NCBI RefSeq assembly: GCF_011762045.1
Contig: NZ_JAASQS010000004.1
Coordinates: 1 to 64,000 of the forward strand
Direction of reading: 5' to 3'
DNA from: Rhizomicrobium electricum
GTDB taxonomy: Bacteria > Pseudomonadota > Alphaproteobacteria > Micropepsales > Micropepsaceae
DNA length: 64,000 nt
Shown here: piece after piece, positions 1 to 64,000 of the stretch
How the letters are laid out: every line of letters starts with the position of its first letter
How positions within the stretch are numbered: position 1 is the first letter of the stretch
Program-made: the position numbers and the translations under genes
The notes under the pieces: generated by a model
What the model saw: the letters and a program-made list of their open reading frames with translations, nothing else
The model's database searches: none
What the model was told of the DNA's origin: nothing

Positions 1-1
1 C

Positions 2-94
2 CCCCTCCCGGCCCCCGTCGTCATCGTCGGGCCCAAGCTCTCCCTCCCGCTCAAGCCAAACGCATTCACCGTCGTCAGAATAAAAACTGGCTGA
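2..94 (+). CDS. 3' end of a gene entering from the left (partial)
   Basis: A frame open from the left edge ends at a TGA at 92-94 and gives about 30 residues rich in Pro, Val and Leu, ending in KTG. The alternating hydrophobic pattern resembles the last beta strands of a secreted hydrolase, such as the C-terminal sandwich of arabinofuranosidases, which would suit the neighbouring arabinose-related genes. This is inference from a very short piece; no motif identifies the family. Confidence 0.3.
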   Translation, partial: PLPAPVVIVGPKLSLPLKPNAFTVVRIKTG

Positions 95-211
95 GTACTG
101 CGGAACCTGTTCAACGAGGCATTGACCGCGGCACTCCAACAGCCCCGGCGCGAGGCGGCTGCGCATGTGCCGCCTTCGCCCGCGCCGGCGGGCGCATTTG
201 TCATCTCGAAA

Positions 212-225
212 AGTATACGGTATAC
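212..225. promoter_or_regulatory. CGTATACT-type operator, double core
   Basis: AGTATACGGTATAC carries two GTATAC cores seven bases apart, about 40 bases before the MFS gene. The 8-mer AGTATACG/CGTATACT recurs before the other genes of this island. GTATAC is the core of the E. coli ExuR/UxuR (GntR/FCD) operator, so the FCD regulator at 9173-9853 is the likely binder (inference). Confidence 0.65.
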
Positions 226-263
226 AGTAATATCGCGATGCCCACTAAAAGGGCGCGACGGCG

Positions 264-1457
264 TTGGCATTCGCTGCGGTGAGGGTTGGATTGCGGACTG
301 TTTTGGCTGCCGTTTGGGCAGTGATCACGTGCACATTGTTCGTCCAGGCAGGCAACGCCTTGCAGACGGACGTTATCGGCCTGCGTGCCGACACCGCCTT
401 CTCTTCCATCATGGTGGGCCTGATGATGGCGGCCTATTACCTCGGCTATTGCGCCGGCCCGATGCTCGGCCACCTTGTCATCGGCCGGGTCGGCCACCAT
501 GCCACCATCGGCATTTGTGTCGTGATGGCGGCGGGCGCGATCCTGCTTCAGCCCTTCTTCGTGACGGTTCCCGCCTGGATTGCGCTCCGCGTCGTATCGG
601 GATTCGCTTTGTCTCTGTGTTATGTGGCGATCGAAAGCTGGATCCACGGCAGCGTCACCAATCTGCTGCGCGGCCGCGTCTTCTCCATCTATATGTGCGT
701 GCAGATCATCGGCATGACCCTGGCGCAATGGCTTCTGTACCTCGCAGGGGCCGAAAGCGTCGGCCCGTTCGTGCTCTCGGCCGGATTGTTCCTCTTGGCG
801 GCGCTCCCCATCCTGGTAGCGTACCGGACCCACCCGTCCGACGTGCCGCCGCGTCCGCTCAATATCGCCAAGCTGTTCCGCTATTCCCCGCTCGGCGCCA
901 CGGCCACCGTGTTCGCCGGACTGTCGTGGGCGATCCTGTTTACCTTCGGGCCGGTCTGCGCCAAGCGCCTCGGCTTCGACGTCTCCGGTGTCGGCTTGTT
1001 CATGGCTTTGGCTGTTGGGAGCGGCGGCCTGCTGCAACTCCCCGCCGGGTGGCTGTCCGATGTCATCGGCCGCCGGCACGTGATCGCGTTGCTGCTGGGG
1101 GCGGGTGCCGTCGCTGGTGTGTTCGGCATGATCGCGTCCAGCCGCACCACCATCCTGGTGGCCATTGCGCTTGAAGGAGCCGCCGTATTTCCGATCTATG
1201 CCGTTGCGGCGGCGCAAGTGAACGACTGCATTTCACAAGCGGCGCGCGTGGCGGCGGCCGCCGGATTGGTGCTGCTGTTCGGCTTGGGCTCGCTGCTCGG
1301 TCCGGTCTTGTGCGGCTGGGTGATGGCATGGTTCGGGACGGACGCCTTCTTCGCCTTGATGGCGGGAACCATGACTGCGGGCTTTGCTCTCACCCTCGCT
1401 CTCGGCCGTGATCCGGTGGAGCCGGTGCGGGCCATCGAGGTCGGCCCGCACCCTTAA
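264..1457 (+). CDS. MFS transporter
   Basis: A 397-residue polytopic membrane protein with about twelve hydrophobic segments. The loop after the second helix of the first half (GHLVIGRVG) and its counterpart in the second half (GWLSDVIGRR) are the conserved MFS loop. The overall pattern recalls YcaD-like members. It presumably moves a small solute across the inner membrane; the substrate cannot be read from sequence. The start taken is TTG 264; GTG 279 is an alternative. The double GTATAC operator just upstream places it in the same regulon as the GH27, GH127 and TonB receptor genes, so a released sugar or glycopeptide is a reasonable substrate. It is convergent with the alpha-galactosidase gene. 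Confidence 0.8.
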   Translation: MAFAAVRVGLRTVLAAVWAVITCTLFVQAGNALQTDVIGLRADTAFSSIMVGLMMAAYYLGYCAGPMLGHLVIGRVGHHATIGICVVMAAGAILLQPFFVTVPAWIALRVVSGFALSLCYVAIESWIHGSVTNLLRGRVFSIYMCVQIIGMTLAQWLLYLAGAESVGPFVLSAGLFLLAALPILVAYRTHPSDVPPRPLNIAKLFRYSPLGATATVFAGLSWAILFTFGPVCAKRLGFDVSGVGLFMALAVGSGGLLQLPAGWLSDVIGRRHVIALLLGAGAVAGVFGMIASSRTTILVAIALEGAAVFPIYAVAAAQVNDCISQAARVAAAAGLVLLFGLGSLLGPVLCGWVMAWFGTDAFFALMAGTMTAGFALTLALGRDPVEPVRAIEVGPHP

Positions 1458-1475
1458 GTTTTCGCCAGCGCCCCT

Positions 1476-2978
1476 CTAGCGCCGCCAAACCTTCAGAAGC
1501 TGCACGCCGTGAGCCGGAATGGAGAAACCGTTCTGCGCGGGCTGCAGATCGGCATGGGCCCACAGATCGCGGACCTTGGCGACCTCCGGCAACCCGATCT
1601 CGGTCCAATCGACCGTCACGCGACGTTCGGTCGTGTCGCGATTGAACACGCCCACGGCCACCGTGCCGTCCTTGAGCTTCTTGGTCCAGATTTCGATCTT
1701 GCCGTCCTTCTTGACCGGCAGCCCTTGCGCACCATCCGGGTCCTGGTCGATCGCGATCACCTCGGCATTGGTGAGCAGCGACAGGGTTTCGGCGCTCATC
1801 GTGCGCACGTCGTTGCCGAGGATCAGGGGAGCCGCCAGTATCGCCCACAGACTGATATGGGTGCGGTACTCGTCGGCCGTCATACCGCCATTGCCGACTT
1901 CCAACATGTCGGGATCGTTCCAGCCGTTGGGTCCGGTGTGCTTGGGTGTTCCGTTCTTGTCGAAGCCGATGGTGGCCATCGTGTTGTAGTTGTCTTCGAT
2001 ATCGCCGGTGGTACGCCACAGATGTCCGCCGACCTCGCGCCCCCAACTGCCGACGTCAAAGCGGCCATATTCGCAAAGGCTGTAAACGATGGGCCGGTCG
2101 AGGGTCGCCAGCGCTTCACCCATTTCTTGATAGGTGCCGTAGACCGTGTCCGCGGTGTTGTAGAAGGCCTCGCCGGAGCATAGGTCGTATTTGAGGTAAT
2201 CGACGCCCCATGCGGCGAAGGTCTTGGCATCGTCCTGGATATGGCCGTAGCTGCCTTCGTATCCGGCGCAGGTCCGTGGTCCCGGCGAGGTGTAGATGCC
2301 GAGCTTCAATCCGCGCGCATGCAGATAGTCGGCCAGTCCTTTCATATCGGGGAAGTGTGCATTCGGCTGGAGCTTGCCGTTCTTGTCGCGTTTGCCTTGC
2401 CAGCCGTCGTCGATGTTGACGTAGATATAGCCGGCATCGCGCAAGCCCGATTGGACAAGCGCGTCGCCGATCTCGCGCACCGTCTTGTCGCTGATGTCGG
2501 TGGCGAACTTGTTCCAGGAGCTCCAGCCCATCGGCGGGGCCGCGGCGAGATCCCGTTGAGCGACTTTGCGTTTCGGCGGCAATGTCGTGGTTTTGAAATC
2601 GAGCGCTTTCAGCGCCTTGGGCGAACCGGGCTGCCCGGAAACATCGAACTCCTGGTACCAGATCTTGCCTTTGATATGGATGCCTTTGCCGGCGCGCTCG
2701 AGCACGATGTCCTCGGGGGTGAGGCGCGGATTGCCGTTGGAAATCCGGAACAGGATGCGGTCTCCGTCGGCTCGCAGGTCTTGCATTTTCTGGTCGCCGT
2801 ACCAGACCGAGGTGACAACGCCGCTCCATCCCGCCTTGTCGTGCTTGAGCGTGACGCGGGTGAACCCCGGATAATCCGGTGAATTCGTCATCACCCAGCC
2901 GCCGATCGGCGGGGCGGCTTCAGCCGATAGACAAAGCACTGCGGCCAAAGCCGTCGAGCAAACCAGCCTGCGTTTCAT
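1476..2978 (-). CDS. GH27 alpha-galactosidase, secreted
   Basis: 500 residues with an N-terminal signal peptide (about 1-22). An extra beta domain (about 23-140) precedes the GH27 barrel, which starts at PPMGWSSWN (148-156). The catalytic nucleophile is D265 in YLKYDLC and the acid/base is D326 in WRTTGDI; NIDDGW (189-193) and WNDPDML are substrate-binding signatures. It should release terminal alpha-galactose in the periplasm or outside. GH27 also contains beta-L-arabinopyranosidases, which would equally suit an arabinose locus, so exact specificity is open. It is divergent from the DUF5695-like gene, with a CGTATACT operator at 3005-3012 in between. In this island it could remove alpha-Gal from serine of extensins (inference). 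Confidence 0.9.
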   Translation of the reverse strand: MKRRLVCSTALAAVLCLSAEAAPPIGGWVMTNSPDYPGFTRVTLKHDKAGWSGVVTSVWYGDQKMQDLRADGDRILFRISNGNPRLTPEDIVLERAGKGIHIKGKIWYQEFDVSGQPGSPKALKALDFKTTTLPPKRKVAQRDLAAAPPMGWSSWNKFATDISDKTVREIGDALVQSGLRDAGYIYVNIDDGWQGKRDKNGKLQPNAHFPDMKGLADYLHARGLKLGIYTSPGPRTCAGYEGSYGHIQDDAKTFAAWGVDYLKYDLCSGEAFYNTADTVYGTYQEMGEALATLDRPIVYSLCEYGRFDVGSWGREVGGHLWRTTGDIEDNYNTMATIGFDKNGTPKHTGPNGWNDPDMLEVGNGGMTADEYRTHISLWAILAAPLILGNDVRTMSAETLSLLTNAEVIAIDQDPDGAQGLPVKKDGKIEIWTKKLKDGTVAVGVFNRDTTERRVTVDWTEIGLPEVAKVRDLWAHADLQPAQNGFSIPAHGVQLLKVWRR

Positions 2979-3004
2979 GGGTCATTGTCCCTGCTGATGA
3001 AAAT

Positions 3005-3012
3005 CGTATACT
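3005..3012. promoter_or_regulatory. CGTATACT operator between divergent genes
   Basis: TCGTATACTATAT lies 26 bases before the alpha-galactosidase start and 33 bases before the lipoprotein start, so one site can control both. Flanks match the sites at 5997 and, in reverse, 17556. Confidence 0.6.
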
Positions 3013-3044
3013 ATATTCCGGAGAGCGTTCTGCAAAGGTGGGAT

Positions 3045-5852
3045 ATGGGTAAATTCCGTGTGTCCGGTCGTCCGAAATGGAACGCTGTTGCGGGCCGCAT
3101 TCTGTGCGGCGTCTCGATCGCGGCGCTCTGCGGCTGCACGCCCGCACAGCAGAGTCTGGATACCTGCCATGGCGGCCCGGCTGCCTGCAGCCGGTTTGCC
3201 TCGAAGGACGCGGCCCAAATCCATTTGCAGACAGCGGAATTCGAATTTTCGTTGCAGAAGAGCTCGCAAACCCTCCTGTCGCTCCGGCCCAAGTCCGGGG
3301 CCGGTTTCGACTTTGCCCCGTCCGGCCGGTTCGCCGAGCGGCTCGGCAAGGGCGCTTACCGGCTGGGCGACATCGACCTCAGACTGCGTGCGGTTGGAAC
3401 GGCGGAATGGCGCGACTATTCCTCCGCCCACCGGCGCGTGGCGGTCAAACCGCTCGCCGCCGGACAAGATATCCTGGCCGCTGCCGATATCACGTCGACG
3501 CTTGGCGCAGGGTTTCCATTGCGGGTGGAGCGGCGCTGGTCGGTTGCGGCAGGCAAGCTTGTGCTGTCGTTCACGCTGACCAATCCCGGTACCACGCCCA
3601 TCGAGATCGGCGGTCTCGGACTGCCGATGGTGTTCGACAATATTCTTGAAGGACGCAGTCTCGACGAAGCCCATACCAAGGCGTCTTTCGCCGATCCCTA
3701 TGTTGGTGAAGACGGCGGCTATCTGCAGGTGACGCGGCTGAACGGTGCCGGGCCGGCTTTGCTGGTGCTGCCGGAGAAGAACACGCCGTTCGAGCTTTAC
3801 AAGCCCATTCTCGACGACAAGGACGGCGCGGGAAAGCCCAAGCTCTACAGCGATCCCTTGGAACGCGGCACCACGTTCGAAGGCTTCTACGATTGGATGG
3901 TGGCCGCCAAAGGCTTCGCCGATACCGAGTGGAAAGGCGTGGAGCAGTGGAACCGCCCCTCGTCGCTGATCCTTGCTCCGGGTGAAAGCCGCTCGTTCGG
4001 CGTGCGGTTCGTGCTGTCGCCGGGGGTGCGCGACATCGAGCCGACGTTGATCGAGAACCGGCGGCCGGTGGCGATCGGTCTTCCCGGTTATGTCGTGCCG
4101 ACCGACATTTCGGCGCAGCTGTTCGTGCATGCGCCGCAGGCGGTCAAGAAAATCGAGGTCTTTCCGTCCGGCGCGCTGACCGTCGGCGAGGGCGATCCGG
4201 CCGGCCGCGGCTGGATCAAATATGCGGTGAACGGCAAAACGCCCGGCCGGGCGCGGCTTACGATCACCTATGACGACGGCTCGGTGCAGACCGTGCACTA
4301 TCTCGTCACCAAGCCGCAGCGTGAGGTGGTTGCCGCGTTCGGCCACTTCCTCACTACCAAGCAGTGGTACGACGATCCCAATGATGCTTTCGGACGCAGC
4401 CCGTCGATCATGAGTTACGATCGCGAGACGGGGAAGATTGTCACCCAGGACGGGCGTGTCTGGATCGCCGGTCTGTCGGACGAGGGTGGTGCCGGTTCCT
4501 GGCTCGCGGCAATCATGAAGCAGCTAGACAATCCCGATCCGGCGGAAGTGGCAAAGTTCGAGACGTTCGCGTCCACCGTCCTATGGGGGCGGCTGCAGAT
4601 TGCGGACGGCCCCGACAAATACGGGGTGCGCAATTCGCTGTTTTATTACGACAAGGCTGCACCGGCAGGGGCTTACGATCCCAACACCGATTGGACCACC
4701 TGGGCCGCCTGGAGCAAGGAGCGCGCCTACGGCATCGGCCGGTCCTTCAATTACCCGCATGTCGCCTCGGCGTGGTGGGTGCTCTATCGCTTGGCGCGCT
4801 TCCATGACGGCCTGACGCGGGAAACCTGGCAAACCTATCTCGATCGCGCCTTCCATACTGCGGTTGCGATGGTCGAAAAGGCGCCGCGTTATGTCGAGTT
4901 CGGGCAGATGGAAGGCAATGTCTTCATCGACCTCATCGCCGATCTTCGGCGCGAAGGCCGGGTAGACGATGCCGCCCGCCTCGAAGCGCTGATGAAGAAG
5001 CGCGCCGATCACTGGAAGTCCTTGGCGTATCCGTTCGGCTCCGAAATGCCGTGGGACTCTACCGGCCAGGAAGAGGTCTATGCCTGGCTCAGCTATTTCG
5101 GCTACGCCGCCGAAGCCGAAAAGACCAAGAATGTCATTCTCGCCTATGATCCCACCATTCCGCATTGGGGCTACAACGGTTCGGCCCGACGCTATTGGGA
5201 TTTTCTTTTCGGCGGCAAGAAGGAACGCATCGAGCGCCAGCTTCATCACTACGGCTCGTCGATCAATGCAATTCCTCTATTCGATTCCTATCGGCGGGAT
5301 CCTTCGGACTTTCATCTGCTGCGCGTGGCCTACGGCGGCCTGATGGGCTCGCTCACCAACATCGACGACGAAGGCTTCGGCTCGGCGGCGTTTCACTCCT
5401 TCCCCGACACGATGGCCTTCGATGCCTACAGCGGCGATTACGGAGCCAGCTTCTTCGGTCACGCTTATGCGGCGGCGTCTTATCTGGTTCGGCATCCGTT
5501 GTTCGGTTGGACGGCTTTCGGCGGCAACGTATCAGCAGTGGGCGACAACGTTGTCATGACGCCCAAGGACAGCGCGCGCTCGCGCGTGTTCGTAGCGCCG
5601 GCCGGTGTTTGGATTACAGCACGCGCCGGCAAATTCGCGCAAGTTCGTTATCATCGCACGACGGGTGCCATCGATCTGGTGTTCGAGCCAGCCGATCGCC
5701 ATACGCCGAAGGCCACTTTCGAAATCGCGGTCACGACGAAAGATGCCGTCCGCTATGACGTCGCTGCGCCGGTTTCAGCTGAACGCGGGCTTTTCAGTGC
5801 GGTGCTGTCGGACAAAACGACTGTCGTACATCTGTCGCCGATCAAATTGTAA
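3045..5852 (+). CDS. Large lipoprotein, DUF5695-like, probable glycan-active
   Basis: The ATG at 3045 is chosen because AAAGGTGG (3034-3041) sits just before it; an upstream TTG at 2985 would place the operator inside the gene. The 935-residue product has a signal peptide ending in AALCGC, a loose lipobox, so it is probably a lipoprotein. The N-terminal half is beta-rich and the C-terminal half looks like an alpha/alpha toroid (NYPHVASAWWVLYRLARF, WDSTGQEEVYAW). Family resemblance from memory is to DUF5695, which has no established reaction; I cannot name catalytic residues. Divergent from GH27 and sharing its operator, it probably acts on the same glycan. The gap 5853-6116 downstream holds only the receptor promoter region. 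Confidence 0.6.
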   Translation: MGKFRVSGRPKWNAVAGRILCGVSIAALCGCTPAQQSLDTCHGGPAACSRFASKDAAQIHLQTAEFEFSLQKSSQTLLSLRPKSGAGFDFAPSGRFAERLGKGAYRLGDIDLRLRAVGTAEWRDYSSAHRRVAVKPLAAGQDILAAADITSTLGAGFPLRVERRWSVAAGKLVLSFTLTNPGTTPIEIGGLGLPMVFDNILEGRSLDEAHTKASFADPYVGEDGGYLQVTRLNGAGPALLVLPEKNTPFELYKPILDDKDGAGKPKLYSDPLERGTTFEGFYDWMVAAKGFADTEWKGVEQWNRPSSLILAPGESRSFGVRFVLSPGVRDIEPTLIENRRPVAIGLPGYVVPTDISAQLFVHAPQAVKKIEVFPSGALTVGEGDPAGRGWIKYAVNGKTPGRARLTITYDDGSVQTVHYLVTKPQREVVAAFGHFLTTKQWYDDPNDAFGRSPSIMSYDRETGKIVTQDGRVWIAGLSDEGGAGSWLAAIMKQLDNPDPAEVAKFETFASTVLWGRLQIADGPDKYGVRNSLFYYDKAAPAGAYDPNTDWTTWAAWSKERAYGIGRSFNYPHVASAWWVLYRLARFHDGLTRETWQTYLDRAFHTAVAMVEKAPRYVEFGQMEGNVFIDLIADLRREGRVDDAARLEALMKKRADHWKSLAYPFGSEMPWDSTGQEEVYAWLSYFGYAAEAEKTKNVILAYDPTIPHWGYNGSARRYWDFLFGGKKERIERQLHHYGSSINAIPLFDSYRRDPSDFHLLRVAYGGLMGSLTNIDDEGFGSAAFHSFPDTMAFDAYSGDYGASFFGHAYAAASYLVRHPLFGWTAFGGNVSAVGDNVVMTPKDSARSRVFVAPAGVWITARAGKFAQVRYHRTTGAIDLVFEPADRHTPKATFEIAVTTKDAVRYDVAAPVSAERGLFSAVLSDKTTVVHLSPIKL

Positions 5853-5996
5853 CCGGTACGAGCATTCCGAGTGCGAACAGCACGCGCAGTTATCGCCTGC
5901 GCCAACGCGCTGATGCCGATGGTAACGGTACCTTATCATTGCCGCTCTGCTGCGCGTGGCAAAACCGCGACACCGCAGCACGCAACCTTGCAGGAT

Positions 5997-6016
5997 CGTA
6001 TACTTTATATTTGACA
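5997..6016 (+). promoter_or_regulatory. CGTATACT operator next to a TTGACA box
   Basis: CGTATACT (5997-6004) is followed seven bases later by TTGACA (6011-6016), a good -35 match, though no clear -10 lies 17 bases on. A repressor bound here would block the receptor promoter. Confidence 0.55.
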
Positions 6017-6116
6017 CTATATTCTCAGACATGTTCTGCTGCCGGTGCAGTTCAGGGGACCTGCAACAAGGTGGTTGCGCACGAACGCCACCACGTCCAT
6101 CCAAAGGAGGGCATAC

Positions 6117-9026
6117 ATGAGGGGAACACCCAGGATTTCACGCAATGTATTGATGATCGGCACTGCTCTTGCGGCGCTGGCGGCGGGACTTGTGCCGGCC
6201 GGTGCGCAGGAGACTCTGGAAACCGTCATCGTCACCGGCACGCACATTCAGCGGCCGAATCTTCAGGCCGTAAGCCCTGTGACCACGGTCGACTCGGCTG
6301 AAATCAAGCTTCAAGGTGTGGCGGAAATCGAAACCAACCTGAACCGCTTGCCGCAATTCACGCCCGACGCCAACGAGAACGTCAACAACGGCTCCGGCGG
6401 CGTGGCGACGGTGAACCTGAGAAATCTGGGCGCCGGCCGAAACCTCGCTTTGATCGACGGGCAGCGCATGCTTCCCACCGAAGCGATGGACTTGAACTTC
6501 GTTCCGTCGGCGATGGTCGAGCGCGTCGACGTGCTCACCGGCGGCGCTTCCGCCGTTTACGGGTCCGACGCCATCTCCGGTGTCGTGAACTTCATCCTCA
6601 ACAAGCACATGAACGGCGTCAAAATCGACGCGCAGTACAGCATTTCGCAGCACACTAACGATCTCAGCCCGGTTCGCGACGCGGTCGACGCCAAAAAATA
6701 TAACAAGGCGCCGGACACCGTCTGGAACGGCATGAAGTACAGCGTAACGCTGGCCATGGGCAGCGATCTCGCCAACGGCCGCGGCAACGTTTCTGGCTAC
6801 GTCGGCTACCGCAGCAACAACTCCGTGCTGTGGGGTTCGCGCGACTATTCCTCGTGTCCGCTGGTCGATACCAACGGCGCATATGAATGCCTGGGGTCGT
6901 CCCAGCATGCCTACGGCGTGTTCATTCCCTCGACCGGGCCGAACGCGGATACGGCGTACGCCAATTCCAAGGACGGCTCCAAGACGTGGGTAACGAACGA
7001 CAAGAGCTTCAACTACAATTATGCGCCTTTGAGCTATCTGCAGCGTCCGGACCGGCGCGTGACGGCGGGTGCGTTCGGAACCTTCAAGGTCAACGATTAC
7101 ATCGAAGCCTACGCCAACTTCATGTACATGAACGACCATACGCATGCGCAGATCGCGCCGGATGCGATTTGGCTCGGTCGTCAGTTCCAGATCAACTGCG
7201 ATAACCCGCTGCTGAGCAATCAGCAGAAGACCGCGCTCTGCGGTTCCACTACGTCGACCGCGATGGCCAAGAGCCAGGTCGCGTTCCGCATGGTGGCCGC
7301 ACCGCGCTACGACGACATCCGTCACGAAGACTTCCGCTTCCAGTTCGGTCTGCGCGGCAAGCTGAACGAGGCCTTCAGTTACGACGTCAGCGCGTTGACG
7401 GCCCGCTCGGTGATCCCCGAGTTCTATTCCAACGTGATCAACCAGGATAAGGCCGCGTTGGGTCTGCAGGTGGTTTCGGTCGGCGGCGTTCCGACCTGCC
7501 TTTCCGTGGTCAATCAAGAGAACGACACCTGCGTTCCGGTCGACGTCTTCTCCGCCAACGGACCGTCGCAGAAGGCGTTGAACTACATCATGACGCACAA
7601 GTTCTCGTCGGCGACCCACAACCTGACGCAGTATGCCGTCAACGTGAACGGCGACCTGGGCACCTACGGCGTGACATCGCCGTGGGCGAACAACGGTCTC
7701 GCGGTCGCGCTCGGCTACGAGCACCGCACCGAGAAGAAGGTGTTCACGGTGGACGCGCTCGGCATCGCCGATGGCGGCGCCAACGCGGAAGGTAAGATCA
7801 CCAACGACGAAGTCTATATCGAAGCGGATCTCCCGCTGATCGAGAACAAGCCGTTCGTCAAGGCGCTGACCCTCAACGCCGGTTATCGCTACACCATCTA
7901 CAACGCCGAATCGGCCTTGCTGTCGATGAAGTCGCCCGAGAAGACGTTCGCGACGTACAAGGTTCAGGCCGAGTACGCCCCGACCGACGACATCCGCTTC
8001 CGGGCGGGCTTCAACAAGGCGGTGCGCGCGCCCAACACATCGGAACTCTTCGATGCGATCGGCGTCAGCAACTATCCTACGGTCGATCCCTGCTCCGGCG
8101 CGACGCCCTCCAAGAGCCTAGCCCTGTGCCAGCTCAGCGGCGTGACGGCGGCGGAATACGGCCACATCACTCCGTGCCCCACCGACGTGTGCTCGCAGCA
8201 GACGGGCGGCAATCCGGCCCTCAAGCCGGAAAAGGCGGAGACCATCACGGCCGGCTTCGTGCTGACCCCGACGATCCTCGAAAACTTCCAGATGTCGTTC
8301 GACTATTACAACATCCGGGTGGCTGGCTATATCGCCAATCTCGACGCCAACATCGTGCTCACCCAGTGCTTCGACTCGCAGAACCCCTATTACTGCGGCC
8401 TCGTGCACCGTGATCACACGTCGGGCGGCATCATTTTCGGCAAGAACGGCTATGTCATTGCGTCGAACCTCAACATCGGCTCGATGAAGACCCAGGGCCT
8501 GGACTTTACCGCGTCCTACGGCTTCAAGACGGAAGCGTCTGGCGATTTCAACGTCAGTCTCGTCGGCACTTATCTGCTGAGCCAGGTGACGGAGCCGTTG
8601 CACGGTCTCGGCAGCTACGACTGCACCGGTCTGTTCGGGCCGGTTTGCGGACAGTCGACGCCGACTTGGCGTCACAGCACCCGCGTGACCTGGAACACGC
8701 CGTTCTCGGGCGTGCAGCTGTCGTTGAACTGGCGCTATATCGGCCGGGTCAGCCTGTCGAGCAACACCGGGCTGCCGTTCTTCAACACCTCGAAGACGAG
8801 CAACCTCAACTCGCACATCTCCGACTATAACTACTTCGACTTGGCGGGTTCGGTTCCGATCGGCGAGAACCTCATCCTCAGGGCCGGCGTCAACAACGTT
8901 CTCGACAAGACTGCTCCTGCGATCGACAACGGTCTCTTGAGCAAATTTGGCAACGGCAACAGCTATCCGGGCGTCTACGATCCGCTCGGACGGGTGTTGT
9001 TCGTCGGTGTTGAGGCCAATTTCTAG
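6117..9026 (+). CDS. TonB-dependent outer-membrane receptor
   Basis: 969 residues from the ATG at 6117, preceded by AAAGGAGG (6103-6110). It has a signal peptide ending near PAGAQ, a TonB-box-like segment (ETVIVTG), a plug domain (LIDGQRM, VERVDVLTGGASAVYGSDA) and a long beta barrel ending in an aromatic residue (VGVEANF). It should import a large ligand, here probably an oligosaccharide or glycopeptide, using TonB energy. The operator at 5997 ties it to the GH27/GH127 island; a strong terminator follows. It ends its own transcription unit, with the GntR gene pointing toward it. Confidence 0.9.
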   Translation: MRGTPRISRNVLMIGTALAALAAGLVPAGAQETLETVIVTGTHIQRPNLQAVSPVTTVDSAEIKLQGVAEIETNLNRLPQFTPDANENVNNGSGGVATVNLRNLGAGRNLALIDGQRMLPTEAMDLNFVPSAMVERVDVLTGGASAVYGSDAISGVVNFILNKHMNGVKIDAQYSISQHTNDLSPVRDAVDAKKYNKAPDTVWNGMKYSVTLAMGSDLANGRGNVSGYVGYRSNNSVLWGSRDYSSCPLVDTNGAYECLGSSQHAYGVFIPSTGPNADTAYANSKDGSKTWVTNDKSFNYNYAPLSYLQRPDRRVTAGAFGTFKVNDYIEAYANFMYMNDHTHAQIAPDAIWLGRQFQINCDNPLLSNQQKTALCGSTTSTAMAKSQVAFRMVAAPRYDDIRHEDFRFQFGLRGKLNEAFSYDVSALTARSVIPEFYSNVINQDKAALGLQVVSVGGVPTCLSVVNQENDTCVPVDVFSANGPSQKALNYIMTHKFSSATHNLTQYAVNVNGDLGTYGVTSPWANNGLAVALGYEHRTEKKVFTVDALGIADGGANAEGKITNDEVYIEADLPLIENKPFVKALTLNAGYRYTIYNAESALLSMKSPEKTFATYKVQAEYAPTDDIRFRAGFNKAVRAPNTSELFDAIGVSNYPTVDPCSGATPSKSLALCQLSGVTAAEYGHITPCPTDVCSQQTGGNPALKPEKAETITAGFVLTPTILENFQMSFDYYNIRVAGYIANLDANIVLTQCFDSQNPYYCGLVHRDHTSGGIIFGKNGYVIASNLNIGSMKTQGLDFTASYGFKTEASGDFNVSLVGTYLLSQVTEPLHGLGSYDCTGLFGPVCGQSTPTWRHSTRVTWNTPFSGVQLSLNWRYIGRVSLSSNTGLPFFNTSKTSNLNSHISDYNYFDLAGSVPIGENLILRAGVNNVLDKTAPAIDNGLLSKFGNGNSYPGVYDPLGRVLFVGVEANF

Positions 9027-9055
9027 TCGGTCATCAACAGTTTTCCCGAAGACCT

Positions 9056-9088
9056 GCGGCAACCAGTTTTCTGGTTGCCGCTTTTTTT
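9056..9088 (+). terminator. Rho-independent terminator after the receptor
   Basis: GCGGCAACCAG (9056-9066), loop TTTT, CTGGTTGCCGC (9071-9081), then seven T. An 11-bp perfect stem. Confidence 0.92.
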
Positions 9089-9172
9089 ATCTGCGCGTTT
9101 CGGACGGACGCCAAAACGCGTGCCGCAGCCGGTCGGCCCGGCACGGTTCGTCGCTTCAGGAAATGGGAATGG

Positions 9173-9853
9173 TCAGGCCGTCTTCTGCCGCTTGGTGCTG
9201 GCGGAGCGGTCGATCTCGAACTGCTCGCGCAAATCCGTGAGGGTCGAGGAGATGTGTTCGTGCATCATGGTCCGCACGATCTTGGTCTGGCCCTCGCTCC
9301 AGGCCTGGAGCATGGCGGTATGCTCGCGCATGGCGCGCTTGCTGCGGCCGGTCGGTTCCAGGTGCTTGTTGACATAACGCTCGCCGACGACATGCAGGCG
9401 CTCAATGAACTGCACCGAAATCTTGTGCTGCGACGGACGGACCAGGGCCATATGGAAAGCACGATGCAGCCCGCCCCAGGCGGCGCGATCGTGGGTATCG
9501 GCGGTGTCGAGGATTTTCAGCGCATCGACGGCGCGCTGACGGTCGGCATCGTTGGCGAGCTTGGCCGCGCGGCCCACCGCCTCCGGTTCGATCTTGAGCC
9601 GCAGGGCATAGACCTCTTCGGCCTCGTCGACCGACATCGGCGGTACGAAATAACCGCGGTTGGTGATCGATAGCAGCAGGCCGTCGCGCTCCAGGCGCGC
9701 AAAGGCTTCGCGCAACGGGATCTTGCTGACACCGAGTTCCTTGGCCAGAGCGTCCTGACGGATGGCCGTATCCGTCGTCAACTCGCCGGAGACGAGGCGG
9801 TCGCGGATGGCGTTATAGATCTGCTCGGAAAGTGCTTGTACGACGATAGCCAT
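9173..9853 (-). CDS. GntR-family transcriptional regulator, FCD subfamily
   Basis: 226 residues: a winged helix at about 5-70 (DALAKELGVSKIPLREAFARL is the typical GntR recognition region) and an all-helical FCD effector domain at about 80-210 with the usual metal-binding histidines (LHRAFH, MREHT, MMHEH). FCD regulators usually sense sugar acids or related metabolites and act as repressors relieved by ligand. A CGTATACT site (9904-9911) lies upstream of its start, suggesting autoregulation. The same 8-mer occurs before all other transcription units from 212 to 17563. As the only regulator in the island it is the natural candidate for the binding protein; this is inference from motif core and position. 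Confidence 0.9.
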   Translation of the reverse strand: MAIVVQALSEQIYNAIRDRLVSGELTTDTAIRQDALAKELGVSKIPLREAFARLERDGLLLSITNRGYFVPPMSVDEAEEVYALRLKIEPEAVGRAAKLANDADRQRAVDALKILDTADTHDRAAWGGLHRAFHMALVRPSQHKISVQFIERLHVVGERYVNKHLEPTGRSKRAMREHTAMLQAWSEGQTKIVRTMMHEHISSTLTDLREQFEIDRSASTKRQKTA

Positions 9854-9903
9854 GGTGTCCTCCGACGGGGCGATTCATAGCGCATCTCGCGCCCGCATCA
9901 TAC

Positions 9904-9911
9904 AGTATACG
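9904..9911. promoter_or_regulatory. CGTATACT operator upstream of the GntR gene
   Basis: AGTATACG on the plus strand, reading ATCGTATACTGTAT toward the GntR gene. A probable autoregulatory site in the 223-base gap between gntR and the GH127 gene. Confidence 0.55.
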
Positions 9912-10021
9912 ATGAAACTGTTTCCGGCTTTGTCGCAGCCGTCCTGGCCGCCGTCGTGGTGCTGCGGCCACAATTCTTGGTGAACTGGGCCGGCCGGCGC
10001 AGGATGCCATTGTCTGAAAAT

Positions 10022-10035
10022 AGTATACGGTATAT
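10022..10035. promoter_or_regulatory. CGTATACT operator, double core, before GH127
   Basis: AGTATACGGTATAT, nearly identical to the double site at 212-225, with cores seven bases apart. It lies 41 bases before the GH127 start. Confidence 0.6.
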
Positions 10036-10076
10036 CAAATCATCCCCAGGGATCATAACGCCGAGGGTGCTTGCTG

Positions 10077-12470
10077 ATGGAAAACCATCACCAAAAGTTC
10101 AACCGCCGCCGCCTGTTGGGCGGGGCCGCCGCTGGTTCGCTCATCGCTCTCCTGCCCGAACCGGTGCTCGCCGCAGCGCCCGCCCCGGCGTTGCCGGCGG
10201 TTGCCACGCCGTTGCCGCTCAAGGCTGTCCGGCTCAAGCCGTCGCCGTATCTGACCGCCGTCGAAGCGAACCGCAAGTATCTTCTGTCGCTGTCGGCCGA
10301 CCGCTTCCTGCACAATTACCACAAGTTCTCCGGCCTGCCGGTCAAGGGCGAGATCTACGGCGGCTGGGAATCGGACACCATCGCCGGCGAGGGCCTGGGT
10401 CACTACCTCTCGGCACTCGCCCTGATGCATGCCCAGACCGGCGATGGTGAGTGCAAACAGCGGATCGACTATATCGTGGCCGAACTCGTCAAGGTTCAGG
10501 CCGCGCAGGGCGATGGCTACGCCGCCGGCATCATGCGGCGTCGCAAGGACCGCTCCATGGTCGACGGCAAGGAGATCTTTGCCGAACTGAAGGCCGGTCA
10601 GATCTATTCCGGCGGTTTCGATCTCAACGGGGCGTGGTCGCCGCTCTATTCGATCCATAAAGTTTTCGCCGGGCTGCTCGATGCTCATGAGTTGGCTGGC
10701 AACACCCAGGCGCTGGCGGTGGCCGTCGCGTTCGGCGGTTATATTGAAAAACTCTTCGCCGGATTGAGCGACGAGCAGACCGAGACGCTTCTCAAATGCG
10801 AGTATGGCGGTCTCAACGAGAGCTTCGCCGAGATGTATGCCCGCACCAAGGATGCGCGCTGGCTGCATCTGGCCGAACGCCTCTACGACCACCAGAACCT
10901 CGATGCCATCGTTGCGCGCCGCGATGCGCTGGCCAACACCCATTCCAACACCCAGATTCCGAAGGTCATCGGTCTGGCCCGCATTTCCGAACTCGATCCC
11001 GGCAAGCCGCAATACGCGGCCGGTGCGCGCTTCTTCTGGGAGACGGTCACTCAGCATCATAGCTTCGTGATCGGCGGCGACGGCGACCGCGAATACTTCT
11101 TCGAGCCCGACAGTGTTGCCAAGCATGTCACCGAGCAGACCTGCGAGCATTGCTGCTCCTACAACATGCTGAAGCTGACCCGGCAGTTGTTCGCGTGGGA
11201 GCCGGATGGACGCCTGTTCGATTATTACGAGCGGACGCACATCAATCACATCCTGGCGGCGCAGAACCCGGCGACCGGCATGTTCACCTACATGACGCCG
11301 ATGATGTCGGGCGCTACTCGCGATTTCTCGTCGCCCGAAAACGATTTCTGGTGCTGCGTCCTCTCCGGCATGGAAAGTCACGCCAAGCACGGCGACTCGA
11401 TCTACTGGCAATCGAAGGACGTTCTGTTCGTCAATCTCTACATCCCCTCGACTGTGGAGTGGGGTGGGCAGGGCGCCAAGCTTTCACTCGATACGCGCTA
11501 CCCTTATGAGGGGCAGATCAGCTTGAAGCTCGATGCCCTCGCTAAGCCGCGGGCTTTCTCGATTGCCTTGCGCATTCCCGGCTGGGCAAAGAGCGCCAGG
11601 ATCGCGGTCAACGGCAAGCCCGTCGAAGCCAAACAGGAGCGCGGCTACGCCATCGTCCGGCGCACCTGGAAAAAGGGCGATACCATTGCGCTCGAGTTGC
11701 CGCTGGATTTGCGCCTCGAAAGCGCAGTGGGCGATGACAAGCTGGTCTCGGTGCTGCGCGGCCCGTTGGTTCTGGCGGCCGATCTCGGTCCCTCCGACAA
11801 GCCGTTTGAGGGTTATGCCCCGGCCATGGTCGGCAACGATCTTGTCGCCGGTCTTACCGCGGTAGCCCCGGCAGAGGCCGTCTATCGGGCGGAGGGCGTA
11901 GTGCGGCCTGCCGCGCTCACGTTCAAGCCGTTCTACTCCCAGGTCGACCGGCGCACGGCGCTCTATTTCCGTCACTACAGCGAAAGCGAATGGTCGGTGG
12001 CGCAAGCGGCCTACGTGGCCGAGCAGGCGCGCCTGAAAGACATCGCGGCGCGTTCGCTCGACGTCATGCATCTTGGCGAAATGCAGCCGGAGCGCGACCA
12101 CAATTTCCGCGGCGAGAATTCGAACCCGGTGGTCTATCGCGGCCGCAGCGGACGCGATGCGCGCAAGGGCGGCTACATTGAATTCGAGATGAAGGCCGCC
12201 CGCGACGGCAAGAAGGCAGGTCCGCTGGTACTCGGCGTAACCTATTGGGGCTCGGAAACCGGCCGCGACTTCAACATCCTTATTGACGGAACGGTGATCG
12301 CCCATGTGGTGCTGAAGGAACCCAAGCCGGACGAATGGGTCGATCTCGAATATCCAATTCCGGCCAAGCTGACCGCGGGCAAGGCCAAGGTGACGGTCAA
12401 GTTCGATCCGCAGAACGGCAAAACGGCGGGTCCGGTGTTCGGCGTCAATCTCTACACCGCCAAACCTTGA
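10077..12470 (+). CDS. GH127 beta-L-arabinofuranosidase (DUF1680), Tat-exported
   Basis: The ATG at 10077 has GAGGG about ten bases upstream. The 797-residue protein opens with NRRRLLGG, a twin-arginine signal, then a hydrophobic stretch to about residue 33. The GH127 zinc-thiolate site is visible: E357-x-C359 in CEHCCSYNMLK and the C426-C427 pair in FWCCVLSGMESH, matching Glu338/Cys340/Cys417/Cys418 of B. longum HypBA1, whose Cys417 is the nucleophile. Family members release beta-L-arabinofuranose, classically from hydroxyproline-linked arabino-oligosaccharides. Export through Tat suits a zinc-cysteine enzyme that must fold first. It is the first gene of a unit with the DUF885 peptidase. Confidence 0.88.
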   Translation: MENHHQKFNRRRLLGGAAAGSLIALLPEPVLAAAPAPALPAVATPLPLKAVRLKPSPYLTAVEANRKYLLSLSADRFLHNYHKFSGLPVKGEIYGGWESDTIAGEGLGHYLSALALMHAQTGDGECKQRIDYIVAELVKVQAAQGDGYAAGIMRRRKDRSMVDGKEIFAELKAGQIYSGGFDLNGAWSPLYSIHKVFAGLLDAHELAGNTQALAVAVAFGGYIEKLFAGLSDEQTETLLKCEYGGLNESFAEMYARTKDARWLHLAERLYDHQNLDAIVARRDALANTHSNTQIPKVIGLARISELDPGKPQYAAGARFFWETVTQHHSFVIGGDGDREYFFEPDSVAKHVTEQTCEHCCSYNMLKLTRQLFAWEPDGRLFDYYERTHINHILAAQNPATGMFTYMTPMMSGATRDFSSPENDFWCCVLSGMESHAKHGDSIYWQSKDVLFVNLYIPSTVEWGGQGAKLSLDTRYPYEGQISLKLDALAKPRAFSIALRIPGWAKSARIAVNGKPVEAKQERGYAIVRRTWKKGDTIALELPLDLRLESAVGDDKLVSVLRGPLVLAADLGPSDKPFEGYAPAMVGNDLVAGLTAVAPAEAVYRAEGVVRPAALTFKPFYSQVDRRTALYFRHYSESEWSVAQAAYVAEQARLKDIAARSLDVMHLGEMQPERDHNFRGENSNPVVYRGRSGRDARKGGYIEFEMKAARDGKKAGPLVLGVTYWGSETGRDFNILIDGTVIAHVVLKEPKPDEWVDLEYPIPAKLTAGKAKVTVKFDPQNGKTAGPVFGVNLYTAKP

Positions 12471-12529
12471 CGGCGCCGGAGGCAATAAACGTTGCGGTGG
12501 GTGTCGGACCGCAATAGGAGGTGAGCGTT

Positions 12530-14287
12530 GTGCGCGTTGTTTTCGCTTTGCTTGCGTCGGTGATGATGACCATGTCGATTTTTGGAGCGCCGCCGGTCCG
12601 GCAAACCGAAGATGCCAAGTTCGAAGCGATCTACACGGCCGAGTGGGAGTGGCGGCGCGAGCAATTTGCGGCCGGCGAGGATTCCCCCGATGCGACGGCC
12701 GCCTCTCGTTTGCCGGATGTGAGCGAAGCGGCGCAGCAGGCGCGACTTGCCCGTTGGCGGGATGTTCTCGCCCAGCTCAAGGCCATCGATAGCGCAAGCC
12801 TCTCGGCGCAGCGTGCGGTCGACTTCGAAGTCTACCGTTTTCAGATCGAAACCTTGATCGCCGGTCAGACCTTCAAAACCTATCAGCGTCCCCTGTCGGC
12901 AGACACTTCGTTCTGGGGCGATCTCGCCGGCGTGGCGCGCGCGAACTTCCGCAGCGAACGGGATTACCGCAACTATCTCGGCCAGCTCGCCGAAGTGCCG
13001 CGCTATTTCACCGAAAACATCGACAATATGCGGGCCGGATTGAGCCGTGGTTTCACCCTGCCGCAAGTCACGCTGCAGGGGCGTGACGCCACCATCCTCA
13101 GCATTGTCGATGCGCCGAGCATCGAGGCCAATCCGTTCTATGCGCCGTTCCTGAAGATGCCGGCGACGATTTCGCTGGCGTGTCAGTCCGAGCTCAGAGC
13201 CTCCGCGCGCGCGGTGATCGCCGACAAGGTCGTGCCGGCGCATCGCGTACTGCTGAAGTTTTTGCGCGAAGAATACATGCCGGGTGCGCGGGCTTCGATT
13301 GCCGCCCGCGATCTGCCGGACGGCAAGGCGTTCTACCGGGCGCAGATTCGCGAATACACCACCCTCGACATTGATCCGGCGGAAGTCCATCGCACCGGTG
13401 TCGCCGAAGTTGCCGCGTTGCGTGCCGAGATGGCCGAGGTAATGAGCGATGTCGGCTTCAAAGGCGACTTGGCGGCGTTTCTGACGTTCCTGCGCACCGA
13501 TCCGCAATTCTACGTCAAGACGCCGCAAGCGCTGCTCGACCGCGCCGCTTGGGTTTCCAAAATGTTCGACGCCAAGGCCGGCGAGTATTTCGGCCGCTTG
13601 CCGCGCCAGCGTTTTGCCATCCAGCCGGTACCCGACGATATCGCGCCGTTCTATACCGGCGGACGCGGCGGCCCCGGCATCTATCTGGTCAATACCTACG
13701 ACCTGCCGTCGCGGCCGCTGTTTTCCCTGCCGGCGCTGACGCTGCATGAATCGGCACCTGGGCATGCTTTCCAGATGCCGTTGGCGGCGGAGAACAAGGA
13801 CCTGCCGGCGTTCCGTCGCGACACTTATATCTCCGCTTACGGCGAGGGTTGGGCGCTTTACAGCGAGCGGCTCGGCGTCGAAATGGGCATCTATCGCACG
13901 CCCTACGAGCGCTTCGGCATGCTGAGCTATCAGATGTGGCGGGCCGCGCGGCTGGTGGTCGATACCGGCATTCACGCCCAAGGCTGGACGCGGGCCGAGG
14001 CGCAGAAATTCCTGCACGACAATACGGCACTGTCCGACCACGAAATCCAGACCGAGGTCGATCGTTACATCGCCTGGCCGGGGCAAGCGCTGTCCTATTA
14101 TCTGGGCGAAATGAATATCTGGAAGAATCGCCGCCGCGCCGAAAAAGCTCTGGGCGCTGCGTTCGACATCCGCGCCTTCCACGACATGGTGCTGGCGCTT
14201 GGATCGGTACCGTTGCCTGTGCTCGACGCCGCGACCGACAAATTCATCGCGGCCGGCGGCAAAGGGCCTTATCCCGACGAGGAGTAG
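12530..14287 (+). CDS. DUF885 family metallopeptidase-like protein, secreted
   Basis: GTG 12530 is preferred because AGGAGG (12516-12521) is spaced eight bases from it. The 585-residue product has a signal peptide (about 1-20). DUF885 hallmarks are present: LHESAPGHAF, an HExxxGH zinc-type motif, and GEGWALYSERLG further on. Members are thought to be periplasmic peptidases, but few have been assayed. It follows GH127 by 59 bases without a terminator, so the two are probably cotranscribed. A peptidase coupled to a glycosidase is expected if the substrate is a glycoprotein. The name DUF885 is secure; the activity is inferred. Confidence 0.85.
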   Translation: MRVVFALLASVMMTMSIFGAPPVRQTEDAKFEAIYTAEWEWRREQFAAGEDSPDATAASRLPDVSEAAQQARLARWRDVLAQLKAIDSASLSAQRAVDFEVYRFQIETLIAGQTFKTYQRPLSADTSFWGDLAGVARANFRSERDYRNYLGQLAEVPRYFTENIDNMRAGLSRGFTLPQVTLQGRDATILSIVDAPSIEANPFYAPFLKMPATISLACQSELRASARAVIADKVVPAHRVLLKFLREEYMPGARASIAARDLPDGKAFYRAQIREYTTLDIDPAEVHRTGVAEVAALRAEMAEVMSDVGFKGDLAAFLTFLRTDPQFYVKTPQALLDRAAWVSKMFDAKAGEYFGRLPRQRFAIQPVPDDIAPFYTGGRGGPGIYLVNTYDLPSRPLFSLPALTLHESAPGHAFQMPLAAENKDLPAFRRDTYISAYGEGWALYSERLGVEMGIYRTPYERFGMLSYQMWRAARLVVDTGIHAQGWTRAEAQKFLHDNTALSDHEIQTEVDRYIAWPGQALSYYLGEMNIWKNRRRAEKALGAAFDIRAFHDMVLALGSVPLPVLDAATDKFIAAGGKGPYPDEE

Positions 14288-14294
14288 GGCGCCG

Positions 14295-15473
14295 TTACAC
14301 CGTCAAAATGTCGGATTGAGGCTCGGTGAAGAATTTCGGGCCGCTTTCGGTAATATAGATGTCGTCCTCCAGGCGGATACCGAAGCGGTCGGGCACGACG
14401 ATCATCGGTTCGTCCGAGAAGCACATGCCCACATCCAGCGGAGTCTTGTTGCCGCGCACGATATAAGGGTCTTCGTGAACGTCCATGCCGAGGCCGTGGC
14501 CGGTACGATGGGGCAGGCCCGGCAGGCGGTAGTCGGGTCCCAGCCCGTAGCGCACCAGTACGGCGCGCGCCGCCGCATCGACCTCCTCGCAGGGTACGCC
14601 GATTCCGGCCTTGGCGAAGGCGGCGGCCTGCGCCTCCTTCTCGATGTCCCAGATGCGCCGTTCTTCGTCGGTCGGCTTGCCGAAACAATAGGTGCGGGTC
14701 AGATCGGACGTATAGCCGTGCAGCCAGCAGCCGGTGTCGACCAGAACCAGGTCGTTTTCCTTGAGGTGCTGCACGCCGGGCAATCCATGCGGGAAGGCGG
14801 TGCCGCGGCCGAACTGGACGATGACGAAGGACGAGCCGGGCGAGCCGAGTTTCTTGTGCGCCGCTTCGATGAAGGCGGCCACGTCGCTGGTGCTGATGCC
14901 CTCATGCAGGATCTGCGGTACTGCCTTTTCGACTCGCAACGTCATCGCCATGGCCTCGGCAAGGATCGCGATCTCGGCGGGGGATTTGCGGCTGCGGCAA
15001 GCCTTGATGACGGGACTTGCTTCCTCGAGGCTAAGCCCGGTCGCGTGTCCGAGCCGGTGGGCCATTGCAAACGGCAAGGCGGGGTCCACGGCAAGCTTCG
15101 ACAATCCAAGGTCGCGCATGGCGCTTCCGATCAACGCGAACGGGCATTCCTCTTCATGCCAGGGTCTGAGTTCGGCTTCGATCTTGAGGCCGGCGTTCAC
15201 CGTGCCTTGTTCGAAATACGGGCAGATCAAAAGCGGTTTGCCGGTGACCGGCAGGAACAACGCCGTCAGCCGTTCCGAAAGACCCCACACCAGGCGGCTG
15301 AAATAGGCGAGGCTGGCGCCGGGGCCGATCAACAGTGCGTCGGCGCCCAAGTCTCGCGTCAATGCGCGCGCCTTTTCCAGCCGCGCCTCGATTTCGCGTG
15401 TTCCGATGGCGGGAACCGCGGGCGTCGCCGGCGTCAACTTTTCCAGCACAGCCGTCATGCGTGAATCGAACAC
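14295..15473 (-). CDS. Xaa-Pro peptidase family protein (M24B)
   Basis: 392 residues from GTG 15473, chosen because AAGGAGG lies five bases upstream; an earlier GTG at 15488 would overlap that site. It has no signal peptide, so it is cytoplasmic. An N-terminal creatinase-like domain (about 1-155) precedes the pita-bread M24 domain. Its five metal ligands are visible: Asp in VLVDTG, Asp in SDLTRTY, His in HRTGHGLGMDVHE, Glu in SDEPM and Glu in RLEDDIYI. Such enzymes cleave X-Pro bonds, and some accept hydroxyproline. It is convergent with the DUF885 gene (about 7 bases between stops) and divergent from serine dehydratase across a CGTATACT operator, linking proline-type peptide breakdown to the glycosidases. 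Confidence 0.9.
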   Translation of the reverse strand: MFDSRMTAVLEKLTPATPAVPAIGTREIEARLEKARALTRDLGADALLIGPGASLAYFSRLVWGLSERLTALFLPVTGKPLLICPYFEQGTVNAGLKIEAELRPWHEEECPFALIGSAMRDLGLSKLAVDPALPFAMAHRLGHATGLSLEEASPVIKACRSRKSPAEIAILAEAMAMTLRVEKAVPQILHEGISTSDVAAFIEAAHKKLGSPGSSFVIVQFGRGTAFPHGLPGVQHLKENDLVLVDTGCWLHGYTSDLTRTYCFGKPTDEERRIWDIEKEAQAAAFAKAGIGVPCEEVDAAARAVLVRYGLGPDYRLPGLPHRTGHGLGMDVHEDPYIVRGNKTPLDVGMCFSDEPMIVVPDRFGIRLEDDIYITESGPKFFTEPQSDILTV

Positions 15474-15562
15474 GATTGCCTCCTTCACTGCCGAAGCGCC
15501 ATGCTATGGTTCTCCGGTTGCCGCGATGCAAGTTCCACCGGTATAGAACCGGGAACGCGAGC

Positions 15563-15570
15563 AGTATACG
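15563..15570. promoter_or_regulatory. CGTATACT operator between M24 peptidase and serine dehydratase
   Basis: AGTATACG in the 117-base gap between two divergent starts, so it can serve both genes. Confidence 0.55.
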
Positions 15571-15590
15571 TTTTCCATCATTGTACCGGG

Positions 15591-16982
15591 ATGGTGCCGA
15601 TGTCCGTCAGTTCGATCGTTCCTTCCCGCGTGACACCGCTCAGCGTCACCGATCTGTTTACGATCGGAATCGGACCCTCGAGTTCGCATACGGTGGGGCC
15701 GATGCGGGCCGCGCACGCGTTTGCGGACGAGGCGCTGGCACTGGGTACGCCGGTATCGCTGCGGTGCGATCTGTTCGGATCGCTGGCGCTGACCGGGCGC
15801 GGTCACGGCACGGACAATGCGGTGCTGCTTGGGCTGTCGGGATGGTTGCCGGAGAAGATCGATCCCGATGCGGTCCCGCAGATCGTCAACGCTATCGGTG
15901 CCTCCGGCCATCTCGACTTGGCAGGCAAGGTTGCGGTGCCGTTCGGGCCCGGCAGCGATATCGCGTTTCGCACCGGCGAATTTCTCAAGGATCACGCCAA
16001 CGCGTTGCGCTTTACGGCGAGCTATTCCGGCGGCCGGAAACTGGAACGCACGTATTTGTCGGTCGGCGGCGGCGCCATCCGTGTCAAAGGGGCCGCTCCG
16101 GCGCGCATCAACGTGTCGGTTTCCTATCCCTTCTATGCCGCCACCGATTTGCTTGCGCTGGGCAAAGAGCATGGTCTTTCCATTGCGGCGATCATGTGGG
16201 CGAACGAGGAGGCTTGGCGTCCCCGCGCCGAGACCGAAGCCTTCATCGATTCCGTTCGTGCGGCAATGCTCGCATGCATCGATCGCGGTTGCCGTACCGA
16301 CGGCGTATTACCCGGAGGCCTCAACGTATCGCGCCGCGCCAAGCATTTGCATGAAAAACTTCTGGCGCGCGGCCCTCGCGCCGATCCGTCGGCGATTTTC
16401 GAATGGGTCAGCCTTTACGCGCTGGCGGTCAATGAAGAGAACGCGGCGGGCGGAAGGGTCGTCACCGCACCGACCAATGGCGCTGCCGGCGTGCTGCCGG
16501 CCGTGCTGAAATATTACGAGGTGTTCGTCCCCACCGCGACCGTCGAAGGCGCGCGTACCTTCCTGATGACCGCATCGGCGATCGGGTTCCTTTATAAAGT
16601 GCGCGCCTCGATTTCCGGGGCGGAGATGGGATGCCAGGGTGAAGTCGGGGTCGCGTGTTCGATGGCGGCCGCCGGACTGGTGGCGGCGCTCGGCGGCAGC
16701 AACGCCCAGATCGAAAATGCGGCCGAGATCGGCATGGAGCACAATCTCGGTTTGACCTGCGATCCGATCAAAGGTCTCGTCCAGATTCCCTGCATCGAGC
16801 GCAACACGATGGGCGCGGTCAAGGCGATCAACGCCGCCTATCTCGCTTTGCAGGGCGACGGCCGCCATGTCGTCTCGCTCGACGCCGTCATCGAGACGAT
16901 GCGCCAAACCGGCAACGACATGCGCACCAAGTACAAGGAAACCGCGCTCGGCGGTCTCGCCGTCAACGTGGTGGAGTGCTGA
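15591..16982 (+). CDS. sdaA: L-serine ammonia-lyase, single-chain iron-sulfur type
   Basis: 463 residues from ATG 15591; ATG 15600 is equally possible and would fit the family N-terminus ([21 protein letters not shown]). It converts L-serine to pyruvate and ammonia in the cytoplasm, using a 4Fe-4S cluster as Lewis acid. The SSSHT serine-binding motif and cysteines in [16 protein letters not shown] and QIPCIERN fit cluster ligation. The alpha and beta domains are fused, as in the gamma-proteobacterial type. Its position behind a CGTATACT operator in a glycosidase island is unusual and implies that serine is one product of the island's substrate. Confidence 0.93.
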
Positions 16983-16985
16983 GCC

Positions 16986-17519
16986 TTAGCCCAGCGTGAT
17001 CTTGTAGCAGCAGGTCTTGTCGCCGCGCAGAACCGACCGGATCACTTCGGCGGTTGCCGGGCGCTGGGCCACCGTCGAGAACATCCGCTCGGCGAAGCCT
17101 TCCGAACAGTAGCAGAGATAGGTCGATTGCAGCGTCGGCGCGTCCTTCTTGATCGGGCAAACGCAATAGGACTTGTTCTCGTCGGCCACGATCACGCCCG
17201 CCTGCTTGTCGTAGGTGACCTTCCAGCCCCAGCCCTCGCTGATGTCGGCGATGAATTTCTCCATGTTGCCGATCACCGGCGCCAAGGTCTTGTCCATTTC
17301 GAGCTGTTCGAAATGGGCCGTGGCGGCGGCTTTGATCATCGTGCGCGCGGTGGCGCGGTCGACGTTTTTCTCGATCTGCGGCAGCAAGGCGCCGACCCAA
17401 TTGGCGGCAAGCGGAGGCTTGGCCGGTGTTGCCGCTTGTCCCGCCGCAGCGCGGCTGAAACCGCAGGCGCACAAGCCGGTACAGGCGCCGGTCAGAAAAC
17501 TCCTGCGGTCCGATTTCAC
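16986..17519 (-). CDS. Tat-exported cysteine-rich protein, function unknown
   Basis: 177 residues from GTG 17519, which has AGAGGGGG six bases upstream; an in-frame ATG at 17540 would add seven residues. The N-terminus carries DRRSFLTG, a twin-arginine motif, followed by a short Cys-containing hydrophobic stretch. The mature part has paired cysteines in YCVCPIKK and YLCYCSEGF and a CC pair in DKTCCYKI, suggesting a metal or redox cofactor. I do not recognise the family with certainty. Stops of this gene and of serine dehydratase are four bases apart (convergent). A CGTATACT operator (17556) upstream makes it a regulon member. Confidence 0.7.
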   Translation of the reverse strand: MKSDRRSFLTGACTGLCACGFSRAAAGQAATPAKPPLAANWVGALLPQIEKNVDRATARTMIKAAATAHFEQLEMDKTLAPVIGNMEKFIADISEGWGWKVTYDKQAGVIVADENKSYCVCPIKKDAPTLQSTYLCYCSEGFAERMFSTVAQRPATAEVIRSVLRGDKTCCYKITLG

Positions 17520-17555
17520 GCGGCGCCCCCTCTGGCACACTTCGGGATATAATAT

Positions 17556-17563
17556 AGTATACG
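17556..17563. promoter_or_regulatory. CGTATACT operator before the cysteine-rich Tat protein
   Basis: AGTATACG on the plus strand; read toward the gene it is ATCGTATACTATATTATA, the closest match to the site at 3005. It lies in the gap between this gene's start and the 3' end of hyfI, so it can only serve the leftward gene. Confidence 0.55.
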
Positions 17564-17576
17564 ATTTGTGAGGACG

Positions 17577-18134
17577 TCAACGCGCGCCGCTGTCCTCGGG
17601 CTTGGCCGCGCGCGAACGGGGAAGCCGGCGTTTCATCAGCGCAAGCAAGCCGGCCAGCAGGTCTTGAGGACTGGGCGGGCAGCCGGGAATATGCAGGTCC
17701 ACCGGCACCACGGCGCTGACCCCGCCGACGACGCCATGACTTCCGGCAAACAGCCCGCCGTCGAGGGCGCATCCGCCGACAGCCACCACCCATTTGGGAT
17801 CGGGTGTCGCCGCATAGGTGCGTTCGAGCGCTTCGCGCATGTTGGCGGTCACCGGCCCCGTCACCAAGAGAACGTCGGCATGGCGCGGCGACGCCACGAA
17901 ATGGAATCCGAACCGCTCGAGATCGTAGAAAGCGTTGTTCAGGGCGTGAATCTCAAGCTCGCAGCCGTTGCAGGAGCCCGCATCGACCTGACGGATCGAC
18001 AGGCTGCGGCCGAGACGCCGCCGCGCCGTCGCCTGGACCTTTTCCGCAAGTTCGGCGAGGGCGCGCTTGTCGGCGGCCGGTGCCCGTTCGGTCAGCGGTC
18101 CTCCGAAGATGCTTTTGAGCAGCAGTTTGCGCAT
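17577..18134 (-). CDS. hyfI: Hydrogenase-4 small-subunit-like protein (HyfI/NuoB family)
   Basis: 185 residues. The NuoB/HycG-type cluster ligands are intact: CNGC (SCNGCELEIHALNN), GGC (AVGGCALDGG) and GC (HIPGCPPSP), so it should hold the proximal 4Fe-4S centre equivalent to N2 of complex I. It is the last gene of the hyfB-C-E-F-G-I-like operon; its ATG overlaps the hyfG stop (TGATG). It lies on the cytoplasmic side of the membrane arm. Because hyfG lacks NiFe ligands, this is not expected to be part of a working hydrogenase. Confidence 0.9.
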   Translation of the reverse strand: MRKLLLKSIFGGPLTERAPAADKRALAELAEKVQATARRRLGRSLSIRQVDAGSCNGCELEIHALNNAFYDLERFGFHFVASPRHADVLLVTGPVTANMREALERTYAATPDPKWVVAVGGCALDGGLFAGSHGVVGGVSAVVPVDLHIPGCPPSPQDLLAGLLALMKRRLPRSRAAKPEDSGAR

Positions 18135-19624
18135 CAGAGGTCATGCCCTGAGTAGGAGCAATTGAACGATTTGTTGCAGAGCGGAAAGTCGGCGACGATG
18201 TTGCCGTCGATGGCGGCTTCCAGCAGCGGCCACTGGAACCAGGATGGATCGCGCAAATGGCAGCGGGCCAGCGAACCGTCGCCGTTCACGCGCAGCCAGA
18301 CGAATATGTCGCCGCGAAAGCCCTCCACCATCGCGGTGCCCTCGGCCGCGCGCGGAACGACCTCGCTCAGGATGGGGCCGGACGGCAAGGTGTCCAGCAG
18401 CTGACGGAGTAGCGCGCAGCTTTGCTCGATTTCGGCAATGCGGATGCGAATGCGGGCGTCGACATCGCCGCGCTGCAGCAGCGGGGTCTCGAACGACAGC
18501 GTGTCATACGGCGCCCACGGCAGAACCTTGCGGGTATCGAAGGAACGGCCCGAGGCCCGGCCGATGAAGCCGCCGGCGCCGAACTCCATCGCCAGATCGT
18601 GCCGCAACATGCCCGTGCGCACGGTGCGGTCCTGCAGCGAGGCAGTGTCCTCGTAGAGCGCGACGATGGCGGGGAATGCCTTACGGATCTTCTTGAGCAG
18701 CTTTTCGATTTCGCGCTGCCCCGTCGGCGCAAGATCGGTCGCCACGCCGCCGGGAATGACGCGATCCATCATCAGGCGATGACCAAAGGCGGCGTGCGCC
18801 GCCCGCAGAACCTGCTCGCGCACTACGCCGCAGTTCGCCAGCATCAGGCTGAAGGCGGCGTCGTTGCAGATGGCGCCGACATCGCCGAAGTGATTGGCGA
18901 TGCGCTCCAGCTCCAGCATGATCGCGCGCAAATAAAGCGCCCTGGCCGGAACCTCGGCTGCGCAGGCCGTTTCGACCGCCAAGGCGAACGCGGTGCTGTA
19001 GGCAACCGTCGTGTCCCCGGAGGTGCGTGCTGCCAGCTTGGCGGCATGCTCCAGCGGCGCGCCGGCTATCAGCGCTTCGATTCCCTTGTGCACATAGCCC
19101 AGTCGTGCTTCGAGGCGGACGACGGTTTCGCCGCTGCAGGTGAAGCGGAAGTGGCCGGGCTCGATAATCCCCGCATGTACCGGGCCGACCGGAATCTGAT
19201 GCAGGCTCTCGCCTTCCACCGGCAGGAATTCATACCGCTGCGGTCCGGCGGGCTGTTCGGGCGTTCCCTGCGGATGGCGCACCGTCCAGCGGCCGTGATC
19301 GAGCCACGGCCTTGTATCGGGAGCTTCGTCCGGCACCAGGCCGACGACATCGCTGATGGCCCGTTCGAGACGGCGGGCGGGCAGGCAATCGCGGCCGAGC
19401 GACGGGAAGGATCCGCGGCTGGCGTCGAGACTGAGAATGCCGGTCGTGCCGCTGCCGTGTTCGCGCAAGGCCAGATGCACCGCGCCGGGTTCGCCCCAAT
19501 GGGCGATCAAATCCCATTTGCGTTCGGCGAGTTGGGTGCGGGCGAACTCCCAGACGTCCTGGGTCACCTCCACCCGCGGCCAGCGGCGGTCGGTGTCACC
19601 GATGATGTCGCTGAGTGTGATCAT
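18134..19624 (-). CDS. hyfG: HyfG-like large subunit lacking NiFe ligands (NuoC-NuoD fusion)
   Basis: 496 residues: a NuoC-like part (about 1-125) fused to a NuoD/HycE-like part beginning near EPGHFRFTCSGE and RLGYVHKGIE. In true group 4 NiFe hydrogenases two CxxC pairs hold the metal. Here the first pair is replaced by RTSGDTT and the C-terminal one reads NKSFNCSYSGHDL, with neither aligned cysteine kept. That is the defining state of Ehr (energy-converting hydrogenase related) complexes, which sit between complex I and group 4 hydrogenases and whose substrate is unknown. Start ATG 19624 follows the hyfF stop by three bases. Confidence 0.9.
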   Translation of the reverse strand: MITLSDIIGDTDRRWPRVEVTQDVWEFARTQLAERKWDLIAHWGEPGAVHLALREHGSGTTGILSLDASRGSFPSLGRDCLPARRLERAISDVVGLVPDEAPDTRPWLDHGRWTVRHPQGTPEQPAGPQRYEFLPVEGESLHQIPVGPVHAGIIEPGHFRFTCSGETVVRLEARLGYVHKGIEALIAGAPLEHAAKLAARTSGDTTVAYSTAFALAVETACAAEVPARALYLRAIMLELERIANHFGDVGAICNDAAFSLMLANCGVVREQVLRAAHAAFGHRLMMDRVIPGGVATDLAPTGQREIEKLLKKIRKAFPAIVALYEDTASLQDRTVRTGMLRHDLAMEFGAGGFIGRASGRSFDTRKVLPWAPYDTLSFETPLLQRGDVDARIRIRIAEIEQSCALLRQLLDTLPSGPILSEVVPRAAEGTAMVEGFRGDIFVWLRVNGDGSLARCHLRDPSWFQWPLLEAAIDGNIVADFPLCNKSFNCSYSGHDL

Positions 19625-19627
19625 GCT

Positions 19628-21076
19628 CTACCCCAACATCCTGGCGACATGCTGGAACCACGAGACGATCTCGCCGGGAATGAAGATGCCGAACCCCAGC
19701 ACGATCGCCAAATGGACCAGCACCGGCAGCAGCGTGCCTTCGTCGCGTCCCAATTCGCCGCGCGGTGCGCCGAAAGCGACCCGATGCAGGCATTGGAACA
19801 ACGCTCCCAGGGAAAGGAGCAATCCCACCGCCAGGCCCAGCGCCAGCAGCGGATTGGCGTTCACCGCGGCGGTCATGACCAAGAATTCGCTGGTGAAGAG
19901 GCCGAACGGCGGCAGACCCGCAATCGCCACCACGCAGGCCACGAAGGTCCAGCCGAGCATCGGGTGGGAGGAGGTCAGCCCGCCGATCGCGTCGAATTTC
20001 TGCGAGCCTTTGACGCGAATGATGTGTCCGACGGCAAAGAACAAGCCGGATTTCGTCAAGCTGTGCATCGCCATGTGCAGCAGGCCGGCGAAGTTTGCCA
20101 AAGGCCCGCCGATGCCGAAAGCGAACGCGATGATGCCCATGTGCTCGATGGAGGAATAGGCAAAGAAGCGTTTGATGTCGCGCCGGCGATAAAGCATCAG
20201 CCCCGCGAAGATCACCGAGGCGAGCCCCAGCGTCACCATCATGGTGCCGGGTGCGATGATTCCGAGACTGCCGGCGAACAGCATCTTGAAGCGCAGGATG
20301 GCGTAGATCGCCACGTTGAGAAGCAAGCCCGACAACATCGCCGACACCGGCGTAGGGCCTTCGGCATGGGCGTCGGGCAGCCAGGCATGGATCGGGAAAA
20401 GGCCCGCTTTGGTGCCGTAGCCGAGCAGGATGAAGACGAAGGCGACGCTCGACAGCATCGGATCGTAACTGCCGGCATGGGCCGCCAGCTTCTCCCACGT
20501 CATCGCCGGCAGGCCTTCGCCCAGCACCGGCTGGGCAACCATATAGACGAGGATGGTCCCGAACAGCGCCAGAGCGATGCCGACGCTCGACAGGATGAAA
20601 TACTTCCACGCCGCTTCCAGCGCTTCGTGCGAGCGGTAGACGCCTACCATCAGCACGGTGACGAGCGTCGCGATCTCGATCGCCGCCCACATCACGCCGG
20701 TGATGCTGGTCAGGAGTGCCAGATTCATGGCGCCGAGCAGGATCTGGAATAACGCGTGGTAGAAGCGAAGATGGGGGCGCTGGAGATGGCCGGTCTCGAT
20801 CTGGTGTCCGATGTAGCCCTTGCTGAAAACCGCCGTCGTGAAGCCGACCAACGACGTGATGACGACGAAGGCGACATTGAGGTCGTCCACAAACAGAAGT
20901 CCGTGCGAACCGGCGGTGCGAACGGTCAAGAGGCCGAGCGAAGCCAGGAAGGTGCATCCGGCCGCGATCATGTTGATCCAGGCGCCGACGCGATAGCTCG
21001 GAATCAGCGCCAGCAGGAAGGCTCCCGCCATCGGCAGCAGCAGAACCAGGGCGGCAGGATAGACAAGCCAGTTCAT
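19628..21076 (-). CDS. hyfF: Antiporter-like membrane subunit (HyfF, NuoL/M/N family)
   Basis: 482 residues, about 14 transmembrane segments. Typical proton-channel features are visible: a Glu-containing helix (WAAIEIATLVTVLMVG) and the Lys helix GYGTKAGLFPIHAWLPDAHAEG. It would carry protons or sodium ions through the membrane arm. Its ATG overlaps the hyfE stop (ATGA), indicating translational coupling. Confidence 0.9.
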   Translation of the reverse strand: MNWLVYPAALVLLLPMAGAFLLALIPSYRVGAWINMIAAGCTFLASLGLLTVRTAGSHGLLFVDDLNVAFVVITSLVGFTTAVFSKGYIGHQIETGHLQRPHLRFYHALFQILLGAMNLALLTSITGVMWAAIEIATLVTVLMVGVYRSHEALEAAWKYFILSSVGIALALFGTILVYMVAQPVLGEGLPAMTWEKLAAHAGSYDPMLSSVAFVFILLGYGTKAGLFPIHAWLPDAHAEGPTPVSAMLSGLLLNVAIYAILRFKMLFAGSLGIIAPGTMMVTLGLASVIFAGLMLYRRRDIKRFFAYSSIEHMGIIAFAFGIGGPLANFAGLLHMAMHSLTKSGLFFAVGHIIRVKGSQKFDAIGGLTSSHPMLGWTFVACVVAIAGLPPFGLFTSEFLVMTAAVNANPLLALGLAVGLLLSLGALFQCLHRVAFGAPRGELGRDEGTLLPVLVHLAIVLGFGIFIPGEIVSWFQHVARMLG

Positions 21077-21729
21077 GACCGCTCACCCCGGAAGCTGTCG
21101 ATCAAGGCGAGATCGACGCTGTCGAAGCGCTCGCGAATGCGGAACAGGAAGATGCCGATCACGATCAACGCGACCAGTACCGAGAACGCGACGCAGGTCT
21201 CGACCACGAACGGCATGCCGCGAGCGCCGGTGGCGGCCAGGACCAGTCCGTTTTCGATCGACATGAAACCGATCACCTGACTGACGGCATTGCGCCGCGT
21301 CACCATCATCAGCATGCCAAGCAGGACCACCGACAGCGCAAACGCCATGTCCTGATGGGCCAAGCCGCCGACACCCGCCGCGGCCCTGAGCATCAGCCCT
21401 GCCGACAGTCCGACCAAGGCAATGCCGGCAATGATCGTGGGGCCGACGCCGACCACGATCTCCACCGTGCGATGGATTTTGAGATTGCGGATCGTCCAGT
21501 AGAGCACCAGCGGGATCAGCACCGTCTTGAAGCCGAGTTCGATGCCCGCGGTGATGAGAAGATGCGGCGCATGCTGGGTCTGAGCCTGCCACGCGACCGA
21601 AAGCGCCAGAACCAGCGACTGGGCCGCGAAGGTATTGATCAGCGGCGGCAGGCGGTCCTGATAGAGCAGCGAAAAGCTGAGGAGCACCACGAAGCCCGCG
21701 AGGAAATGTGCGATGTCGAGCGGTCCCAT
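21073..21729 (-). CDS. hyfE: HyfE-like membrane subunit (NuoK-like C-terminus)
   Basis: 218 residues with about seven hydrophobic helices. The second half (RNAVSQVIGFMSIENGLVLA) is the NuoK/MrpC-like segment with a conserved Glu. Start ATG 21729 directly follows the hyfC stop, with GGAG inside the hyfC 3' end. It forms part of the ion-translocating membrane arm with HyfB, HyfC and HyfF. Confidence 0.87.
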   Translation of the reverse strand: MGPLDIAHFLAGFVVLLSFSLLYQDRLPPLINTFAAQSLVLALSVAWQAQTQHAPHLLITAGIELGFKTVLIPLVLYWTIRNLKIHRTVEIVVGVGPTIIAGIALVGLSAGLMLRAAAGVGGLAHQDMAFALSVVLLGMLMMVTRRNAVSQVIGFMSIENGLVLAATGARGMPFVVETCVAFSVLVALIVIGIFLFRIRERFDSVDLALIDSFRGERS

Positions 21730-22677
21730 TCAGAAGCTCCGCGATACGAGCAGGAGAATCACGGCCAGAAGTCCGAGCATCAGCGCCACGCCGGTAAATT
21801 GCGGCACGCGGAACACGCGCATCTTGGCGATCGATATCTCGAAGAAGGCCAGCAGCTTGGCGGCGACCGCCAGTTTGAAGAGATAGACTATGAGCCCCAG
21901 AGCGATCTGTCCCAGCGAGGCTCCGGCGGGCGCGATCCCCCAGGGCAGGAACACGGCCGAGATCAGCGAAACGTAGAACAGCAGCTTCAGCGACGCGGCG
22001 AGTTCGATCTGCGCCAGATGGCGGCCGGAATACTCCAGCACCATGGCTTCGTGCACCATCGTCAATTCGAGGTGGGTGGCGGGATTGTCGACCGGGATGC
22101 GGCCGTTCTCGACCACGGCCAGCATGGCAAGTCCGGCGAAGGCCAGCAGCAGGGAAATGTGCGGTGCAACCTGGGTGCCTTGGATGAATCCGGCAATGTC
22201 CACAAGCCGCGTCGTGCCGCAAATCAGCGACAGCGCGAAGATCAGCATCAGGATGGCCGGCTCGGCGACGGTTGCGAACAGCATTTCGCGGCTCGAGCCG
22301 AGGCCGCCGAAACTGGTGCCGATGTCGAGCCCTGCGAGCGCCAGGGCAAAACGGGTGCTGGCCAACAGCCCGATGATGACGATGAAATCGGCGGCCGACG
22401 ACAAGCCGTTGGCGAACGCGAACATCGGTACCAGCGCCGCCGCCACCCAGGTCGCGGCAAGGATGAAGGTCGGGGCCGCTGGGAAGATCCAGGAGGCGTC
22501 GTGCGAAACCACCGCCTCTTTGCGCATCAGGCGGGCAATGTCGCGGTAAGGCTGGAAGATCGATGCGCCGCAGCGGCGCTGCAACGACGCTTTGGTCTTG
22601 CGCACCATGCCGGTGAGGAGTGGTGCCAGCGCCAGGGCCAGGACGGCCTGGAGAATCTGTACGGTGAGATCGCTCAT
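21730..22677 (-). CDS. hyfC: HyfC-like membrane subunit (NuoH family)
   Basis: 315 residues from ATG 22677, which overlaps the hyfB stop by four bases (ATGA); the open frame runs further upstream but into hyfB. The NuoH signatures QPYRDIARLMRKE, ENGRIPVDNPATHLELTM and EYSGRHLA are present. In complex I this subunit links the iron-sulfur arm to the first proton channel and helps form the quinone pocket, so a quinone or other lipophilic acceptor is possible here. Confidence 0.9.
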   Translation of the reverse strand: MSDLTVQILQAVLALALAPLLTGMVRKTKASLQRRCGASIFQPYRDIARLMRKEAVVSHDASWIFPAAPTFILAATWVAAALVPMFAFANGLSSAADFIVIIGLLASTRFALALAGLDIGTSFGGLGSSREMLFATVAEPAILMLIFALSLICGTTRLVDIAGFIQGTQVAPHISLLLAFAGLAMLAVVENGRIPVDNPATHLELTMVHEAMVLEYSGRHLAQIELAASLKLLFYVSLISAVFLPWGIAPAGASLGQIALGLIVYLFKLAVAAKLLAFFEISIAKMRVFRVPQFTGVALMLGLLAVILLLVSRSF

Positions 22678-24674
22678 GGCCATATCGCCAGCACCGTGAG
22701 GAGGACGACGAGAGTGACGAAGACGATGCCGAGGTAATAGCGGATCGTCAGATGCTGGAACGGGTTGAGGCGACCGGAAACGACGCTGATCGCCCGGCCC
22801 ACCGGCGCATAGAGCAGAATCCAGGCCGGATCGTTGAGCGAGGTCTCGATGCGGGCCGCTGCAAGATCGCACGGCGGCGGCATGTGAACCGCCTCGCGGG
22901 CGCGAAATACGATGGAGGCGTACACGCGGCGGATCGGCTGGGCGAAACTGCCCGCGGTGTATTGGGCATGCACGTTGGCTTCGGGATGTCCGCAATCCCA
23001 GGTGTCGCTCCGGCGCGTGCGGCGGTTGGCGAAAACCTTCATCCCGATGGCCACGATCAGCATCGCGGCGACCACACACAATGCGATCACCAGTCCGTTA
23101 TAGGTGTTGTGGCTGGCAGCGACCGGGGCGAGCGGGGCGGGCAATGTCGCGAACGGCATGGCAGCCTGGGTCAGCATCTGCACTGCCGGGCGCAACAGGT
23201 TGGTGTACAGGCCGGGCGCGATGCCGGCGACGCCGCATCCGGCCGCCAGGGCGAACATTGCAAAACGCGAAGCCTTATCGGTTTCCTTGGCGGAGGACGC
23301 CGCTTCGCTGCGCGCCCGTCCCAGGAAGGTGATGCCGAACGCCTTGACGAAGCAGGCCGCCGCCAGCGCCGCCGACAAGGCCAGCACCGCCGCTGCGGCG
23401 GGAATCATCAGGCGCAGTCCCCATTGCGGCAGGCCAGCGCTGAGGAACGCCGCCTGGAATATCATCCATTCCGAGGCAAAGCCGTTGAGCGGCGGCAGCG
23501 CGGAAATCGCGGCCGCGCCGATCAGGAATGCGACCGCGGTCTGCGGCATGACGCGAATGAGCCCACCGAGGCGGTCCATGTCGCGTTCGCCGGTTGCATT
23601 CTGGATGGCGCCGGAGCCGAAGAACAACAGGCTCTTGAACAGCGAGTGATTGAAGACGTGGAAGAGGGCCGCGGTAAAGGCCAGTGCGGCCGCGGCCGCC
23701 AGCCCGGAACTGCGGAACGCCAACGCCATACCGAGGCCGACAAAAATGATGCCGATGTTCTCGACCGTGTGATAGGCGAGCAGCCGTTTCAGATCGTGCT
23801 GCATCAGTGCGTAGAGAACGCCGAGCAGCGCCGTCACGGCGCCGACGGCGATCACGGCGATGCTCAAGGTCCAGTCGACCGGTCCCATCAGGTCGAAGAC
23901 GATGCGGACGAACCCGTACACGGCCACTTTGGTCATCACGCCGCTCATCAAGGCGGAGACATGACCCGGTGCGGCCGGATGGGCGAGTGGCAGCCAGGCG
24001 TGCAGCGGAAAAATGCCCGCTTTCGATCCGGCACCCATGAGAGCCAGCCACAAAACGACACCCGACAGAGCTGGACTGACGCCGTGCGCGCGGATGGCGG
24101 CGAAGGTGAAATCTCCGCCCGAGCCCGTCAGGACCGCAAATGCGGTCAGCAGCGCCAGCGTGCCGAACCCGGCCATCGCCATATAGATCAATCCGGCGCG
24201 CAGATTTTCGGCGGTGCGGTCGTGGCTCACCACCAGGGCCCAGGACAGCAGCGACATGCCTTCCCAGGATAGAAGGAAGGTGAAGGCGTCGTCCGCCAGG
24301 ACGACCAGATTCATCGCGGCCAGAAATGCGGGAACGAAGGGGAGGACGCGTTGCGGGAATTGTTCGTGGCGGCCGTAGCCGACGGCGAAGATACTGGCCG
24401 CGGCGCCGCCGAGATTGACCACGGCGAGGAATACGGCCGCGAGCGCGTCGATCCGGAAATGCATCCCGACCCATGGAATACCGATGGGCAGTGCCAGCGC
24501 CGGTTGGGTCTGGCCGAGCAGGCACGTCAGCGCGATTCCGAGCCCGGTCAGGCATGCAACGGCTGTGGCTGAGTACACGATGCCGTTCGCCCAGCGCGCC
24601 GCGGCAGTACAAACGGCGAAACCGGCGATGCCGACCAGCACGGCTTGGCAAATCAACGCGGCGAAGATCAGCAT
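22674..24674 (-). CDS. hyfB: HyfB-like membrane subunit (NuoL/M/N family)
   Basis: 666 residues, about 16 transmembrane helices. The NuoL-like core includes FLLSWEGMSLLSWALV (Glu helix) and GAGSKAGIFPLHAWLPLAHP (Lys helix). A C-terminal extension with a soluble stretch (DTWDCGHPEANVHAQYTAGS) is typical of HyfB/HycC. First gene of the six-gene operon; there is no hyfA, hyfD or hyfH ferredoxin-like gene in it. No GTATAC operator is seen upstream, so it appears separate from the glycosidase regulon. Confidence 0.9.
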   Translation of the reverse strand: MLIFAALICQAVLVGIAGFAVCTAAARWANGIVYSATAVACLTGLGIALTCLLGQTQPALALPIGIPWVGMHFRIDALAAVFLAVVNLGGAAASIFAVGYGRHEQFPQRVLPFVPAFLAAMNLVVLADDAFTFLLSWEGMSLLSWALVVSHDRTAENLRAGLIYMAMAGFGTLALLTAFAVLTGSGGDFTFAAIRAHGVSPALSGVVLWLALMGAGSKAGIFPLHAWLPLAHPAAPGHVSALMSGVMTKVAVYGFVRIVFDLMGPVDWTLSIAVIAVGAVTALLGVLYALMQHDLKRLLAYHTVENIGIIFVGLGMALAFRSSGLAAAAALAFTAALFHVFNHSLFKSLLFFGSGAIQNATGERDMDRLGGLIRVMPQTAVAFLIGAAAISALPPLNGFASEWMIFQAAFLSAGLPQWGLRLMIPAAAAVLALSAALAAACFVKAFGITFLGRARSEAASSAKETDKASRFAMFALAAGCGVAGIAPGLYTNLLRPAVQMLTQAAMPFATLPAPLAPVAASHNTYNGLVIALCVVAAMLIVAIGMKVFANRRTRRSDTWDCGHPEANVHAQYTAGSFAQPIRRVYASIVFRAREAVHMPPPCDLAAARIETSLNDPAWILLYAPVGRAISVVSGRLNPFQHLTIRYYLGIVFVTLVVLLTVLAIWP

Positions 24675-25013
24675 GACGTGTGCCTATCGGTCCGGTTCGC
24701 GCACTCGGGCATTCTGCTGTGCACCGCGCCGGCCCCATAATCAAGCTGGGATGATGTCCAGCATATCGTATGAGAGATTTGCGGCATCAATCTGACGTGT
24801 TTTAGCGCAGATAATGATATCGAACAGTTAACTCATGTCCCGATCTGCGCCTGGATGGGCAAAAAAGCTCGCTATTCAGACTTAGGAGCGGGTGGATGGG
24901 GTGGGAAGGATGACACCCCTGGGTCGGTGATGCTGTATAATCGTTGTATTTCGATATCCCAAGCATTACATCTGCCGGTCTGATGTTGTGAGCTGTAAAG
25001 CGGAGCGCGAACG
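24675..25013. other. AT-richer intergenic region with one -10-like box
   Basis: A 339-base gap between divergent hyfB and a small unknown gene. TATAAT occurs at 24936-24941, about 70 bases before the small gene, without a convincing -35. No RNA gene, repeat or other feature is apparent. Confidence 0.4.
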
Positions 25014-25358
25014 GTGTCGGCTGATCTCAGGAATGCGCTTGTCCTCGTGGACGCGGCTCGCCGCGCCTATCAGGTCGCGCTGAGTGAAGGGTTGTCGCTG
25101 GCCCATATCGCCGAGCAGTCCGGCCATCCGCAGTACTGGTTCGCCAACAGCATCCTGCACGTCGTCGACGTCTATGGCGTGCGTACCGGGGAGAGCGCTC
25201 CCGTCTTGCTGTCGCGGGATCTCGTCGCAAATCTCAAGCTGGCCGACGATATGCTGGTTCTGATCGATCCCGATACCGGGGAGACGAAATTCGGCGATCT
25301 CAAAACCGCCAGCGATCAAGTCGACCGCTATCTGGCGTGGGCCCGCACCGTTTATTAA
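25014..25358 (+). CDS. Small hypothetical protein
   Basis: 114 residues from GTG 25014, with GGAG at 25002-25005. It is soluble and has no signal peptide. Charged helices (VLVDAARRAYQVALSEG) and a C-terminal DLKTASDQVDRYLAWART are visible, but I recognise no family. Its stop meets that of the next leftward gene (convergent, four-base overlap). Codon use is like the neighbours, so it is probably real. Confidence 0.5.
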   Translation: MSADLRNALVLVDAARRAYQVALSEGLSLAHIAEQSGHPQYWFANSILHVVDVYGVRTGESAPVLLSRDLVANLKLADDMLVLIDPDTGETKFGDLKTASDQVDRYLAWARTVY

Positions 25359-25723
25359 GTGTGCGATTGTCCGGCTGTCGCTTGCGGGTGGTTGAGTCCT
25401 GATTTTGTTCGGTCCACGAACGCTGGCCGGACCACGCGCTCCGGCGGAACGATTGCGATCTCCACCGCCTGTTTGCTGGCGCCGCTTTGCAGGTAATGAA
25501 AGCGCGTGATCCCAGAGGCCGTCAGATCGCGCAGTCGGGCGCGATGACCGGACGCCGCGCAACCAAGCACCTCGTAACCGCAGGACTGCGCCTCGCCGAG
25601 ACCGAACAGGTCTTGGATGATACCCCGCAGCGCCTTCAGTGTTGTGCTATTCGGGATCGTGGTCTCGCGCTTGATGGCGGTTCCGCTCTTCAGATACGTC
25701 ATTCGCAAGAGAACGTGTGTCAT
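25355..25723 (-). CDS. Small protein, possibly pRiA4b ORF-3-like
   Basis: 122 residues from ATG 25723, which follows a G-rich GGGGGGCAGAG stretch on the coding strand; the frame continues upstream to 25804 but without a better start. The opening LLRMTYLKSGTAIKRETTI and the helix TTLKALRGIIQDLFGL resemble the pattern of pRiA4b ORF-3-like domains (substrate-free beta strand, then a start-of-helix ALxxxIQ). The match is by eye and weak. It is on the opposite strand from the RiPP-like precursor and cyclase. Confidence 0.45.
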   Translation of the reverse strand: MTHVLLRMTYLKSGTAIKRETTIPNSTTLKALRGIIQDLFGLGEAQSCGYEVLGCAASGHRARLRDLTASGITRFHYLQSGASKQAVEIAIVPPERVVRPAFVDRTKSGLNHPQATAGQSHT

Positions 25724-26002
25724 TGCTCTGCCCCCCAAAACTGGTGTGGCCGGCCCAAGACGCACCGTGCGGATATAGCAGCACGGATTGGACGTTCTCG
25801 CCATGCCGCTTCCTGCGACTTCCCCTCAGAACAAGTCGCGAGCTGTCTTCAGTGCGCGAGTGCTGCCTCTAGCAACGCCAATTCGAGGTTGTTTTAGCTG
25901 GCGGCAATTCCACCTTGCCTTGTGGCCAGTCCCGCTTTGCCGTAGCATGTCGCCAGAGAGTGAATGCAAACACAGTCCATGTCTTCTGGAGTAGTTGCCG
26001 CC

Positions 26003-26167
26003 ATGGAGACCAATCCTTCGTGTGATTTGCCACGTCCTCCGGAACGCAAGCCGTGGTCGCCGCCGCGCGTCATCGTGGGCACGTTGAGCCAGGAAACGCA
26101 GGCTTCCGGCACTGCGTACGGTTGCGATGGTACGGGATGGACAGCCCCCAGTACCGCTGCAAGCTGA
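26003..26167 (+). CDS. Candidate RiPP / lasso-like precursor peptide
   Basis: 54 residues from ATG 26003, with GGAG at 25988-25991; an in-frame ATG at 25964 is poorly placed. The leader half has KPWSPPRVIVGTLSQET, a W-x-P-P-x-hydrophobic pattern common in leaders of proteobacterial RiPPs. Taking the lasso rule of Thr at leader position -2, cleavage after ETQ leaves a 21-residue core starting ASGTAYGCDG, where Ala1 and Asp9 would be ideally spaced for a nine-residue macrolactam ring. It ends 91 bases before a cyclase-like asparagine synthetase homologue on the same strand. Processing is inferred, not shown. Confidence 0.5.
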   Translation: METNPSCDLPRPPERKPWSPPRVIVGTLSQETQASGTAYGCDGTGWTAPSTAAS

Positions 26168-26258
26168 TACGAAGTCGAAAAAGCCTGCTCCGGCATGACC
26201 GTCACAGCGCCGTAGCCGGGCCGACCTCGATTTTTTCTGCTCCTTGGCAGATTTCGCC

Positions 26259-28151
26259 ATGAGCCCGTTTGCCGGACTTGTGTGTTGGGGCGACGGTTCG
26301 CCGACTTCCGAACAGGAACAGCAGCTTGTTGCGATCATGGCGCGACGGTTCGACGGGCAGTTCCATATCCGGCGATCGGAGCATGCTGTTTTCCTGACCC
26401 CTGTCTCCGATCCGTCCTGCGACGGGGCGTTGTTCGCTGCCGATGCGCGATTGGACAATCGTCAGGAAATTGCGGCGCGGTTGGGCGTTCGTGTTTCGAT
26501 AGGCGACGCGGCGCTGGTGCAGGCGGCGTTTGCGCAATCCGGCGACAAGGCAATCGCGGCATTGCTCGGGGCCTTCGCGTTTGCCCATTGGGATGAAGAG
26601 GCTCGCCGGCTGACATTGGCGCGCGATTGCCTGGGGCAACGATCCTTATTCTACCATCGCGGCGACGGCTTCGTCGTTTTCGCCTCCTATCTGCCCGATC
26701 TTCTCGCGGTTCCCGGTGTCCCGCGCGCCATCGACGAGACGATGGCGGCAAAATTCCTGGCGCAGGATCACAACGAACGGGAACGGACCCTGTATCGGGG
26801 TATCGATCGTGTAGCGTCGCGCACGTGTGTTGCCGTCACCGCGCGCCATGCCGAGATTCGGCACTACTGGGCTCCCCGCCTCGACGCTCCGCCGGCCTAC
26901 GCACGGGAAGAAGACTTGGTCGCGCGCGGACGGGAACTTTTCGACCGCGCGGTTGCACGCTGTCTCAGGGAGGTGCCGCGCGCGGCCGTGCTGACCAGCG
27001 GCGGCTTCGATTCCAGCGCCATCGCCGCAACGGCGGCGCGGCAGGGGCATAGCGACATCACCTGCTATACCGGCTTGCCGCCGGACGATCTCGATCTCGC
27101 CGCGTCCCCGTTCACCTATTTTGACGAACGCCCGCCGGTGGAGGCGCTTGCGCGTCTGCATCCCGCGCTCCGCCTTAAGTTCGTGACGCCGCGCGGCATG
27201 CATCCGCTCTACGAGAACTGCATGCGATTGTTCGAACGCCAAGCGCTTCCCGCCTGGGGGCCAATCGACAAGGCGTGGTTCTATTCCTTGGAAGACGCGA
27301 TCGAGGCGGACGGCCATCGGGTCGTGCTGGATGGCGCCGTTGGAAATTATGGACTGTCCTGGGCGGGCATGTTCTCGCTTGCGGCGCTGGCACGTCGGGG
27401 AAAATTCCTCTGCCTGCTGCGTGAGGCGCACAAGATCGGGCAGGCGCGCGATCAGCCGCTGGGACGCGTGCTGAGAGAAGATCTTTTCCGGCGGATCGCG
27501 CCGCGCACTCTACAGCGGCTTGTCACGCGTCTGCATGGCGATGATCCCGATGCCGTGGGCTTCTTCAGCCTGCTCAGTCCCGCTGCGCTCGACACGCTCG
27601 GCTTGCGCCGCCACTGGAAGGAAGACCAGTTCGATCCGCGATCACGACGGTTCGGGGACCCAAGGCGCTTCCGCGCCGGATTGTTGTTCGACAAGTTTCA
27701 GATCTCGCGGGATATCCGGGCCATGAGCCCGATGCTGCGCGGCTACGAATTGCGCGACCCGCATGCCGACCGCGAACTGCTGGAATTCTGCCTGACGGTT
27801 CCGGAAACGCTCTACCGGCGCGAGGGTCTGCCGCGATGGTATGTGCGTCAGGTGTTTGCCGACCGCCTTCCGGCGGAAATTCTCCAGGAACGCCGCCGCG
27901 GTGCGCAAAACGCCGGTTGGTTCGAGACGTTGAATGCGCGCAGAGCGATCATCGAATCCGAAATCGCCGGGATCGCGGCGTCGCCGCTGGCGGACCGTTT
28001 GATCGACGTGCCGCGCTTGAAACGCCTCGTCTCCGCGTGGCCGGAAAATCCGCGTGACCTCAGAATGCGCGCCGGCGAATACCGTCATGGGCTCGACCGC
28101 GCCTGCCATTTCGGTCAATTCATCCGGTGGGTGGAACAGCGGAACGCATAA
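26259..28151 (+). CDS. Asparagine-synthetase-like protein, probable peptide macrolactam cyclase
   Basis: 630 residues from ATG 26259. The N-terminal class II glutaminase-like domain (about 1-200) lacks the catalytic Cys2: the protein starts Met-Ser-Pro, so ammonia release from glutamine is not expected. The C-terminal domain keeps the ATP-pyrophosphatase loop SGGFDSS (247-253) and ends with a typical AsnB-like helical region. This combination is that of lasso peptide cyclases (LasC), which activate an Asp/Glu side chain by adenylation and close an amide ring. A 54-residue precursor-like gene lies just upstream. No B1/B2 leader-processing protein or ABC exporter is adjacent, so the cluster is minimal or the enzyme has another substrate. 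Confidence 0.75.
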   Translation: MSPFAGLVCWGDGSPTSEQEQQLVAIMARRFDGQFHIRRSEHAVFLTPVSDPSCDGALFAADARLDNRQEIAARLGVRVSIGDAALVQAAFAQSGDKAIAALLGAFAFAHWDEEARRLTLARDCLGQRSLFYHRGDGFVVFASYLPDLLAVPGVPRAIDETMAAKFLAQDHNERERTLYRGIDRVASRTCVAVTARHAEIRHYWAPRLDAPPAYAREEDLVARGRELFDRAVARCLREVPRAAVLTSGGFDSSAIAATAARQGHSDITCYTGLPPDDLDLAASPFTYFDERPPVEALARLHPALRLKFVTPRGMHPLYENCMRLFERQALPAWGPIDKAWFYSLEDAIEADGHRVVLDGAVGNYGLSWAGMFSLAALARRGKFLCLLREAHKIGQARDQPLGRVLREDLFRRIAPRTLQRLVTRLHGDDPDAVGFFSLLSPAALDTLGLRRHWKEDQFDPRSRRFGDPRRFRAGLLFDKFQISRDIRAMSPMLRGYELRDPHADRELLEFCLTVPETLYRREGLPRWYVRQVFADRLPAEILQERRRGAQNAGWFETLNARRAIIESEIAGIAASPLADRLIDVPRLKRLVSAWPENPRDLRMRAGEYRHGLDRACHFGQFIRWVEQRNA

Positions 28152-28160
28152 GCGGTTCCG

Positions 28161-28892
28161 TCACGGCTCGTAGGTGACGCGCGGGACGCGCAGGCGCTTG
28201 CCGTTCGTGAAGTCGAGATAGGTATCGTCGCCAATTCTGGACGCGACATCGATCCAGCGCGCCAGGGGCACCGAGGTCCGTTCGGCGGCGCCGTGGCCGC
28301 GAAAGCGAGTCTTCAGAAGCGCTTCGATCTGTTCCAGTTCGGGCGCGAATTCAAAGCGATCCGATGGCCCGATGGCTTCTTCGTATTCCGAGCAAGCGCG
28401 CTTGATCGCCAATTCGAGGCCGGGACCGAGAGCGGGCACGCCGTCGAATGCGGCCCTGGCGGTGGCGTACACCGCGCGCGCCATGTCGACGCCGGTCGTA
28501 TAGAAGACGCCCGCATAGTAATTCCTCGAATAGGGGTTCTCGAAATTGACACCCCACTTGGACGGGCAGGCGATGCCTTTCGCGACCTGCCACGCCGCTA
28601 CCAATTCCCGCAGCGTCTTGGGGGTGACGTGTACTTTGTAGCACTCGCGGCATCCGTACGGGACGGCCGCTCGGCCGTAGACTTCGCGAAACAGAAAATT
28701 CTTGAGGAAGAGACATCGAGGCGGCGTTCCGCGCGCCACGAACACCCAGTTGGTCTCTTTCGATGAGCTCGGCGGCAGTTCGAGCGTCCCGTCCGCATGT
28801 TCGACCAGTCTTCCGGCTTCGACGGCGCGGCGGATATTTTCCGCAGCAGTTGTACCGCCCAGCGCCCGCAATTCGTCTGACAGCGTCGTCAT
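28161..28892 (-). CDS. Hypothetical protein with a CxxC motif
   Basis: 243 residues from ATG 28892; an upstream ATG at 28937 adds 15 acidic residues and lacks a ribosome site. A central segment YGCRECYKVHVTPKTL gives a CxxC pair, with another Cys in GIACPSKWG. The remainder is mixed helical with no signal or membrane segments. I do not recognise it. It is convergent with the cyclase-like gene (about 10 bases between stops). Whether it belongs to the putative RiPP cluster is unclear. Confidence 0.6.
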   Translation of the reverse strand: MTTLSDELRALGGTTAAENIRRAVEAGRLVEHADGTLELPPSSSKETNWVFVARGTPPRCLFLKNFLFREVYGRAAVPYGCRECYKVHVTPKTLRELVAAWQVAKGIACPSKWGVNFENPYSRNYYAGVFYTTGVDMARAVYATARAAFDGVPALGPGLELAIKRACSEYEEAIGPSDRFEFAPELEQIEALLKTRFRGHGAAERTSVPLARWIDVASRIGDDTYLDFTNGKRLRVPRVTYEP

Positions 28893-29218
28893 CGTGTCTT
28901 CGTCCGCGCCGGGGCCCGTCTCGTCTTCATCATACACGAAACAGGCGTGTCACAAACCCGCCGCAATTGGACGAGGCACGCTCCCATTCGAGGCGTTCTG
29001 AAGGGACCAAATATCATCTTGCCCGCGGGCACCGGTTACCGTAACAAGGCCGTGCATGAAGAGTTGAGCTGTCGCTCAACGCCAACCTGCTCCCGAGCAA
29101 GGTGGCGCTCTCGTTAAGAGAGAATGCGGCCGATCCGGCAACAAACGGGAACGCGCCAGCCGACATCATGCAAGTTTTGGAAAAAACGCGCCATTCGGCG
29201 CGCGCGTGAGATGGTGAC

Positions 29219-30271
29219 ATGATTCCGCAGCAACAGTTTGCCAGTGACAATTATGCCGGCATTTGCCCCGAGGCGATGGCGGCCGTGACCGAAGCCAACC
29301 AAGGGCATGCCTTTTCCTATGGCGACGACGTCTGGACCGAGAAGGCCTCGAATGCTTTGCGTACGCTATTTGAACGCGAATGCGATGTGTTTTTCGTGTT
29401 CAATGGAACGGCGGCCAATTCGCTGGCGCTGGCGTCGCTTTGCTATTCCTACAACGGCGTCATTTGCGCCTCGTCCGCTCACGTCGAGACCGACGAATGC
29501 GGCGCCCCCGAGTTTTTCTCCAACGGCTCCAAGCTGCTCAACGTCCCCTCGCCGGGCGGCAAGCTGACGCCGGAGTCGATCCGGGCGATCGCCACAAGCC
29601 GGTCCGACATCCATTTCCCCAAGCCGCGCGCCGTCACCATCACCCAGCCGAACGAGTTCGGCGTGGTCTATAGCCTCGACGAGATCCGCGCGATTTCGAA
29701 AGTGTGCCGCGAACTCGGCCTCAAACTCCACATGGATGGGGCCCGCTTGGCCAACGCCTGCGCCAGCCTCGGCTGCAGCCCGGCTGAAGCGACGTGGCGC
29801 GCCGGTGTCGATGTCGTTTGCTTCGGCGGCACCAAGAACGGCATGGCGGTGGGCGAGGCGATCGTCTTTTTCGACCGGTCGCTGTCCGCCGATTTCGATT
29901 ATCGCTGCAAACAGGCCGGCCAGCTCGCTTCCAAGATGCGTTTCCTCGCAGCGCCGTGGGTCGGCATGCTGGAAAGCGGGGCATGGCGCCGGAACGCCGA
30001 GCACGCCAACGCCTGCGCCCGCCGTTTTGCCGCGCGCATTGCCGGTCTGCCGCAGGTGCGCCAAGCCTTTCCGGTAGACGCCAATTCGGTGTTCCTGCAC
30101 GCGCCGCAGGAAGTCCTCGACGGGCTGCATCGCCGTGGCTGGCACTTCTATTCGTTCATCGGCGGCGCCGCGCGCTTCATGTTCGCCTGGGATGCCGATC
30201 CCGTCTGGGTGGACCGGCTGGCCGACGATCTGGCGGCGGAAGCGAAGGCTCTCGCGAAGGTCCCCGCCTGA
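29219..30271 (+). CDS. Low-specificity L-threonine aldolase
   Basis: 350 residues, PLP-dependent fold type I. LHMDGARLANA carries the Asp that contacts the PLP nitrogen, and FGGTKNGM carries the Schiff-base lysine. It cleaves L-threonine or allo-threonine to glycine and acetaldehyde in the cytoplasm. GTGAGATGG just upstream is a modest ribosome site. It is convergent with the beta-helix glucanase gene and shows no GTATAC operator. The 281 bases upstream (28938-29218) hold nothing recognisable. Confidence 0.92.
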   Translation: MIPQQQFASDNYAGICPEAMAAVTEANQGHAFSYGDDVWTEKASNALRTLFERECDVFFVFNGTAANSLALASLCYSYNGVICASSAHVETDECGAPEFFSNGSKLLNVPSPGGKLTPESIRAIATSRSDIHFPKPRAVTITQPNEFGVVYSLDEIRAISKVCRELGLKLHMDGARLANACASLGCSPAEATWRAGVDVVCFGGTKNGMAVGEAIVFFDRSLSADFDYRCKQAGQLASKMRFLAAPWVGMLESGAWRRNAEHANACARRFAARIAGLPQVRQAFPVDANSVFLHAPQEVLDGLHRRGWHFYSFIGGAARFMFAWDADPVWVDRLADDLAAEAKALAKVPA

Positions 30272-30278
30272 CGGGCCG

Positions 30279-32009
30279 TTACGCCGCGTTCACGATCCGG
30301 AAGGTCGTCGAACCGTTCTCGATGCGGCCGAGGCGGCACGCTTTGGCGTCGATGCGACCGCTCGCGGTTGTGCCGATGCGTACGTTGCGCGCCTCGGGTA
30401 CGGCAACACCGCTACCGGTGATAGCGACGTGGTCGAGCGTCGTATCGGTCAGCGTGCGGGCGTCTTTGATGTCGGGCGGCACGATGACTCCGAAGCCGTC
30501 CGACAGGCTGTCCTCGATGCGGACATCGCGGATGCGAAGGCCGGAAATGGATTTGCGGTGCAGGGCGATCTGCAACGCGGCGCGCCAGGTCCAGCCGTGA
30601 TCGTAGCCGCCACAGCGTTTAAGGACGCAGTTCTCTACCACGGTGGTGCCGCGGAAATTATTGTCGATCTTCTCGTTCGATGTCTCGAACGTGGTCGAAA
30701 TCAGGATGCCGCAGCCGCTGGCGATGTCGGTGAACAGGCAATCCTCGATCCGGTTGTTGGCACCGCCGTAGATCGAAGCGCCTTGCGCCAGTGAGGGCAG
30801 TTCGCCGGTGCAGCGGCGGATGACGTTGTTTCCCGGCGCGGCGGATTCCTGGGTGAAGCCTTGGTCCGACGGCGCTGGCCAGATGGCGAAGCAATCGTCG
30901 CCGGTGTTGCGGGTGGTGCAGTTCTCGACCACGCAGTCGCTGGTATCGACGCACAGGTTGATGCCGTCGGCGAACAGATTGCGCATGCGGCAGCCTTCAA
31001 CGCGGATGCCGCGGCAGACATAGAACCATAGGCCGACCTTGGTATGCTCGATCCACAGCCGCGAGACGGTGCAGTTCCTGCCGTGCGCGCCGAAAATGCC
31101 GTCGTTCTGTTCGCTGTCGTTGCGATACTTGAGCCGTCCGTCGAGCGCGAAATCGGAAAGTTTGCTGTTCTCGCCGCTCAGCTTGAAACGCAGCCGTCGA
31201 TTGGCTTGCGGATAGAGCGCTTCGTCGCCGACGAAGGTCGTATGCCACATCCCGGCGCCTTGCAGCGTCACGTTGGAAGGTATTTCGATGTCGCCGGTGA
31301 GCTTGTAGATGCCGGGCGGCACGTAAGCGATTTTCTTGTCTTTGGCGGCTGCCGCAAGCAAAGCCCGCACCGCTTCGGTGGCGTCGCGTTCGCCTTTGCC
31401 GTCGGCGCCGAAATCGGCCAGCGACAATGCGTCGGCCGGACGCGGCAAGGGCGGAGCGACCTGCTCCAAATCCACCAGATCGAGAATGCAATAAGGCGCG
31501 TCGCCCGCTTTGGTCAGGGTGACGACATCGCCTTTGGCGAACGGTACATCCTTCAGCCGGACTTCGTCGTAGAAATGGCGCGGCTTGCCGTCGGCCGGAT
31601 TGTTGGTGAAGGGATAGGTGCCGTACACCCAGGCAAAACGCGACGAGAGAGCAATGTCGGCGATCTTCTCGCCATTGCGCTTAAGAGTGAGGATGTCGGA
31701 TGTGCCGCTGCCGTCCGGCGCATCGGGTAGCGAGAAGCGGACCACCAGCGCATTCGCCGGGGTTGTTACGGTGAATTCGACCGATTGGCCGCTGCCGAGT
31801 TTCACGCAGGTGCCGTTCGACGCTTCGTTCTCGACCCGGAACGGACTGTAGGCAGGGCCCATCACGGTGCCCGAAGTTTTCATCGCTTCGGCCTGATACG
31901 TCGTCCACGCTGTATCGGCGCCGACCGGCCGCGTCGGGCGCACAGCCGCGAAGGCCGGAGACGCAGCGGCGAACGCCGCGGTGGAGATCAGAAGTTCGCG
32001 CCGGTTCAT
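30279..32009 (-). CDS. GH87-type parallel beta-helix glucanase (alpha-1,3-glucanase/mycodextranase-like)
   Basis: 576 residues. A Tat-like signal (NRRELLIST, cleavage near residue 21) is followed by a CBM6/35-like beta domain (about 35-185) and a right-handed beta helix (about 195-570) opened by ADFGADGKGERDAT. Three aspartates, D348 in LFADGIN and D371-D372 in RNTGDDCFA, have the 23/24-residue spacing of the catalytic Asp triad known in GH87 alpha-1,3-glucanases. It would cut alpha-1,3-linked glucan or nigeran outside the cytoplasm. It is the last gene of a four-gene operon with a GH65 phosphorylase; GGAGAA precedes the ATG. A pectinase-like (GH28-related) role is the main alternative. Confidence 0.72.
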   Translation of the reverse strand: MNRRELLISTAAFAAASPAFAAVRPTRPVGADTAWTTYQAEAMKTSGTVMGPAYSPFRVENEASNGTCVKLGSGQSVEFTVTTPANALVVRFSLPDAPDGSGTSDILTLKRNGEKIADIALSSRFAWVYGTYPFTNNPADGKPRHFYDEVRLKDVPFAKGDVVTLTKAGDAPYCILDLVDLEQVAPPLPRPADALSLADFGADGKGERDATEAVRALLAAAAKDKKIAYVPPGIYKLTGDIEIPSNVTLQGAGMWHTTFVGDEALYPQANRRLRFKLSGENSKLSDFALDGRLKYRNDSEQNDGIFGAHGRNCTVSRLWIEHTKVGLWFYVCRGIRVEGCRMRNLFADGINLCVDTSDCVVENCTTRNTGDDCFAIWPAPSDQGFTQESAAPGNNVIRRCTGELPSLAQGASIYGGANNRIEDCLFTDIASGCGILISTTFETSNEKIDNNFRGTTVVENCVLKRCGGYDHGWTWRAALQIALHRKSISGLRIRDVRIEDSLSDGFGVIVPPDIKDARTLTDTTLDHVAITGSGVAVPEARNVRIGTTASGRIDAKACRLGRIENGSTTFRIVNAA

Positions 32010-32018
32010 CGGATTCTC

Positions 32019-34325
32019 CTAAGCGACTTTGACGATCCGGTCCACCAGAACGGTCTTACCCGGCGCCACCGAGACCGGGCGGCCCCAGACGACGAAACAA
32101 TGCGCTTGCCGGTTGGCCGCTTCGGCCGCGATCGTCACGGCGTCATGGGTGATATGAACCGCGAAGCCGTCGCCCTTGTAGGCAAGCCGGAAGGCAAGAC
32201 TCTTCCAGCCGGGATAGAGGCGCGGATTGATGGCGACATGCTCGGGACCGGTGGCGACTCCGCCGAAGCCGAACACCGCCGTCATCCAGGCGCCGCCGTT
32301 GGCCGCCGGATGCGATCCGCCCATGAACACGGTGCCGACATAGACTTTGTACTGGGCTTCGAGATCGAGCTTGGCGGTCTTGAGGAAATATTTGTAGGCG
32401 AAGTCGAGATCGCCGCATTCCGCCGCCACCATGGCATAGGCGCAGGCCGAAAGGCTCGATCCGTGCTCGGTACGCGGCTCGTAATAATCCCAATTGGCCT
32501 TCTTCACGTCGCGGCCGAACCGGTCCTTGAACAGGTTCAGCATCATCACCACGTCGGCCTGCTTGATGACCTGGGTGGGAACGGCCAGTCCCTGTCCGGC
32601 GCCGAGATATTCGTCGGGATGGATGCGCTGTGCCTTCACCGCTTCGACCGGAACGTCCTTGAGATTGAAGTAGCCGTCGAACTGCTCGATCAGTCGGGTC
32701 TCGGGATCGGGCTCCGGCACATAAAGCAGTCGCGAAGCCTCGGCGAACAGCGGCAGTTCCTTGGCGATGCCGATCTTCTTCACCAGCGCAGCCAGCGCAC
32801 CGGCATGGCGTTCGGCCAAGTAAGCGACCGCGGCGCAGGCGATTTCGAACGTCGCTTTGGCCACCATATTGGTGAAGGCGTTGTTGTTGACCCGCTCGTG
32901 GTATTCGTCCGGCCCGATGACGTCGAGCACCTCGTAGCGGTTCTTGTCCTTCTTGAAATAGGCGTAGGAATAATAGAATCGCGCGCATTCGAGGATCACT
33001 TCGGCGCCGCCGTCCAGGAGCACGGAATCGTCGCCGGTGACCTTGAAGTATTCCCACATCGCCATCGCGACATCGCCGGAAATATGGACCTGCTTGTCGC
33101 GGAAGTGGGTTCTGAGTTCGCGCTTGGTGAGGGGATCGCCGATGTTGAAATAGGTGCAGGCATCGTCGCCCGTTTCCTGGCTTTCCCACGCATAAAAAGC
33201 GCCGCGGAACCCCGCCCCTTCCGTCAGCGCCTTGCGCCGCGCGCCGGGGAGGGTCCGGATGCGATAGCGCAAAAGTTCGGCCGCCTTCTCCGGGCTGGTA
33301 TGCAGGAAGAAGGGGAACATGAACATCTCGGTGTCCCAGAACACCGCGCCTTTGTAGACCTGTCCCGAAAGCGCACGGGCGGGAATAGAATTGGCGCTGC
33401 CGTCGACCGGCGCCGCGATCAGAAGCTGGAAGATCGAATAACGCAGCGCATGCTGGGAAACCTCGTCGCCGTCGATGACGACATCGCTTTTGGCCCATTT
33501 GTCGGCCCAGGCGGCGTCATGCTCCGCCTCGAGCACCAAGAGCCCTTGCGCTTTGGCGGCGGTTACGGCGGCAACGGCCGCGTCGGCGGCGGAACCTTCG
33601 ATGGCGTCGAAGCCGGTCGCGACCGCGAACACCTTGAAGAAGGTATAGGTCTTGCCGGGCTCGGCCGCGAAGGCGACGACGCGCAGATTGCGCTTGCCGT
33701 CCCTCACCGAACGTTCCTCGCCGAAGCCGAACGCTGCCGCTTCGGCCACCACGACATCCTTGCCGGCTTCGTTGGTCCGGCCGCGGACAAGCAGCGTCTC
33801 GCCGCGCTTTTCGCAAACGAGACCGAGAATATGAGGGCCGTTGAGATCCCAGATGTCGCCGTCGATGCCGGTTTCGATGTCGATAGTGGCGGCGCGGGAA
33901 ACCGTCACGCTGTAACGGACGACGCCGAGATTTGGGCGTACCGCTGACAGGAACCGCCGCGACGAAATCGTGATCGCGGTGCCGCCGAGATCGAACGCCG
34001 TTTCGCGTTCGAAGCTCGCATTCTTCAGCGACAGGGTCTGGCGATGCGATGTGACCGGCCTCGAAAGCGCGGACACCGGCGTGCCGTCGACGCGGATGCG
34101 GGTATAGCCGCCGTTGGGGGCATTCACCGGCTCGCGCCAAGCCTCGCCGACCTGATCGAACACGCCCGCCAGCGTGACAGCGACAAGTTCGTCCGGCCCG
34201 TATTCGTCGAGCGTGCCGCGATAGCCCATATGGCCGTTGGCGATCTGATAGATATTGCCGTGCCGCATGACGGTCTCGCGGTCATGCGCCAATTCGCGGG
34301 TTTCGACGGTCCAGGGATCAGTCAT
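32019..34325 (-). CDS. GH65 disaccharide phosphorylase/hydrolase
   Basis: 768 residues, no signal peptide, so cytoplasmic. The GH65 layout is an N-terminal beta-sandwich (about 1-270), an alpha/alpha barrel and a small C-terminal domain. FWDTEMF (329-335) and GPDEYHERVNNN are family hallmarks; E474 is the general acid. GH65 enzymes phosphorolyse alpha-linked disaccharides (maltose, trehalose, kojibiose, nigerose) to beta-glucose 1-phosphate and glucose. The beta-phosphoglucomutase in the same operon is the expected partner. With a GH87-type enzyme next door, nigerose or related oligomers are the likely substrate (inference). Its ATG overlaps the upstream MFS stop region (ATGA). Confidence 0.92.
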   Translation of the reverse strand: MTDPWTVETRELAHDRETVMRHGNIYQIANGHMGYRGTLDEYGPDELVAVTLAGVFDQVGEAWREPVNAPNGGYTRIRVDGTPVSALSRPVTSHRQTLSLKNASFERETAFDLGGTAITISSRRFLSAVRPNLGVVRYSVTVSRAATIDIETGIDGDIWDLNGPHILGLVCEKRGETLLVRGRTNEAGKDVVVAEAAAFGFGEERSVRDGKRNLRVVAFAAEPGKTYTFFKVFAVATGFDAIEGSAADAAVAAVTAAKAQGLLVLEAEHDAAWADKWAKSDVVIDGDEVSQHALRYSIFQLLIAAPVDGSANSIPARALSGQVYKGAVFWDTEMFMFPFFLHTSPEKAAELLRYRIRTLPGARRKALTEGAGFRGAFYAWESQETGDDACTYFNIGDPLTKRELRTHFRDKQVHISGDVAMAMWEYFKVTGDDSVLLDGGAEVILECARFYYSYAYFKKDKNRYEVLDVIGPDEYHERVNNNAFTNMVAKATFEIACAAVAYLAERHAGALAALVKKIGIAKELPLFAEASRLLYVPEPDPETRLIEQFDGYFNLKDVPVEAVKAQRIHPDEYLGAGQGLAVPTQVIKQADVVMMLNLFKDRFGRDVKKANWDYYEPRTEHGSSLSACAYAMVAAECGDLDFAYKYFLKTAKLDLEAQYKVYVGTVFMGGSHPAANGGAWMTAVFGFGGVATGPEHVAINPRLYPGWKSLAFRLAYKGDGFAVHITHDAVTIAAEAANRQAHCFVVWGRPVSVAPGKTVLVDRIVKVA

Positions 34326-35818
34326 GCCGCATCCCTGGCTTTGTCTTCCACGAACAGCGTGAGGAAGCCGGCGAGAACCATGGCGGCGCCGGCGAGCACG
34401 AGCGCATAGATCGTCTGTCCGCCGAACACGGTCTTGACCAGAAGGCCCAGCACCGCCGCGGCGATGATCTGCGGGATCACCAGGAAGAGATTGAACATCC
34501 CCATATAGACGCCCATCTTCCGATGCGAGACGGCGCTCGAAAGAATGGCGTAGGGCATGGTGAGAAGGCTCGCCCAGGCAATGCCGATCGCGACCATCGA
34601 AATCAGAAGCATGGTCGGGTCCTTGATGACGATCATCGACATCAGCCCGAGCCCGCCGATGATGAGCGCGATCATGTGGGTGGCGACGCGGCCGACTTTC
34701 CTGGCGATGGGCGGCAGCAGGAACGCGACCACTGCGGCCACGCCGTTATAAACCGCCATCAGCACGCCGACCCAGTTGGCGCCGTCATTGTAGATCGCGC
34801 TGGTGGGATCGCTGGAATGGAAATGGAAACTCGTCACCGCCGAGGTCGTGTAGATGAAGAGGGCATAGAGCGCGAACCAGGTCAGCAGCGTGACGCCCGC
34901 AAGCTGCTGCATCGTCTTCGGCATCGCCTTGAGGTCGGCGACGATCTCGACCATGCCTTTGGTGTGGCCGGCTTTGGCACGCGCCGCGGCGGCGAGCTGC
35001 AACAGGCCGTAGAACGCGATGCTGCCCGAAATGATGTAGAGGCCGGCGTACCAGTCCTGGGCGAAGATCGCATAGGAAAGAGCCGCGCCCGCCAGGATCA
35101 GGAAGAGCCCCTGGCAGATGCAGCTCTTGCGATCCAGGGTGATCGCGTCGGCCGATTCCGCCTCTGTGGAAACGTTGAAGGCTTCCTGTTCCTGCGGCGA
35201 GTATTCGCGCACCCGGAAGATGGTCCACAGCACGGCGGCCAGGAACGCAAAGCCGCCGATATAAAAGGACCATCGAACCGAGGGTGGAATAATGCCTGCG
35301 GGCGCGGTGTTGGCGATGCCCAGCCATTTGGTGAATACCCAGGGGCAGACCGAAGCGACCACCGACGAAACGCCGATGAAGAAGGTCTGCATCGCGAAGC
35401 CTTGGGTGCGTTGCGCATCGGGCAGCATGTCGCCGATGAAGGCGCGGAACGGCTGCATGGTGATGTTGATCGAGGCGTCCATGATCCACAGCATGCCGGC
35501 CGCGACCCACAGGGCGGGCGAATTCGGCATGGCTATGAGCGCCAGCGAAGAGAGAATGGCGCCGATCAGGAAATAGGGCTTGCGGCGGCCGAGTCGGTTC
35601 CAGGTCTTGTCGCTCATATGGCCGATCAAGGGCTGGATGATGAGGCCGGCGACCGGCGCGGCCACCCACAGGATCGGAATGGCATCGACCTTGGCGCCGA
35701 GCGTCTCGAAGATGCGGCTGATATTGGCGGTCTGCAGGGCGAATCCGAACTGGATGCCCACATAGCCGAAACTGATGTTCCACAATTGCCAGAAATCGAG
35801 CCGGGGTTTTGTTGTCAT
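34322..35818 (-). CDS. MFS sugar transporter (SLC45/GPH-like)
   Basis: 498 residues with about 12 transmembrane helices. LIGHMSDKTWNRLGRRKPYF is the extended loop typical of glucoside and disaccharide symporters of this group. It should bring oligosaccharides from periplasm to cytoplasm. Start ATG overlaps the stop of the beta-phosphoglucomutase gene, and its own stop overlaps the GH65 start, so all are translationally coupled. Confidence 0.88.
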   Translation of the reverse strand: MTTKPRLDFWQLWNISFGYVGIQFGFALQTANISRIFETLGAKVDAIPILWVAAPVAGLIIQPLIGHMSDKTWNRLGRRKPYFLIGAILSSLALIAMPNSPALWVAAGMLWIMDASINITMQPFRAFIGDMLPDAQRTQGFAMQTFFIGVSSVVASVCPWVFTKWLGIANTAPAGIIPPSVRWSFYIGGFAFLAAVLWTIFRVREYSPQEQEAFNVSTEAESADAITLDRKSCICQGLFLILAGAALSYAIFAQDWYAGLYIISGSIAFYGLLQLAAAARAKAGHTKGMVEIVADLKAMPKTMQQLAGVTLLTWFALYALFIYTTSAVTSFHFHSSDPTSAIYNDGANWVGVLMAVYNGVAAVVAFLLPPIARKVGRVATHMIALIIGGLGLMSMIVIKDPTMLLISMVAIGIAWASLLTMPYAILSSAVSHRKMGVYMGMFNLFLVIPQIIAAAVLGLLVKTVFGGQTIYALVLAGAAMVLAGFLTLFVEDKARDAA

Positions 35819-36591
35819 TGGGGTCTCGTGGCGCCCGTGCGCACAGTGTGTTCGAACCAGTGATCCAGATCTGCGAGCGAAATTTCTGCAAGGTCGCGCA
35901 CGACGATGTCGGCGCCCTCGCGCTTCAGTTCGTCGTCATTGTTCTCGCGGGCGATGCCGAGGGTCAAACCGAAGCGGCCGCGGGCGCCCGCCTGCACGCC
36001 GCTGACGGCATCTTCGACCACGACCGCACGATGGCGCGTGGTGCCGAGCCGATCGCAGGCGACCGCAAAGATGTCGGGCGCGGGTTTTCCCTTGAGACCG
36101 AGTTCGGCCGAGACGACGCCGTCGACACGGGCCTCAAAGAGGGTGGCGAGCCCTGCCTTGCCAAGCACTTCGGCGCCATTCTTCGAGGAGGTGGCGATCG
36201 CCACCTTGATCCCGTGCCGGCGCAACACGCCGATGAGGGCGATGGTCGAGCCGAACACCCGCACGCCGTGTTGTTTCAACACGCGGTTGAACGCCGCGTT
36301 CTTGCGATTGCCGAGGCCGCAGATCGTCTCGCACTCGGGCGGATCGGCAGGATCGCCGAACGGAAGTTCGATGCCGCGGGATTTCAGGAACGCCGCGACT
36401 CCTTCGTAGCGCGGCCGGCCGTCGACAAAGGCGAGATAGTCCTCCCGCCGGAACGGCTCGAACGGTATGGCAGCGCTTTCTGCGCGCTCCGACAGAAAAG
36501 CGTCGAACATCTCCGTCCACGCCGCGGCATGCACCGCTGCGGTATCGGTGACGACCCCGTCCATGTCGAAGATGGCGGCGTCAAAATGCAT
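35815..36591 (-). CDS. pgmB: Beta-phosphoglucomutase (HAD family)
   Basis: 258 residues from ATG 36591, set by GGGAGG (36599-36604) upstream; the open frame extends to 36696 without a site. HAD motifs: DMDGVVTDTA (nucleophile Asp and acid/base Asp), TSSKNG, the Lys in GKPAPD and EDAVSGVQAG. The cap domain has the beta-PGM type insert. It interconverts beta-glucose 1-phosphate and glucose 6-phosphate. First gene of the operon pgmB-MFS-GH65-GH87, divergent from the TonB receptor at 37022. Confidence 0.92.
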   Translation of the reverse strand: MHFDAAIFDMDGVVTDTAAVHAAAWTEMFDAFLSERAESAAIPFEPFRREDYLAFVDGRPRYEGVAAFLKSRGIELPFGDPADPPECETICGLGNRKNAAFNRVLKQHGVRVFGSTIALIGVLRRHGIKVAIATSSKNGAEVLGKAGLATLFEARVDGVVSAELGLKGKPAPDIFAVACDRLGTTRHRAVVVEDAVSGVQAGARGRFGLTLGIARENNDDELKREGADIVVRDLAEISLADLDHWFEHTVRTGATRPQ

Positions 36592-36750
36592 CGCACGCCT
36601 CCCATCCGGCGCTCGTACCGTACCCGCGAATTGAACCGAAACGGAAAGCGCGCCGCCGAAGCATTTTGAACTCGAACATCTTGATCCGGACGGCATGCGC
36701 CATCTCGATGGCCATTATCGCCGCCTTGGGGAAGCAGCCAATTGCAGCGC

Positions 36751-36760
36751 ATACGTATAC
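36751..36760. promoter_or_regulatory. ATACGTATAC, candidate LacI-type operator
   Basis: ATACGTAT is a palindrome with a central CG, the usual LacI-family layout. It also contains CGTATACT (36754-36761), the 8-mer of the FCD-type sites, so either regulator could be involved. Confidence 0.5.
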
Positions 36761-36842
36761 TTGAAGGCATGCGCGGATGCGCCGCTCGATCGGCTGTGGC
36801 CAAAACGCAATACGCACCGCGATGCGTTCGCGCGCCGCGCAC

Positions 36843-36854
36843 GTATACGTATAC
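36843..36854. promoter_or_regulatory. GTATACGTATAC perfect palindrome, candidate LacI operator
   Basis: A 12-base perfect palindrome with a central CG, centred 94 bases from the other ATACGTAT site. The LacI-family gene lies just after the receptor. Confidence 0.6.
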
Positions 36855-37021
36855 GGCAGCATTGGCCGTTTGCGCATGTGGCGGGATTATGCCGGTCGAT
36901 CACACGAGGTCCGTCGTGCGAGTAGGGGGAAGCCCTCGATTAAACAGCCTACGCACAGATGGCGCGGCCCGAGCGGCAGCCGTGATGGAGCAAGGGCAAA
37001 GAGTTTGGGAGGATTGACAAG

Positions 37022-40000
37022 ATGAATAGTGCTGAATTCGGCCGCAAGGCCGCCATGCGGGGAAGCGCGTCGCTGCTGGTTCTGGCGGCGTTCGCGGCCG
37101 CTATGCCGGCCTTGGCGCAGGCCGAATCGGGGTCGATGGAAACCATCGTCGTCACCGGCGTCCGGGCATCGCTCGAGAACGCGATCCAGATCAAGCGTAA
37201 TGCCGATACCGTCGTCGATTCGATTTCGTCGACCGACATCGGCGTGTTTCCGGACAAGTCGATTTCCGACGCGTTGCAGCGCGTGCCCGGCATCACGGTG
37301 AACCGCCTGCAGTCGAACGACGACACCACCCATCCTTCGGGCGAGCCGACCAGCATCCTGCTGCGCGGCCTGACCCAGGTGCAGACCTTGTTCAACGGCC
37401 ATGACAGCTTCTCGGCCGACGGCCATCGCGGTCTGAACTTCAACGACATCTCGCCGGAAATGCTGGCGGGCGTCGACTCCTTCAAGAACCAGACCGCCGA
37501 CATGATCGAAGGCGGCATCGCCGGCACGGTCAACCTCAAGACCCGCCTGCCGTTCGACGCCGACGATCACGTCCTGTCGGCCTCGGCGAAGGCGAACTAC
37601 AACGACCGCTCCGATGTCGGCACGTTCGATTACTCCGGCATGGCCGGCAAGAACTTCGACACGCCGTACGGCAAGTTCGGCATCCTGATCGGCTATGCCA
37701 ACAGCCATGTCGTGACCCAGACCAATTCGGTCATCACGCTGCGCAACGGCACGTTCTGCTCGGGCGGCGACCTCGATTCGAGCGGTCACGCCATTGTCGG
37801 GTCCGACGGCTCCATCCCGTGCACGGCCAATCCCTACGGCGGTACCAACTGGGCCTACATCCCCGATCAGGTCAACTATTCCAACGTCAACTACAACCGC
37901 AAGCGCGAAGGCAAAGCGCTGGCGCTGCAATGGGCGAGCCCGTCCGGCGATATGCGCTGGAACTTCCAGTACAACGACTCGGCCTACCGCAATGCCTGGC
38001 TCGAGCGCTCGTCGAACTTCAACCTGTTCGGCGAATGGGCCGCGCCCGGCTTCAATCCGCTGAGCACGCAGGTGGTGATGCCGGCGGCCGGCACCAGCGC
38101 CTTCACCTGGAACGGCGACGGCACGCTGAAGCACGGCGTCATCACCCAGAACATCTTCTCGAGCGGCTGGCGCGGCTCGTGGGGCGGTATGAGCGTGCAG
38201 GACGCGATCGACAGCGCCTCGGCCGTTCCCGGCAAGCCGTATGTGAATGCCTGCGCCGCTCCGAACGTCTGCGCCACCAATACGCTCGGCGTCACGCTCG
38301 AAAACCAGTCGCGCGTGTTCGACCATTCCGAAGCCACCCGTGATTTCGCGACGTCGTTCGCCTGGGACATCACGCCGAAAATGCACGTGAACGTCGAAGG
38401 CAACTACATCAGCGCCAAGACCGGCAACACCGACCTTCTGGTCGCCGACGACATCCTGGTCAATGCCGACTATACGCGCGACGGCAACGGCCCGCCGACC
38501 ATCAAGGTCCTGCCCGGCGACAACGTGAACTATGCGGCCGGCTTCCTGACGAATCCCCACAACTACTGGGTCAACTTCATTCAGGACCATTTCGAAGCCA
38601 ACTACGCGCAGGAAAGCGCGATCAAGGGCGATGTCCAGTACGATGTCGACAACGGCTGGCTGACCTACGTCAAAATGGGTGCCCGCTATTCGGCCCGCAT
38701 CCAGGACGTCAAGTATTCGGCCTACAACTGGAACCCGGTCTCGGCGCCCTATATGTGCAACGGCCCGGCGTTCAACATCGACAACACCTCGCCCGCAGCC
38801 TATCCGGCCTCGTGCGGTCATAACGGCGCCTTCAACGGCTATGGCGCGAACATCTGGGAGCAGGGCGACTTCGGCAGCGACTTCTTCGACGGCAGCGTCT
38901 TCAATCCGGGTCCGTCCTACTTCCTGAAGAATTCGATCCTGAAGGATCCGAACGCCGCGGCGATGGCGCTGTCCAACCGCGCCGTCAACGAGCCCGGCGG
39001 CTGGAATCCGCTGTGCACGCGTTCGGGCAACACCAACGGCTGCTTCGTTCCGTCGGAAATCCTGAACGTCACCGAAAAGGTCACGGCGCTCTATGCCCAG
39101 ATCGGCTTCGGCGGCGACTCGCTGGCGCTGTTCGGCATTCCGATTTCGGGCAATATGGGCGTGCGCTGGGTGATGACCGATCTGACTTCGACCGGCGGCA
39201 TCACCTATCCGCAGACCACCTGGTACACCAACCAGCTTACGGGCGCGCCTTGCTCGACGCCGGTTTCGGGCACCCAGGTCACCAACATCCGTTGCTGGCT
39301 GACGCCGGAACTCGGCGCCTTCTCCAACGGTGCTTCGGGTCTGTCGAGCTACGGCAAGACGTCCTACATCATGCTGCCGAGCTTCAACGTGAAGTTCGAC
39401 CTGACCGATAATTCGATCGTGCGCCTGGCGGCTTCGGAAGCCATGGCACGGCCCGATTTCGGGTTCCTGCGCAACTACGTGTCGATCAATTCGCCGGCGA
39501 TCGACGTGTCCAACACTTCGAACTACGTCAAGTACAATTCGCCGACCGCCGCACACACACCGGCGAACGTGACCGGCTACGACTTCGTGTTCACCGCCGA
39601 TGCGGGCAATGCAGGTCTGCGTCCGGAAACGGCCTGGCAGTTCGATGCCAGCTACGAGTACTACATCAACGCTTCGTCGTCGTTCGCGGCCGACGTGTTC
39701 CTGAAGGAACTCAACAACTCGATTTCCTACGGCTCGGTGGCCCGCACGTTCACCAACAACGGCTCGTCGCAGACAGTCCTGGTGCGCGGTCCGGTCAACT
39801 CGTCGAACGGCGGCGAGCTGTGGGGCTTCGAACTCGCCTACCAGCAGTTCTTCGACTTCCTGCCGGATCCGTTCGACGGCCTCGGCGCGCAGTTGAACTA
39901 CACCCACACCCATCAGTCGGGCATCAAGAACTCGAACCTGGCGGTACAGGCGGGCTACACGGCGGGTTCGACGGTGGCGTTCGGCGGCGGCAACACGGTC

Positions 40001-40387
40001 GACAATGCGATCATGGACTCGCACCGGCTGGCCGGCATTTCCGACGACAGCTACAACATCGTCGCTCTGTACGAGAAGGGCCCGATCGCCTTCCGCACGG
40101 CGTGGAACTGGCGCTCGTCGTTCCTGACCGACAACCTCGACTGCTGCACCGGCACGCCGATGTTCCAGAAGGCTGCCGGCTTCCTCGACGCCCACCTCGG
40201 CTACAAGCTGAATGAGCATGTCGAACTGTCGCTGGACGGCTCCAACCTGCTCGACACGCGCATCACCTTCCAGCAGCAGCTGTTCGGCGACACCTCGCTG
40301 ACGCCGAAGGCCAAGCTGGTGAAGAAGGACACCGGCTGGTCGTATTCCGGCCGCCTGCTGCAGTTCGCGGTTCGCGTGAAGTATTGA
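37022..40387 (+). CDS. TonB-dependent receptor, TonB-Xanth-Caul type
   Basis: 1121 residues with GGGAGG upstream of ATG 37022. A signal peptide ends near LAQA. The plug begins ETIVVTGVRASLENAIQIKR and GVFPDKSISDALQRVPGITV, the pattern of the large TonB-Xanth-Caul receptors for carbohydrates in Caulobacter and Xanthomonas. The barrel ends in a terminal aromatic (AVRVKY). It likely imports alpha-glucan oligosaccharides, since it is divergent from pgmB-MFS-GH65-GH87 and next to a LacI regulator. A hairpin terminator follows. Confidence 0.92.
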   Translation: MNSAEFGRKAAMRGSASLLVLAAFAAAMPALAQAESGSMETIVVTGVRASLENAIQIKRNADTVVDSISSTDIGVFPDKSISDALQRVPGITVNRLQSNDDTTHPSGEPTSILLRGLTQVQTLFNGHDSFSADGHRGLNFNDISPEMLAGVDSFKNQTADMIEGGIAGTVNLKTRLPFDADDHVLSASAKANYNDRSDVGTFDYSGMAGKNFDTPYGKFGILIGYANSHVVTQTNSVITLRNGTFCSGGDLDSSGHAIVGSDGSIPCTANPYGGTNWAYIPDQVNYSNVNYNRKREGKALALQWASPSGDMRWNFQYNDSAYRNAWLERSSNFNLFGEWAAPGFNPLSTQVVMPAAGTSAFTWNGDGTLKHGVITQNIFSSGWRGSWGGMSVQDAIDSASAVPGKPYVNACAAPNVCATNTLGVTLENQSRVFDHSEATRDFATSFAWDITPKMHVNVEGNYISAKTGNTDLLVADDILVNADYTRDGNGPPTIKVLPGDNVNYAAGFLTNPHNYWVNFIQDHFEANYAQESAIKGDVQYDVDNGWLTYVKMGARYSARIQDVKYSAYNWNPVSAPYMCNGPAFNIDNTSPAAYPASCGHNGAFNGYGANIWEQGDFGSDFFDGSVFNPGPSYFLKNSILKDPNAAAMALSNRAVNEPGGWNPLCTRSGNTNGCFVPSEILNVTEKVTALYAQIGFGGDSLALFGIPISGNMGVRWVMTDLTSTGGITYPQTTWYTNQLTGAPCSTPVSGTQVTNIRCWLTPELGAFSNGASGLSSYGKTSYIMLPSFNVKFDLTDNSIVRLAASEAMARPDFGFLRNYVSINSPAIDVSNTSNYVKYNSPTAAHTPANVTGYDFVFTADAGNAGLRPETAWQFDASYEYYINASSSFAADVFLKELNNSISYGSVARTFTNNGSSQTVLVRGPVNSSNGGELWGFELAYQQFFDFLPDPFDGLGAQLNYTHTHQSGIKNSNLAVQAGYTAGSTVAFGGGNTVDNAIMDSHRLAGISDDSYNIVALYEKGPIAFRTAWNWRSSFLTDNLDCCTGTPMFQKAAGFLDAHLGYKLNEHVELSLDGSNLLDTRITFQQQLFGDTSLTPKAKLVKKDTGWSYSGRLLQFAVRVKY

Positions 40388-40448
40388 TCTTTGGATTGGG
40401 GCGCTCGCACGGGCGCCCCGTTCCGGACACCTTTCCCAGTACCTTTCC

Positions 40449-40478
40449 AGGGCCCGCTTCGCCGCGGGCCCTCTTTGT
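40449..40478 (+). terminator. Hairpin terminator after the receptor
   Basis: AGGGCCCGC (40449-40457), loop of six, GCGGGCCCT (40464-40472), then CTTTGTT. A second GC hairpin (GGGGCGC/GCGCCCC) about 40 bases upstream lacks a T run. Confidence 0.75.
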
Positions 40479-40575
40479 TATGAATGTCTATTCCCGGTTG
40501 TGACGCAGCCGCGCTGCTTTTGCCGCCCCGATATGGCATTGTGCGTGGCGCAACGTTCGATGGAACTCTGGGGCG

Positions 40576-41637
40576 ATGGCAGGAAAGCGCGATTCAGACT
40601 CCGGACCGCCGCGGCCCACCTCGTTCGACATCGCGCGCCGGGCCGGCGTTTCGCAACCGACCGTATCGCGGGCGCTGCGCGGCGATCCCACCATCAGTCC
40701 GATCACCCGCCGCCGGGTCGAATTCATCGCCCGCGAACTCGGCTACAAGGTCGACAAGAACGCCTCCAACCTCCGCGGTCAGCATTCGCAGACCATCGCC
40801 ATCCTGTTCTTCGAGGATCAGCGCTTCAACGCTTCGCTGATCAATCCGTTCTTCCTGTCGATGCTGGGATCGATCGCGGGCGCCTGCGCCAAGCGCGGCT
40901 ACGACCTCATTATCTCCTGCCAGCACCTGTCGAACAATTGGCGTGTCGATTACGAAGACAGCCGGCGGGCCGACGGCATCATTCTGCTCGGTTACGACGA
41001 CTTCCTCACCTACAGTGCCGAACTCGAGCGGCTGGTGGACGAGGGCACCCACTTCGTGCACTACGGGGCGACGCTGGAACGCCATCCCGGCCTGTCGGTC
41101 GGCTGCGACGATTACGCCGGCGGTTACGAGGCGACCAAGCACCTCATTTCGCTCGGCCGCCGCTCTATCGCCTTTCTCGGATCGGCGTCGGACCACTATC
41201 CCGAGTTCTTCGCGCGCTATCGCGGCTATTGCGACGCCTTGCGCGATGCCGGACTGCCGGTCGTGGCCGAGCTTCAGGCCGATGCGATCAGCGCGCTGCC
41301 GGAGGGCGAGCGGGCGGCGCGTCAGGTCATCGACGGCGGCAAGCCGTTCGACGCCATCTTCGCCGCCAGCGATCTGATCGCCATCGGTGCGCTCGGCGTG
41401 CTGCGCGACCAGGGCTTGGCGGTGCCCAAGGACGTCTCCATCGTCGGCTTCGACGACATTCCGCCTGCCAGCATGGTGACCCCGCCTTTGACCACCATGC
41501 GCCAGGACACCCAGCTCGCCGGCGAGGTTCTGGTCGAGACCTTGCTCAAGCTGATGCGGGGCGAGGCCGCAGAGGCGACCGTTCTGCCCTGCAAACTGGT
41601 GGTGCGGCGATCCTGCGGGGCTGCGGAACGCCTGTAA
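40576..41637 (+). CDS. LacI-family transcriptional regulator
   Basis: 353 residues. The HTH (FDIARRAGVSQPTVSRALRG, about 15-35) and the hinge region (ARELGYKVDKNASNLR) are standard, followed by a periplasmic-binding-protein-like sugar domain. It ends PCKLVVRRSCG as typical. It probably represses the receptor and the pgmB operon by binding the ATACGTAT palindromes, with an alpha-glucan oligosaccharide as inducer; target and ligand are inferred from position. Confidence 0.92.
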   Translation: MAGKRDSDSGPPRPTSFDIARRAGVSQPTVSRALRGDPTISPITRRRVEFIARELGYKVDKNASNLRGQHSQTIAILFFEDQRFNASLINPFFLSMLGSIAGACAKRGYDLIISCQHLSNNWRVDYEDSRRADGIILLGYDDFLTYSAELERLVDEGTHFVHYGATLERHPGLSVGCDDYAGGYEATKHLISLGRRSIAFLGSASDHYPEFFARYRGYCDALRDAGLPVVAELQADAISALPEGERAARQVIDGGKPFDAIFAASDLIAIGALGVLRDQGLAVPKDVSIVGFDDIPPASMVTPPLTTMRQDTQLAGEVLVETLLKLMRGEAAEATVLPCKLVVRRSCGAAERL

Positions 41638-41819
41638 TAATAGTGTGAATGCTTCGCGGCGCAGCGAACCTGTAAGAAAGTATCTCGTCCGGGCTTGCCG
41701 TCCGCCTGCGTTGGGCAAAGCATTGGGCCGGGATCGGCTCTGGACGGACCGTCCCCGGAAGCGGGACATTGCGCCCATCGCGGGCCTTCGGGGCTCGCCG
41801 CAAACACGAAGAGACGGCT

Positions 41820-42368
41820 TTGTCCGGGGGTAGACATCACGCCAAACGCGCCTTTGCCTGGCTGAGCGCCGCGACAGTTCTGTTCGCGGGCGCAGCGGGT
41901 GCGGCCGAGGTCACGCCGGCCGATCTCAATGCGGCGGTACGGTCGCTCGGCTTTTTGGCATCGCTGCAGAACCGCTCTTCGATCCTGATCGGCGTTATCT
42001 ACAACGGGGCCGACCCGGCCTCGCGGGCCCAGGCCCAACGGGCGGCCGCCGACTTATCGCGCTTGGCCGGTCCCGGTTCGGCGACCGTGTCGGCCCTGCC
42101 GGTGGCGGCGCAGGATCTCGGCGCGCAGCGTTTCGACGCCGTTTATCTGATGAGCCTGCCGCCCGAACTGAGCCGCGGCGTCGGCGATTACGTCCGCCGC
42201 CAGAGCGTGGTGTCGGTGTCGTCCGACCCGCAGTGCCTCGATGTGCAGACCTGCGTCGTCATGGTGCAGGCCCGTTCAAGCATGTCCGTTGTTCTCGATA
42301 CCGCCCTTGCCAAGGCCGTGGGGGCGAAATTTTCCACGGTGTTCACGATGCTGGTGAAGCGCAAATGA
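41820..42368 (+). CDS. YfiR-like (DUF4154) periplasmic protein
   Basis: 182 residues from TTG 41820, with GAAGAGACGG just upstream; no ATG start fits better. A signal peptide ends near GAAGAAE. The mature part (RSSILIGVIYNG, FDAVYLMSLPPE, and the terminal [12 protein letters not shown]) has the shape of YfiR/DUF4154 proteins, which are periplasmic regulators that control a membrane enzyme in response to stress or ligand. Its stop overlaps the start of a TonB receptor, and a hybrid kinase follows, an arrangement seen repeatedly with this family. Identity is moderate, by pattern and context. Confidence 0.6.
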   Translation: MSGGRHHAKRAFAWLSAATVLFAGAAGAAEVTPADLNAAVRSLGFLASLQNRSSILIGVIYNGADPASRAQAQRAAADLSRLAGPGSATVSALPVAAQDLGAQRFDAVYLMSLPPELSRGVGDYVRRQSVVSVSSDPQCLDVQTCVVMVQARSSMSVVLDTALAKAVGAKFSTVFTMLVKRK

Positions 42369-44353
42369 GCAAGATCCCGACACTGCCGTTTACGGCTCTG
42401 CTGTTCCTGTCGGCGGCGCAGGCCCAATCGATGGATTACGGTGCGATCGAGCAGCTCTTCGGCGAGCCCGCCACCACCAGCGCCACCGGCTCGCCGCAGC
42501 GCGCCACCGAGGTTCCCGCCAATCTGACCATCGTGACCCGCGACGATATCCGCCGCTCCGGGGCGCGCGACGTTCCGGGAATCCTGCGCCATGTCGCAGG
42601 CGTCGATGTGCTCGAATGGGCCAACGACAATTACGACGTTTCCGCCCGAGGCTATAACCAAGCCTATTCCGCCCGCACGCTAGTTCTGGTCGACGGCCGC
42701 CAAGTCTATGTCGATTCCTTCGGCTTTACGCCGTGGAGCGTGCTGCCGGTCGAACTCGGCGCCATCCGCCAGATCGAAGTGGTCAAGGGGCCGAATGCGG
42801 CGCTGTTCGGCTTCAATGCCGTTGCCGGCGTCATCAACATCATCACCGACAATCCGCGTTACGACGATCACAACACCGCCACGGTCCGGGTCGGCAGCCA
42901 GAGCCTCGTCGATGTCTCGGGCGCGGCGCGCTTCGGGCTTGGTCAGGACACCTTCCTGCGGTTTTCGGGCGGCTATCGTTCCGACAAACCGTTCGGAACC
43001 GCCAATCCGCTGCCGATCGACGGCGCGCCGCGGCCCAAGAACGACCGTCTTGCGTTCGATGCCGATGCTGTGGTCCGGCTCGCCGAGGACGTCGAACTCG
43101 ACATCGAAGCCAGCCACAGCCAGGCCAGCCAGTCGGAAGTGTCGGGCGGCTATAAGCTGCAGTCCTCCGACTATGCCACCAATTCCATTCTCGGACGCCT
43201 GACGGCCGATACCGGCTGGGGGCTCGTCAAGCTCACCAGCTACGGCAATTGGTTTGCCTGGACCCGCGCCGTGGGACCTGGATTCGTGGCGCCGCGATTG
43301 ATGAATGCGATGCACGTCGTGCAGGCCGAAGACGTCTTCAGCCCGGCACCGGATCACACCATCCGTCTGGCGGTCGAATACCGGCACAACGAGGTCGGGC
43401 CGCGCGACAACCATGACGGCTGGGTGGCGTTCGATGCCGGGTCGGCGTCGGCGATGTGGGCTTGGCAGATCACACCGGAGCTGTCGTTGACCAGCGCCTT
43501 GCGTTTCGACAGCGTGTCCTACAACAGCAAGCTCGCCGCGCCCGCGCTGGCGGGCGGACAACCGCCCTTGAACGGTCCGCCGATGCAGATCGACCAGTGG
43601 AGCTTCAACACCGGTCTGGTGTGGTCGGCATCGTCCACCGACACCCTCCGGCTGATCGCCTCGCGCGGCGTGCAACTCCCCAATCTGGTCCAGGTGTGGG
43701 ACGCCGCGTTCGGGCAGGGTCCCGGCATGCAGCCGTTGAAATTGCGGCCCTCCTCGGTGACGAATTTCGAAGCCCTGTGGAACCGCCGTTTTGTGACCTT
43801 CGATGCCCGCTTGCAGCTCGCGGTTTTCCATCAGATGACCGACGATGTGCTGTCCACCGGCAGCGGCACCATCGACGTGTCGGGCAAGCCGGGCATGGCG
43901 CCGGTCAATGTCGGCTCGTCGCAGGCGACCGGGATCGAAGCCGGTTTCGACGGCCGTCTGGCCGGCGACTGGACGTGGTCGGTGAGCTATCGCTACGAGA
44001 TCATCAACGACAATTACGTCCGTGGCCTGGTCCGGACCGATCTCATCAATTACGAGGACACCACGCCCCGGCATGTCGTCAAGGCCGGTCTCGGCTGGGC
44101 CAGCGGTCCATGGGAGGCCAACGCCTTCCTGCATTTCCAGTCGGATTCGGCGGGGCTGCGGCGTTTCGGGCCTTATCGCGTGCTGGTTCCGGTGCAGCCC
44201 TTCACCACCATCGACGCGCGCTTGGCCTACCGGCTGACCGACCAGTTGACACTGGCGATTTCGGGCCGCGACCTCTTCAACGCCCAGCAGCAGCAGACCT
44301 CCGGACCCGACGTGCAGCGTCAGTTCTTTGCTTCCCTCGCCTTTGATATGTAG
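42365..44353 (+). CDS. TonB-dependent receptor, vitamin B12/siderophore-like size
   Basis: 662 residues from ATG 42365, overlapping the YfiR-like stop (ATGA). The open frame extends upstream to 42233 but that is inside the previous gene. A signal peptide ends at AAQAQ; the plug has [16 protein letters not shown] and [19 protein letters not shown], with a barrel ending in Phe-Asp-Met. Coupled to a YfiR-like protein and a hybrid kinase, so it may supply or gate the signal. Ligand unknown. Confidence 0.88.
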
Positions 44354-44358
44354 TCCCG

Positions 44359-47052
44359 ATGAACGACACGGACCTTTTCTGGCAGATCACGGTGGTCGAG
44401 GCGCTTCTCAACCTCGCGATCTTTGCCGCTGCCGTGATCGCTTACGGACCGGTCACTATTCTCGCGGCGCGGCTGCGGGTCGGCACCAAGGTTCCGCGGG
44501 GGGCGGCGACCGGCGTTCTGTTCGGCATCGCGACCGCGATTGCGGTGTTGCAGCCCGTCCATCTGATCGGCGGCGCTCCGACCGGCAGCCAGACGGTTCT
44601 GATCGCGCTTGCCGGATTGCTCGCGGGACCCTTGGCGGCGCTGGCGGCGTTTGCAACGGCGGCGACGACGGCGCTGGTGCCGCTGCTCGAAGGCATGCCG
44701 TTCGAGGGATTTGGCCTCGCCATTCTTGGGATTGCGGCATTGGCCGGCGTCCTGCTGCGGTTCGCTCTCGACCGCCGTCGCGGGCGCCGGGGCGATGTCT
44801 CCTACTGGCACCTCCCGATTCTGGGCGGCTTGTCGGCGGTCCTCGGCCTCTTCGCGCAATGGGCCTTGCAGGGATGGAGTGCCACGGCGCTGTCGGCGCT
44901 GCCGACGCTGGCCGCCAATATCGTCGAGATCACCATTCTCGGCACTCTGTTGCTGCACGAAAAGCGCCGCCACGAGGCGGAAGAGGATTTGCGCGCCAGC
45001 GAACTGCGTCTGGCGAACCAGGCCCGCGAACTGGCAGCGCGCACCGAGGAGTTGGCTGCCCAGGCGCGCGAACTGGCCGCCGCCCGCGATGCGGCCGAGG
45101 CCGCCGACCGCGCCAAGAGCGAATTTCTCGCCAATATGAGCCACGAGATCCGCACACCGATGAACGGCGTCATCGGCATGGCCGGGCTTCTGCTCGACAC
45201 CAATCTCGACGAGGAGCAGCGCCGCTATGCCGAGACGGTGTGCGAATCCGGCGAAGCGCTGATCGACATCGTCAACGACATTCTCGACATCTCCAAGCTC
45301 GAAGCCGGGCGCCTCGAACTCGAGGCGATCGTCTTCCGTATGGGCGACCTCGCCGACAAGTCCGCCGGGCTGCTGCTTGCCAAGGCGCGCGAGAAGGGGA
45401 TCGACATCGGCGTTTTCGTGGCGCCCGACGCCTCGGGATCGTTCCGCGGCGATCCTTCGCGGTTGCGGCAGGTGCTGCTCAATCTGATCGGCAATGCGGT
45501 GAAGTTCACCGGCCATGGCGGCGTGGCGCTTCAGGTCTCTGCCGGCGACGGGGCCGGGCGGGTCCGTTTCGAGGTGATCGATACCGGCATTGGCGTCGCC
45601 GAGGACCGCCGCGACCGGTTGTTCCGGAAATTCAGTCAGCTCGATTCCTCGGTTACCCGGCGCTATGGCGGCACCGGGCTCGGACTCGCCATCTGTAAAG
45701 AGCTGGTGGAACTGATGGGCGGCGAGATCGGCGTCGTCTCCGAACCGGGCAATGGCGCCACCTTCTGGTTCGAAGTGCCGCTCGAAAAGGTCGCCGAAAC
45801 GTCGTTCGCACCGGCCTTCCTGCCGCGGCGCCGGATGCGGGCGCTGGTCGTCGATGAGGTGCCGCTGATCGGCTACGTCACGCGCCGCCATCTCGAGTGC
45901 TTCGGCTTCGAGGTGACGACGGCGCTCAATCCGATCGCGGTGTTGGCCGAGATCGATCGCGCCGAGCGGCAGGACCAGCCGTTCGATCTCGTGGTGGTCG
46001 ACCATGTCATGCCGGTATTGCCGGGCGACAAGCTGGCGGCGCGCATCCGCGCGCTTCCGGCGGGCGCGGCGATCAAGCTGGTGCTGCTCACCTCCGCCGG
46101 CCGCGAAGCGGTGGAAGATGCCTCCGCCGTCGATGCCGTTCTGGAAAAGCCGCTGCAGGCGCGAAGCTTCGGCGAATGCCTTGCCGCGCTGTTCCTGCCG
46201 CCGGTCCGGCACCAGATGGACCCAATCGAGCAAGCCAAACCGGCCCGGACCGCCAAAGGCGGGCTCGCGGTGCTGCTCGCCGAGGACAACCGGGTCAACC
46301 AGGATGTGGCGCGCACCATCCTCAGCCGCGCCGGTCACCGCGTCGATGTCGCCGAGAACGGGCGGGCGGCGGTCGAAGCCGTGCGCCGCAACCTCTACGA
46401 CGTTGTCTTGATGGACGTGCAGATGCCGGAGATGGACGGCATCGAAGCGGTGGCGCTGATCCGCGGCCTGCCGCGGCCGCTGAGCGCGGTGCACGTCATC
46501 GCCATGACGGCCAATGCCATGGAGGGCGCACGCGAGGAATATCTCGCAGCCGGCATGAACGACTACATCTGCAAGCCGGTGCAGCCGAAAGTCCTGATCG
46601 AGAAGCTTGCCGCCCTCGCCGCTGCCAAGTCTGCGCCGGTACGGGTGGCGGCTCCGCCGGTTGCGGACGATGCTCCGCTACTGGACGAACAGAACCTCAC
46701 CGATCTGCTGGATGCGGTTCTCACCGAGAAAACCATCGGTTTCGTCGAGGTGTTTTTGCAGGATGCCGCGGATCGGCTGGCCCAGATCGTCGAAGCCAGG
46801 ACCGCCGGCGATCTCGACGGCTGCCGCCGCACGGCGCATTCGCTCATCAGCATGGCCGGCACGTTCGGCGCCGCCCGGATGAGCGCGCTGGCGCGCCAGC
46901 TCGAAACGGCGTGCAAGAGCGCCGATGCCGCCGAGGCGGCGCGTCTCGCCGAACGGCTGCAAACCTGCGGCCTCGAAACGGCCGTCGCGCTGACCAATTG
47001 GATTGCCAAGAGCCGCGCCGAAAACGCCGGAACGGAGAATCCGCTCTCCTGA
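44359..47052 (+). CDS. Hybrid histidine kinase with 5TM sensor, two receiver domains and HPt
   Basis: 897 residues. About six hydrophobic segments (1-200) form a 5TMR-LYT-like membrane sensor ([20 protein letters not shown]). A coiled coil (about 203-250) leads to HisKA with H262 ([11 protein letters not shown]), HATPase ([15 protein letters not shown]), receiver 1 with D548 (VVVDHVMP), receiver 2 with D686 ([13 protein letters not shown]) and an HPt domain with H827 (AHSLISMAG). It is a full internal phosphorelay, but no partner response regulator is adjacent. Starts five bases after the receptor stop, so same operon. It probably senses the state relayed by the YfiR-like/receptor pair. Confidence 0.92.
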
Positions 47053-47082
47053 ACCGCTGGGCCGGATCGAGACGTGCGACGT

Positions 47083-47640
47083 CTACTGGAACAGAAGGGC
47101 GTTGCGCGGCCCGCGGCTGCGGATTTTCCGGGCCCGCGTATGGCGCGGCATTCTGAGGCACAACGCGGTCCCCGCTTCGGTGATTTCCTCGTCGCCCGCC
47201 AGGCAGGTGCCGATCAGCCGAAGCACGTCGCCGGTCGAAAGCCGTTGCAGCATGGCTTCCTTCTCCCGCCATGTCGCCAGGCACTGCCGTTTGTCGAGCT
47301 GGAGGATGATCGCGTCGTCCAGCACCACCACCCGGCGCAGAACGGCGGTCAAGTCTTCCCGCCGGCGGCTGTCTTCGAGCAGACGCACGCGGCGCAGCAT
47401 GGCGGTCACGCTGGTGTCGAGGCGGCTCGACGGGATCCGTTCCTGCGCGCCTTTCTCGTTCAAGGCCTCGGCACTGACATAATAGCGAGCGTTGGCGGCG
47501 CTGGAGCCGGCGGGACCGCTCGGGACCATGAGGCCGCCGCGGGAGTCGATCACCAGCCCGGCCAGCAACGCGACCCGCTCGGGGCGCTCGTCGCCCGTCG
47601 CGTTCGTAAGGTCTTCCTCGCTTTTGACTGTGCCGTGCAT
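47083..47640 (-). pseudogene. C-terminal remnant of a large serine recombinase
   Basis: The segment LLAGLVIDSRGGLMVP followed by NARYYVS and IPSSRLD resembles the zinc-ribbon/C-terminal region of large serine recombinases. The N-terminal resolvase domain with its catalytic serine is absent, and the zinc-ribbon cysteines are not seen, so it is probably decayed. The first Met used is ATG 47640; the frame extends to 47685. It marks an old insertion between the kinase operon and the regulator cluster. Alternatively it is an unrelated small gene. Confidence 0.5.
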
Positions 47641-47855
47641 GCGCGCTGCTAGACGTAAACCATCGTGGTTGTCCCAGTGGGACAAAACATCTCATTAGGG
47701 TAGCCAATTTACGCGACGAAATCCCCCGCCATATGATGGATCACGCTGCCGCAGGCATCGTGCCTTATGGTTGCCGCATCAGTTTTGCCTGAAAAACAAG
47801 CGAAACACGTCGCGCGCGAATGCGGCGAACGCAAGCTGCGGGCCTGTCCGAAAGG

Positions 47856-48329
47856 TTAATCCTTCGGCGGCGGAGCGCGCAGTTTCTCGTGTGCCCGCAG
47901 CCAGAGCTCGAAATCCTGGAGCCGTGTAACCAGTGCGATCCCGAGCGGCGTCAGACCGTACGTGACCTGCGGCGGCTGCCCCGGAATCTCTTGGCGATAG
48001 ACCAAGCCGTCGCGTTCGAGGTGGCGCAACGACAGGGTCAGCATGCGCTGCGAGATCGGCTGGAGGCTGCGCTTGAGTTTGGCGAAGCGCATCGGCTGAT
48101 GCTGAAGTCTGCCGAGGATCGGAAACGTCCAGCGGTTGGCGAGACGCTGCAGCAGTCGATAGGCGCGGTCGAAATCATCCGAAGCCGCCGGATCGTCCGC
48201 GGGCGTGGACGACAACACCGTGCTGCTCACTCCTTCGGGAGCGCAGGCGTCCTCCGATTCGGGCAATACTTCGGTCACGATGCCAACCGAAACCGGCGCA
48301 GCGCTCTTTTCGCTACGCATACGGAGCAT
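47856..48329 (-). CDS. HxlR-family transcriptional regulator
   Basis: 157 residues from ATG 48329. A disordered N-terminus (about 1-50) precedes the winged-helix HxlR domain: NRWTFPILGRL, RFAKLKRSL, ISQRMLTLSLRHLERDGLV and the wing VTYGLTPLG. It lacks the usual N-terminal cysteine redox sensor of HypR-type members. Divergent from a TetR gene across 129 AT-rich bases, which probably hold both promoters. Target unknown. Confidence 0.85.
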   Translation of the reverse strand: MLRMRSEKSAAPVSVGIVTEVLPESEDACAPEGVSSTVLSSTPADDPAASDDFDRAYRLLQRLANRWTFPILGRLQHQPMRFAKLKRSLQPISQRMLTLSLRHLERDGLVYRQEIPGQPPQVTYGLTPLGIALVTRLQDFELWLRAHEKLRAPPPKD

Positions 48330-48458
48330 ATACTCAACATCAATCCCCCCGAGGCTCCGGTATTCCGAAGACCTTCGTACACACAGAACGCAGTACTGAC
48401 AGATAGAAAATATCTCGATTCGAAAAAAAAGACCAGCCAGTCGGAAATGAGGTGGGTC

Positions 48459-49010
48459 ATGACGCGCAAGAAAAGTATTGATCGGGAGCGGATTCTCGAT
48501 GCTGCTGAGCGGGTCTTGATGAAGCGCGGTGTGCACGCCATGACGCTCGATGTGGTGGCGGGCGAAGCGGGCATATCCAAAGGCGGTTTGACTTACTCCT
48601 TCGCGACCAAGGAAGCGCTTTTGGCGGCACTGCTGGACCGCGGACTCTCCCAGATCCGCCCCAGACTTAAACTGTTGCGCGAACCGGACCGTGGTTTACC
48701 GCATCCCGAGTTGCGCGGCTTCCTGAATGCTTGCCTCGACAGCTCCGCGCTGACGGAGAAGAGGGTGCGCGCCGTTGTGGCGGCAGTCCTGCATGCGCCC
48801 GGCTCGCTCAAGACGACGCGATCCTATCTCAAACGGATGTTGTCGAAGTTCTCGCCCCGCTCGGAGCAAGGCCGGCGTGCGCGCATGGTTTTCTACGCAA
48901 CACAAGGCCTCGTCCTGTTGCAGGGATGCAGCCTCGTTACGCTCCCGGCGGCCGAGCGCAAGCTGATCGTGGAGGATTTCGTCAGTTTCCTGACGCCGCG
49001 GACGATGTGA
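48459..49010 (+). CDS. TetR-family transcriptional regulator
   Basis: 183 residues from ATG 48459, after GAGGTGGG. The HTH is plain: RERILDAAERVLMKRG then MTLDVVAGEAGISKGGLTYSF, with a TetR_C-like helical domain behind. Such repressors often control an adjacent efflux pump, but none is here; neighbours are HxlR and XRE regulators. Its 3' end overlaps the convergent XRE gene by 29 bases. Confidence 0.9.
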   Translation: MTRKKSIDRERILDAAERVLMKRGVHAMTLDVVAGEAGISKGGLTYSFATKEALLAALLDRGLSQIRPRLKLLREPDRGLPHPELRGFLNACLDSSALTEKRVRAVVAAVLHAPGSLKTTRSYLKRMLSKFSPRSEQGRRARMVFYATQGLVLLQGCSLVTLPAAERKLIVEDFVSFLTPRTM

Positions 49011-49455
49011 TCTCCATGGCGGCAACGGGCGGTGGCGCGTTGTCGTTCTGCACGATGCTGCGGACCAGATTGAGCACCGCTTTGCGCACGCTCGGATCCT
49101 TGATCGAGACGTAGCACTTGAGCAGATCGACGCCTCCGCCTCCGGCCAGCGCCGCCATGCGCGCGGCGCCTTCGCCAGCGCCCGCCGCGGAGCTGAGCGC
49201 AGCCTCCTGATAGAAGTAGTCGATCGGCACGTTCAGCTCGCGCGCAATCGCGTAAAGGCGCGTCGCGCTGATCCGGTTCATGCCTTTCTCGTATTTTTGC
49301 AATTGCTGGTAGGTGATGCCGATGCGTTCAGCCAGAAGGTAGGCGTCTACATCCATTGTGCGGCGCCACAATCGCAGCCTGCCGCCGATATACTGATCCA
49401 TCACTCCGGGTTTCTTGGATTCGTTATGGTCTTTTGTTTTTTTTTCCACGCTCAT
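48982..49455 (-). CDS. XRE-family DNA-binding protein
   Basis: 157 residues from ATG 49455. The Cro/C1-type HTH (AERIGITYQQLQKYEKGMNRIS, about 43-64) is typical of small alphaproteobacterial regulators that match LRLWRRTMDVDAYLLAE upstream. The C-terminus is long and Ala/Gly-rich, ending in a helix (PSVRKAVLNLVRSIV). Convergent with TetR. It may regulate the wecB-degT genes on its other side, where a perfect palindrome lies at 49667. Confidence 0.85.
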   Translation of the reverse strand: MSVEKKTKDHNESKKPGVMDQYIGGRLRLWRRTMDVDAYLLAERIGITYQQLQKYEKGMNRISATRLYAIARELNVPIDYFYQEAALSSAAGAGEGAARMAALAGGGGVDLLKCYVSIKDPSVRKAVLNLVRSIVQNDNAPPPVAAMEITSSAASGN

Positions 49456-49770
49456 CCACCAAATCACTTGGCCGACGTAGTTAACCTCAAGTAATGCCGC
49501 GTCTCCAGAAGGAACATGTCTGTTACTCGGGAGCCGTCGTCGCAGTGCCTTTTGATACACGCACGAGGCTTTGCGGTTTTCGTTCGCATCTGCTCACGCG
49601 CTCGTGATGACGGGTTGCCGTCGCTTCGCTCCGGGACCGTCGCAGGTTATTCCGTGCACGTATCAAGTGACGTAACGTCACCGCATTTATTGCGTGCGAA
49701 TGGTACGAGCGCTGTTGCGCTGCCCTTCCGGAATGTCGGTATGAAGCCTCAACAAAAATGAGGTGTTCGC
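49456..49770. other. Divergent intergenic region with a palindrome
   Basis: 315 AT-richer bases between the XRE regulator and the epimerase gene. The only structured element is GTGACGTAACGTCAC (49667-49681). Confidence 0.5.
49667..49681. promoter_or_regulatory. Perfect palindrome GTGACGTAACGTCAC, candidate operator
   Basis: Seven-base arms around a central A, about 90 bases before the epimerase start. The GTGA-TCAC half-sites are seven apart, not six as in CRP sites. Confidence 0.5.
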
Positions 49771-50958
49771 GTGCTGGCCCGTACCGATGCGAGGTCTTTA
49801 GAGTCGATTCGTGCCCGCCCTTTGAAGGTCGCGTTCGTGATCGGCACCCGGCCCGAGGCGATCAAGCTGTTTCCCGTGATCCACGCGCTTCGGCGCGAGC
49901 CGGATTTCGCGCCGCTGGTGATATTGACGGCGCAGCATCGCGACATGCTCGATCAGGTCATGGCGATTGCCGACATCGCGGCCGATGCCGATCTCGACAT
50001 TATGCGGCCGGGCCAGAGCCTGACGGGTGTGACGATAAGTGCGCTCGGCGCCCTCACGCCGCTGATCGAGCGCGAAAAGCCGGACCTCGTGGTGGTGCAG
50101 GGCGATACGACGACGGCGTTCACCGGCGCGCTTGCCGCCTTCTACGCCAAGGTGCCGGTCGCGCACATCGAAGCCGGTTTGCGCAGCGGCAAAAAATATT
50201 CGCCGTTTCCCGAGGAGATCAATCGCTGCCTCGTCGATGCCATGACCGACGTGTTCCTGCCGCCGACCGAGGGCGCCAGACAAAATCTTCTCAAGGGGGG
50301 CTATCCCGCCGACCGTATCCACGTCACCGGCAACACCGTGGTCGATGCGCTGGTCTGGATTCGCGCGCGCCTTGAAACCGATGCGGCCTTGCGCGCCGGC
50401 ATCGAAGCGGAATTGCCCCCGTCGGTTGCCGGCCGCCGTCTCATCCTCGTCACCAGCCACCGCCGCGAGAATTTCGACGGCGGCATCGCCTCCATCTGCG
50501 GCGGCCTGAAGCGTCTGGCCGAACGCGGCGACGTCGAGATCGTATTCCCCGTGCATCCCAATCCGAACGTCCGCGGTCCGGTGTACGAGATCCTGGGCGG
50601 TGTCGACGGCATCGCGCTGGTGCCGCCGCTGAACTATCTGCAATTCGTCGCTCTGATGATGCGCGCCCATCTGATCGTCACCGATTCCGGCGGCGTGCAG
50701 GAGGAGGCACCCGCGCTCGGCGTGCCGGTTCTCGTCATGCGCGATACCACCGAGCGCCCCGAAGGCATCGAAGCGGGAACGGCGCGTCTCATCGGAGCCG
50801 ACGGCGATCGCATCGTTGCCGAGGCCAACGCCTTGCTCGACGATCCCGTCGCATACCGGCGGATGGCGCAGGCGCACAATCCGTTCGGCGACGGCAAGGC
50901 GTCGGAGCGCATCACGCAGATTCTGCGGGCGTATTTACTGGAACGCCTCGCCGCATGA
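49771..50958 (+). CDS. wecB: UDP-N-acetylglucosamine 2-epimerase, non-hydrolysing
   Basis: 395 residues from GTG 49771, preceded by GAGGTG. VIGTRPEAIKLFPV opens the first Rossmann half; QGDTTTAF, HIEAGLRSG, HRRENFDG and TDSGGVQEEAP are the epimerase signatures with its UDP-binding Glu and His. It makes UDP-ManNAc (or a related 2-epimer) for surface polysaccharide. Followed by a DegT-type aminotransferase after 118 bases, so both probably serve one nucleotide-sugar pathway for a capsule, O antigen or glycosylation. Confidence 0.92.
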   Translation: MLARTDARSLESIRARPLKVAFVIGTRPEAIKLFPVIHALRREPDFAPLVILTAQHRDMLDQVMAIADIAADADLDIMRPGQSLTGVTISALGALTPLIEREKPDLVVVQGDTTTAFTGALAAFYAKVPVAHIEAGLRSGKKYSPFPEEINRCLVDAMTDVFLPPTEGARQNLLKGGYPADRIHVTGNTVVDALVWIRARLETDAALRAGIEAELPPSVAGRRLILVTSHRRENFDGGIASICGGLKRLAERGDVEIVFPVHPNPNVRGPVYEILGGVDGIALVPPLNYLQFVALMMRAHLIVTDSGGVQEEAPALGVPVLVMRDTTERPEGIEAGTARLIGADGDRIVAEANALLDDPVAYRRMAQAHNPFGDGKASERITQILRAYLLERLAA

Positions 50959-51014
50959 CCCGCTTCCGGCTCGCGCGGTGACGCAAACCGAAACATTAAG
51001 TGCTTGACTGCGCG

Positions 51015-51043
51015 TTGAAATTGCAGAGGGCGGTGGCTAGAAC
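51015..51043 (+). promoter_or_regulatory. Candidate promoter before the aminotransferase
   Basis: TTGAAA (51015-51020) and TAGAAC (51038-51043) are separated by 17 bases, giving a plausible housekeeping promoter 34 bases before the start. Confidence 0.5.
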
Positions 51044-51076
51044 GCGAGCGTAGCGAGATTTCCCCGGAGGATTGTC

Positions 51077-52210
51077 GTGGGCGCTTCCATTCCCTTCATC
51101 GATCTGCAAGCCCAGCGTCGCCGTCTCGGCGAAGAGCTGAATGCGGCTGTTCTGGCGACGGTTGCGTCCGGCCAGTATATCCTCGGCCCGCAGGTGCGCG
51201 AGTTCGAAGAAAAGCTGGCCGCCTTCTGCGGCGTCAAGCATGTGGTGGGGTGCGCCAACGGTACCGATGCGCTGGTGCTGCCGCTGATGGCGTGGGGCGT
51301 CGGCCCCGGCGATGCGGTGTTCGTGCCGTCGTTTACCTTCGCGGCCACGGCGGAAGTCGCGGTGCTGGTCGGCGCCTCGCCGGTGTTCGTCGATGTGCTC
51401 GAAGACACCTTCAACATGGACCCGAAGAGTCTCGAAGCCGCCATCGCCCTGGTGAAGAAAGAGGGCAAGCTCAAGCCCAAGGTCATCGTCCCGGTCGATC
51501 TGTTCGGCCAGCCGGCGGACTACAAAGCGATCGAGCCGATCGCCGCGCGCGAAGGCCTGAAACTGTTGTGCGACACCGCACAGGGTTTCGGCTCGCGCTA
51601 TCACGGCCGCGTCACCGGCAGCATCGGTGATGCCGCTTCCACCAGTTTCTTCCCGGCCAAGCCGCTCGGTTGCTACGGCGACGGCGGTGCGGTGTTCACC
51701 AATGATGCCGCTTTTGCCGATCTGTTGCGGTCGATTCAGGTCCATGGCCAGGGCGTCGACAAATACGAGAACGTGCGCATCGGCATGAACTCGCGTCTTG
51801 ATTCCATCCAGGCGACGATCCTGATCGAGAAGCTCAAAATCTTCGCCGACGAGATCGAACTGCGCGAGAAGGTGGCGCGCCGCTACAATGCGGGGCTCGG
51901 TGCTTCCAACCGCATCCGCGTTCCGGTGGTGCCGGAAGGCTGCACCTCGACCTGGGCGCAATACACGTTGCAGGTTCCCGACCGCGCCAAGCTTCAGGCC
52001 GATCTCAAGGCCAAGGGCGTTCCGACCGCGGTCTATTATTCGATCCCGCTGGCGCGGCAGAAGGCCTATGCCCAGTACCCGAGCGCGCCGATCCCGGTGA
52101 CCGAGAAGATCAGCCACACCGTGGTGTCGCTGCCGATGCATCCGTATCTGGATGAGGCGACCCAGGACACCATCATTGCCGCGGTTCTGGAGTCGGTCGG
52201 CCGCGACTGA
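51077..52210 (+). CDS. DegT/DnrJ/EryC1/StrS aminotransferase
   Basis: 377 residues from GTG 51077, with GGAGG (51066-51070). PLP-dependent sugar aminotransferase: FIDLQAQRRRL, SFTFAATAEV, CDTAQGFGS and the Schiff-base lysine in FFPAKPLGCYGDGGA. The family adds an amino group to a keto nucleotide sugar, e.g. UDP-3-keto-GlcNAcA in Wlb-type pathways. The neighbouring 2-epimerase suggests a Wlb/ManNAc3N-type sugar (inference). Confidence 0.92.
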   Translation: MGASIPFIDLQAQRRRLGEELNAAVLATVASGQYILGPQVREFEEKLAAFCGVKHVVGCANGTDALVLPLMAWGVGPGDAVFVPSFTFAATAEVAVLVGASPVFVDVLEDTFNMDPKSLEAAIALVKKEGKLKPKVIVPVDLFGQPADYKAIEPIAAREGLKLLCDTAQGFGSRYHGRVTGSIGDAASTSFFPAKPLGCYGDGGAVFTNDAAFADLLRSIQVHGQGVDKYENVRIGMNSRLDSIQATILIEKLKIFADEIELREKVARRYNAGLGASNRIRVPVVPEGCTSTWAQYTLQVPDRAKLQADLKAKGVPTAVYYSIPLARQKAYAQYPSAPIPVTEKISHTVVSLPMHPYLDEATQDTIIAAVLESVGRD

Positions 52211-52233
52211 GAGTTTTTCTCGACAGAGCGAGC

Positions 52234-52264
52234 GGGCGGTCCGGCAGCGGGCCGCCCTTTTTGT
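52234..52264 (+). terminator. Rho-independent terminator after the aminotransferase
   Basis: GGGCGGTCC (52234-52242), loop GGCAGC, GGGCCGCCC (52249-52257), then five T, G and three T. One G-T wobble in the stem. Confidence 0.88.
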
Positions 52265-52486
52265 TTCCGACAGAAAAAAGTTTTGCGAGAACGAGAAGCG
52301 GTCGCGTCCGGTAATGTTCGAGTGCTGGGCTAAGTCGGTATTCCACCGGGCTTTTTGCCATCCTGTCGCACCTGTAAAAACTCCCTTGAACCGTGCGGGA
52401 GGTTTCCCCATCTATCCTATATCCCAACATTTGCGACCGAACCGATCCTTCGCGGGATGTGCTTTGGCGCGTCCTCAGGAGATGTG

Positions 52487-53206
52487 ATGACCGACGACGA
52501 ACTCAGCCTGCGCCAGGCGATGATCGCGACCTGCCTCAAGATGAACGCGGCGGGCCTCAATGTCGGGACCGCCGGAAATCTGAGTGTGCGCTTGCGCGAC
52601 GGCTTCCTGGTGACCCCGACCGGCATGGATTACGAGACGATGCAGTCGGGCGAGATCGTGGCGATGGATTTCGACGACCGTTACTACGGCGATTTCTATC
52701 CCACCTCGGAATGGCGCTTTCATTCCGCCATTCTCAAGGCGCGGCCCGAGGTCAACGTGGTGCTGCACAGCCATGCGCTCTACTGCACCATGCTGGCGAG
52801 CTGCCGGATGGGGATTCCGGCCGCCCACTACGATATCGCCTCGTTCGGCGACGACCACATCGAATGCTCCGGCTATGCGCCGTTCGGAACGCCCGAATTG
52901 TCGGCCGAGGTCTTGCGCGCCTTGGGCCATCGCAAGGCCTGCCTGCTCGGCAATCACGGCGTGCTGGTACTCGGCCAGACGATCCCGAAGGCCTTCCGGC
53001 TGCTGCAGCAGATCGAGTTCCTGGCGCATCATTACATCGGCACCCTGATGCTCGGCCGCGGCGTCGTGCTCTCGAAGGGGGAGATGAACGTGGTGCTGGA
53101 GCGTTACAAGACCTACGGCAAGCAACCCGGCCAATTCGAGCGCTCCGATGCCCCGGCCGAATTCCAGATCATCCCGCCGGAGCGCGGCGGCGACCGGCTG
53201 CCCTGA
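52487..53206 (+). CDS. Class II aldolase, L-fuculose-1-phosphate aldolase-like
   Basis: 239 residues from ATG 52487, with CAGGAG (52476-52481). Zinc-dependent aldolase/adducin fold: NVGTAGNLSVR phosphate loop, catalytic Glu in TSEWRFH, zinc histidines in LHSHALYCT and GNHGVLV. The sequence run is closest to FucA, which splits L-fuculose 1-phosphate (and L-rhamnulose analogues) into dihydroxyacetone phosphate and a lactaldehyde. No fucose isomerase or kinase is adjacent; it lies between a surface-sugar pair and the arabinose genes, so the true sugar is uncertain. Confidence 0.85.
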   Translation: MTDDELSLRQAMIATCLKMNAAGLNVGTAGNLSVRLRDGFLVTPTGMDYETMQSGEIVAMDFDDRYYGDFYPTSEWRFHSAILKARPEVNVVLHSHALYCTMLASCRMGIPAAHYDIASFGDDHIECSGYAPFGTPELSAEVLRALGHRKACLLGNHGVLVLGQTIPKAFRLLQQIEFLAHHYIGTLMLGRGVVLSKGEMNVVLERYKTYGKQPGQFERSDAPAEFQIIPPERGGDRLP

Positions 53207-53217
53207 ACCGGTTTCGG

Positions 53218-53229
53218 TATAATATATAA
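53218..53229 (+). promoter_or_regulatory. TATAAT box in a degenerate GTATA site
   Basis: CGGTATAATATATAATG contains a perfect -10 hexamer (53218-53223). It resembles a decayed CGTATACTATAT site. Located 184 bases before the mutarotase; no clear -35. Confidence 0.4.
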
Positions 53230-53401
53230 TGTGTGGCTAAGGTCGTTTGCGGATCGTTCTTCCGGGTGGTGCGGCGCGCCGGTTCGGGATGCGGCGGCAA
53301 CGGCCGAAACAAGGGTGGTAAGCCGCTTTTTTGTCTGACATAATTGCGTGTGGTGACACACCAAGAATAGAGCCCTGTCGAGGGCAAAGGGGAATGCTCG
53401 G

Positions 53402-54514
53402 ATGTTGAAACTCATGGTGGCCTGCCTCTCCATGGCGGTGATGGCGGCCAGTGCCGGCGCGGCGATCACCAAGGCGCCGTTCGGCAAGACGGCGGACGGC
53501 AAGGCTGTCGACCTTTACACGCTGACCGGCAAAAACGGATTCGAGGCGAAAATCTCGACCTTCGGGGCGACGCTCGTCTCGCTCAAAGTGCCCGACAAGA
53601 ACGGCAAGCTCGCCAATGTCGTGCTCGGCTTCGATACGGTGAAGCCCTATGTCGACGGCGTGCCGTTCTACGGCGCCACCATCGGGCGCTATGGCAACCG
53701 CATCGCACTCGGCAAGTTCACGCTCGACGGCAAGCCGGTTCAGCTCACCGTCAACGACGGCCCCAACAGCCTGCACGGCGGCAAGGGTTTCGACAAGCGT
53801 CTGTGGACGGCGCAGCCGGTCGAATCGAAGCAAGGTCCCGCGCTCAAGCTGACCTATGTCAGCGCCGACGGCGAAGAGGGCTATCCCGGCCAGCTCACGG
53901 TGCACGTGACCTACGCCGTCAAGGCCGACAATTCGCTCGCCATTTCCTACGAAGCGACCACGACCAAGCCGACGGTGGTGAACCTCACCAACCACAGCTA
54001 TTTCAATCTCACCGGCGATCCCAAGAACACGATCCTGAACCACCTGTTGACGCTCAAGGCCGACCGCATCACGCCGGTCGACAAGACGCTGATCCCGACC
54101 GGCGAGCTTCGCCCGGTCAAAGGGACGCCGTTCGATTTCACCAAGGCGACCGCGATCGGCGCCCGTATCGGGGCCAATGACGAGCAGCTCAAGTTCGGCC
54201 GGGGCTACGACCATAACTGGGTGCTGACTTCGGGCGGCGGCAAGCTTGCCACCGCGGCGATCCTGGAAGACCCCACGAGCGGCCGTGTCATGGAAGTGAA
54301 GACCACCGAGCCGGGCATCCAGTTCTATTCGGGCAACTTCATGGACGGCAAACCGGCCGGCAAGGGCACTGTCTACAATCACCGCACCGGCCTGTGCCTG
54401 GAAACCCAGCACTTCCCGGATTCGCCGAACAAGCCGAAGTTCCCGTCGACCGTGCTCAAGCCCGGCCAGACCTATCACAGCGAAACCGTACTGGTGTTCC
54501 GTAACGCCAAATAA
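53402..54514 (+). CDS. galM: Aldose 1-epimerase (mutarotase), secreted
   Basis: 370 residues, with GGGG just before ATG 53402. A signal peptide ends near SAGAA. GalM signatures: FGATLVSLKVPD, ATIGRYGNRI, NSLHGGKGFD (catalytic His region), NLTNHSYFNL and the catalytic Glu in CLETQHFPDSPN. It speeds interconversion of alpha and beta anomers of sugars, here in the periplasm. Directly precedes araA and is probably for L-arabinose released by beta-L-arabinofuranosidase, which must mutarotate for uptake or isomerisation. A strong terminator separates it from araA. Confidence 0.92.
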   Translation: MLKLMVACLSMAVMAASAGAAITKAPFGKTADGKAVDLYTLTGKNGFEAKISTFGATLVSLKVPDKNGKLANVVLGFDTVKPYVDGVPFYGATIGRYGNRIALGKFTLDGKPVQLTVNDGPNSLHGGKGFDKRLWTAQPVESKQGPALKLTYVSADGEEGYPGQLTVHVTYAVKADNSLAISYEATTTKPTVVNLTNHSYFNLTGDPKNTILNHLLTLKADRITPVDKTLIPTGELRPVKGTPFDFTKATAIGARIGANDEQLKFGRGYDHNWVLTSGGGKLATAAILEDPTSGRVMEVKTTEPGIQFYSGNFMDGKPAGKGTVYNHRTGLCLETQHFPDSPNKPKFPSTVLKPGQTYHSETVLVFRNAK

Positions 54515-54543
54515 GTCCGGCGGGAAACCCGCCGCGTTATTCG

Positions 54544-54582
54544 CCGCCGCTGCGCTCCCCGTGCAGCGGCGGTTCTGTTTTT
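54544..54582 (+). terminator. Rho-independent terminator after galM
   Basis: CCGCCGCTGC (54544-54553), nine-base loop, GCAGCGGCGG (54563-54572), then TTCTGTTTTT. A smaller hairpin CGGCGGG-AAA-CCCGCCG lies at 54518-54534. Confidence 0.88.
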
Positions 54583-54723
54583 GGGGTGCCGTTCCGGGCC
54601 CCAGACCCCCCGCGTCCTGACGCCGCCACCGGGGTCGGGTGGTCAAATTGTCTGATTTTTTCCGTGCCAGTCCCCCTCGCCCTGTGATATCTCAGCGGGG
54701 CAGTTTCAGCGGAAGAATGGTCC

Positions 54724-56235
54724 ATGTCCAAGATCGCAAATTACGAACTTTGGTTTGTTACCGGCAGCCAGCATCTCTACGGGCCTGAGACCCTCAAGCA
54801 GGTTGCGGCCGACTCCGGCGAGATCGCCAAGGCGCTCGACGCCGCGCCGGCGATTCCGGTCAAAGTCGTGTTCAAGCCGGTTCTGGTGTCGCCGGATTCG
54901 GTGAGCGAACTTGTTGCGGCCGCGAACAATGCGCCGAACTGCATCGGCCTCATCACCTGGTGCCACACCTTCTCGCCCTCGAAAATGTGGATCAACGGCC
55001 TCAAGCATCTGCAGAAGCCGGCGGTCCACCTGCACACCCAGTACAATCGCGACATTCCGTGGGCGTCCATCGACATGGATTTCATGAACCTGAACCAGGC
55101 CGCGCACGGCGACCGCGAGCACGGGTTCATCTGGACGCGCCTCAGGAAGGACCGCAAGGTCGTGGTCGGCTACTGGCAGGACCCCAAGGTGCAGGAAAAG
55201 ATCGGCTCGTTCGCGCGCGCCGCACTGGCCTGGGCCGATTGGCAGGGCGCCAAGTTCGTCCGCTTCGGCGACAACATGCGCGAAGTGGCGGTGACCGACG
55301 GCGATAAGGTGTCGGCACAGTTCAAGTTCGGCTTCTCGGTCAACTATTACGCCGTCGGCGATCTGGTGAAGCGGATCGATGCCGTCAGCGAGCGCGAGAT
55401 CGACGATCTGATCGCCGAATATGCCGACGCTTATGTCCTGACGCCCGACGTGAAGAAGGGCGGCGCCCATTATGACAAGGTGCGCAACGCCGCGAAGATC
55501 GAAGCGGGCCTGCGCACGTTCCTCAAGGACGTCGGCGCCAAGGGCTACACCAACACCTTCGAAGACCTCTACGGCATGGCGCAGCTGCCGGGCATCGGCT
55601 CGCAGCGGCTGATGGCCGAAGGCTACGGCTTCGGTGCCGAAGGCGACTGGAAGACCTCCGCCCTGGTGCGTGCGGTGAAGACCATGACGACCGGCCTCAA
55701 GGGCGGCACCTCGTTCATGGAGGACTACACCTACAATCTCGATCCGGAGAACATGTGCAACCTTGCGGCGCACATGCTCGAAATCTGCCCGTCGATCGCG
55801 GCCGACAAGCCGAAGCTCGAAGTGCACAAGCTCGGCATCGGCGGCAAGGAAGATCCGGCGCGTCTGGTGTTCGATTCGGCGGCGGGCCCGGCGACGGCGG
55901 CCTCGCTGATCGATCTCGGCAACCGCTTCCGCCTGATCGTCAACGAAGTCGACGTCATCAAGGCGCCGCACGACATGCCGAAGCTGCCGGTCGCGCGGGC
56001 GATGTGGAAGTCGCGTCCCGATTTCGAGACCGCGGCGATGGCGTGGATCCTGGCGGGCGGCGCGCACCATTCGGCGTTCAGCCTGTCGGCGACGACCGAA
56101 ATGCTCGAAGACTTTGCCACCATTGCGGGCATCGAGTTCCTGGTGATCGACGCCGACACCAAGATCCGCGACTTCAAGCAGACGCTCCGCACCAACGAAG
56201 TCTATTACGCGCTCAATCAGGGTTGGGCGGTCTAG
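54724..56235 (+). CDS. araA: L-arabinose isomerase
   Basis: 503 residues, normal AraA length. [19 protein letters not shown] and [10 protein letters not shown] contain the two catalytic glutamates; AHMLEICPS and the late AHHSAFS carry the metal-binding histidines. It converts L-arabinose to L-ribulose in the cytoplasm. It opens araA-araB-araD-symporter, with no terminator among them. No AraC- or AraR-type regulator is adjacent; the promoter region (about 140 bases after the galM terminator) shows no GTATAC core. Confidence 0.96.
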
Positions 56236-56263
56236 TCACTCTTAAAAGGTTCAGGGAAGGAAC

Positions 56264-57931
56264 ATGGGCAGTCGTTATGCGATCGGTCTCGATTACGGGA
56301 CCAATTCCGTTCGTGCGCTTATCGTCGACGTGGCGGACGGCCGCGAAATCGCCGCCGCGATCTGGACCTACGCGCACGGCCATACGGGCGTCGTGTTGGG
56401 CAAGGATCCCAATCTGGCGCGCCAGCATCCGGCCGATTATCTGAAGGGCGCCGAGGTCACGATCCTCGAAGCGCTCGCCACGGCGGCGCGGGACGTGCCC
56501 GGTTTCAAGTCCGAAGAGGTCGTCGGTATCGGCGTTGACACCACCGGCTCGACGCCGATGCCGGTCGATGCCGACGGCATTCCCCTGGCCCTCGATCCGA
56601 AGTGGAGCGAGAATCCGAACGCGCTGGCGTGGCTGTGGAAGGACCACACCGGCTGGGCGGAAGCGGCCGAGATCACCAAGCTGGCCGCCGACATGCGTCC
56701 GCAATACCTCGCCAAGATCGGCGGGGTTTATTCGTCGGAATGGTTCTATTCCAAGATCCTGCGCTGCCTGCGGGTGGCGCCGGAGGTGTTCGATGCCGCC
56801 TATTCGTGGATCGAACTCGCCGACTTCGTGCCGGGCGCGCTGTCGGGCACGCTGGCGCCGGGCAAGTTTACCGCCGGCATCTGCGCCGCCGGTCACAAGG
56901 CAATGTACAATGCCGCCTGGGGCGGCTACCCGGACAAGGAATTCCTCGGCAAGCTCGATCCCAAGCTGGCGGCGCTGCGCGATCGTCTGACGCCGCGGGT
57001 GAAGGACGTCAGTGCCGCCGTCGGTGGCCTTTGCGAAGAATGGGCCAAGAAGACCGGTCTTTCGGCGGGCATCCCGATTGCGGTCGGCGCCTTCGACTGC
57101 CATCTCGGGGCCATCGGCGCCGGCGTCAAGCCGGGCGTGCTGGTCAAGGTGCTCGGCACGTCCACCTGCGATATCTCGGTGCAGCCGAATACGGTCAAGC
57201 TGGCCGACGTTCCCGGCGTCTGCGGTATCGTCGACGGCAGCGTGCTGCCGGGCTATTTCGGCCTCGAAGCGGGCCAGTCGGCGGTCGGCGACATCTTCAA
57301 CTGGTTCGTCGAATACGTGAAGCCGACCGGGCTTGGCCATGTCGAACTGACCGAAGAGGCCGCCAAGATGAAGCCGGGCGCCTCCGGCCTCGTCGCCCTC
57401 GACTGGAACAACGGCAACCGCACGGTTCTGGTCGACCAGCGCCTGACCGGCCTGCTGATCGGACACACGCTCTACACCACCCCGGCCGAGATCTATCGCG
57501 CCCTGGTGGAAGCGACCGCGTTCGGGGCGCTCACGATCATCAACCGGTTCGAGGAATACGGCGTCAAAATTGACGAGGTGGTCAATTGCGGCGGCATCGC
57601 CGAGAAGAACGCTTTCATCATGCAACTTTACGCCGACGTCACCGGCCGCCCGATGAAAGTGTCGCGCTCGGCCCAGACTCCGGCCCTCGGCTCCGCCGTC
57701 GCCGCCGCGGTGGTGGCCGGTGTGTACAAGGACTTTGCCGGCGCCCAGGCCGCCATGACCGGGCTCAAGGACAAGGTGTATCAGCCCGATCCGGCTGCGC
57801 ATGCGATTTATTCCGAGCTTTATGCCGTCTACCGGACACTGCATGACGCATTTGGCACCGCGGCCTGGCAGGGTAATCTCGCCGACGTCATGAAGCGGCT
57901 GATCGACATCCGCGAGCGGACGAGGGCCTGA
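56264..57931 (+). CDS. araB: Ribulokinase
   Basis: 555 residues, FGGY carbohydrate kinase. [15 protein letters not shown] is the N-terminal ATP phosphate loop; [12 protein letters not shown] and [13 protein letters not shown] are substrate-domain signatures, and NCGGIAEKN is the second ATP motif. It phosphorylates L-ribulose to L-ribulose 5-phosphate. GGGAAGGAAC precedes the ATG. Its stop overlaps araD by one base (TGATG). Confidence 0.95.
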
Positions 57932-58623
57932 TGCTCGAGGCATTGAAAGAGGAAGTCTGCAAGGCCAATCTCGACCTTGTAACGGAAGGTCTCGTCATCC
58001 AGACCTTCGGCAATGTCAGTGGCATCGACCGCGCCAGCGGGCTGGTGGTGATCAAGCCGTCGGGCGTACCGTACGACGGCATGAAGCCGGAACACATGGT
58101 CGTGGTGGAACTGGAAACCGGCAAGGTGGTGGAGAGCAATTTGCGTCCCTCGTCGGACACCGCCACCCATCTGGTGCTCTACCGGGCTTTCAAGGACGTG
58201 GGCGGCATCGTCCACACCCACAGCCTCTATGCCACCGCCTGGGCCCAGGCCAAGCGTGCGATTCCGGCGATGGGCACCACCCATGCCGATTACTGGCACG
58301 GCGAGGTCCCTTGCACCCGGCTGATGACCAACGACGAAATCACGTCCGAATACGAAGCCAATACCGGCGAAGTGATTGTTGAGACCTTCGACGGGATCGA
58401 TCCGCTGCACAAACCGGCGGTGGTGGTGGCCAGTCACGGCCCGTTCGCGTGGGGTAAGGACGCGCACGATGCCGTGCATAACGCGGTGATCCTGGAATAC
58501 CTGGCGCATCTGGCCAGCGAAACCTTGAAGATCAATCCGGCCACCGGTTCGATGCAGGGTGTGCTGCTCGACAAGCATTTCCTGCGCAAGCACGGGCCCA
58601 AGGCCTATTACGGGCAAAAATAA
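57931..58623 (+). CDS. araD: L-ribulose-5-phosphate 4-epimerase
   Basis: 230 residues, class II aldolase fold. Zinc histidines are in [16 protein letters not shown] and the third in [20 protein letters not shown] is the phosphate loop. It produces D-xylulose 5-phosphate for the pentose phosphate pathway, completing the araBAD route. Confidence 0.95.
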
Positions 58624-58644
58624 AACAAGGGGGAGTAAACGTTC

Positions 58645-60408
58645 ATGAGTGCCCAGGTATCAGTATTCAACGCGCTGGACTGGTGGATCGTTGCCGCCTT
58701 TGTCTTCGCCATGGCGATCGTGGTCGTCATGTCGATGATGAAGAAGAACGAGTCCGGCAAGGACTACTTCCTGTCCGGCCGCGATTCGAACTGGCTGCAG
58801 ATCGGTACATCGATCTTCTCGTCCAATATCGGGTCCGAGCATCTCGTCGGTCTCGCCGGCGCCGGTTTTGCCACCGGCATGGCGATGGCCCATTGGGAAA
58901 TGCACGGCTGGCTCATCCTGATCCTGGGCTGGGTATTCGTACCCCTCTATGACCGGATGAAGGTCTTCACCATGCCGGAGTTCCTCGAACTGCGCTTCAG
59001 CCGCGGTTCGCGCAACCTCCTCAGCCTGTTGACGATGGCCTCGCTGGTTCTGACCAAGATCGCCGCCACCATCTATGCCGGCGACGTGGTTGTCCGCACG
59101 CTGCTCGGCATCGACAGCGTGAACATCTTCGGTTTCCAGGTCGACGTGTTCTGGGCGATCGCCCTCGGTCTCGCCTTCACCACCGGCCTTTACACGGTGC
59201 TCGGCGGCCTGCGCGTGATCATGTACACCGCCGTGCTGCAGACCCCGGTCCTGATTTTCGGTTCGGTGGCCATTCTGTTCATCGGTCTGCAGGAACTCGG
59301 CCACGGCAATCTGATCGCCGGCTGGCACCAGATGGTGGTCTCGGCGGGCGACAACATTCACCTCATCCGCGCCCACAACGATCCGGAATGGTCGTGGATG
59401 GCAGTGCTGCCGGGCTCGGCGATCATCGGTTTCTGGTACTGGTGTACCGACCAATACATCGTTCAGCGCGTTCTGGCCGGCCGCAATCAGCAGGAATCGC
59501 GCCGCGGCACGATTCTCGCCGGCTTCCTGAAGCTCACGCCGGTGTTCATCTTCCTGGTTCCCGGCATGATCGCCTTCGCGCTGGTCAACACCCATGCTCC
59601 GAACTTCCACACCCCGAACGGCGATGCCGCCTATACCTCGCTGGTGGCGCAGATCCTGCCGCACGGCGTGCGCGGCTTCGTGGCGTGCGGCATGATCGTG
59701 GCGCTGATGGCCTCGCTGGCCTCGAAGTTCAACGCCTCGGCAACGCTGTTCACGATGGACTTCTATCGTGAGTGGCGTCCCAACGCGTCGGGCCGTGAGG
59801 AAGTGGCCACGGGCCGTATCGCCACCGGCGTGATCGTGATCCTCGGCATCCTGTGGGTGCTGGTGATCAAGATGCTGTCGTCGAACCTGTACGAATACCT
59901 GCAGAACGTGCAGAGCTATCTGTCGCCGGCCATCGTGGTGCTGTTCATCGCCGGTGTGTTCTGGAAGCGCGCCACCGCTCCGGCGGCCTTCTGGTCGTTC
60001 CTGGTGGGCATCATTGGCGGCTTCGCCCGCCTGGCGGCCGACATCATCATGAAGGGCCACAAGGCCGATGTGGCGGCCTGGAAGCAGCAGCTGTTCCACA
60101 ACCAGATCACCCAGGATCAGTACAACGCCCTGATCGCGCCGCTGAAGGCGCAGTACGGCCTGATCTTCGACATCTGGCACATCAACTGGCTGTTCTGGTG
60201 TCAGACCCTGCTGGTCACGTCCGCGATTTTGATGGTCGTCATCAGCCTTCTGACCAAGGCGCCGGATGCGGGCAAACTCAAGTATTCCTGGTACGGCGCA
60301 TCGGCGGAGGAAAAGGCCGTCACCCGCGCCAGCTGGAACGCTTGGGACGTGGTGCTCAGCCTGATCGTCGTTGCGATCATCATCTCGTTCTACGTCACGT
60401 TCTTCTGA
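58645..60408 (+). CDS. Sodium/sugar symporter (SSS family)
   Basis: 587 residues, about 14 transmembrane helices; GGGGGAG precedes the ATG. The SSS signature GLYTVLGGLRVIMYTAVLQT and the early GRDSNWLQIGTSIFSSNIGS are characteristic of SglT-like sugar transporters. It probably takes up L-arabinose, driven by sodium, given its position at the end of the ara operon. A terminator follows at once. Confidence 0.9.
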   Translation: MSAQVSVFNALDWWIVAAFVFAMAIVVVMSMMKKNESGKDYFLSGRDSNWLQIGTSIFSSNIGSEHLVGLAGAGFATGMAMAHWEMHGWLILILGWVFVPLYDRMKVFTMPEFLELRFSRGSRNLLSLLTMASLVLTKIAATIYAGDVVVRTLLGIDSVNIFGFQVDVFWAIALGLAFTTGLYTVLGGLRVIMYTAVLQTPVLIFGSVAILFIGLQELGHGNLIAGWHQMVVSAGDNIHLIRAHNDPEWSWMAVLPGSAIIGFWYWCTDQYIVQRVLAGRNQQESRRGTILAGFLKLTPVFIFLVPGMIAFALVNTHAPNFHTPNGDAAYTSLVAQILPHGVRGFVACGMIVALMASLASKFNASATLFTMDFYREWRPNASGREEVATGRIATGVIVILGILWVLVIKMLSSNLYEYLQNVQSYLSPAIVVLFIAGVFWKRATAPAAFWSFLVGIIGGFARLAADIIMKGHKADVAAWKQQLFHNQITQDQYNALIAPLKAQYGLIFDIWHINWLFWCQTLLVTSAILMVVISLLTKAPDAGKLKYSWYGASAEEKAVTRASWNAWDVVLSLIVVAIIISFYVTFF

Positions 60409-60432
60409 TCGGAACGACCGTTACCGTATCGA

Positions 60433-60466
60433 ACACCCCGGCCCGCAAGGCCGGGGTGTTTCGTTT
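60433..60466 (+). terminator. Rho-independent terminator after the ara operon
   Basis: ACACCCCGGCC (60433-60443), loop CGCAA, GGCCGGGGTGT (60449-60459), then TTCGTTT. Eleven-base perfect stem. Confidence 0.9.
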
Positions 60467-60475
60467 CGGGGGATA

Positions 60476-61849
60476 CTAGAGCGGCAGGCGGATGCTGGCC
60501 CGAAGGCCGCCTTGCGGACTGTCGGACAGGATCAGGTCGCCGCCGTGGGCGCGGGCGATGTCGCGCGCGATGGAAAGGCCGAGGCCGACGCCGCCGACTT
60601 GCAGATTGCGGCCTTCGTCGAGGCGGCGGAACGGGCGGAACGCCTCTTCGCGCAGTTCGGGCGCAATGCCGGGGCCGTCGTCGTCGACGTGGATTTGCGC
60701 AAAACGTGCTTCGAGGTCCAGCGAGACCGTGGCGCACGTGCCGTGCTTGAGCGCGTTGTCGATCAGGTTGGTGACGCAGCGGCGCAAGCCGTTCTTCTTC
60801 ACCGACAGAAGGACACCTTCCGGCACCTGCAACGCCAGTTCGCCTTGCCGCGCCCGCCGGGCGGCTTCCGCGGCATCGCGCACCAGGGCGCCGAGATCGG
60901 TGAGCTCGCTCTTTTCGCCGCCTTCGCCACGGGCAAAGGCGAGATAGTCGTTGAGCATGCTTTCCATCTCGGCGATGTCGGACGACAGGGCGTCCACGTC
61001 GGGCGAGGGCGCCATCATCGCAAGTTGCAGGCGAATGCGCGTCAGCGGCGTTTTGAGGTCGTGGCTGACGCCCGCTAGCATCTCGGTACGCTGCTGGACG
61101 TGACGGTTGATGCGCTCGCGCATGGTGAGGAACGCCTGGGCGGCGCGGCGCACTTCGGTCGCGCCATACGGCTTGAAATCGGGCACGTCGCGGCCTTTGC
61201 CGAAGGCGTCGGCGGCGCGCGCCAGCCGTTCGATCGGACGTACCTGATTGCGCAGGAACAGGATCGCCACCGTGAGCAGGATCAGCGAGGAGATCAGCAT
61301 CAAAACGATGAAAAGGTCCGGGCTCGAGACCGTGATGCGGTCGCGCGGTACCACCGCCCTGAGCACGCCGTCGTGGACCTCGACGCTGATGAGGAATTTC
61401 TGGCGGCCGTCGAGGGTGGCGGTCGTGAAGTGGCGTTTTTCGCCGATCTGCTGGGCGATGACTTCGTCGAGCGCCTTGTCGATGGTGCGGCTGTGCCGGC
61501 GCGCCGGCGGCGGAATATGGACGCCGGGCTCGAACCGCAGTTCGTAGCGCAAGTGCCGCGCCGCCAGGGCCCGCATCTGTTCGCGCAAGGGACTCGCGTA
61601 GGTGTCCTCTTGGGCGATCAGAAGGGCGATGTCGGAAGCGGCGGCGCGCGCCATGCGCCGCGTGGTGGTGTCGAGATCGCGTTCGAAGAACACGTAGGAC
61701 ACGATCGCCTGCAGGATCACCATCGGCGCTACGATGATGATAAGCGAGCGCGGGAAGAGGCCTCGCGGCATCACCCGTTTCATCAGGCGGCCGGGTCTCA
61801 GTTGCGACCAGGAAAATGGCTTATCCGACGCGATCGGGTACGAGGACAT
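60476..61849 (-). CDS. EnvZ-like sensor histidine kinase
   Basis: 457 residues. Transmembrane helix 1 (about 37-56), periplasmic domain (about 57-185), helix 2 (about 186-206), HAMP (RNQVRPIERLARAADAFGKG), HisKA with the phospho-His in GVSHDLKTPLTRIR and an ATPase domain (GVGLGLSIARDIARAHGG). The start overlaps the response regulator by 29 bases, so they are coupled. The layout matches EnvZ; what it senses is unknown. Confidence 0.92.
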   Translation of the reverse strand: MSSYPIASDKPFSWSQLRPGRLMKRVMPRGLFPRSLIIIVAPMVILQAIVSYVFFERDLDTTTRRMARAAASDIALLIAQEDTYASPLREQMRALAARHLRYELRFEPGVHIPPPARRHSRTIDKALDEVIAQQIGEKRHFTTATLDGRQKFLISVEVHDGVLRAVVPRDRITVSSPDLFIVLMLISSLILLTVAILFLRNQVRPIERLARAADAFGKGRDVPDFKPYGATEVRRAAQAFLTMRERINRHVQQRTEMLAGVSHDLKTPLTRIRLQLAMMAPSPDVDALSSDIAEMESMLNDYLAFARGEGGEKSELTDLGALVRDAAEAARRARQGELALQVPEGVLLSVKKNGLRRCVTNLIDNALKHGTCATVSLDLEARFAQIHVDDDGPGIAPELREEAFRPFRRLDEGRNLQVGGVGLGLSIARDIARAHGGDLILSDSPQGGLRASIRLPL

Positions 61850-62519
61850 AACCCACGCCTCTCACGGTCTGAAGGTACAGCGGCAGCTTGGGGTCTTCTT
61901 CGATCTTCTTCCTGAGCCGCGTCACCTGCACGTCGATCGAACGCTCCAACGCGACGCCGAGACGGGAACAGAGATCGGAGCGGCTGAAGCTGCGTCCGGC
62001 ATTGGCGGCGAACAGTTGCAGCAGGGCGTTTTCGGAACTGGTCAGCTTGACCGGCTTGCCCTTCCTGCGGAGCTGTTTGCGTTCGGGATCGTAGACGCAG
62101 TCGCCCATATGGACTTCGCCGGTGGCGGTTCGGGCGGGCGGCGCGGCGCGGCGGAGCAGCGAGCCGATGCGGAGCAAGAGTTCGCGCGGTTCGAACGGCT
62201 TGGTCAGATAGTCGTCGGCACCTTTTTCGAGGCCGGTAATGCGATCCTCGGCTTCGCTCTTGGCGGTCAGCATCAGGATCGGAATGTCCGAGGAGGAGCG
62301 CACGCTGGCGGCCAGTTCGAAGCCGGATTCGCCCGGCATCATCACGTCGAGCACCAGAAGATCGAACGCCATCGACTTCATCAGGCTGCGGGCGTCGGCG
62401 GCATTGGCGGCGGCGCTGACGCGGAATCCGTTGGTCGAAAGATACTTCTGCAGCAACGCGCGCAAACGCTCGTCGTCGTCGACGACCAGAAGGTGGGGAT
62501 CTTGAACAGTGCCATTCAT
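61821..62519 (-). CDS. OmpR-like response regulator
   Basis: 232 residues from ATG 62519, with GGAGG six bases or so upstream; an ATG at 62534 would start before that site. Receiver domain (VVDDDERLRALLQKYL, phospho-Asp in LLVLDVMMPGESGF, Lys in YLTKPF) and an OmpR-type winged helix (SSENALLQLFAANAGRSFSRSDL, and RSIDVQVTRLRKKIEEDP). Its ATG overlaps the upstream MarR stop (ATGA). Confidence 0.93.
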   Translation of the reverse strand: MNGTVQDPHLLVVDDDERLRALLQKYLSTNGFRVSAAANAADARSLMKSMAFDLLVLDVMMPGESGFELAASVRSSSDIPILMLTAKSEAEDRITGLEKGADDYLTKPFEPRELLLRIGSLLRRAAPPARTATGEVHMGDCVYDPERKQLRRKGKPVKLTSSENALLQLFAANAGRSFSRSDLCSRLGVALERSIDVQVTRLRKKIEEDPKLPLYLQTVRGVGYVLVPDRVG

Positions 62520-63010
62520 GGATTTTTCCTCCATCGCACGGGATCGCCGGCGATGCCGATCAAAACTTTGCGATAACCGCCTACGGCGTCCTGCCCCGCG
62601 GCGCGGAACGCGGCGGCAAGGATCGGGCGCTGCGCATTCCAGACCGCCTCGGCAAGCGCCATCCCCGCCGGCGTGAGCTGCAAGGAGCGGGTACGACGAT
62701 CCTGCATACCTGTCTTGCGTTCCACGAAACCGCCATTCAACAGGTCGCTCATCACCCGATTGAGGCTCTGTTTGGTGATCTTGAGGAAGCCGAGCAATTC
62801 GGCGACGGAAAGACCTGGATTGCGCGCAATGAAATGCAAAGCCCTGGCGTGGGCGCGTCCTAAACCTGCTGCCGCAAGGACGCTGGCGCTTTTGCCGGCG
62901 ACATCGCGCGCGGCGATGAACAGCAAATCGAGTCCTTGCTTTAGCGCCTCATCGCTAAGGTATAATGCGCGAGTATCGGGAGGGGCGCCGCCCCTCGTTA
63001 CGTCAGACAT
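62516..63010 (-). CDS. MarR-family transcriptional regulator
   Basis: 164 residues. Winged helix: ARALHFIARNPGLSVAELLGFL, then KITKQSLNRVMSDLLNGGFVERK and the wing DRRTRSLQLTPAGMAL. It is the first gene of the operon marR-ompR-envZ and is divergent from ilvE by about 59 bases. A GTCAG-N5-CTGAC repeat lies over its start, which suggests autoregulation. Ligand unknown. Confidence 0.92.
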   Translation of the reverse strand: MSDVTRGGAPPDTRALYLSDEALKQGLDLLFIAARDVAGKSASVLAAAGLGRAHARALHFIARNPGLSVAELLGFLKITKQSLNRVMSDLLNGGFVERKTGMQDRRTRSLQLTPAGMALAEAVWNAQRPILAAAFRAAGQDAVGGYRKVLIGIAGDPVRWRKNP

Positions 63011-63016
63011 GCTGAC
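63002..63016. promoter_or_regulatory. Inverted repeat GTCAGACATGCTGAC at the marR start
   Basis: Arms GTCAG and CTGAC are separated by five bases and overlap the marR start codon at 63010. A candidate MarR site that could also affect the divergent ilvE promoter. Confidence 0.45.
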
Positions 63017-63069
63017 ATAAATAGGCCCCGCTTGGCGTCAAGGCAAGGCCGAAGGAAAGGAAACAATAA

Positions 63070-63966
63070 ATGGCCGATGTGATCCCCTTTGACATGCGCG
63101 ACGGTTCGCTGTGGTTCGACGGCAAGCTGATTCCGTGGAAGGACGCCAAGGTCCACGTGCTGACGCACGGCCTGCACTACGCGTCCTGCGTATTCGAAGG
63201 CGAGCGGATGTATTCGGGCCGCATCTACAAGCTCAAGGAGCATACCGAGCGCCTGTTCGAGAGCGCCCGCATCCTCGGCATCAAGATTCCCTACGCCATC
63301 GACGAGATCAACAAGGCCTGCATGGAAGCCTGCGAAGTACAAGGCTACACCGATGCGTATGTCCGCCCCGTGGTGTGGCGCGGCTCGGAAATGATGGCCG
63401 TCTCGGCGCAGAAGACCAAGACCCACGTCGCGGTCGCCACTTGGTCGTGGCCGTCCTATTTCGATCCCGAGACCAAGATGAAGGGCATCCGCCTCGACAT
63501 CTCGCAGTGGAAGCGTCCGGCGCCGGATACCGCGCCGACCGCCGCCAAGGCTGCCGGTCTCTACATGATCTGCACCATGTCGAAGCACGCCGCCGAGGAC
63601 AAAGGCTATACCGACGCGTTGATGCTGGACTATCGCGGCTACGTCGCCGAGGCGACCGGCGCCAATATCGTCTTCGTGCAGGACGGCGTTCTGCACACGC
63701 CGAAGCCGGACTGCTTCCTCGATGGCATCACCCGGCGCTCGGTCGAGGCATTGGCGCGCATCCGCCAGCTCAAGGTCGTCGAACGCCATATCAAGCCGGA
63801 AGAAATGGCCGGTTTCTCCGAAGCGTTCCTGTGCGGTACGGCAGCCGAAGTCACCCCGGTGGCCGAGATCGGCCCCTACACGTTCAAGCCGGGCGAAATC
63901 TCGCGCATGCTGCTGACCGATTATCTCGCCGACGTTCAGCGCGAGAAGTCGGTGGTGGAACTCTAG
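63070..63966 (+). CDS. ilvE: Branched-chain amino acid aminotransferase
   Basis: 298 residues, fold type IV PLP enzyme; GGAAAGGAAAC precedes ATG 63070. HGLHYASCVFEGERMY, RPVVWRGSEM and DYRGYVAEATGANIVFVQDG are family signatures, and GITRRSVEALA is the C-terminal motif. It makes Leu, Ile and Val from their keto acids. Nothing recognisable follows in the last 34 bases. Confidence 0.95.
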   Translation: MADVIPFDMRDGSLWFDGKLIPWKDAKVHVLTHGLHYASCVFEGERMYSGRIYKLKEHTERLFESARILGIKIPYAIDEINKACMEACEVQGYTDAYVRPVVWRGSEMMAVSAQKTKTHVAVATWSWPSYFDPETKMKGIRLDISQWKRPAPDTAPTAAKAAGLYMICTMSKHAAEDKGYTDALMLDYRGYVAEATGANIVFVQDGVLHTPKPDCFLDGITRRSVEALARIRQLKVVERHIKPEEMAGFSEAFLCGTAAEVTPVAEIGPYTFKPGEISRMLLTDYLADVQREKSVVEL

Positions 63967-64000
63967 GTTCGTTTTCGGGCGGCATTATCGAAGGCGCTCT

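Follow-up and report, generated by a model that had tools for sequence, protein, structure and literature searches.

A GH87 gene close to a GH65 nigerose phosphorylase gene has been reported in Lachnoclostridium phytofermentans, in the Cphy_1874 region (PMC9061262, PMC8950772). Among the neighbouring genes Cphy_3313 and Cphy_3314 of this organism, the former is reported to encode a nigerose phosphorylase and the latter an alpha-1,3-oligoglucan phosphorylase (PMC8950772). A putative GH87 PUL of Prevotella melaninogenica, for which mutan was proposed as the substrate, includes a TonB transporter, SusD, GH97, GH99/71 and SusR; GH65 is not among the genes listed there (PMC13421300). The publication on Paracoccus mutanolyticus RSP-02 names no enzyme gene or locus. 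An alphaproteobacterial beta-helix protein similar to a Streptomyces GH87 enzyme is reported in TspA, a tailspike belonging to the gene transfer agent of Rhodobacter capsulatus; this is a trimeric, phage-derived protein with its active site between subunits (PMC13420450). Among the publications found by literature search, no title or abstract opening names a GH87/GH65 locus from Rhizomicrobium or another alphaproteobacterium.

The window analyzed here is a stretch of 64,000 nucleotides of Rhizomicrobium electricum DNA, in which positions 30279-41637 hold six genes and a divergent promoter spacer. This locus is probably dedicated to the uptake and breakdown of alpha-1,3-linked gluco-oligosaccharides. 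It shares with the L. phytofermentans cluster the GH87 gene near GH65 and a LacI regulator, and differs in its TonB receptor, its MFS carrier and its tightly packed run of beta-phosphoglucomutase-like, MFS, GH65 and GH87 genes, whereas reports on L. phytofermentans describe ABC transporters and a GH31 alpha-1,3-glucosidase, as well as an oligoglucan phosphorylase encoded separately in the genome (PMC9061262, PMC8950772). With the P. melaninogenica PUL it shares the TonB transporter and GH87, although the GH87 enzyme there is a multimodular lipoprotein, unlike the compact one found here (PMC13421300). Proximity of GH87 and GH65 is thus already published; what is new here is the variant with TonB and MFS, together with the compact branch of GH87 and the operator-like pair.

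Genes, promoter spacer and conservation

All six genes lie where the preliminary description had placed them, and its span coincides with the unit conserved in the eight congener loci that were compared (L013-L020; L014 is cut by a contig end). On the reverse strand are the genes for a GH87-family enzyme of alpha-1,3-glucanase type (576 aa; 30279..32009), a GH65 phosphorylase (32019..34325), an MFS transporter (498 aa; 34322..35818) and a beta-phosphoglucomutase-like HAD enzyme (35815..36591). The forward strand carries a TonB-dependent receptor of the Xanthomonas/Caulobacter type (37022..40387) and a LacI-family regulator (40576..41637). As had been described, the leftward genes overlap or abut: the two upstream junctions (beta-phosphoglucomutase-like/MFS and MFS/GH65) are ATGA overlaps, and GH65 and GH87 are separated by 9 bp.

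Family memberships were computed directly. The receptor scored 521.6 bits with TIGR01782 (cut-off 310) and matched PF00593 and PF07715, and the regulator matched PF00356 and PF13377, both in agreement with the preliminary description. No SusD-like family was present among the six locus genes, and hence no SusC/SusD pair of the Bacteroidota PUL type. The MFS protein matched PF07690 (9.2e-29); its best NCBIfam model, the sucrose-symporter model GPH_sucrose (TIGR01301), lay far below its cut-off (108.7 versus 511 bits), a weak likeness; the protein is presumably an inner-membrane disaccharide importer. The open reading frame of the putative beta-phosphoglucomutase runs from 35815 to 36696 (reverse strand), with a likely start at about 36591, the M of MHFDAAIFDMDG. 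PF00702 (2.1e-21) was matched and the motif DxDGVxTDTxxxH, which we take to be the HAD signature of beta-phosphoglucomutases, was present, but the curated cut-offs were missed, by 2.45 bits with TIGR02009 (150.9 versus 153.35) and more widely with TIGR01990 (96.1 versus 189.4). Because both scores are under cut-off, the product is called beta-phosphoglucomutase-like.

GH65 adjoins GH87 in all eight congener loci. The MFS and receptor genes are present in seven, the exception being L014 at its contig end. The LacI gene travels with the cassette and was found in six, in three of which the stretch ends within the gene; L017 and L014 stop before its position. The beta-phosphoglucomutase-like gene is full-length in five and partial in L019; the L014 contig stops before it, and in L018 it was not found even at an E-value of 10. 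When six genes flanking the locus in the window were compared with the congener stretches, the single match, in L020, was to a fragment of a histidine kinase (112 aa, 37%). Conservation of the cassette in eight congeners with unlike flanks rules out chance clustering.

The divergent promoter spacer contains two operator-like palindromes, GCATACGTATAC (36749..36760) and GTATACGTATAC (36843..36854), which are the only two copies of GYATACGTATRC genome-wide. Two such sites occur in each of seven congener spacers, and the pair was confined to the locus in four of the five genomes searched. The LacI-family protein is presumed to bind both. A predicted leftward promoter (TTGGCT-16-GATAAT; 36714..36741, reverse strand) was the one leftward match in a scan of the spacer, with 0.2 expected; TTGGC was present in 8/8 spacers and the full pattern in 5/8. 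The predicted rightward promoter (TTGGCC-17-GATTAT; 36862..36890, forward strand) has TTGGC in 8/8 spacers and a second box in 7/8, with GAACAT in one. Both -35-like boxes are placed 7 nt past the palindromes, which is unusual for simple repression. Distances between the paired palindromes were 94, 94, 105, 105, 84, 168, 153 and 98 bp; helical phasing was suggestive, but no claim is made for it, given the relatedness of the loci and the fact that two of the eight spacings do not fit the phase.

The GH87 and GH65 enzymes

The GH87 protein matched PF22815 (7e-30) and PF22816 (8.8e-27), both above cut-off, and the PDB entry 7c7d in sequence (1e-60). Pfam and an AlphaFold model (pLDDT 90.9) gave the two-part catalytic unit, a beta-sandwich D1 and a right-handed beta-helix D2. 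The seven best Foldseek matches of the model were GH87 enzymes (TM 0.77-0.85), and the eighth had a TM of 0.42 (E 1e-11). Among the reference rows of the GH87 tree, 5zru is Agl-KA and 6k0m comes from P. glycanilyticus FH11. The Asp triad with GH87-like spacing of 23/24 residues, noted earlier, was borne out at D348/D371/D372; it was invariant in 12/12 aligned sequences, which include three GH87 chains from the PDB, and in 26/26 of a larger set. These residues align with D1045/D1068/D1069, reported as the catalytic Asp residues of Agl-FH1 (PMC10696023). Domains, fold and triad thus agree with the earlier assignment of the beta-helix enzyme to GH87, and hydrolysis of alpha-1,3-glucan or nigeran is its predicted activity.

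Pfam found no domain in the enzyme beyond the two of GH87. The enzyme and eight relatives from its branch, of 573-612 aa, have the two GH87 domains and overlapping beta-helix models only. No enzyme of known structure falls in this branch of a tree made by a quick method from 46 of the best 80 loci. Its N-terminus is Tat-like (MNRRELL...). Because of this signal and the lack of an added domain, action in the periplasm on imported oligosaccharides is favored over direct attack on walls.

The GH65 protein has the three-domain architecture PF03636/PF03632/PF03633 (PF03632, 2.2e-96), as expected for the phosphorylase first proposed, and matched the PDB entries 4ktp (3e-142) and 3wiq (5e-107). Its GPDEYHE stretch, presumably the catalytic Glu region, aligns with GPDEYHE in 2-O-alpha-glucosylglycerol phosphorylase (GGP), GPDEFHE in kojibiose phosphorylase (KP) and GADEYEN in maltose phosphorylase (MP). 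HGSSLS, which we take to be the phosphate site, stands at the position of HxSSLS in solved phosphorylases. No signal sequence was seen in the protein, which is probably cytoplasmic. W391 and E392, reported to bind the +1 glucose in KP (PMC8537180), are kept, and Thr417 is replaced by Phe.

Specificity motifs have been reported for MP, KP, TP, T6PP and oligoNP, and the motif of the locus enzyme, EEQTHG, differs from all of them. It is neither KV[MF]NES of maltose phosphorylase nor TRIGPP of trehalose phosphorylase (the alignment holds no characterized chain of the TRIGPP type); a GH65 of either type had been named in the preliminary description as what would speak against the pathway. KVMNES is carried by a second GH65 elsewhere in the genome, and motif and separate gene together reject the maltose or trehalose reading. 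Q394/T402 replace the A/P of the KP motif EEAPxx, and E64/E392/Q394 set the enzyme apart from FAITQA of alpha-1,3-oligoglucan phosphorylase, the FA[IT]-type rows forming a separate clade. Control chains read as expected or one letter off (CsKP EEAPWE, LbMP KVFNES, 9lb6 DQGQDK). Positions 392/394/402 were stable across alignments for the rows cited, whereas positions 64, 416 and 585 were unstable across three alignments for some rows, such as LbMP (KVFNES/KVFN-S/WVFN-S). The locus enzyme falls in a clade of 21 rows with the motif EEQ[ST] (100/99), whose sister is GGP, also the closest solved GH65; the rows labelled kojibiose-type (CsKP, L030, L153) are not one clade.

The exact GH65 pattern misses variants, so pattern counts are lower bounds. 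Of 96 genomes of the family, eight carry it, all of them among the nine GH87 carriers; the ninth (G064) has an EEQ-type GH65 with one mismatch. In Lachnospiraceae, 12 of 397 genomes carry the pattern, and these include seven of the nine genomes above the GH87 cut-off (Fisher 9.5e-11, shared ancestry ignored); no GH65 was found in two GH87-bearing genomes (G492, G672), and five genomes with the pattern have no GH87 above cut-off. EEQ GH65 thus accompanies GH87 in two families that are not related to each other. This link does not extend to all GH87-bearing genomes: of 19 searched, 15 have a GH65, but only seven (G476, G477, G478, G480, G481, G482, G491) a clear EEQ type, with a fragment in G483. 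Bacteroidota genomes with a GH87 in the branch of the locus enzyme have a maltose-type, a hydrolase-like or no GH65, and 71 of the best 80 GH87 loci show none in the flanks examined.

An EEQ GH65 stands in tandem with an FA[IT]-type GH65 in all three Chloroflexota loci with GH65 within 10 kb of GH87 (L171, L172, L173), and in six of the seven GH87-bearing Lachnospiraceae that have GH65. The partner clade is called oligoglucan-phosphorylase-like from its motif alone, position 402 being T, N, S or D in Lachnospiraceae. Because the EEQ clade pairs in tandem in the manner of Cphy_3313/Cphy_3314, nigerose phosphorylase is the best call for the locus GH65, by arrangement, co-occurrence and exclusion; closeness to Cphy_1874 and Cphy_3313 was judged by the tandem position beside an oligoglucan-like GH65. 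In all three Chloroflexota loci GH87 is accompanied by the GH65 pair, and L171, which was inspected closely, has LacI-like and beta-phosphoglucomutase-like genes too; they differ from the Rhizomicrobium locus in the additional FA[IT]-type GH65. L171 and L172 have neighbors resembling ABC carriers, judged by protein starts (the one scanned had no Pfam match), and the L171 GH87 carries an added lectin-like domain, unlike that of Rhizomicrobium.

Among the best 80 GH87 loci, Verrucomicrobiae DG1235 and bin BP7.bin11 have the order beta-phosphoglucomutase-like, MFS, GH65, GH87, and a Limisphaerales locus has MFS, GH65 and GH87 after a 50-aa piece of the first gene. Proteins of the Verrucomicrobiota loci of DG1235 (L038) and Limisphaerales (L039) are 55-69% identical to those of Rhizomicrobium; these two loci differ in that GH99/GH71-like gene(s) flank them downstream and copies of the palindrome are absent.

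Proposed pathway and alternative readings

The alpha-1,3-glucan pathway originally suggested is supported by the sequence and predicted fold of GH87, the motif and clade of GH65, and the co-occurrence of the two. Oligosaccharides freed from an alpha-1,3-glucan by other organisms or other enzymes would enter the periplasm through the TonB receptor and be cut to nigerose by the Tat-exported compact GH87. The polymer behind them may be a mutan-type glucan, nigeran, alternan or another, perhaps from fungal walls. The MFS carrier would bring nigerose into the cytoplasm for phosphorolysis by GH65, which would give glucose and beta-glucose 1-phosphate; the beta-phosphoglucomutase-like enzyme would then convert the phosphate ester to glucose 6-phosphate. 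The LacI-type protein would govern both divergent transcripts through the two palindromes. Tentatively, this may represent an undescribed scavenging system common to Rhizomicrobium and Verrucomicrobiota, with a compact periplasmic GH87 acting on soluble oligomers, a nigerose phosphorylase clade and, so far in Rhizomicrobium only, a LacI protein with paired upstream operators. In such a system, with the operators upstream of the -35 boxes, control would be by activation or DNA looping rather than simple blocking. The compact GH87 is perhaps a nigerose-releasing exo-enzyme or a mycodextranase.

As a sub-case of the main pathway, the substrate could be nigeran, with alternating alpha-1,3 and alpha-1,4 bonds, and GH87 a mycodextranase that cuts the alpha-1,4 bonds and frees nigerose. 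We regard this as rather unlikely, although it would explain why Rhizomicrobium has an EEQ GH65 without an oligoglucan-type partner. Its two GH65 enzymes are of the EEQ and maltose types, and sets with both EEQ and FA[IT] types, as in Chloroflexota and Lachnospiraceae, could also shorten oligomers. The characterized GH87 enzymes are reported to be all mutanases or mycodextranases (PMC13421300). However, the GH87 branch has no member of known structure from which the linkage could be read; moreover, the genome has five GH31 genes outside the locus, which might process oligomers instead.

A secreted GH87 attacking insoluble alpha-1,3-glucan of fungal walls directly, with the pathway otherwise the same, is unlikely and fits poorly with the compact form and Tat-like signal. 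Tat substrates can leave the cell via the type II system, which speaks for this reading; the lack of a Cys in the signal region counts against it. Other GH87 enzymes are larger: that of L171 has 751 aa and includes a ricin-type domain, and the open frames at the best GH87 matches of the nine Lachnospiraceae above cut-off measure 757-1923 aa. Against the argument from compactness, L040 contains two more GH87 frames (43-44% identical), which reach 1069 and 1352 aa and carry additional repeats. Hydrolysis of Aspergillus wall alpha-1,3-glucan by a GH87 enzyme is also reported (PMC10696023).

Improbable is another alpha-glucoside as the substrate. In that case GH65 would phosphorolyze kojibiose or else 2-O-alpha-glucosylglycerol, and the target of GH87 would be a glucan with branches or mixed linkages (alternan, branched dextran, cyclic nigerosyl-nigerose). 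The closest solved GH65 relatives are indeed GGP and KP, GGP being sister to the EEQ clade, and of the enzyme-specific models in NCBIfam, kojibiose hydrolase alone came within the E-value limit (228 bits, cut-off 800). However, GGP has Ile where the clade has Glu392, KP has A394/P402 where it has Q and T or S, and EEQ GH65 co-occurs with GH87 and the oligoglucan-like type. A pectinase-like or other beta-helix enzyme resembling GH87 in triad spacing only is hardly credible and was rejected, since a weaker Pfam match to a pectate-lyase-like family and polygalacturonases further down the fold-match list are outweighed by two GH87-specific domains above cut-off and the fold ranking.

The proposed locus constitutes a short, complete and testable pathway. 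It makes visible a GH87 branch without an enzyme of known structure in the tree of 46 of the best 80 loci, offers the EEQ motif as a signature by which probable nigerose phosphorylases may be recognized in sequences, and provides an exact operator candidate for mutation. Because gene order is identical in Verrucomicrobiota, the comparison suggests that the trait moved between phyla, in either direction, between Rhizomicrobium and Verrucomicrobiota.

The conserved unit and its GH87 enzyme

The window spans the opening 64 kb of contig C4 in a genome of 4.73 Mb. At 30279-41637 it carries the leftward genes (minus strand) GH87, GH65, an MFS transporter and a beta-phosphoglucomutase-like (bPGM-like) HAD gene, and the rightward genes (plus strand) for a TonB-dependent receptor and a LacI regulator. 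The leftward genes were joined by ATGA overlaps or separated by 9 bp. Relatives of GH87 were detected (E <= 1e-20) in 9 of 96 Micropepsaceae genomes, all Rhizomicrobium; of 385 genomes sampled from the class, only that of R. electricum itself contained PF22816.

For the eight other GH87 carriers, the surroundings were compared over 17.6-20 kb. GH65 adjoined GH87 in all eight, and MFS and receptor were seen in seven, the eighth (L014) stopping at a contig edge. LacI was present in six (three cut by the stretch end), and the bPGM gene was full-length in five, partial in L019, unobservable in L014 and not found in the cassette of L018 (genome G062). Six window flank genes had no match in these stretches save one 112-aa kinase fragment; the cassette occupies different genomic places among the congeners. 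The preliminary description had listed the same six genes, the mutase being retained here as bPGM-like, and had noted that the four leftward ones overlap or abut; the bounds it proposed, 30279-41637, are the edges of the conserved unit between unlike flanks.

Both halves of the GH87 catalytic unit matched above the Pfam cut-off, and the best PDB sequence match was 7c7d, a Streptomyces alpha-1,3-glucanase (1e-60). An AlphaFold model built from 26 sequences (pLDDT 90.9) retrieved GH87 chains as its top seven fold matches (TM 0.77-0.85), the next falling to E 1e-11. Residues D348, D371 and D372 were invariant in 12/12 and 26/26 aligned sequences, and their counterparts in Agl-FH1 are assigned catalytic roles in PMC10696023; with the domains and fold, this upholds the GH87-type Asp triad first read from the sequence. 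The five Rhizomicrobium GH87 proteins shown in the alignment start MNRR-, which we take to be a Tat-like signal.

In a 60-row tree, drawn in part from the best 80 GH87 loci listed, the nine Rhizomicrobium enzymes formed one branch (support 100). It nested within a branch of 20 rows (100) that also took in GH87s from Verrucomicrobiota and Bacteroidota and none of the three known-structure enzymes included in the tree. Other Pseudomonadota GH87s among the matches listed, from a Massilia bin and one gammaproteobacterial bin, fell in a different branch. Eight members outside the genus (loci L033, L034, L036, L038, L039, L040, L042 and L032) were compact, seven of 573-577 aa and one of 612 aa, with two GH87 domains only plus overlapping beta-helix models in the domain scan. 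At L040 (Pedosphaera bin, 11915-19223) the compact GH87 is part of a row of three; the other two GH87 frames are longer, 43-44% identical, and bear added repeats.

The GH65 phosphorylase

The nearest solved relatives of the locus GH65 were the glucosylglycerol phosphorylase Bsel_2816 and kojibiose phosphorylase. De Beul et al. (PMC8537180) distinguish GH65 specificities by six positions, FAITQA being the reported alpha-1,3-oligoglucan phosphorylase motif. Control motifs in our alignment were as reported or at most one letter off (CsKP EEAPWE, LbMP KVFNES; 9lb6 DQGQDK versus the reported DQGQDE). The locus GH65 read EEQTHG, as did six of seven aligned congener proteins, the seventh reading EEQSHG. 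The second GH65 of the genome was of maltose type (KVMNES), and the oligoglucan motif was absent from both. The 21 EEQ-type proteins formed a single clade (100/99), sister to glucosylglycerol phosphorylase.

When Micropepsaceae genomes were searched with a DNA pattern encoding the EEQ loop, 8 of 96 matched, each a GH87 carrier; the GH65 of the ninth carrier has EEQTHG with Val where the pattern requires Ala/Gly. In 397 Lachnospiraceae, GH87 above cut-off occurred in nine, the pattern in twelve and both in seven, leaving five with the pattern only. Fisher values (9.5e-11 for Lachnospiraceae, 6.8e-11 for the own family) are overstated, related genomes not being independent. GH65 was present in 15 of 19 genomes bearing GH87 loci, with a clear EEQ-type protein in seven and a fragment in one. 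At L093 a GH65 fragment, 47% identical to that of the window, lies at the contig edge. Four Bacteroidota with GH65, and with GH87 in the window's branch, had maltose-type and/or hydrolase-like GH65 instead; two GH87-carrying Lachnospiraceae had none, and no GH65 was found in the flanks (up to 10 kb, often shorter) of 71 of the best 80 GH87 loci. On these counts, this GH65 type is not required by GH87; the reverse link is stronger.

Five of the best 80 GH87 loci were from Chloroflexota, three with GH65 within the flank, and each of these three carried a tandem pair, an EEQTYG GH65 and one whose motif begins FAIT or FATT. Nine Lachnospiraceae with GH87 matches, one shared with the 19-genome set, were also searched, and GH65 was present in seven. 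EEQ-type and FA[IT]-clade genes, the latter clade holding no characterised row in the GH65 tree, lay about 2.2 kb apart in six and on two separate contigs in the seventh. According to PMC8950772, the neighbours Cphy_3313 and Cphy_3314 are a nigerose phosphorylase and an alpha-1,3-oligoglucan phosphorylase, and by analogy with this pairing nigerose is the fairly likely substrate of the locus GH65.

Control region and neighbourhood

The palindrome GYATACGTATRC occurred twice in the window, both times in the divergent bPGM-receptor spacer (none in 100 shuffles), with no further copy in the R. electricum genome. It was restricted to the spacer pair in three of four other congener genomes searched, the fourth having one extra site; that of G062 is on contig C25. 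Each of seven congener spacers examined held two palindromes. TTGGC stood 7 nt beyond each palindrome on both sides in 8/8 spacers, followed by a GATWAT-like box rightward in 7/8 (one being GAACAT) and leftward in 5/8. Because the palindromes lie upstream of these putative -35 boxes, activation or looping would fit the putative operators, to which binding is predicted, better than simple blocking. Most of the eight spacers compared share, between the palindromes (36795-36813), a block like TGTGGC(G/C)AAAA(C/A)GCAATA, with that of L017 deviating; a second regulator may bind there.

Beside the locus, 26244-28151 (plus strand) encodes an asparagine-synthase-like protein whose best NCBIfam match was lasso-peptide cyclase (195 bits versus a cut-off of 525), a possible small peptide cluster. 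A second sugar locus (1476-12470) comprises an alpha-galactosidase (melibiase), a DUF5695 protein, a TonB receptor, a GntR/FCD regulator and a GH127 beta-L-arabinofuranosidase. At 53402-60408, aldose 1-epimerase and L-arabinose isomerase are followed by sugar-kinase-, aldolase/epimerase- and solute-symporter-like genes, judged by protein starts alone; this is probably an arabinose catabolic cluster.

Related loci and proposed pathway

The order bPGM-MFS-GH65-GH87 was found in Verrucomicrobiae DG1235 and bin BP7.bin11 (proteins 55-70% identical), and a Limisphaerales bin had MFS-GH65-GH87 plus a 50-aa bPGM piece; GH99/GH71-like genes follow the cassette in DG1235 and Limisphaerales. The order is common to Rhizomicrobium and Verrucomicrobiae. 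In Chloroflexota, locus L171 combined GH87 with a LacI-like gene, a pair of GH65 genes and a bPGM-like gene. At L174 (Kiritimatiellota, 8942-13512) GH87, bPGM-like and GH65 genes form a run, the GH65 motif differing again (QQ.P). One Mucilaginibacter locus, with a SusC-like receptor and GH97 ahead of GH87, resembles the Prevotella PUL described in PMC13421300. GH87 near nigerose phosphorylase is already published for L. phytofermentans (PMC9061262), and Gram-negative GH87 enzymes have been produced from Flavobacterium (PMC10696023) and Prevotella (PMC13421300). Similarity to GH87 is also described for a tailspike protein of an alphaproteobacterium (PMC13420450). A mutanase producer is known among alphaproteobacteria, its genome paper naming no gene (PMC6256630). 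Among the papers listed in literature searches, none was on an alphaproteobacterial locus of the GH87/GH65 kind, in line with the preliminary description, which knew of none.

Since the genome has no oligoglucan-motif GH65, GH87 itself would reach the disaccharide, or GH31, of which there are five genes, would help. A genome with no such GH65 would also be compatible with a mycodextranase that acts on nigeran. The best reading is that GH87 would cut imported oligomers in the periplasm, with MFS, GH65 and then bPGM acting after it. Here the families, gene order, motif, co-occurrence and palindromes are computed observations, and the compartments, substrate, polymer and control are inferred. With good confidence, the locus may be regarded as an alpha-1,3-gluco-oligosaccharide pathway.
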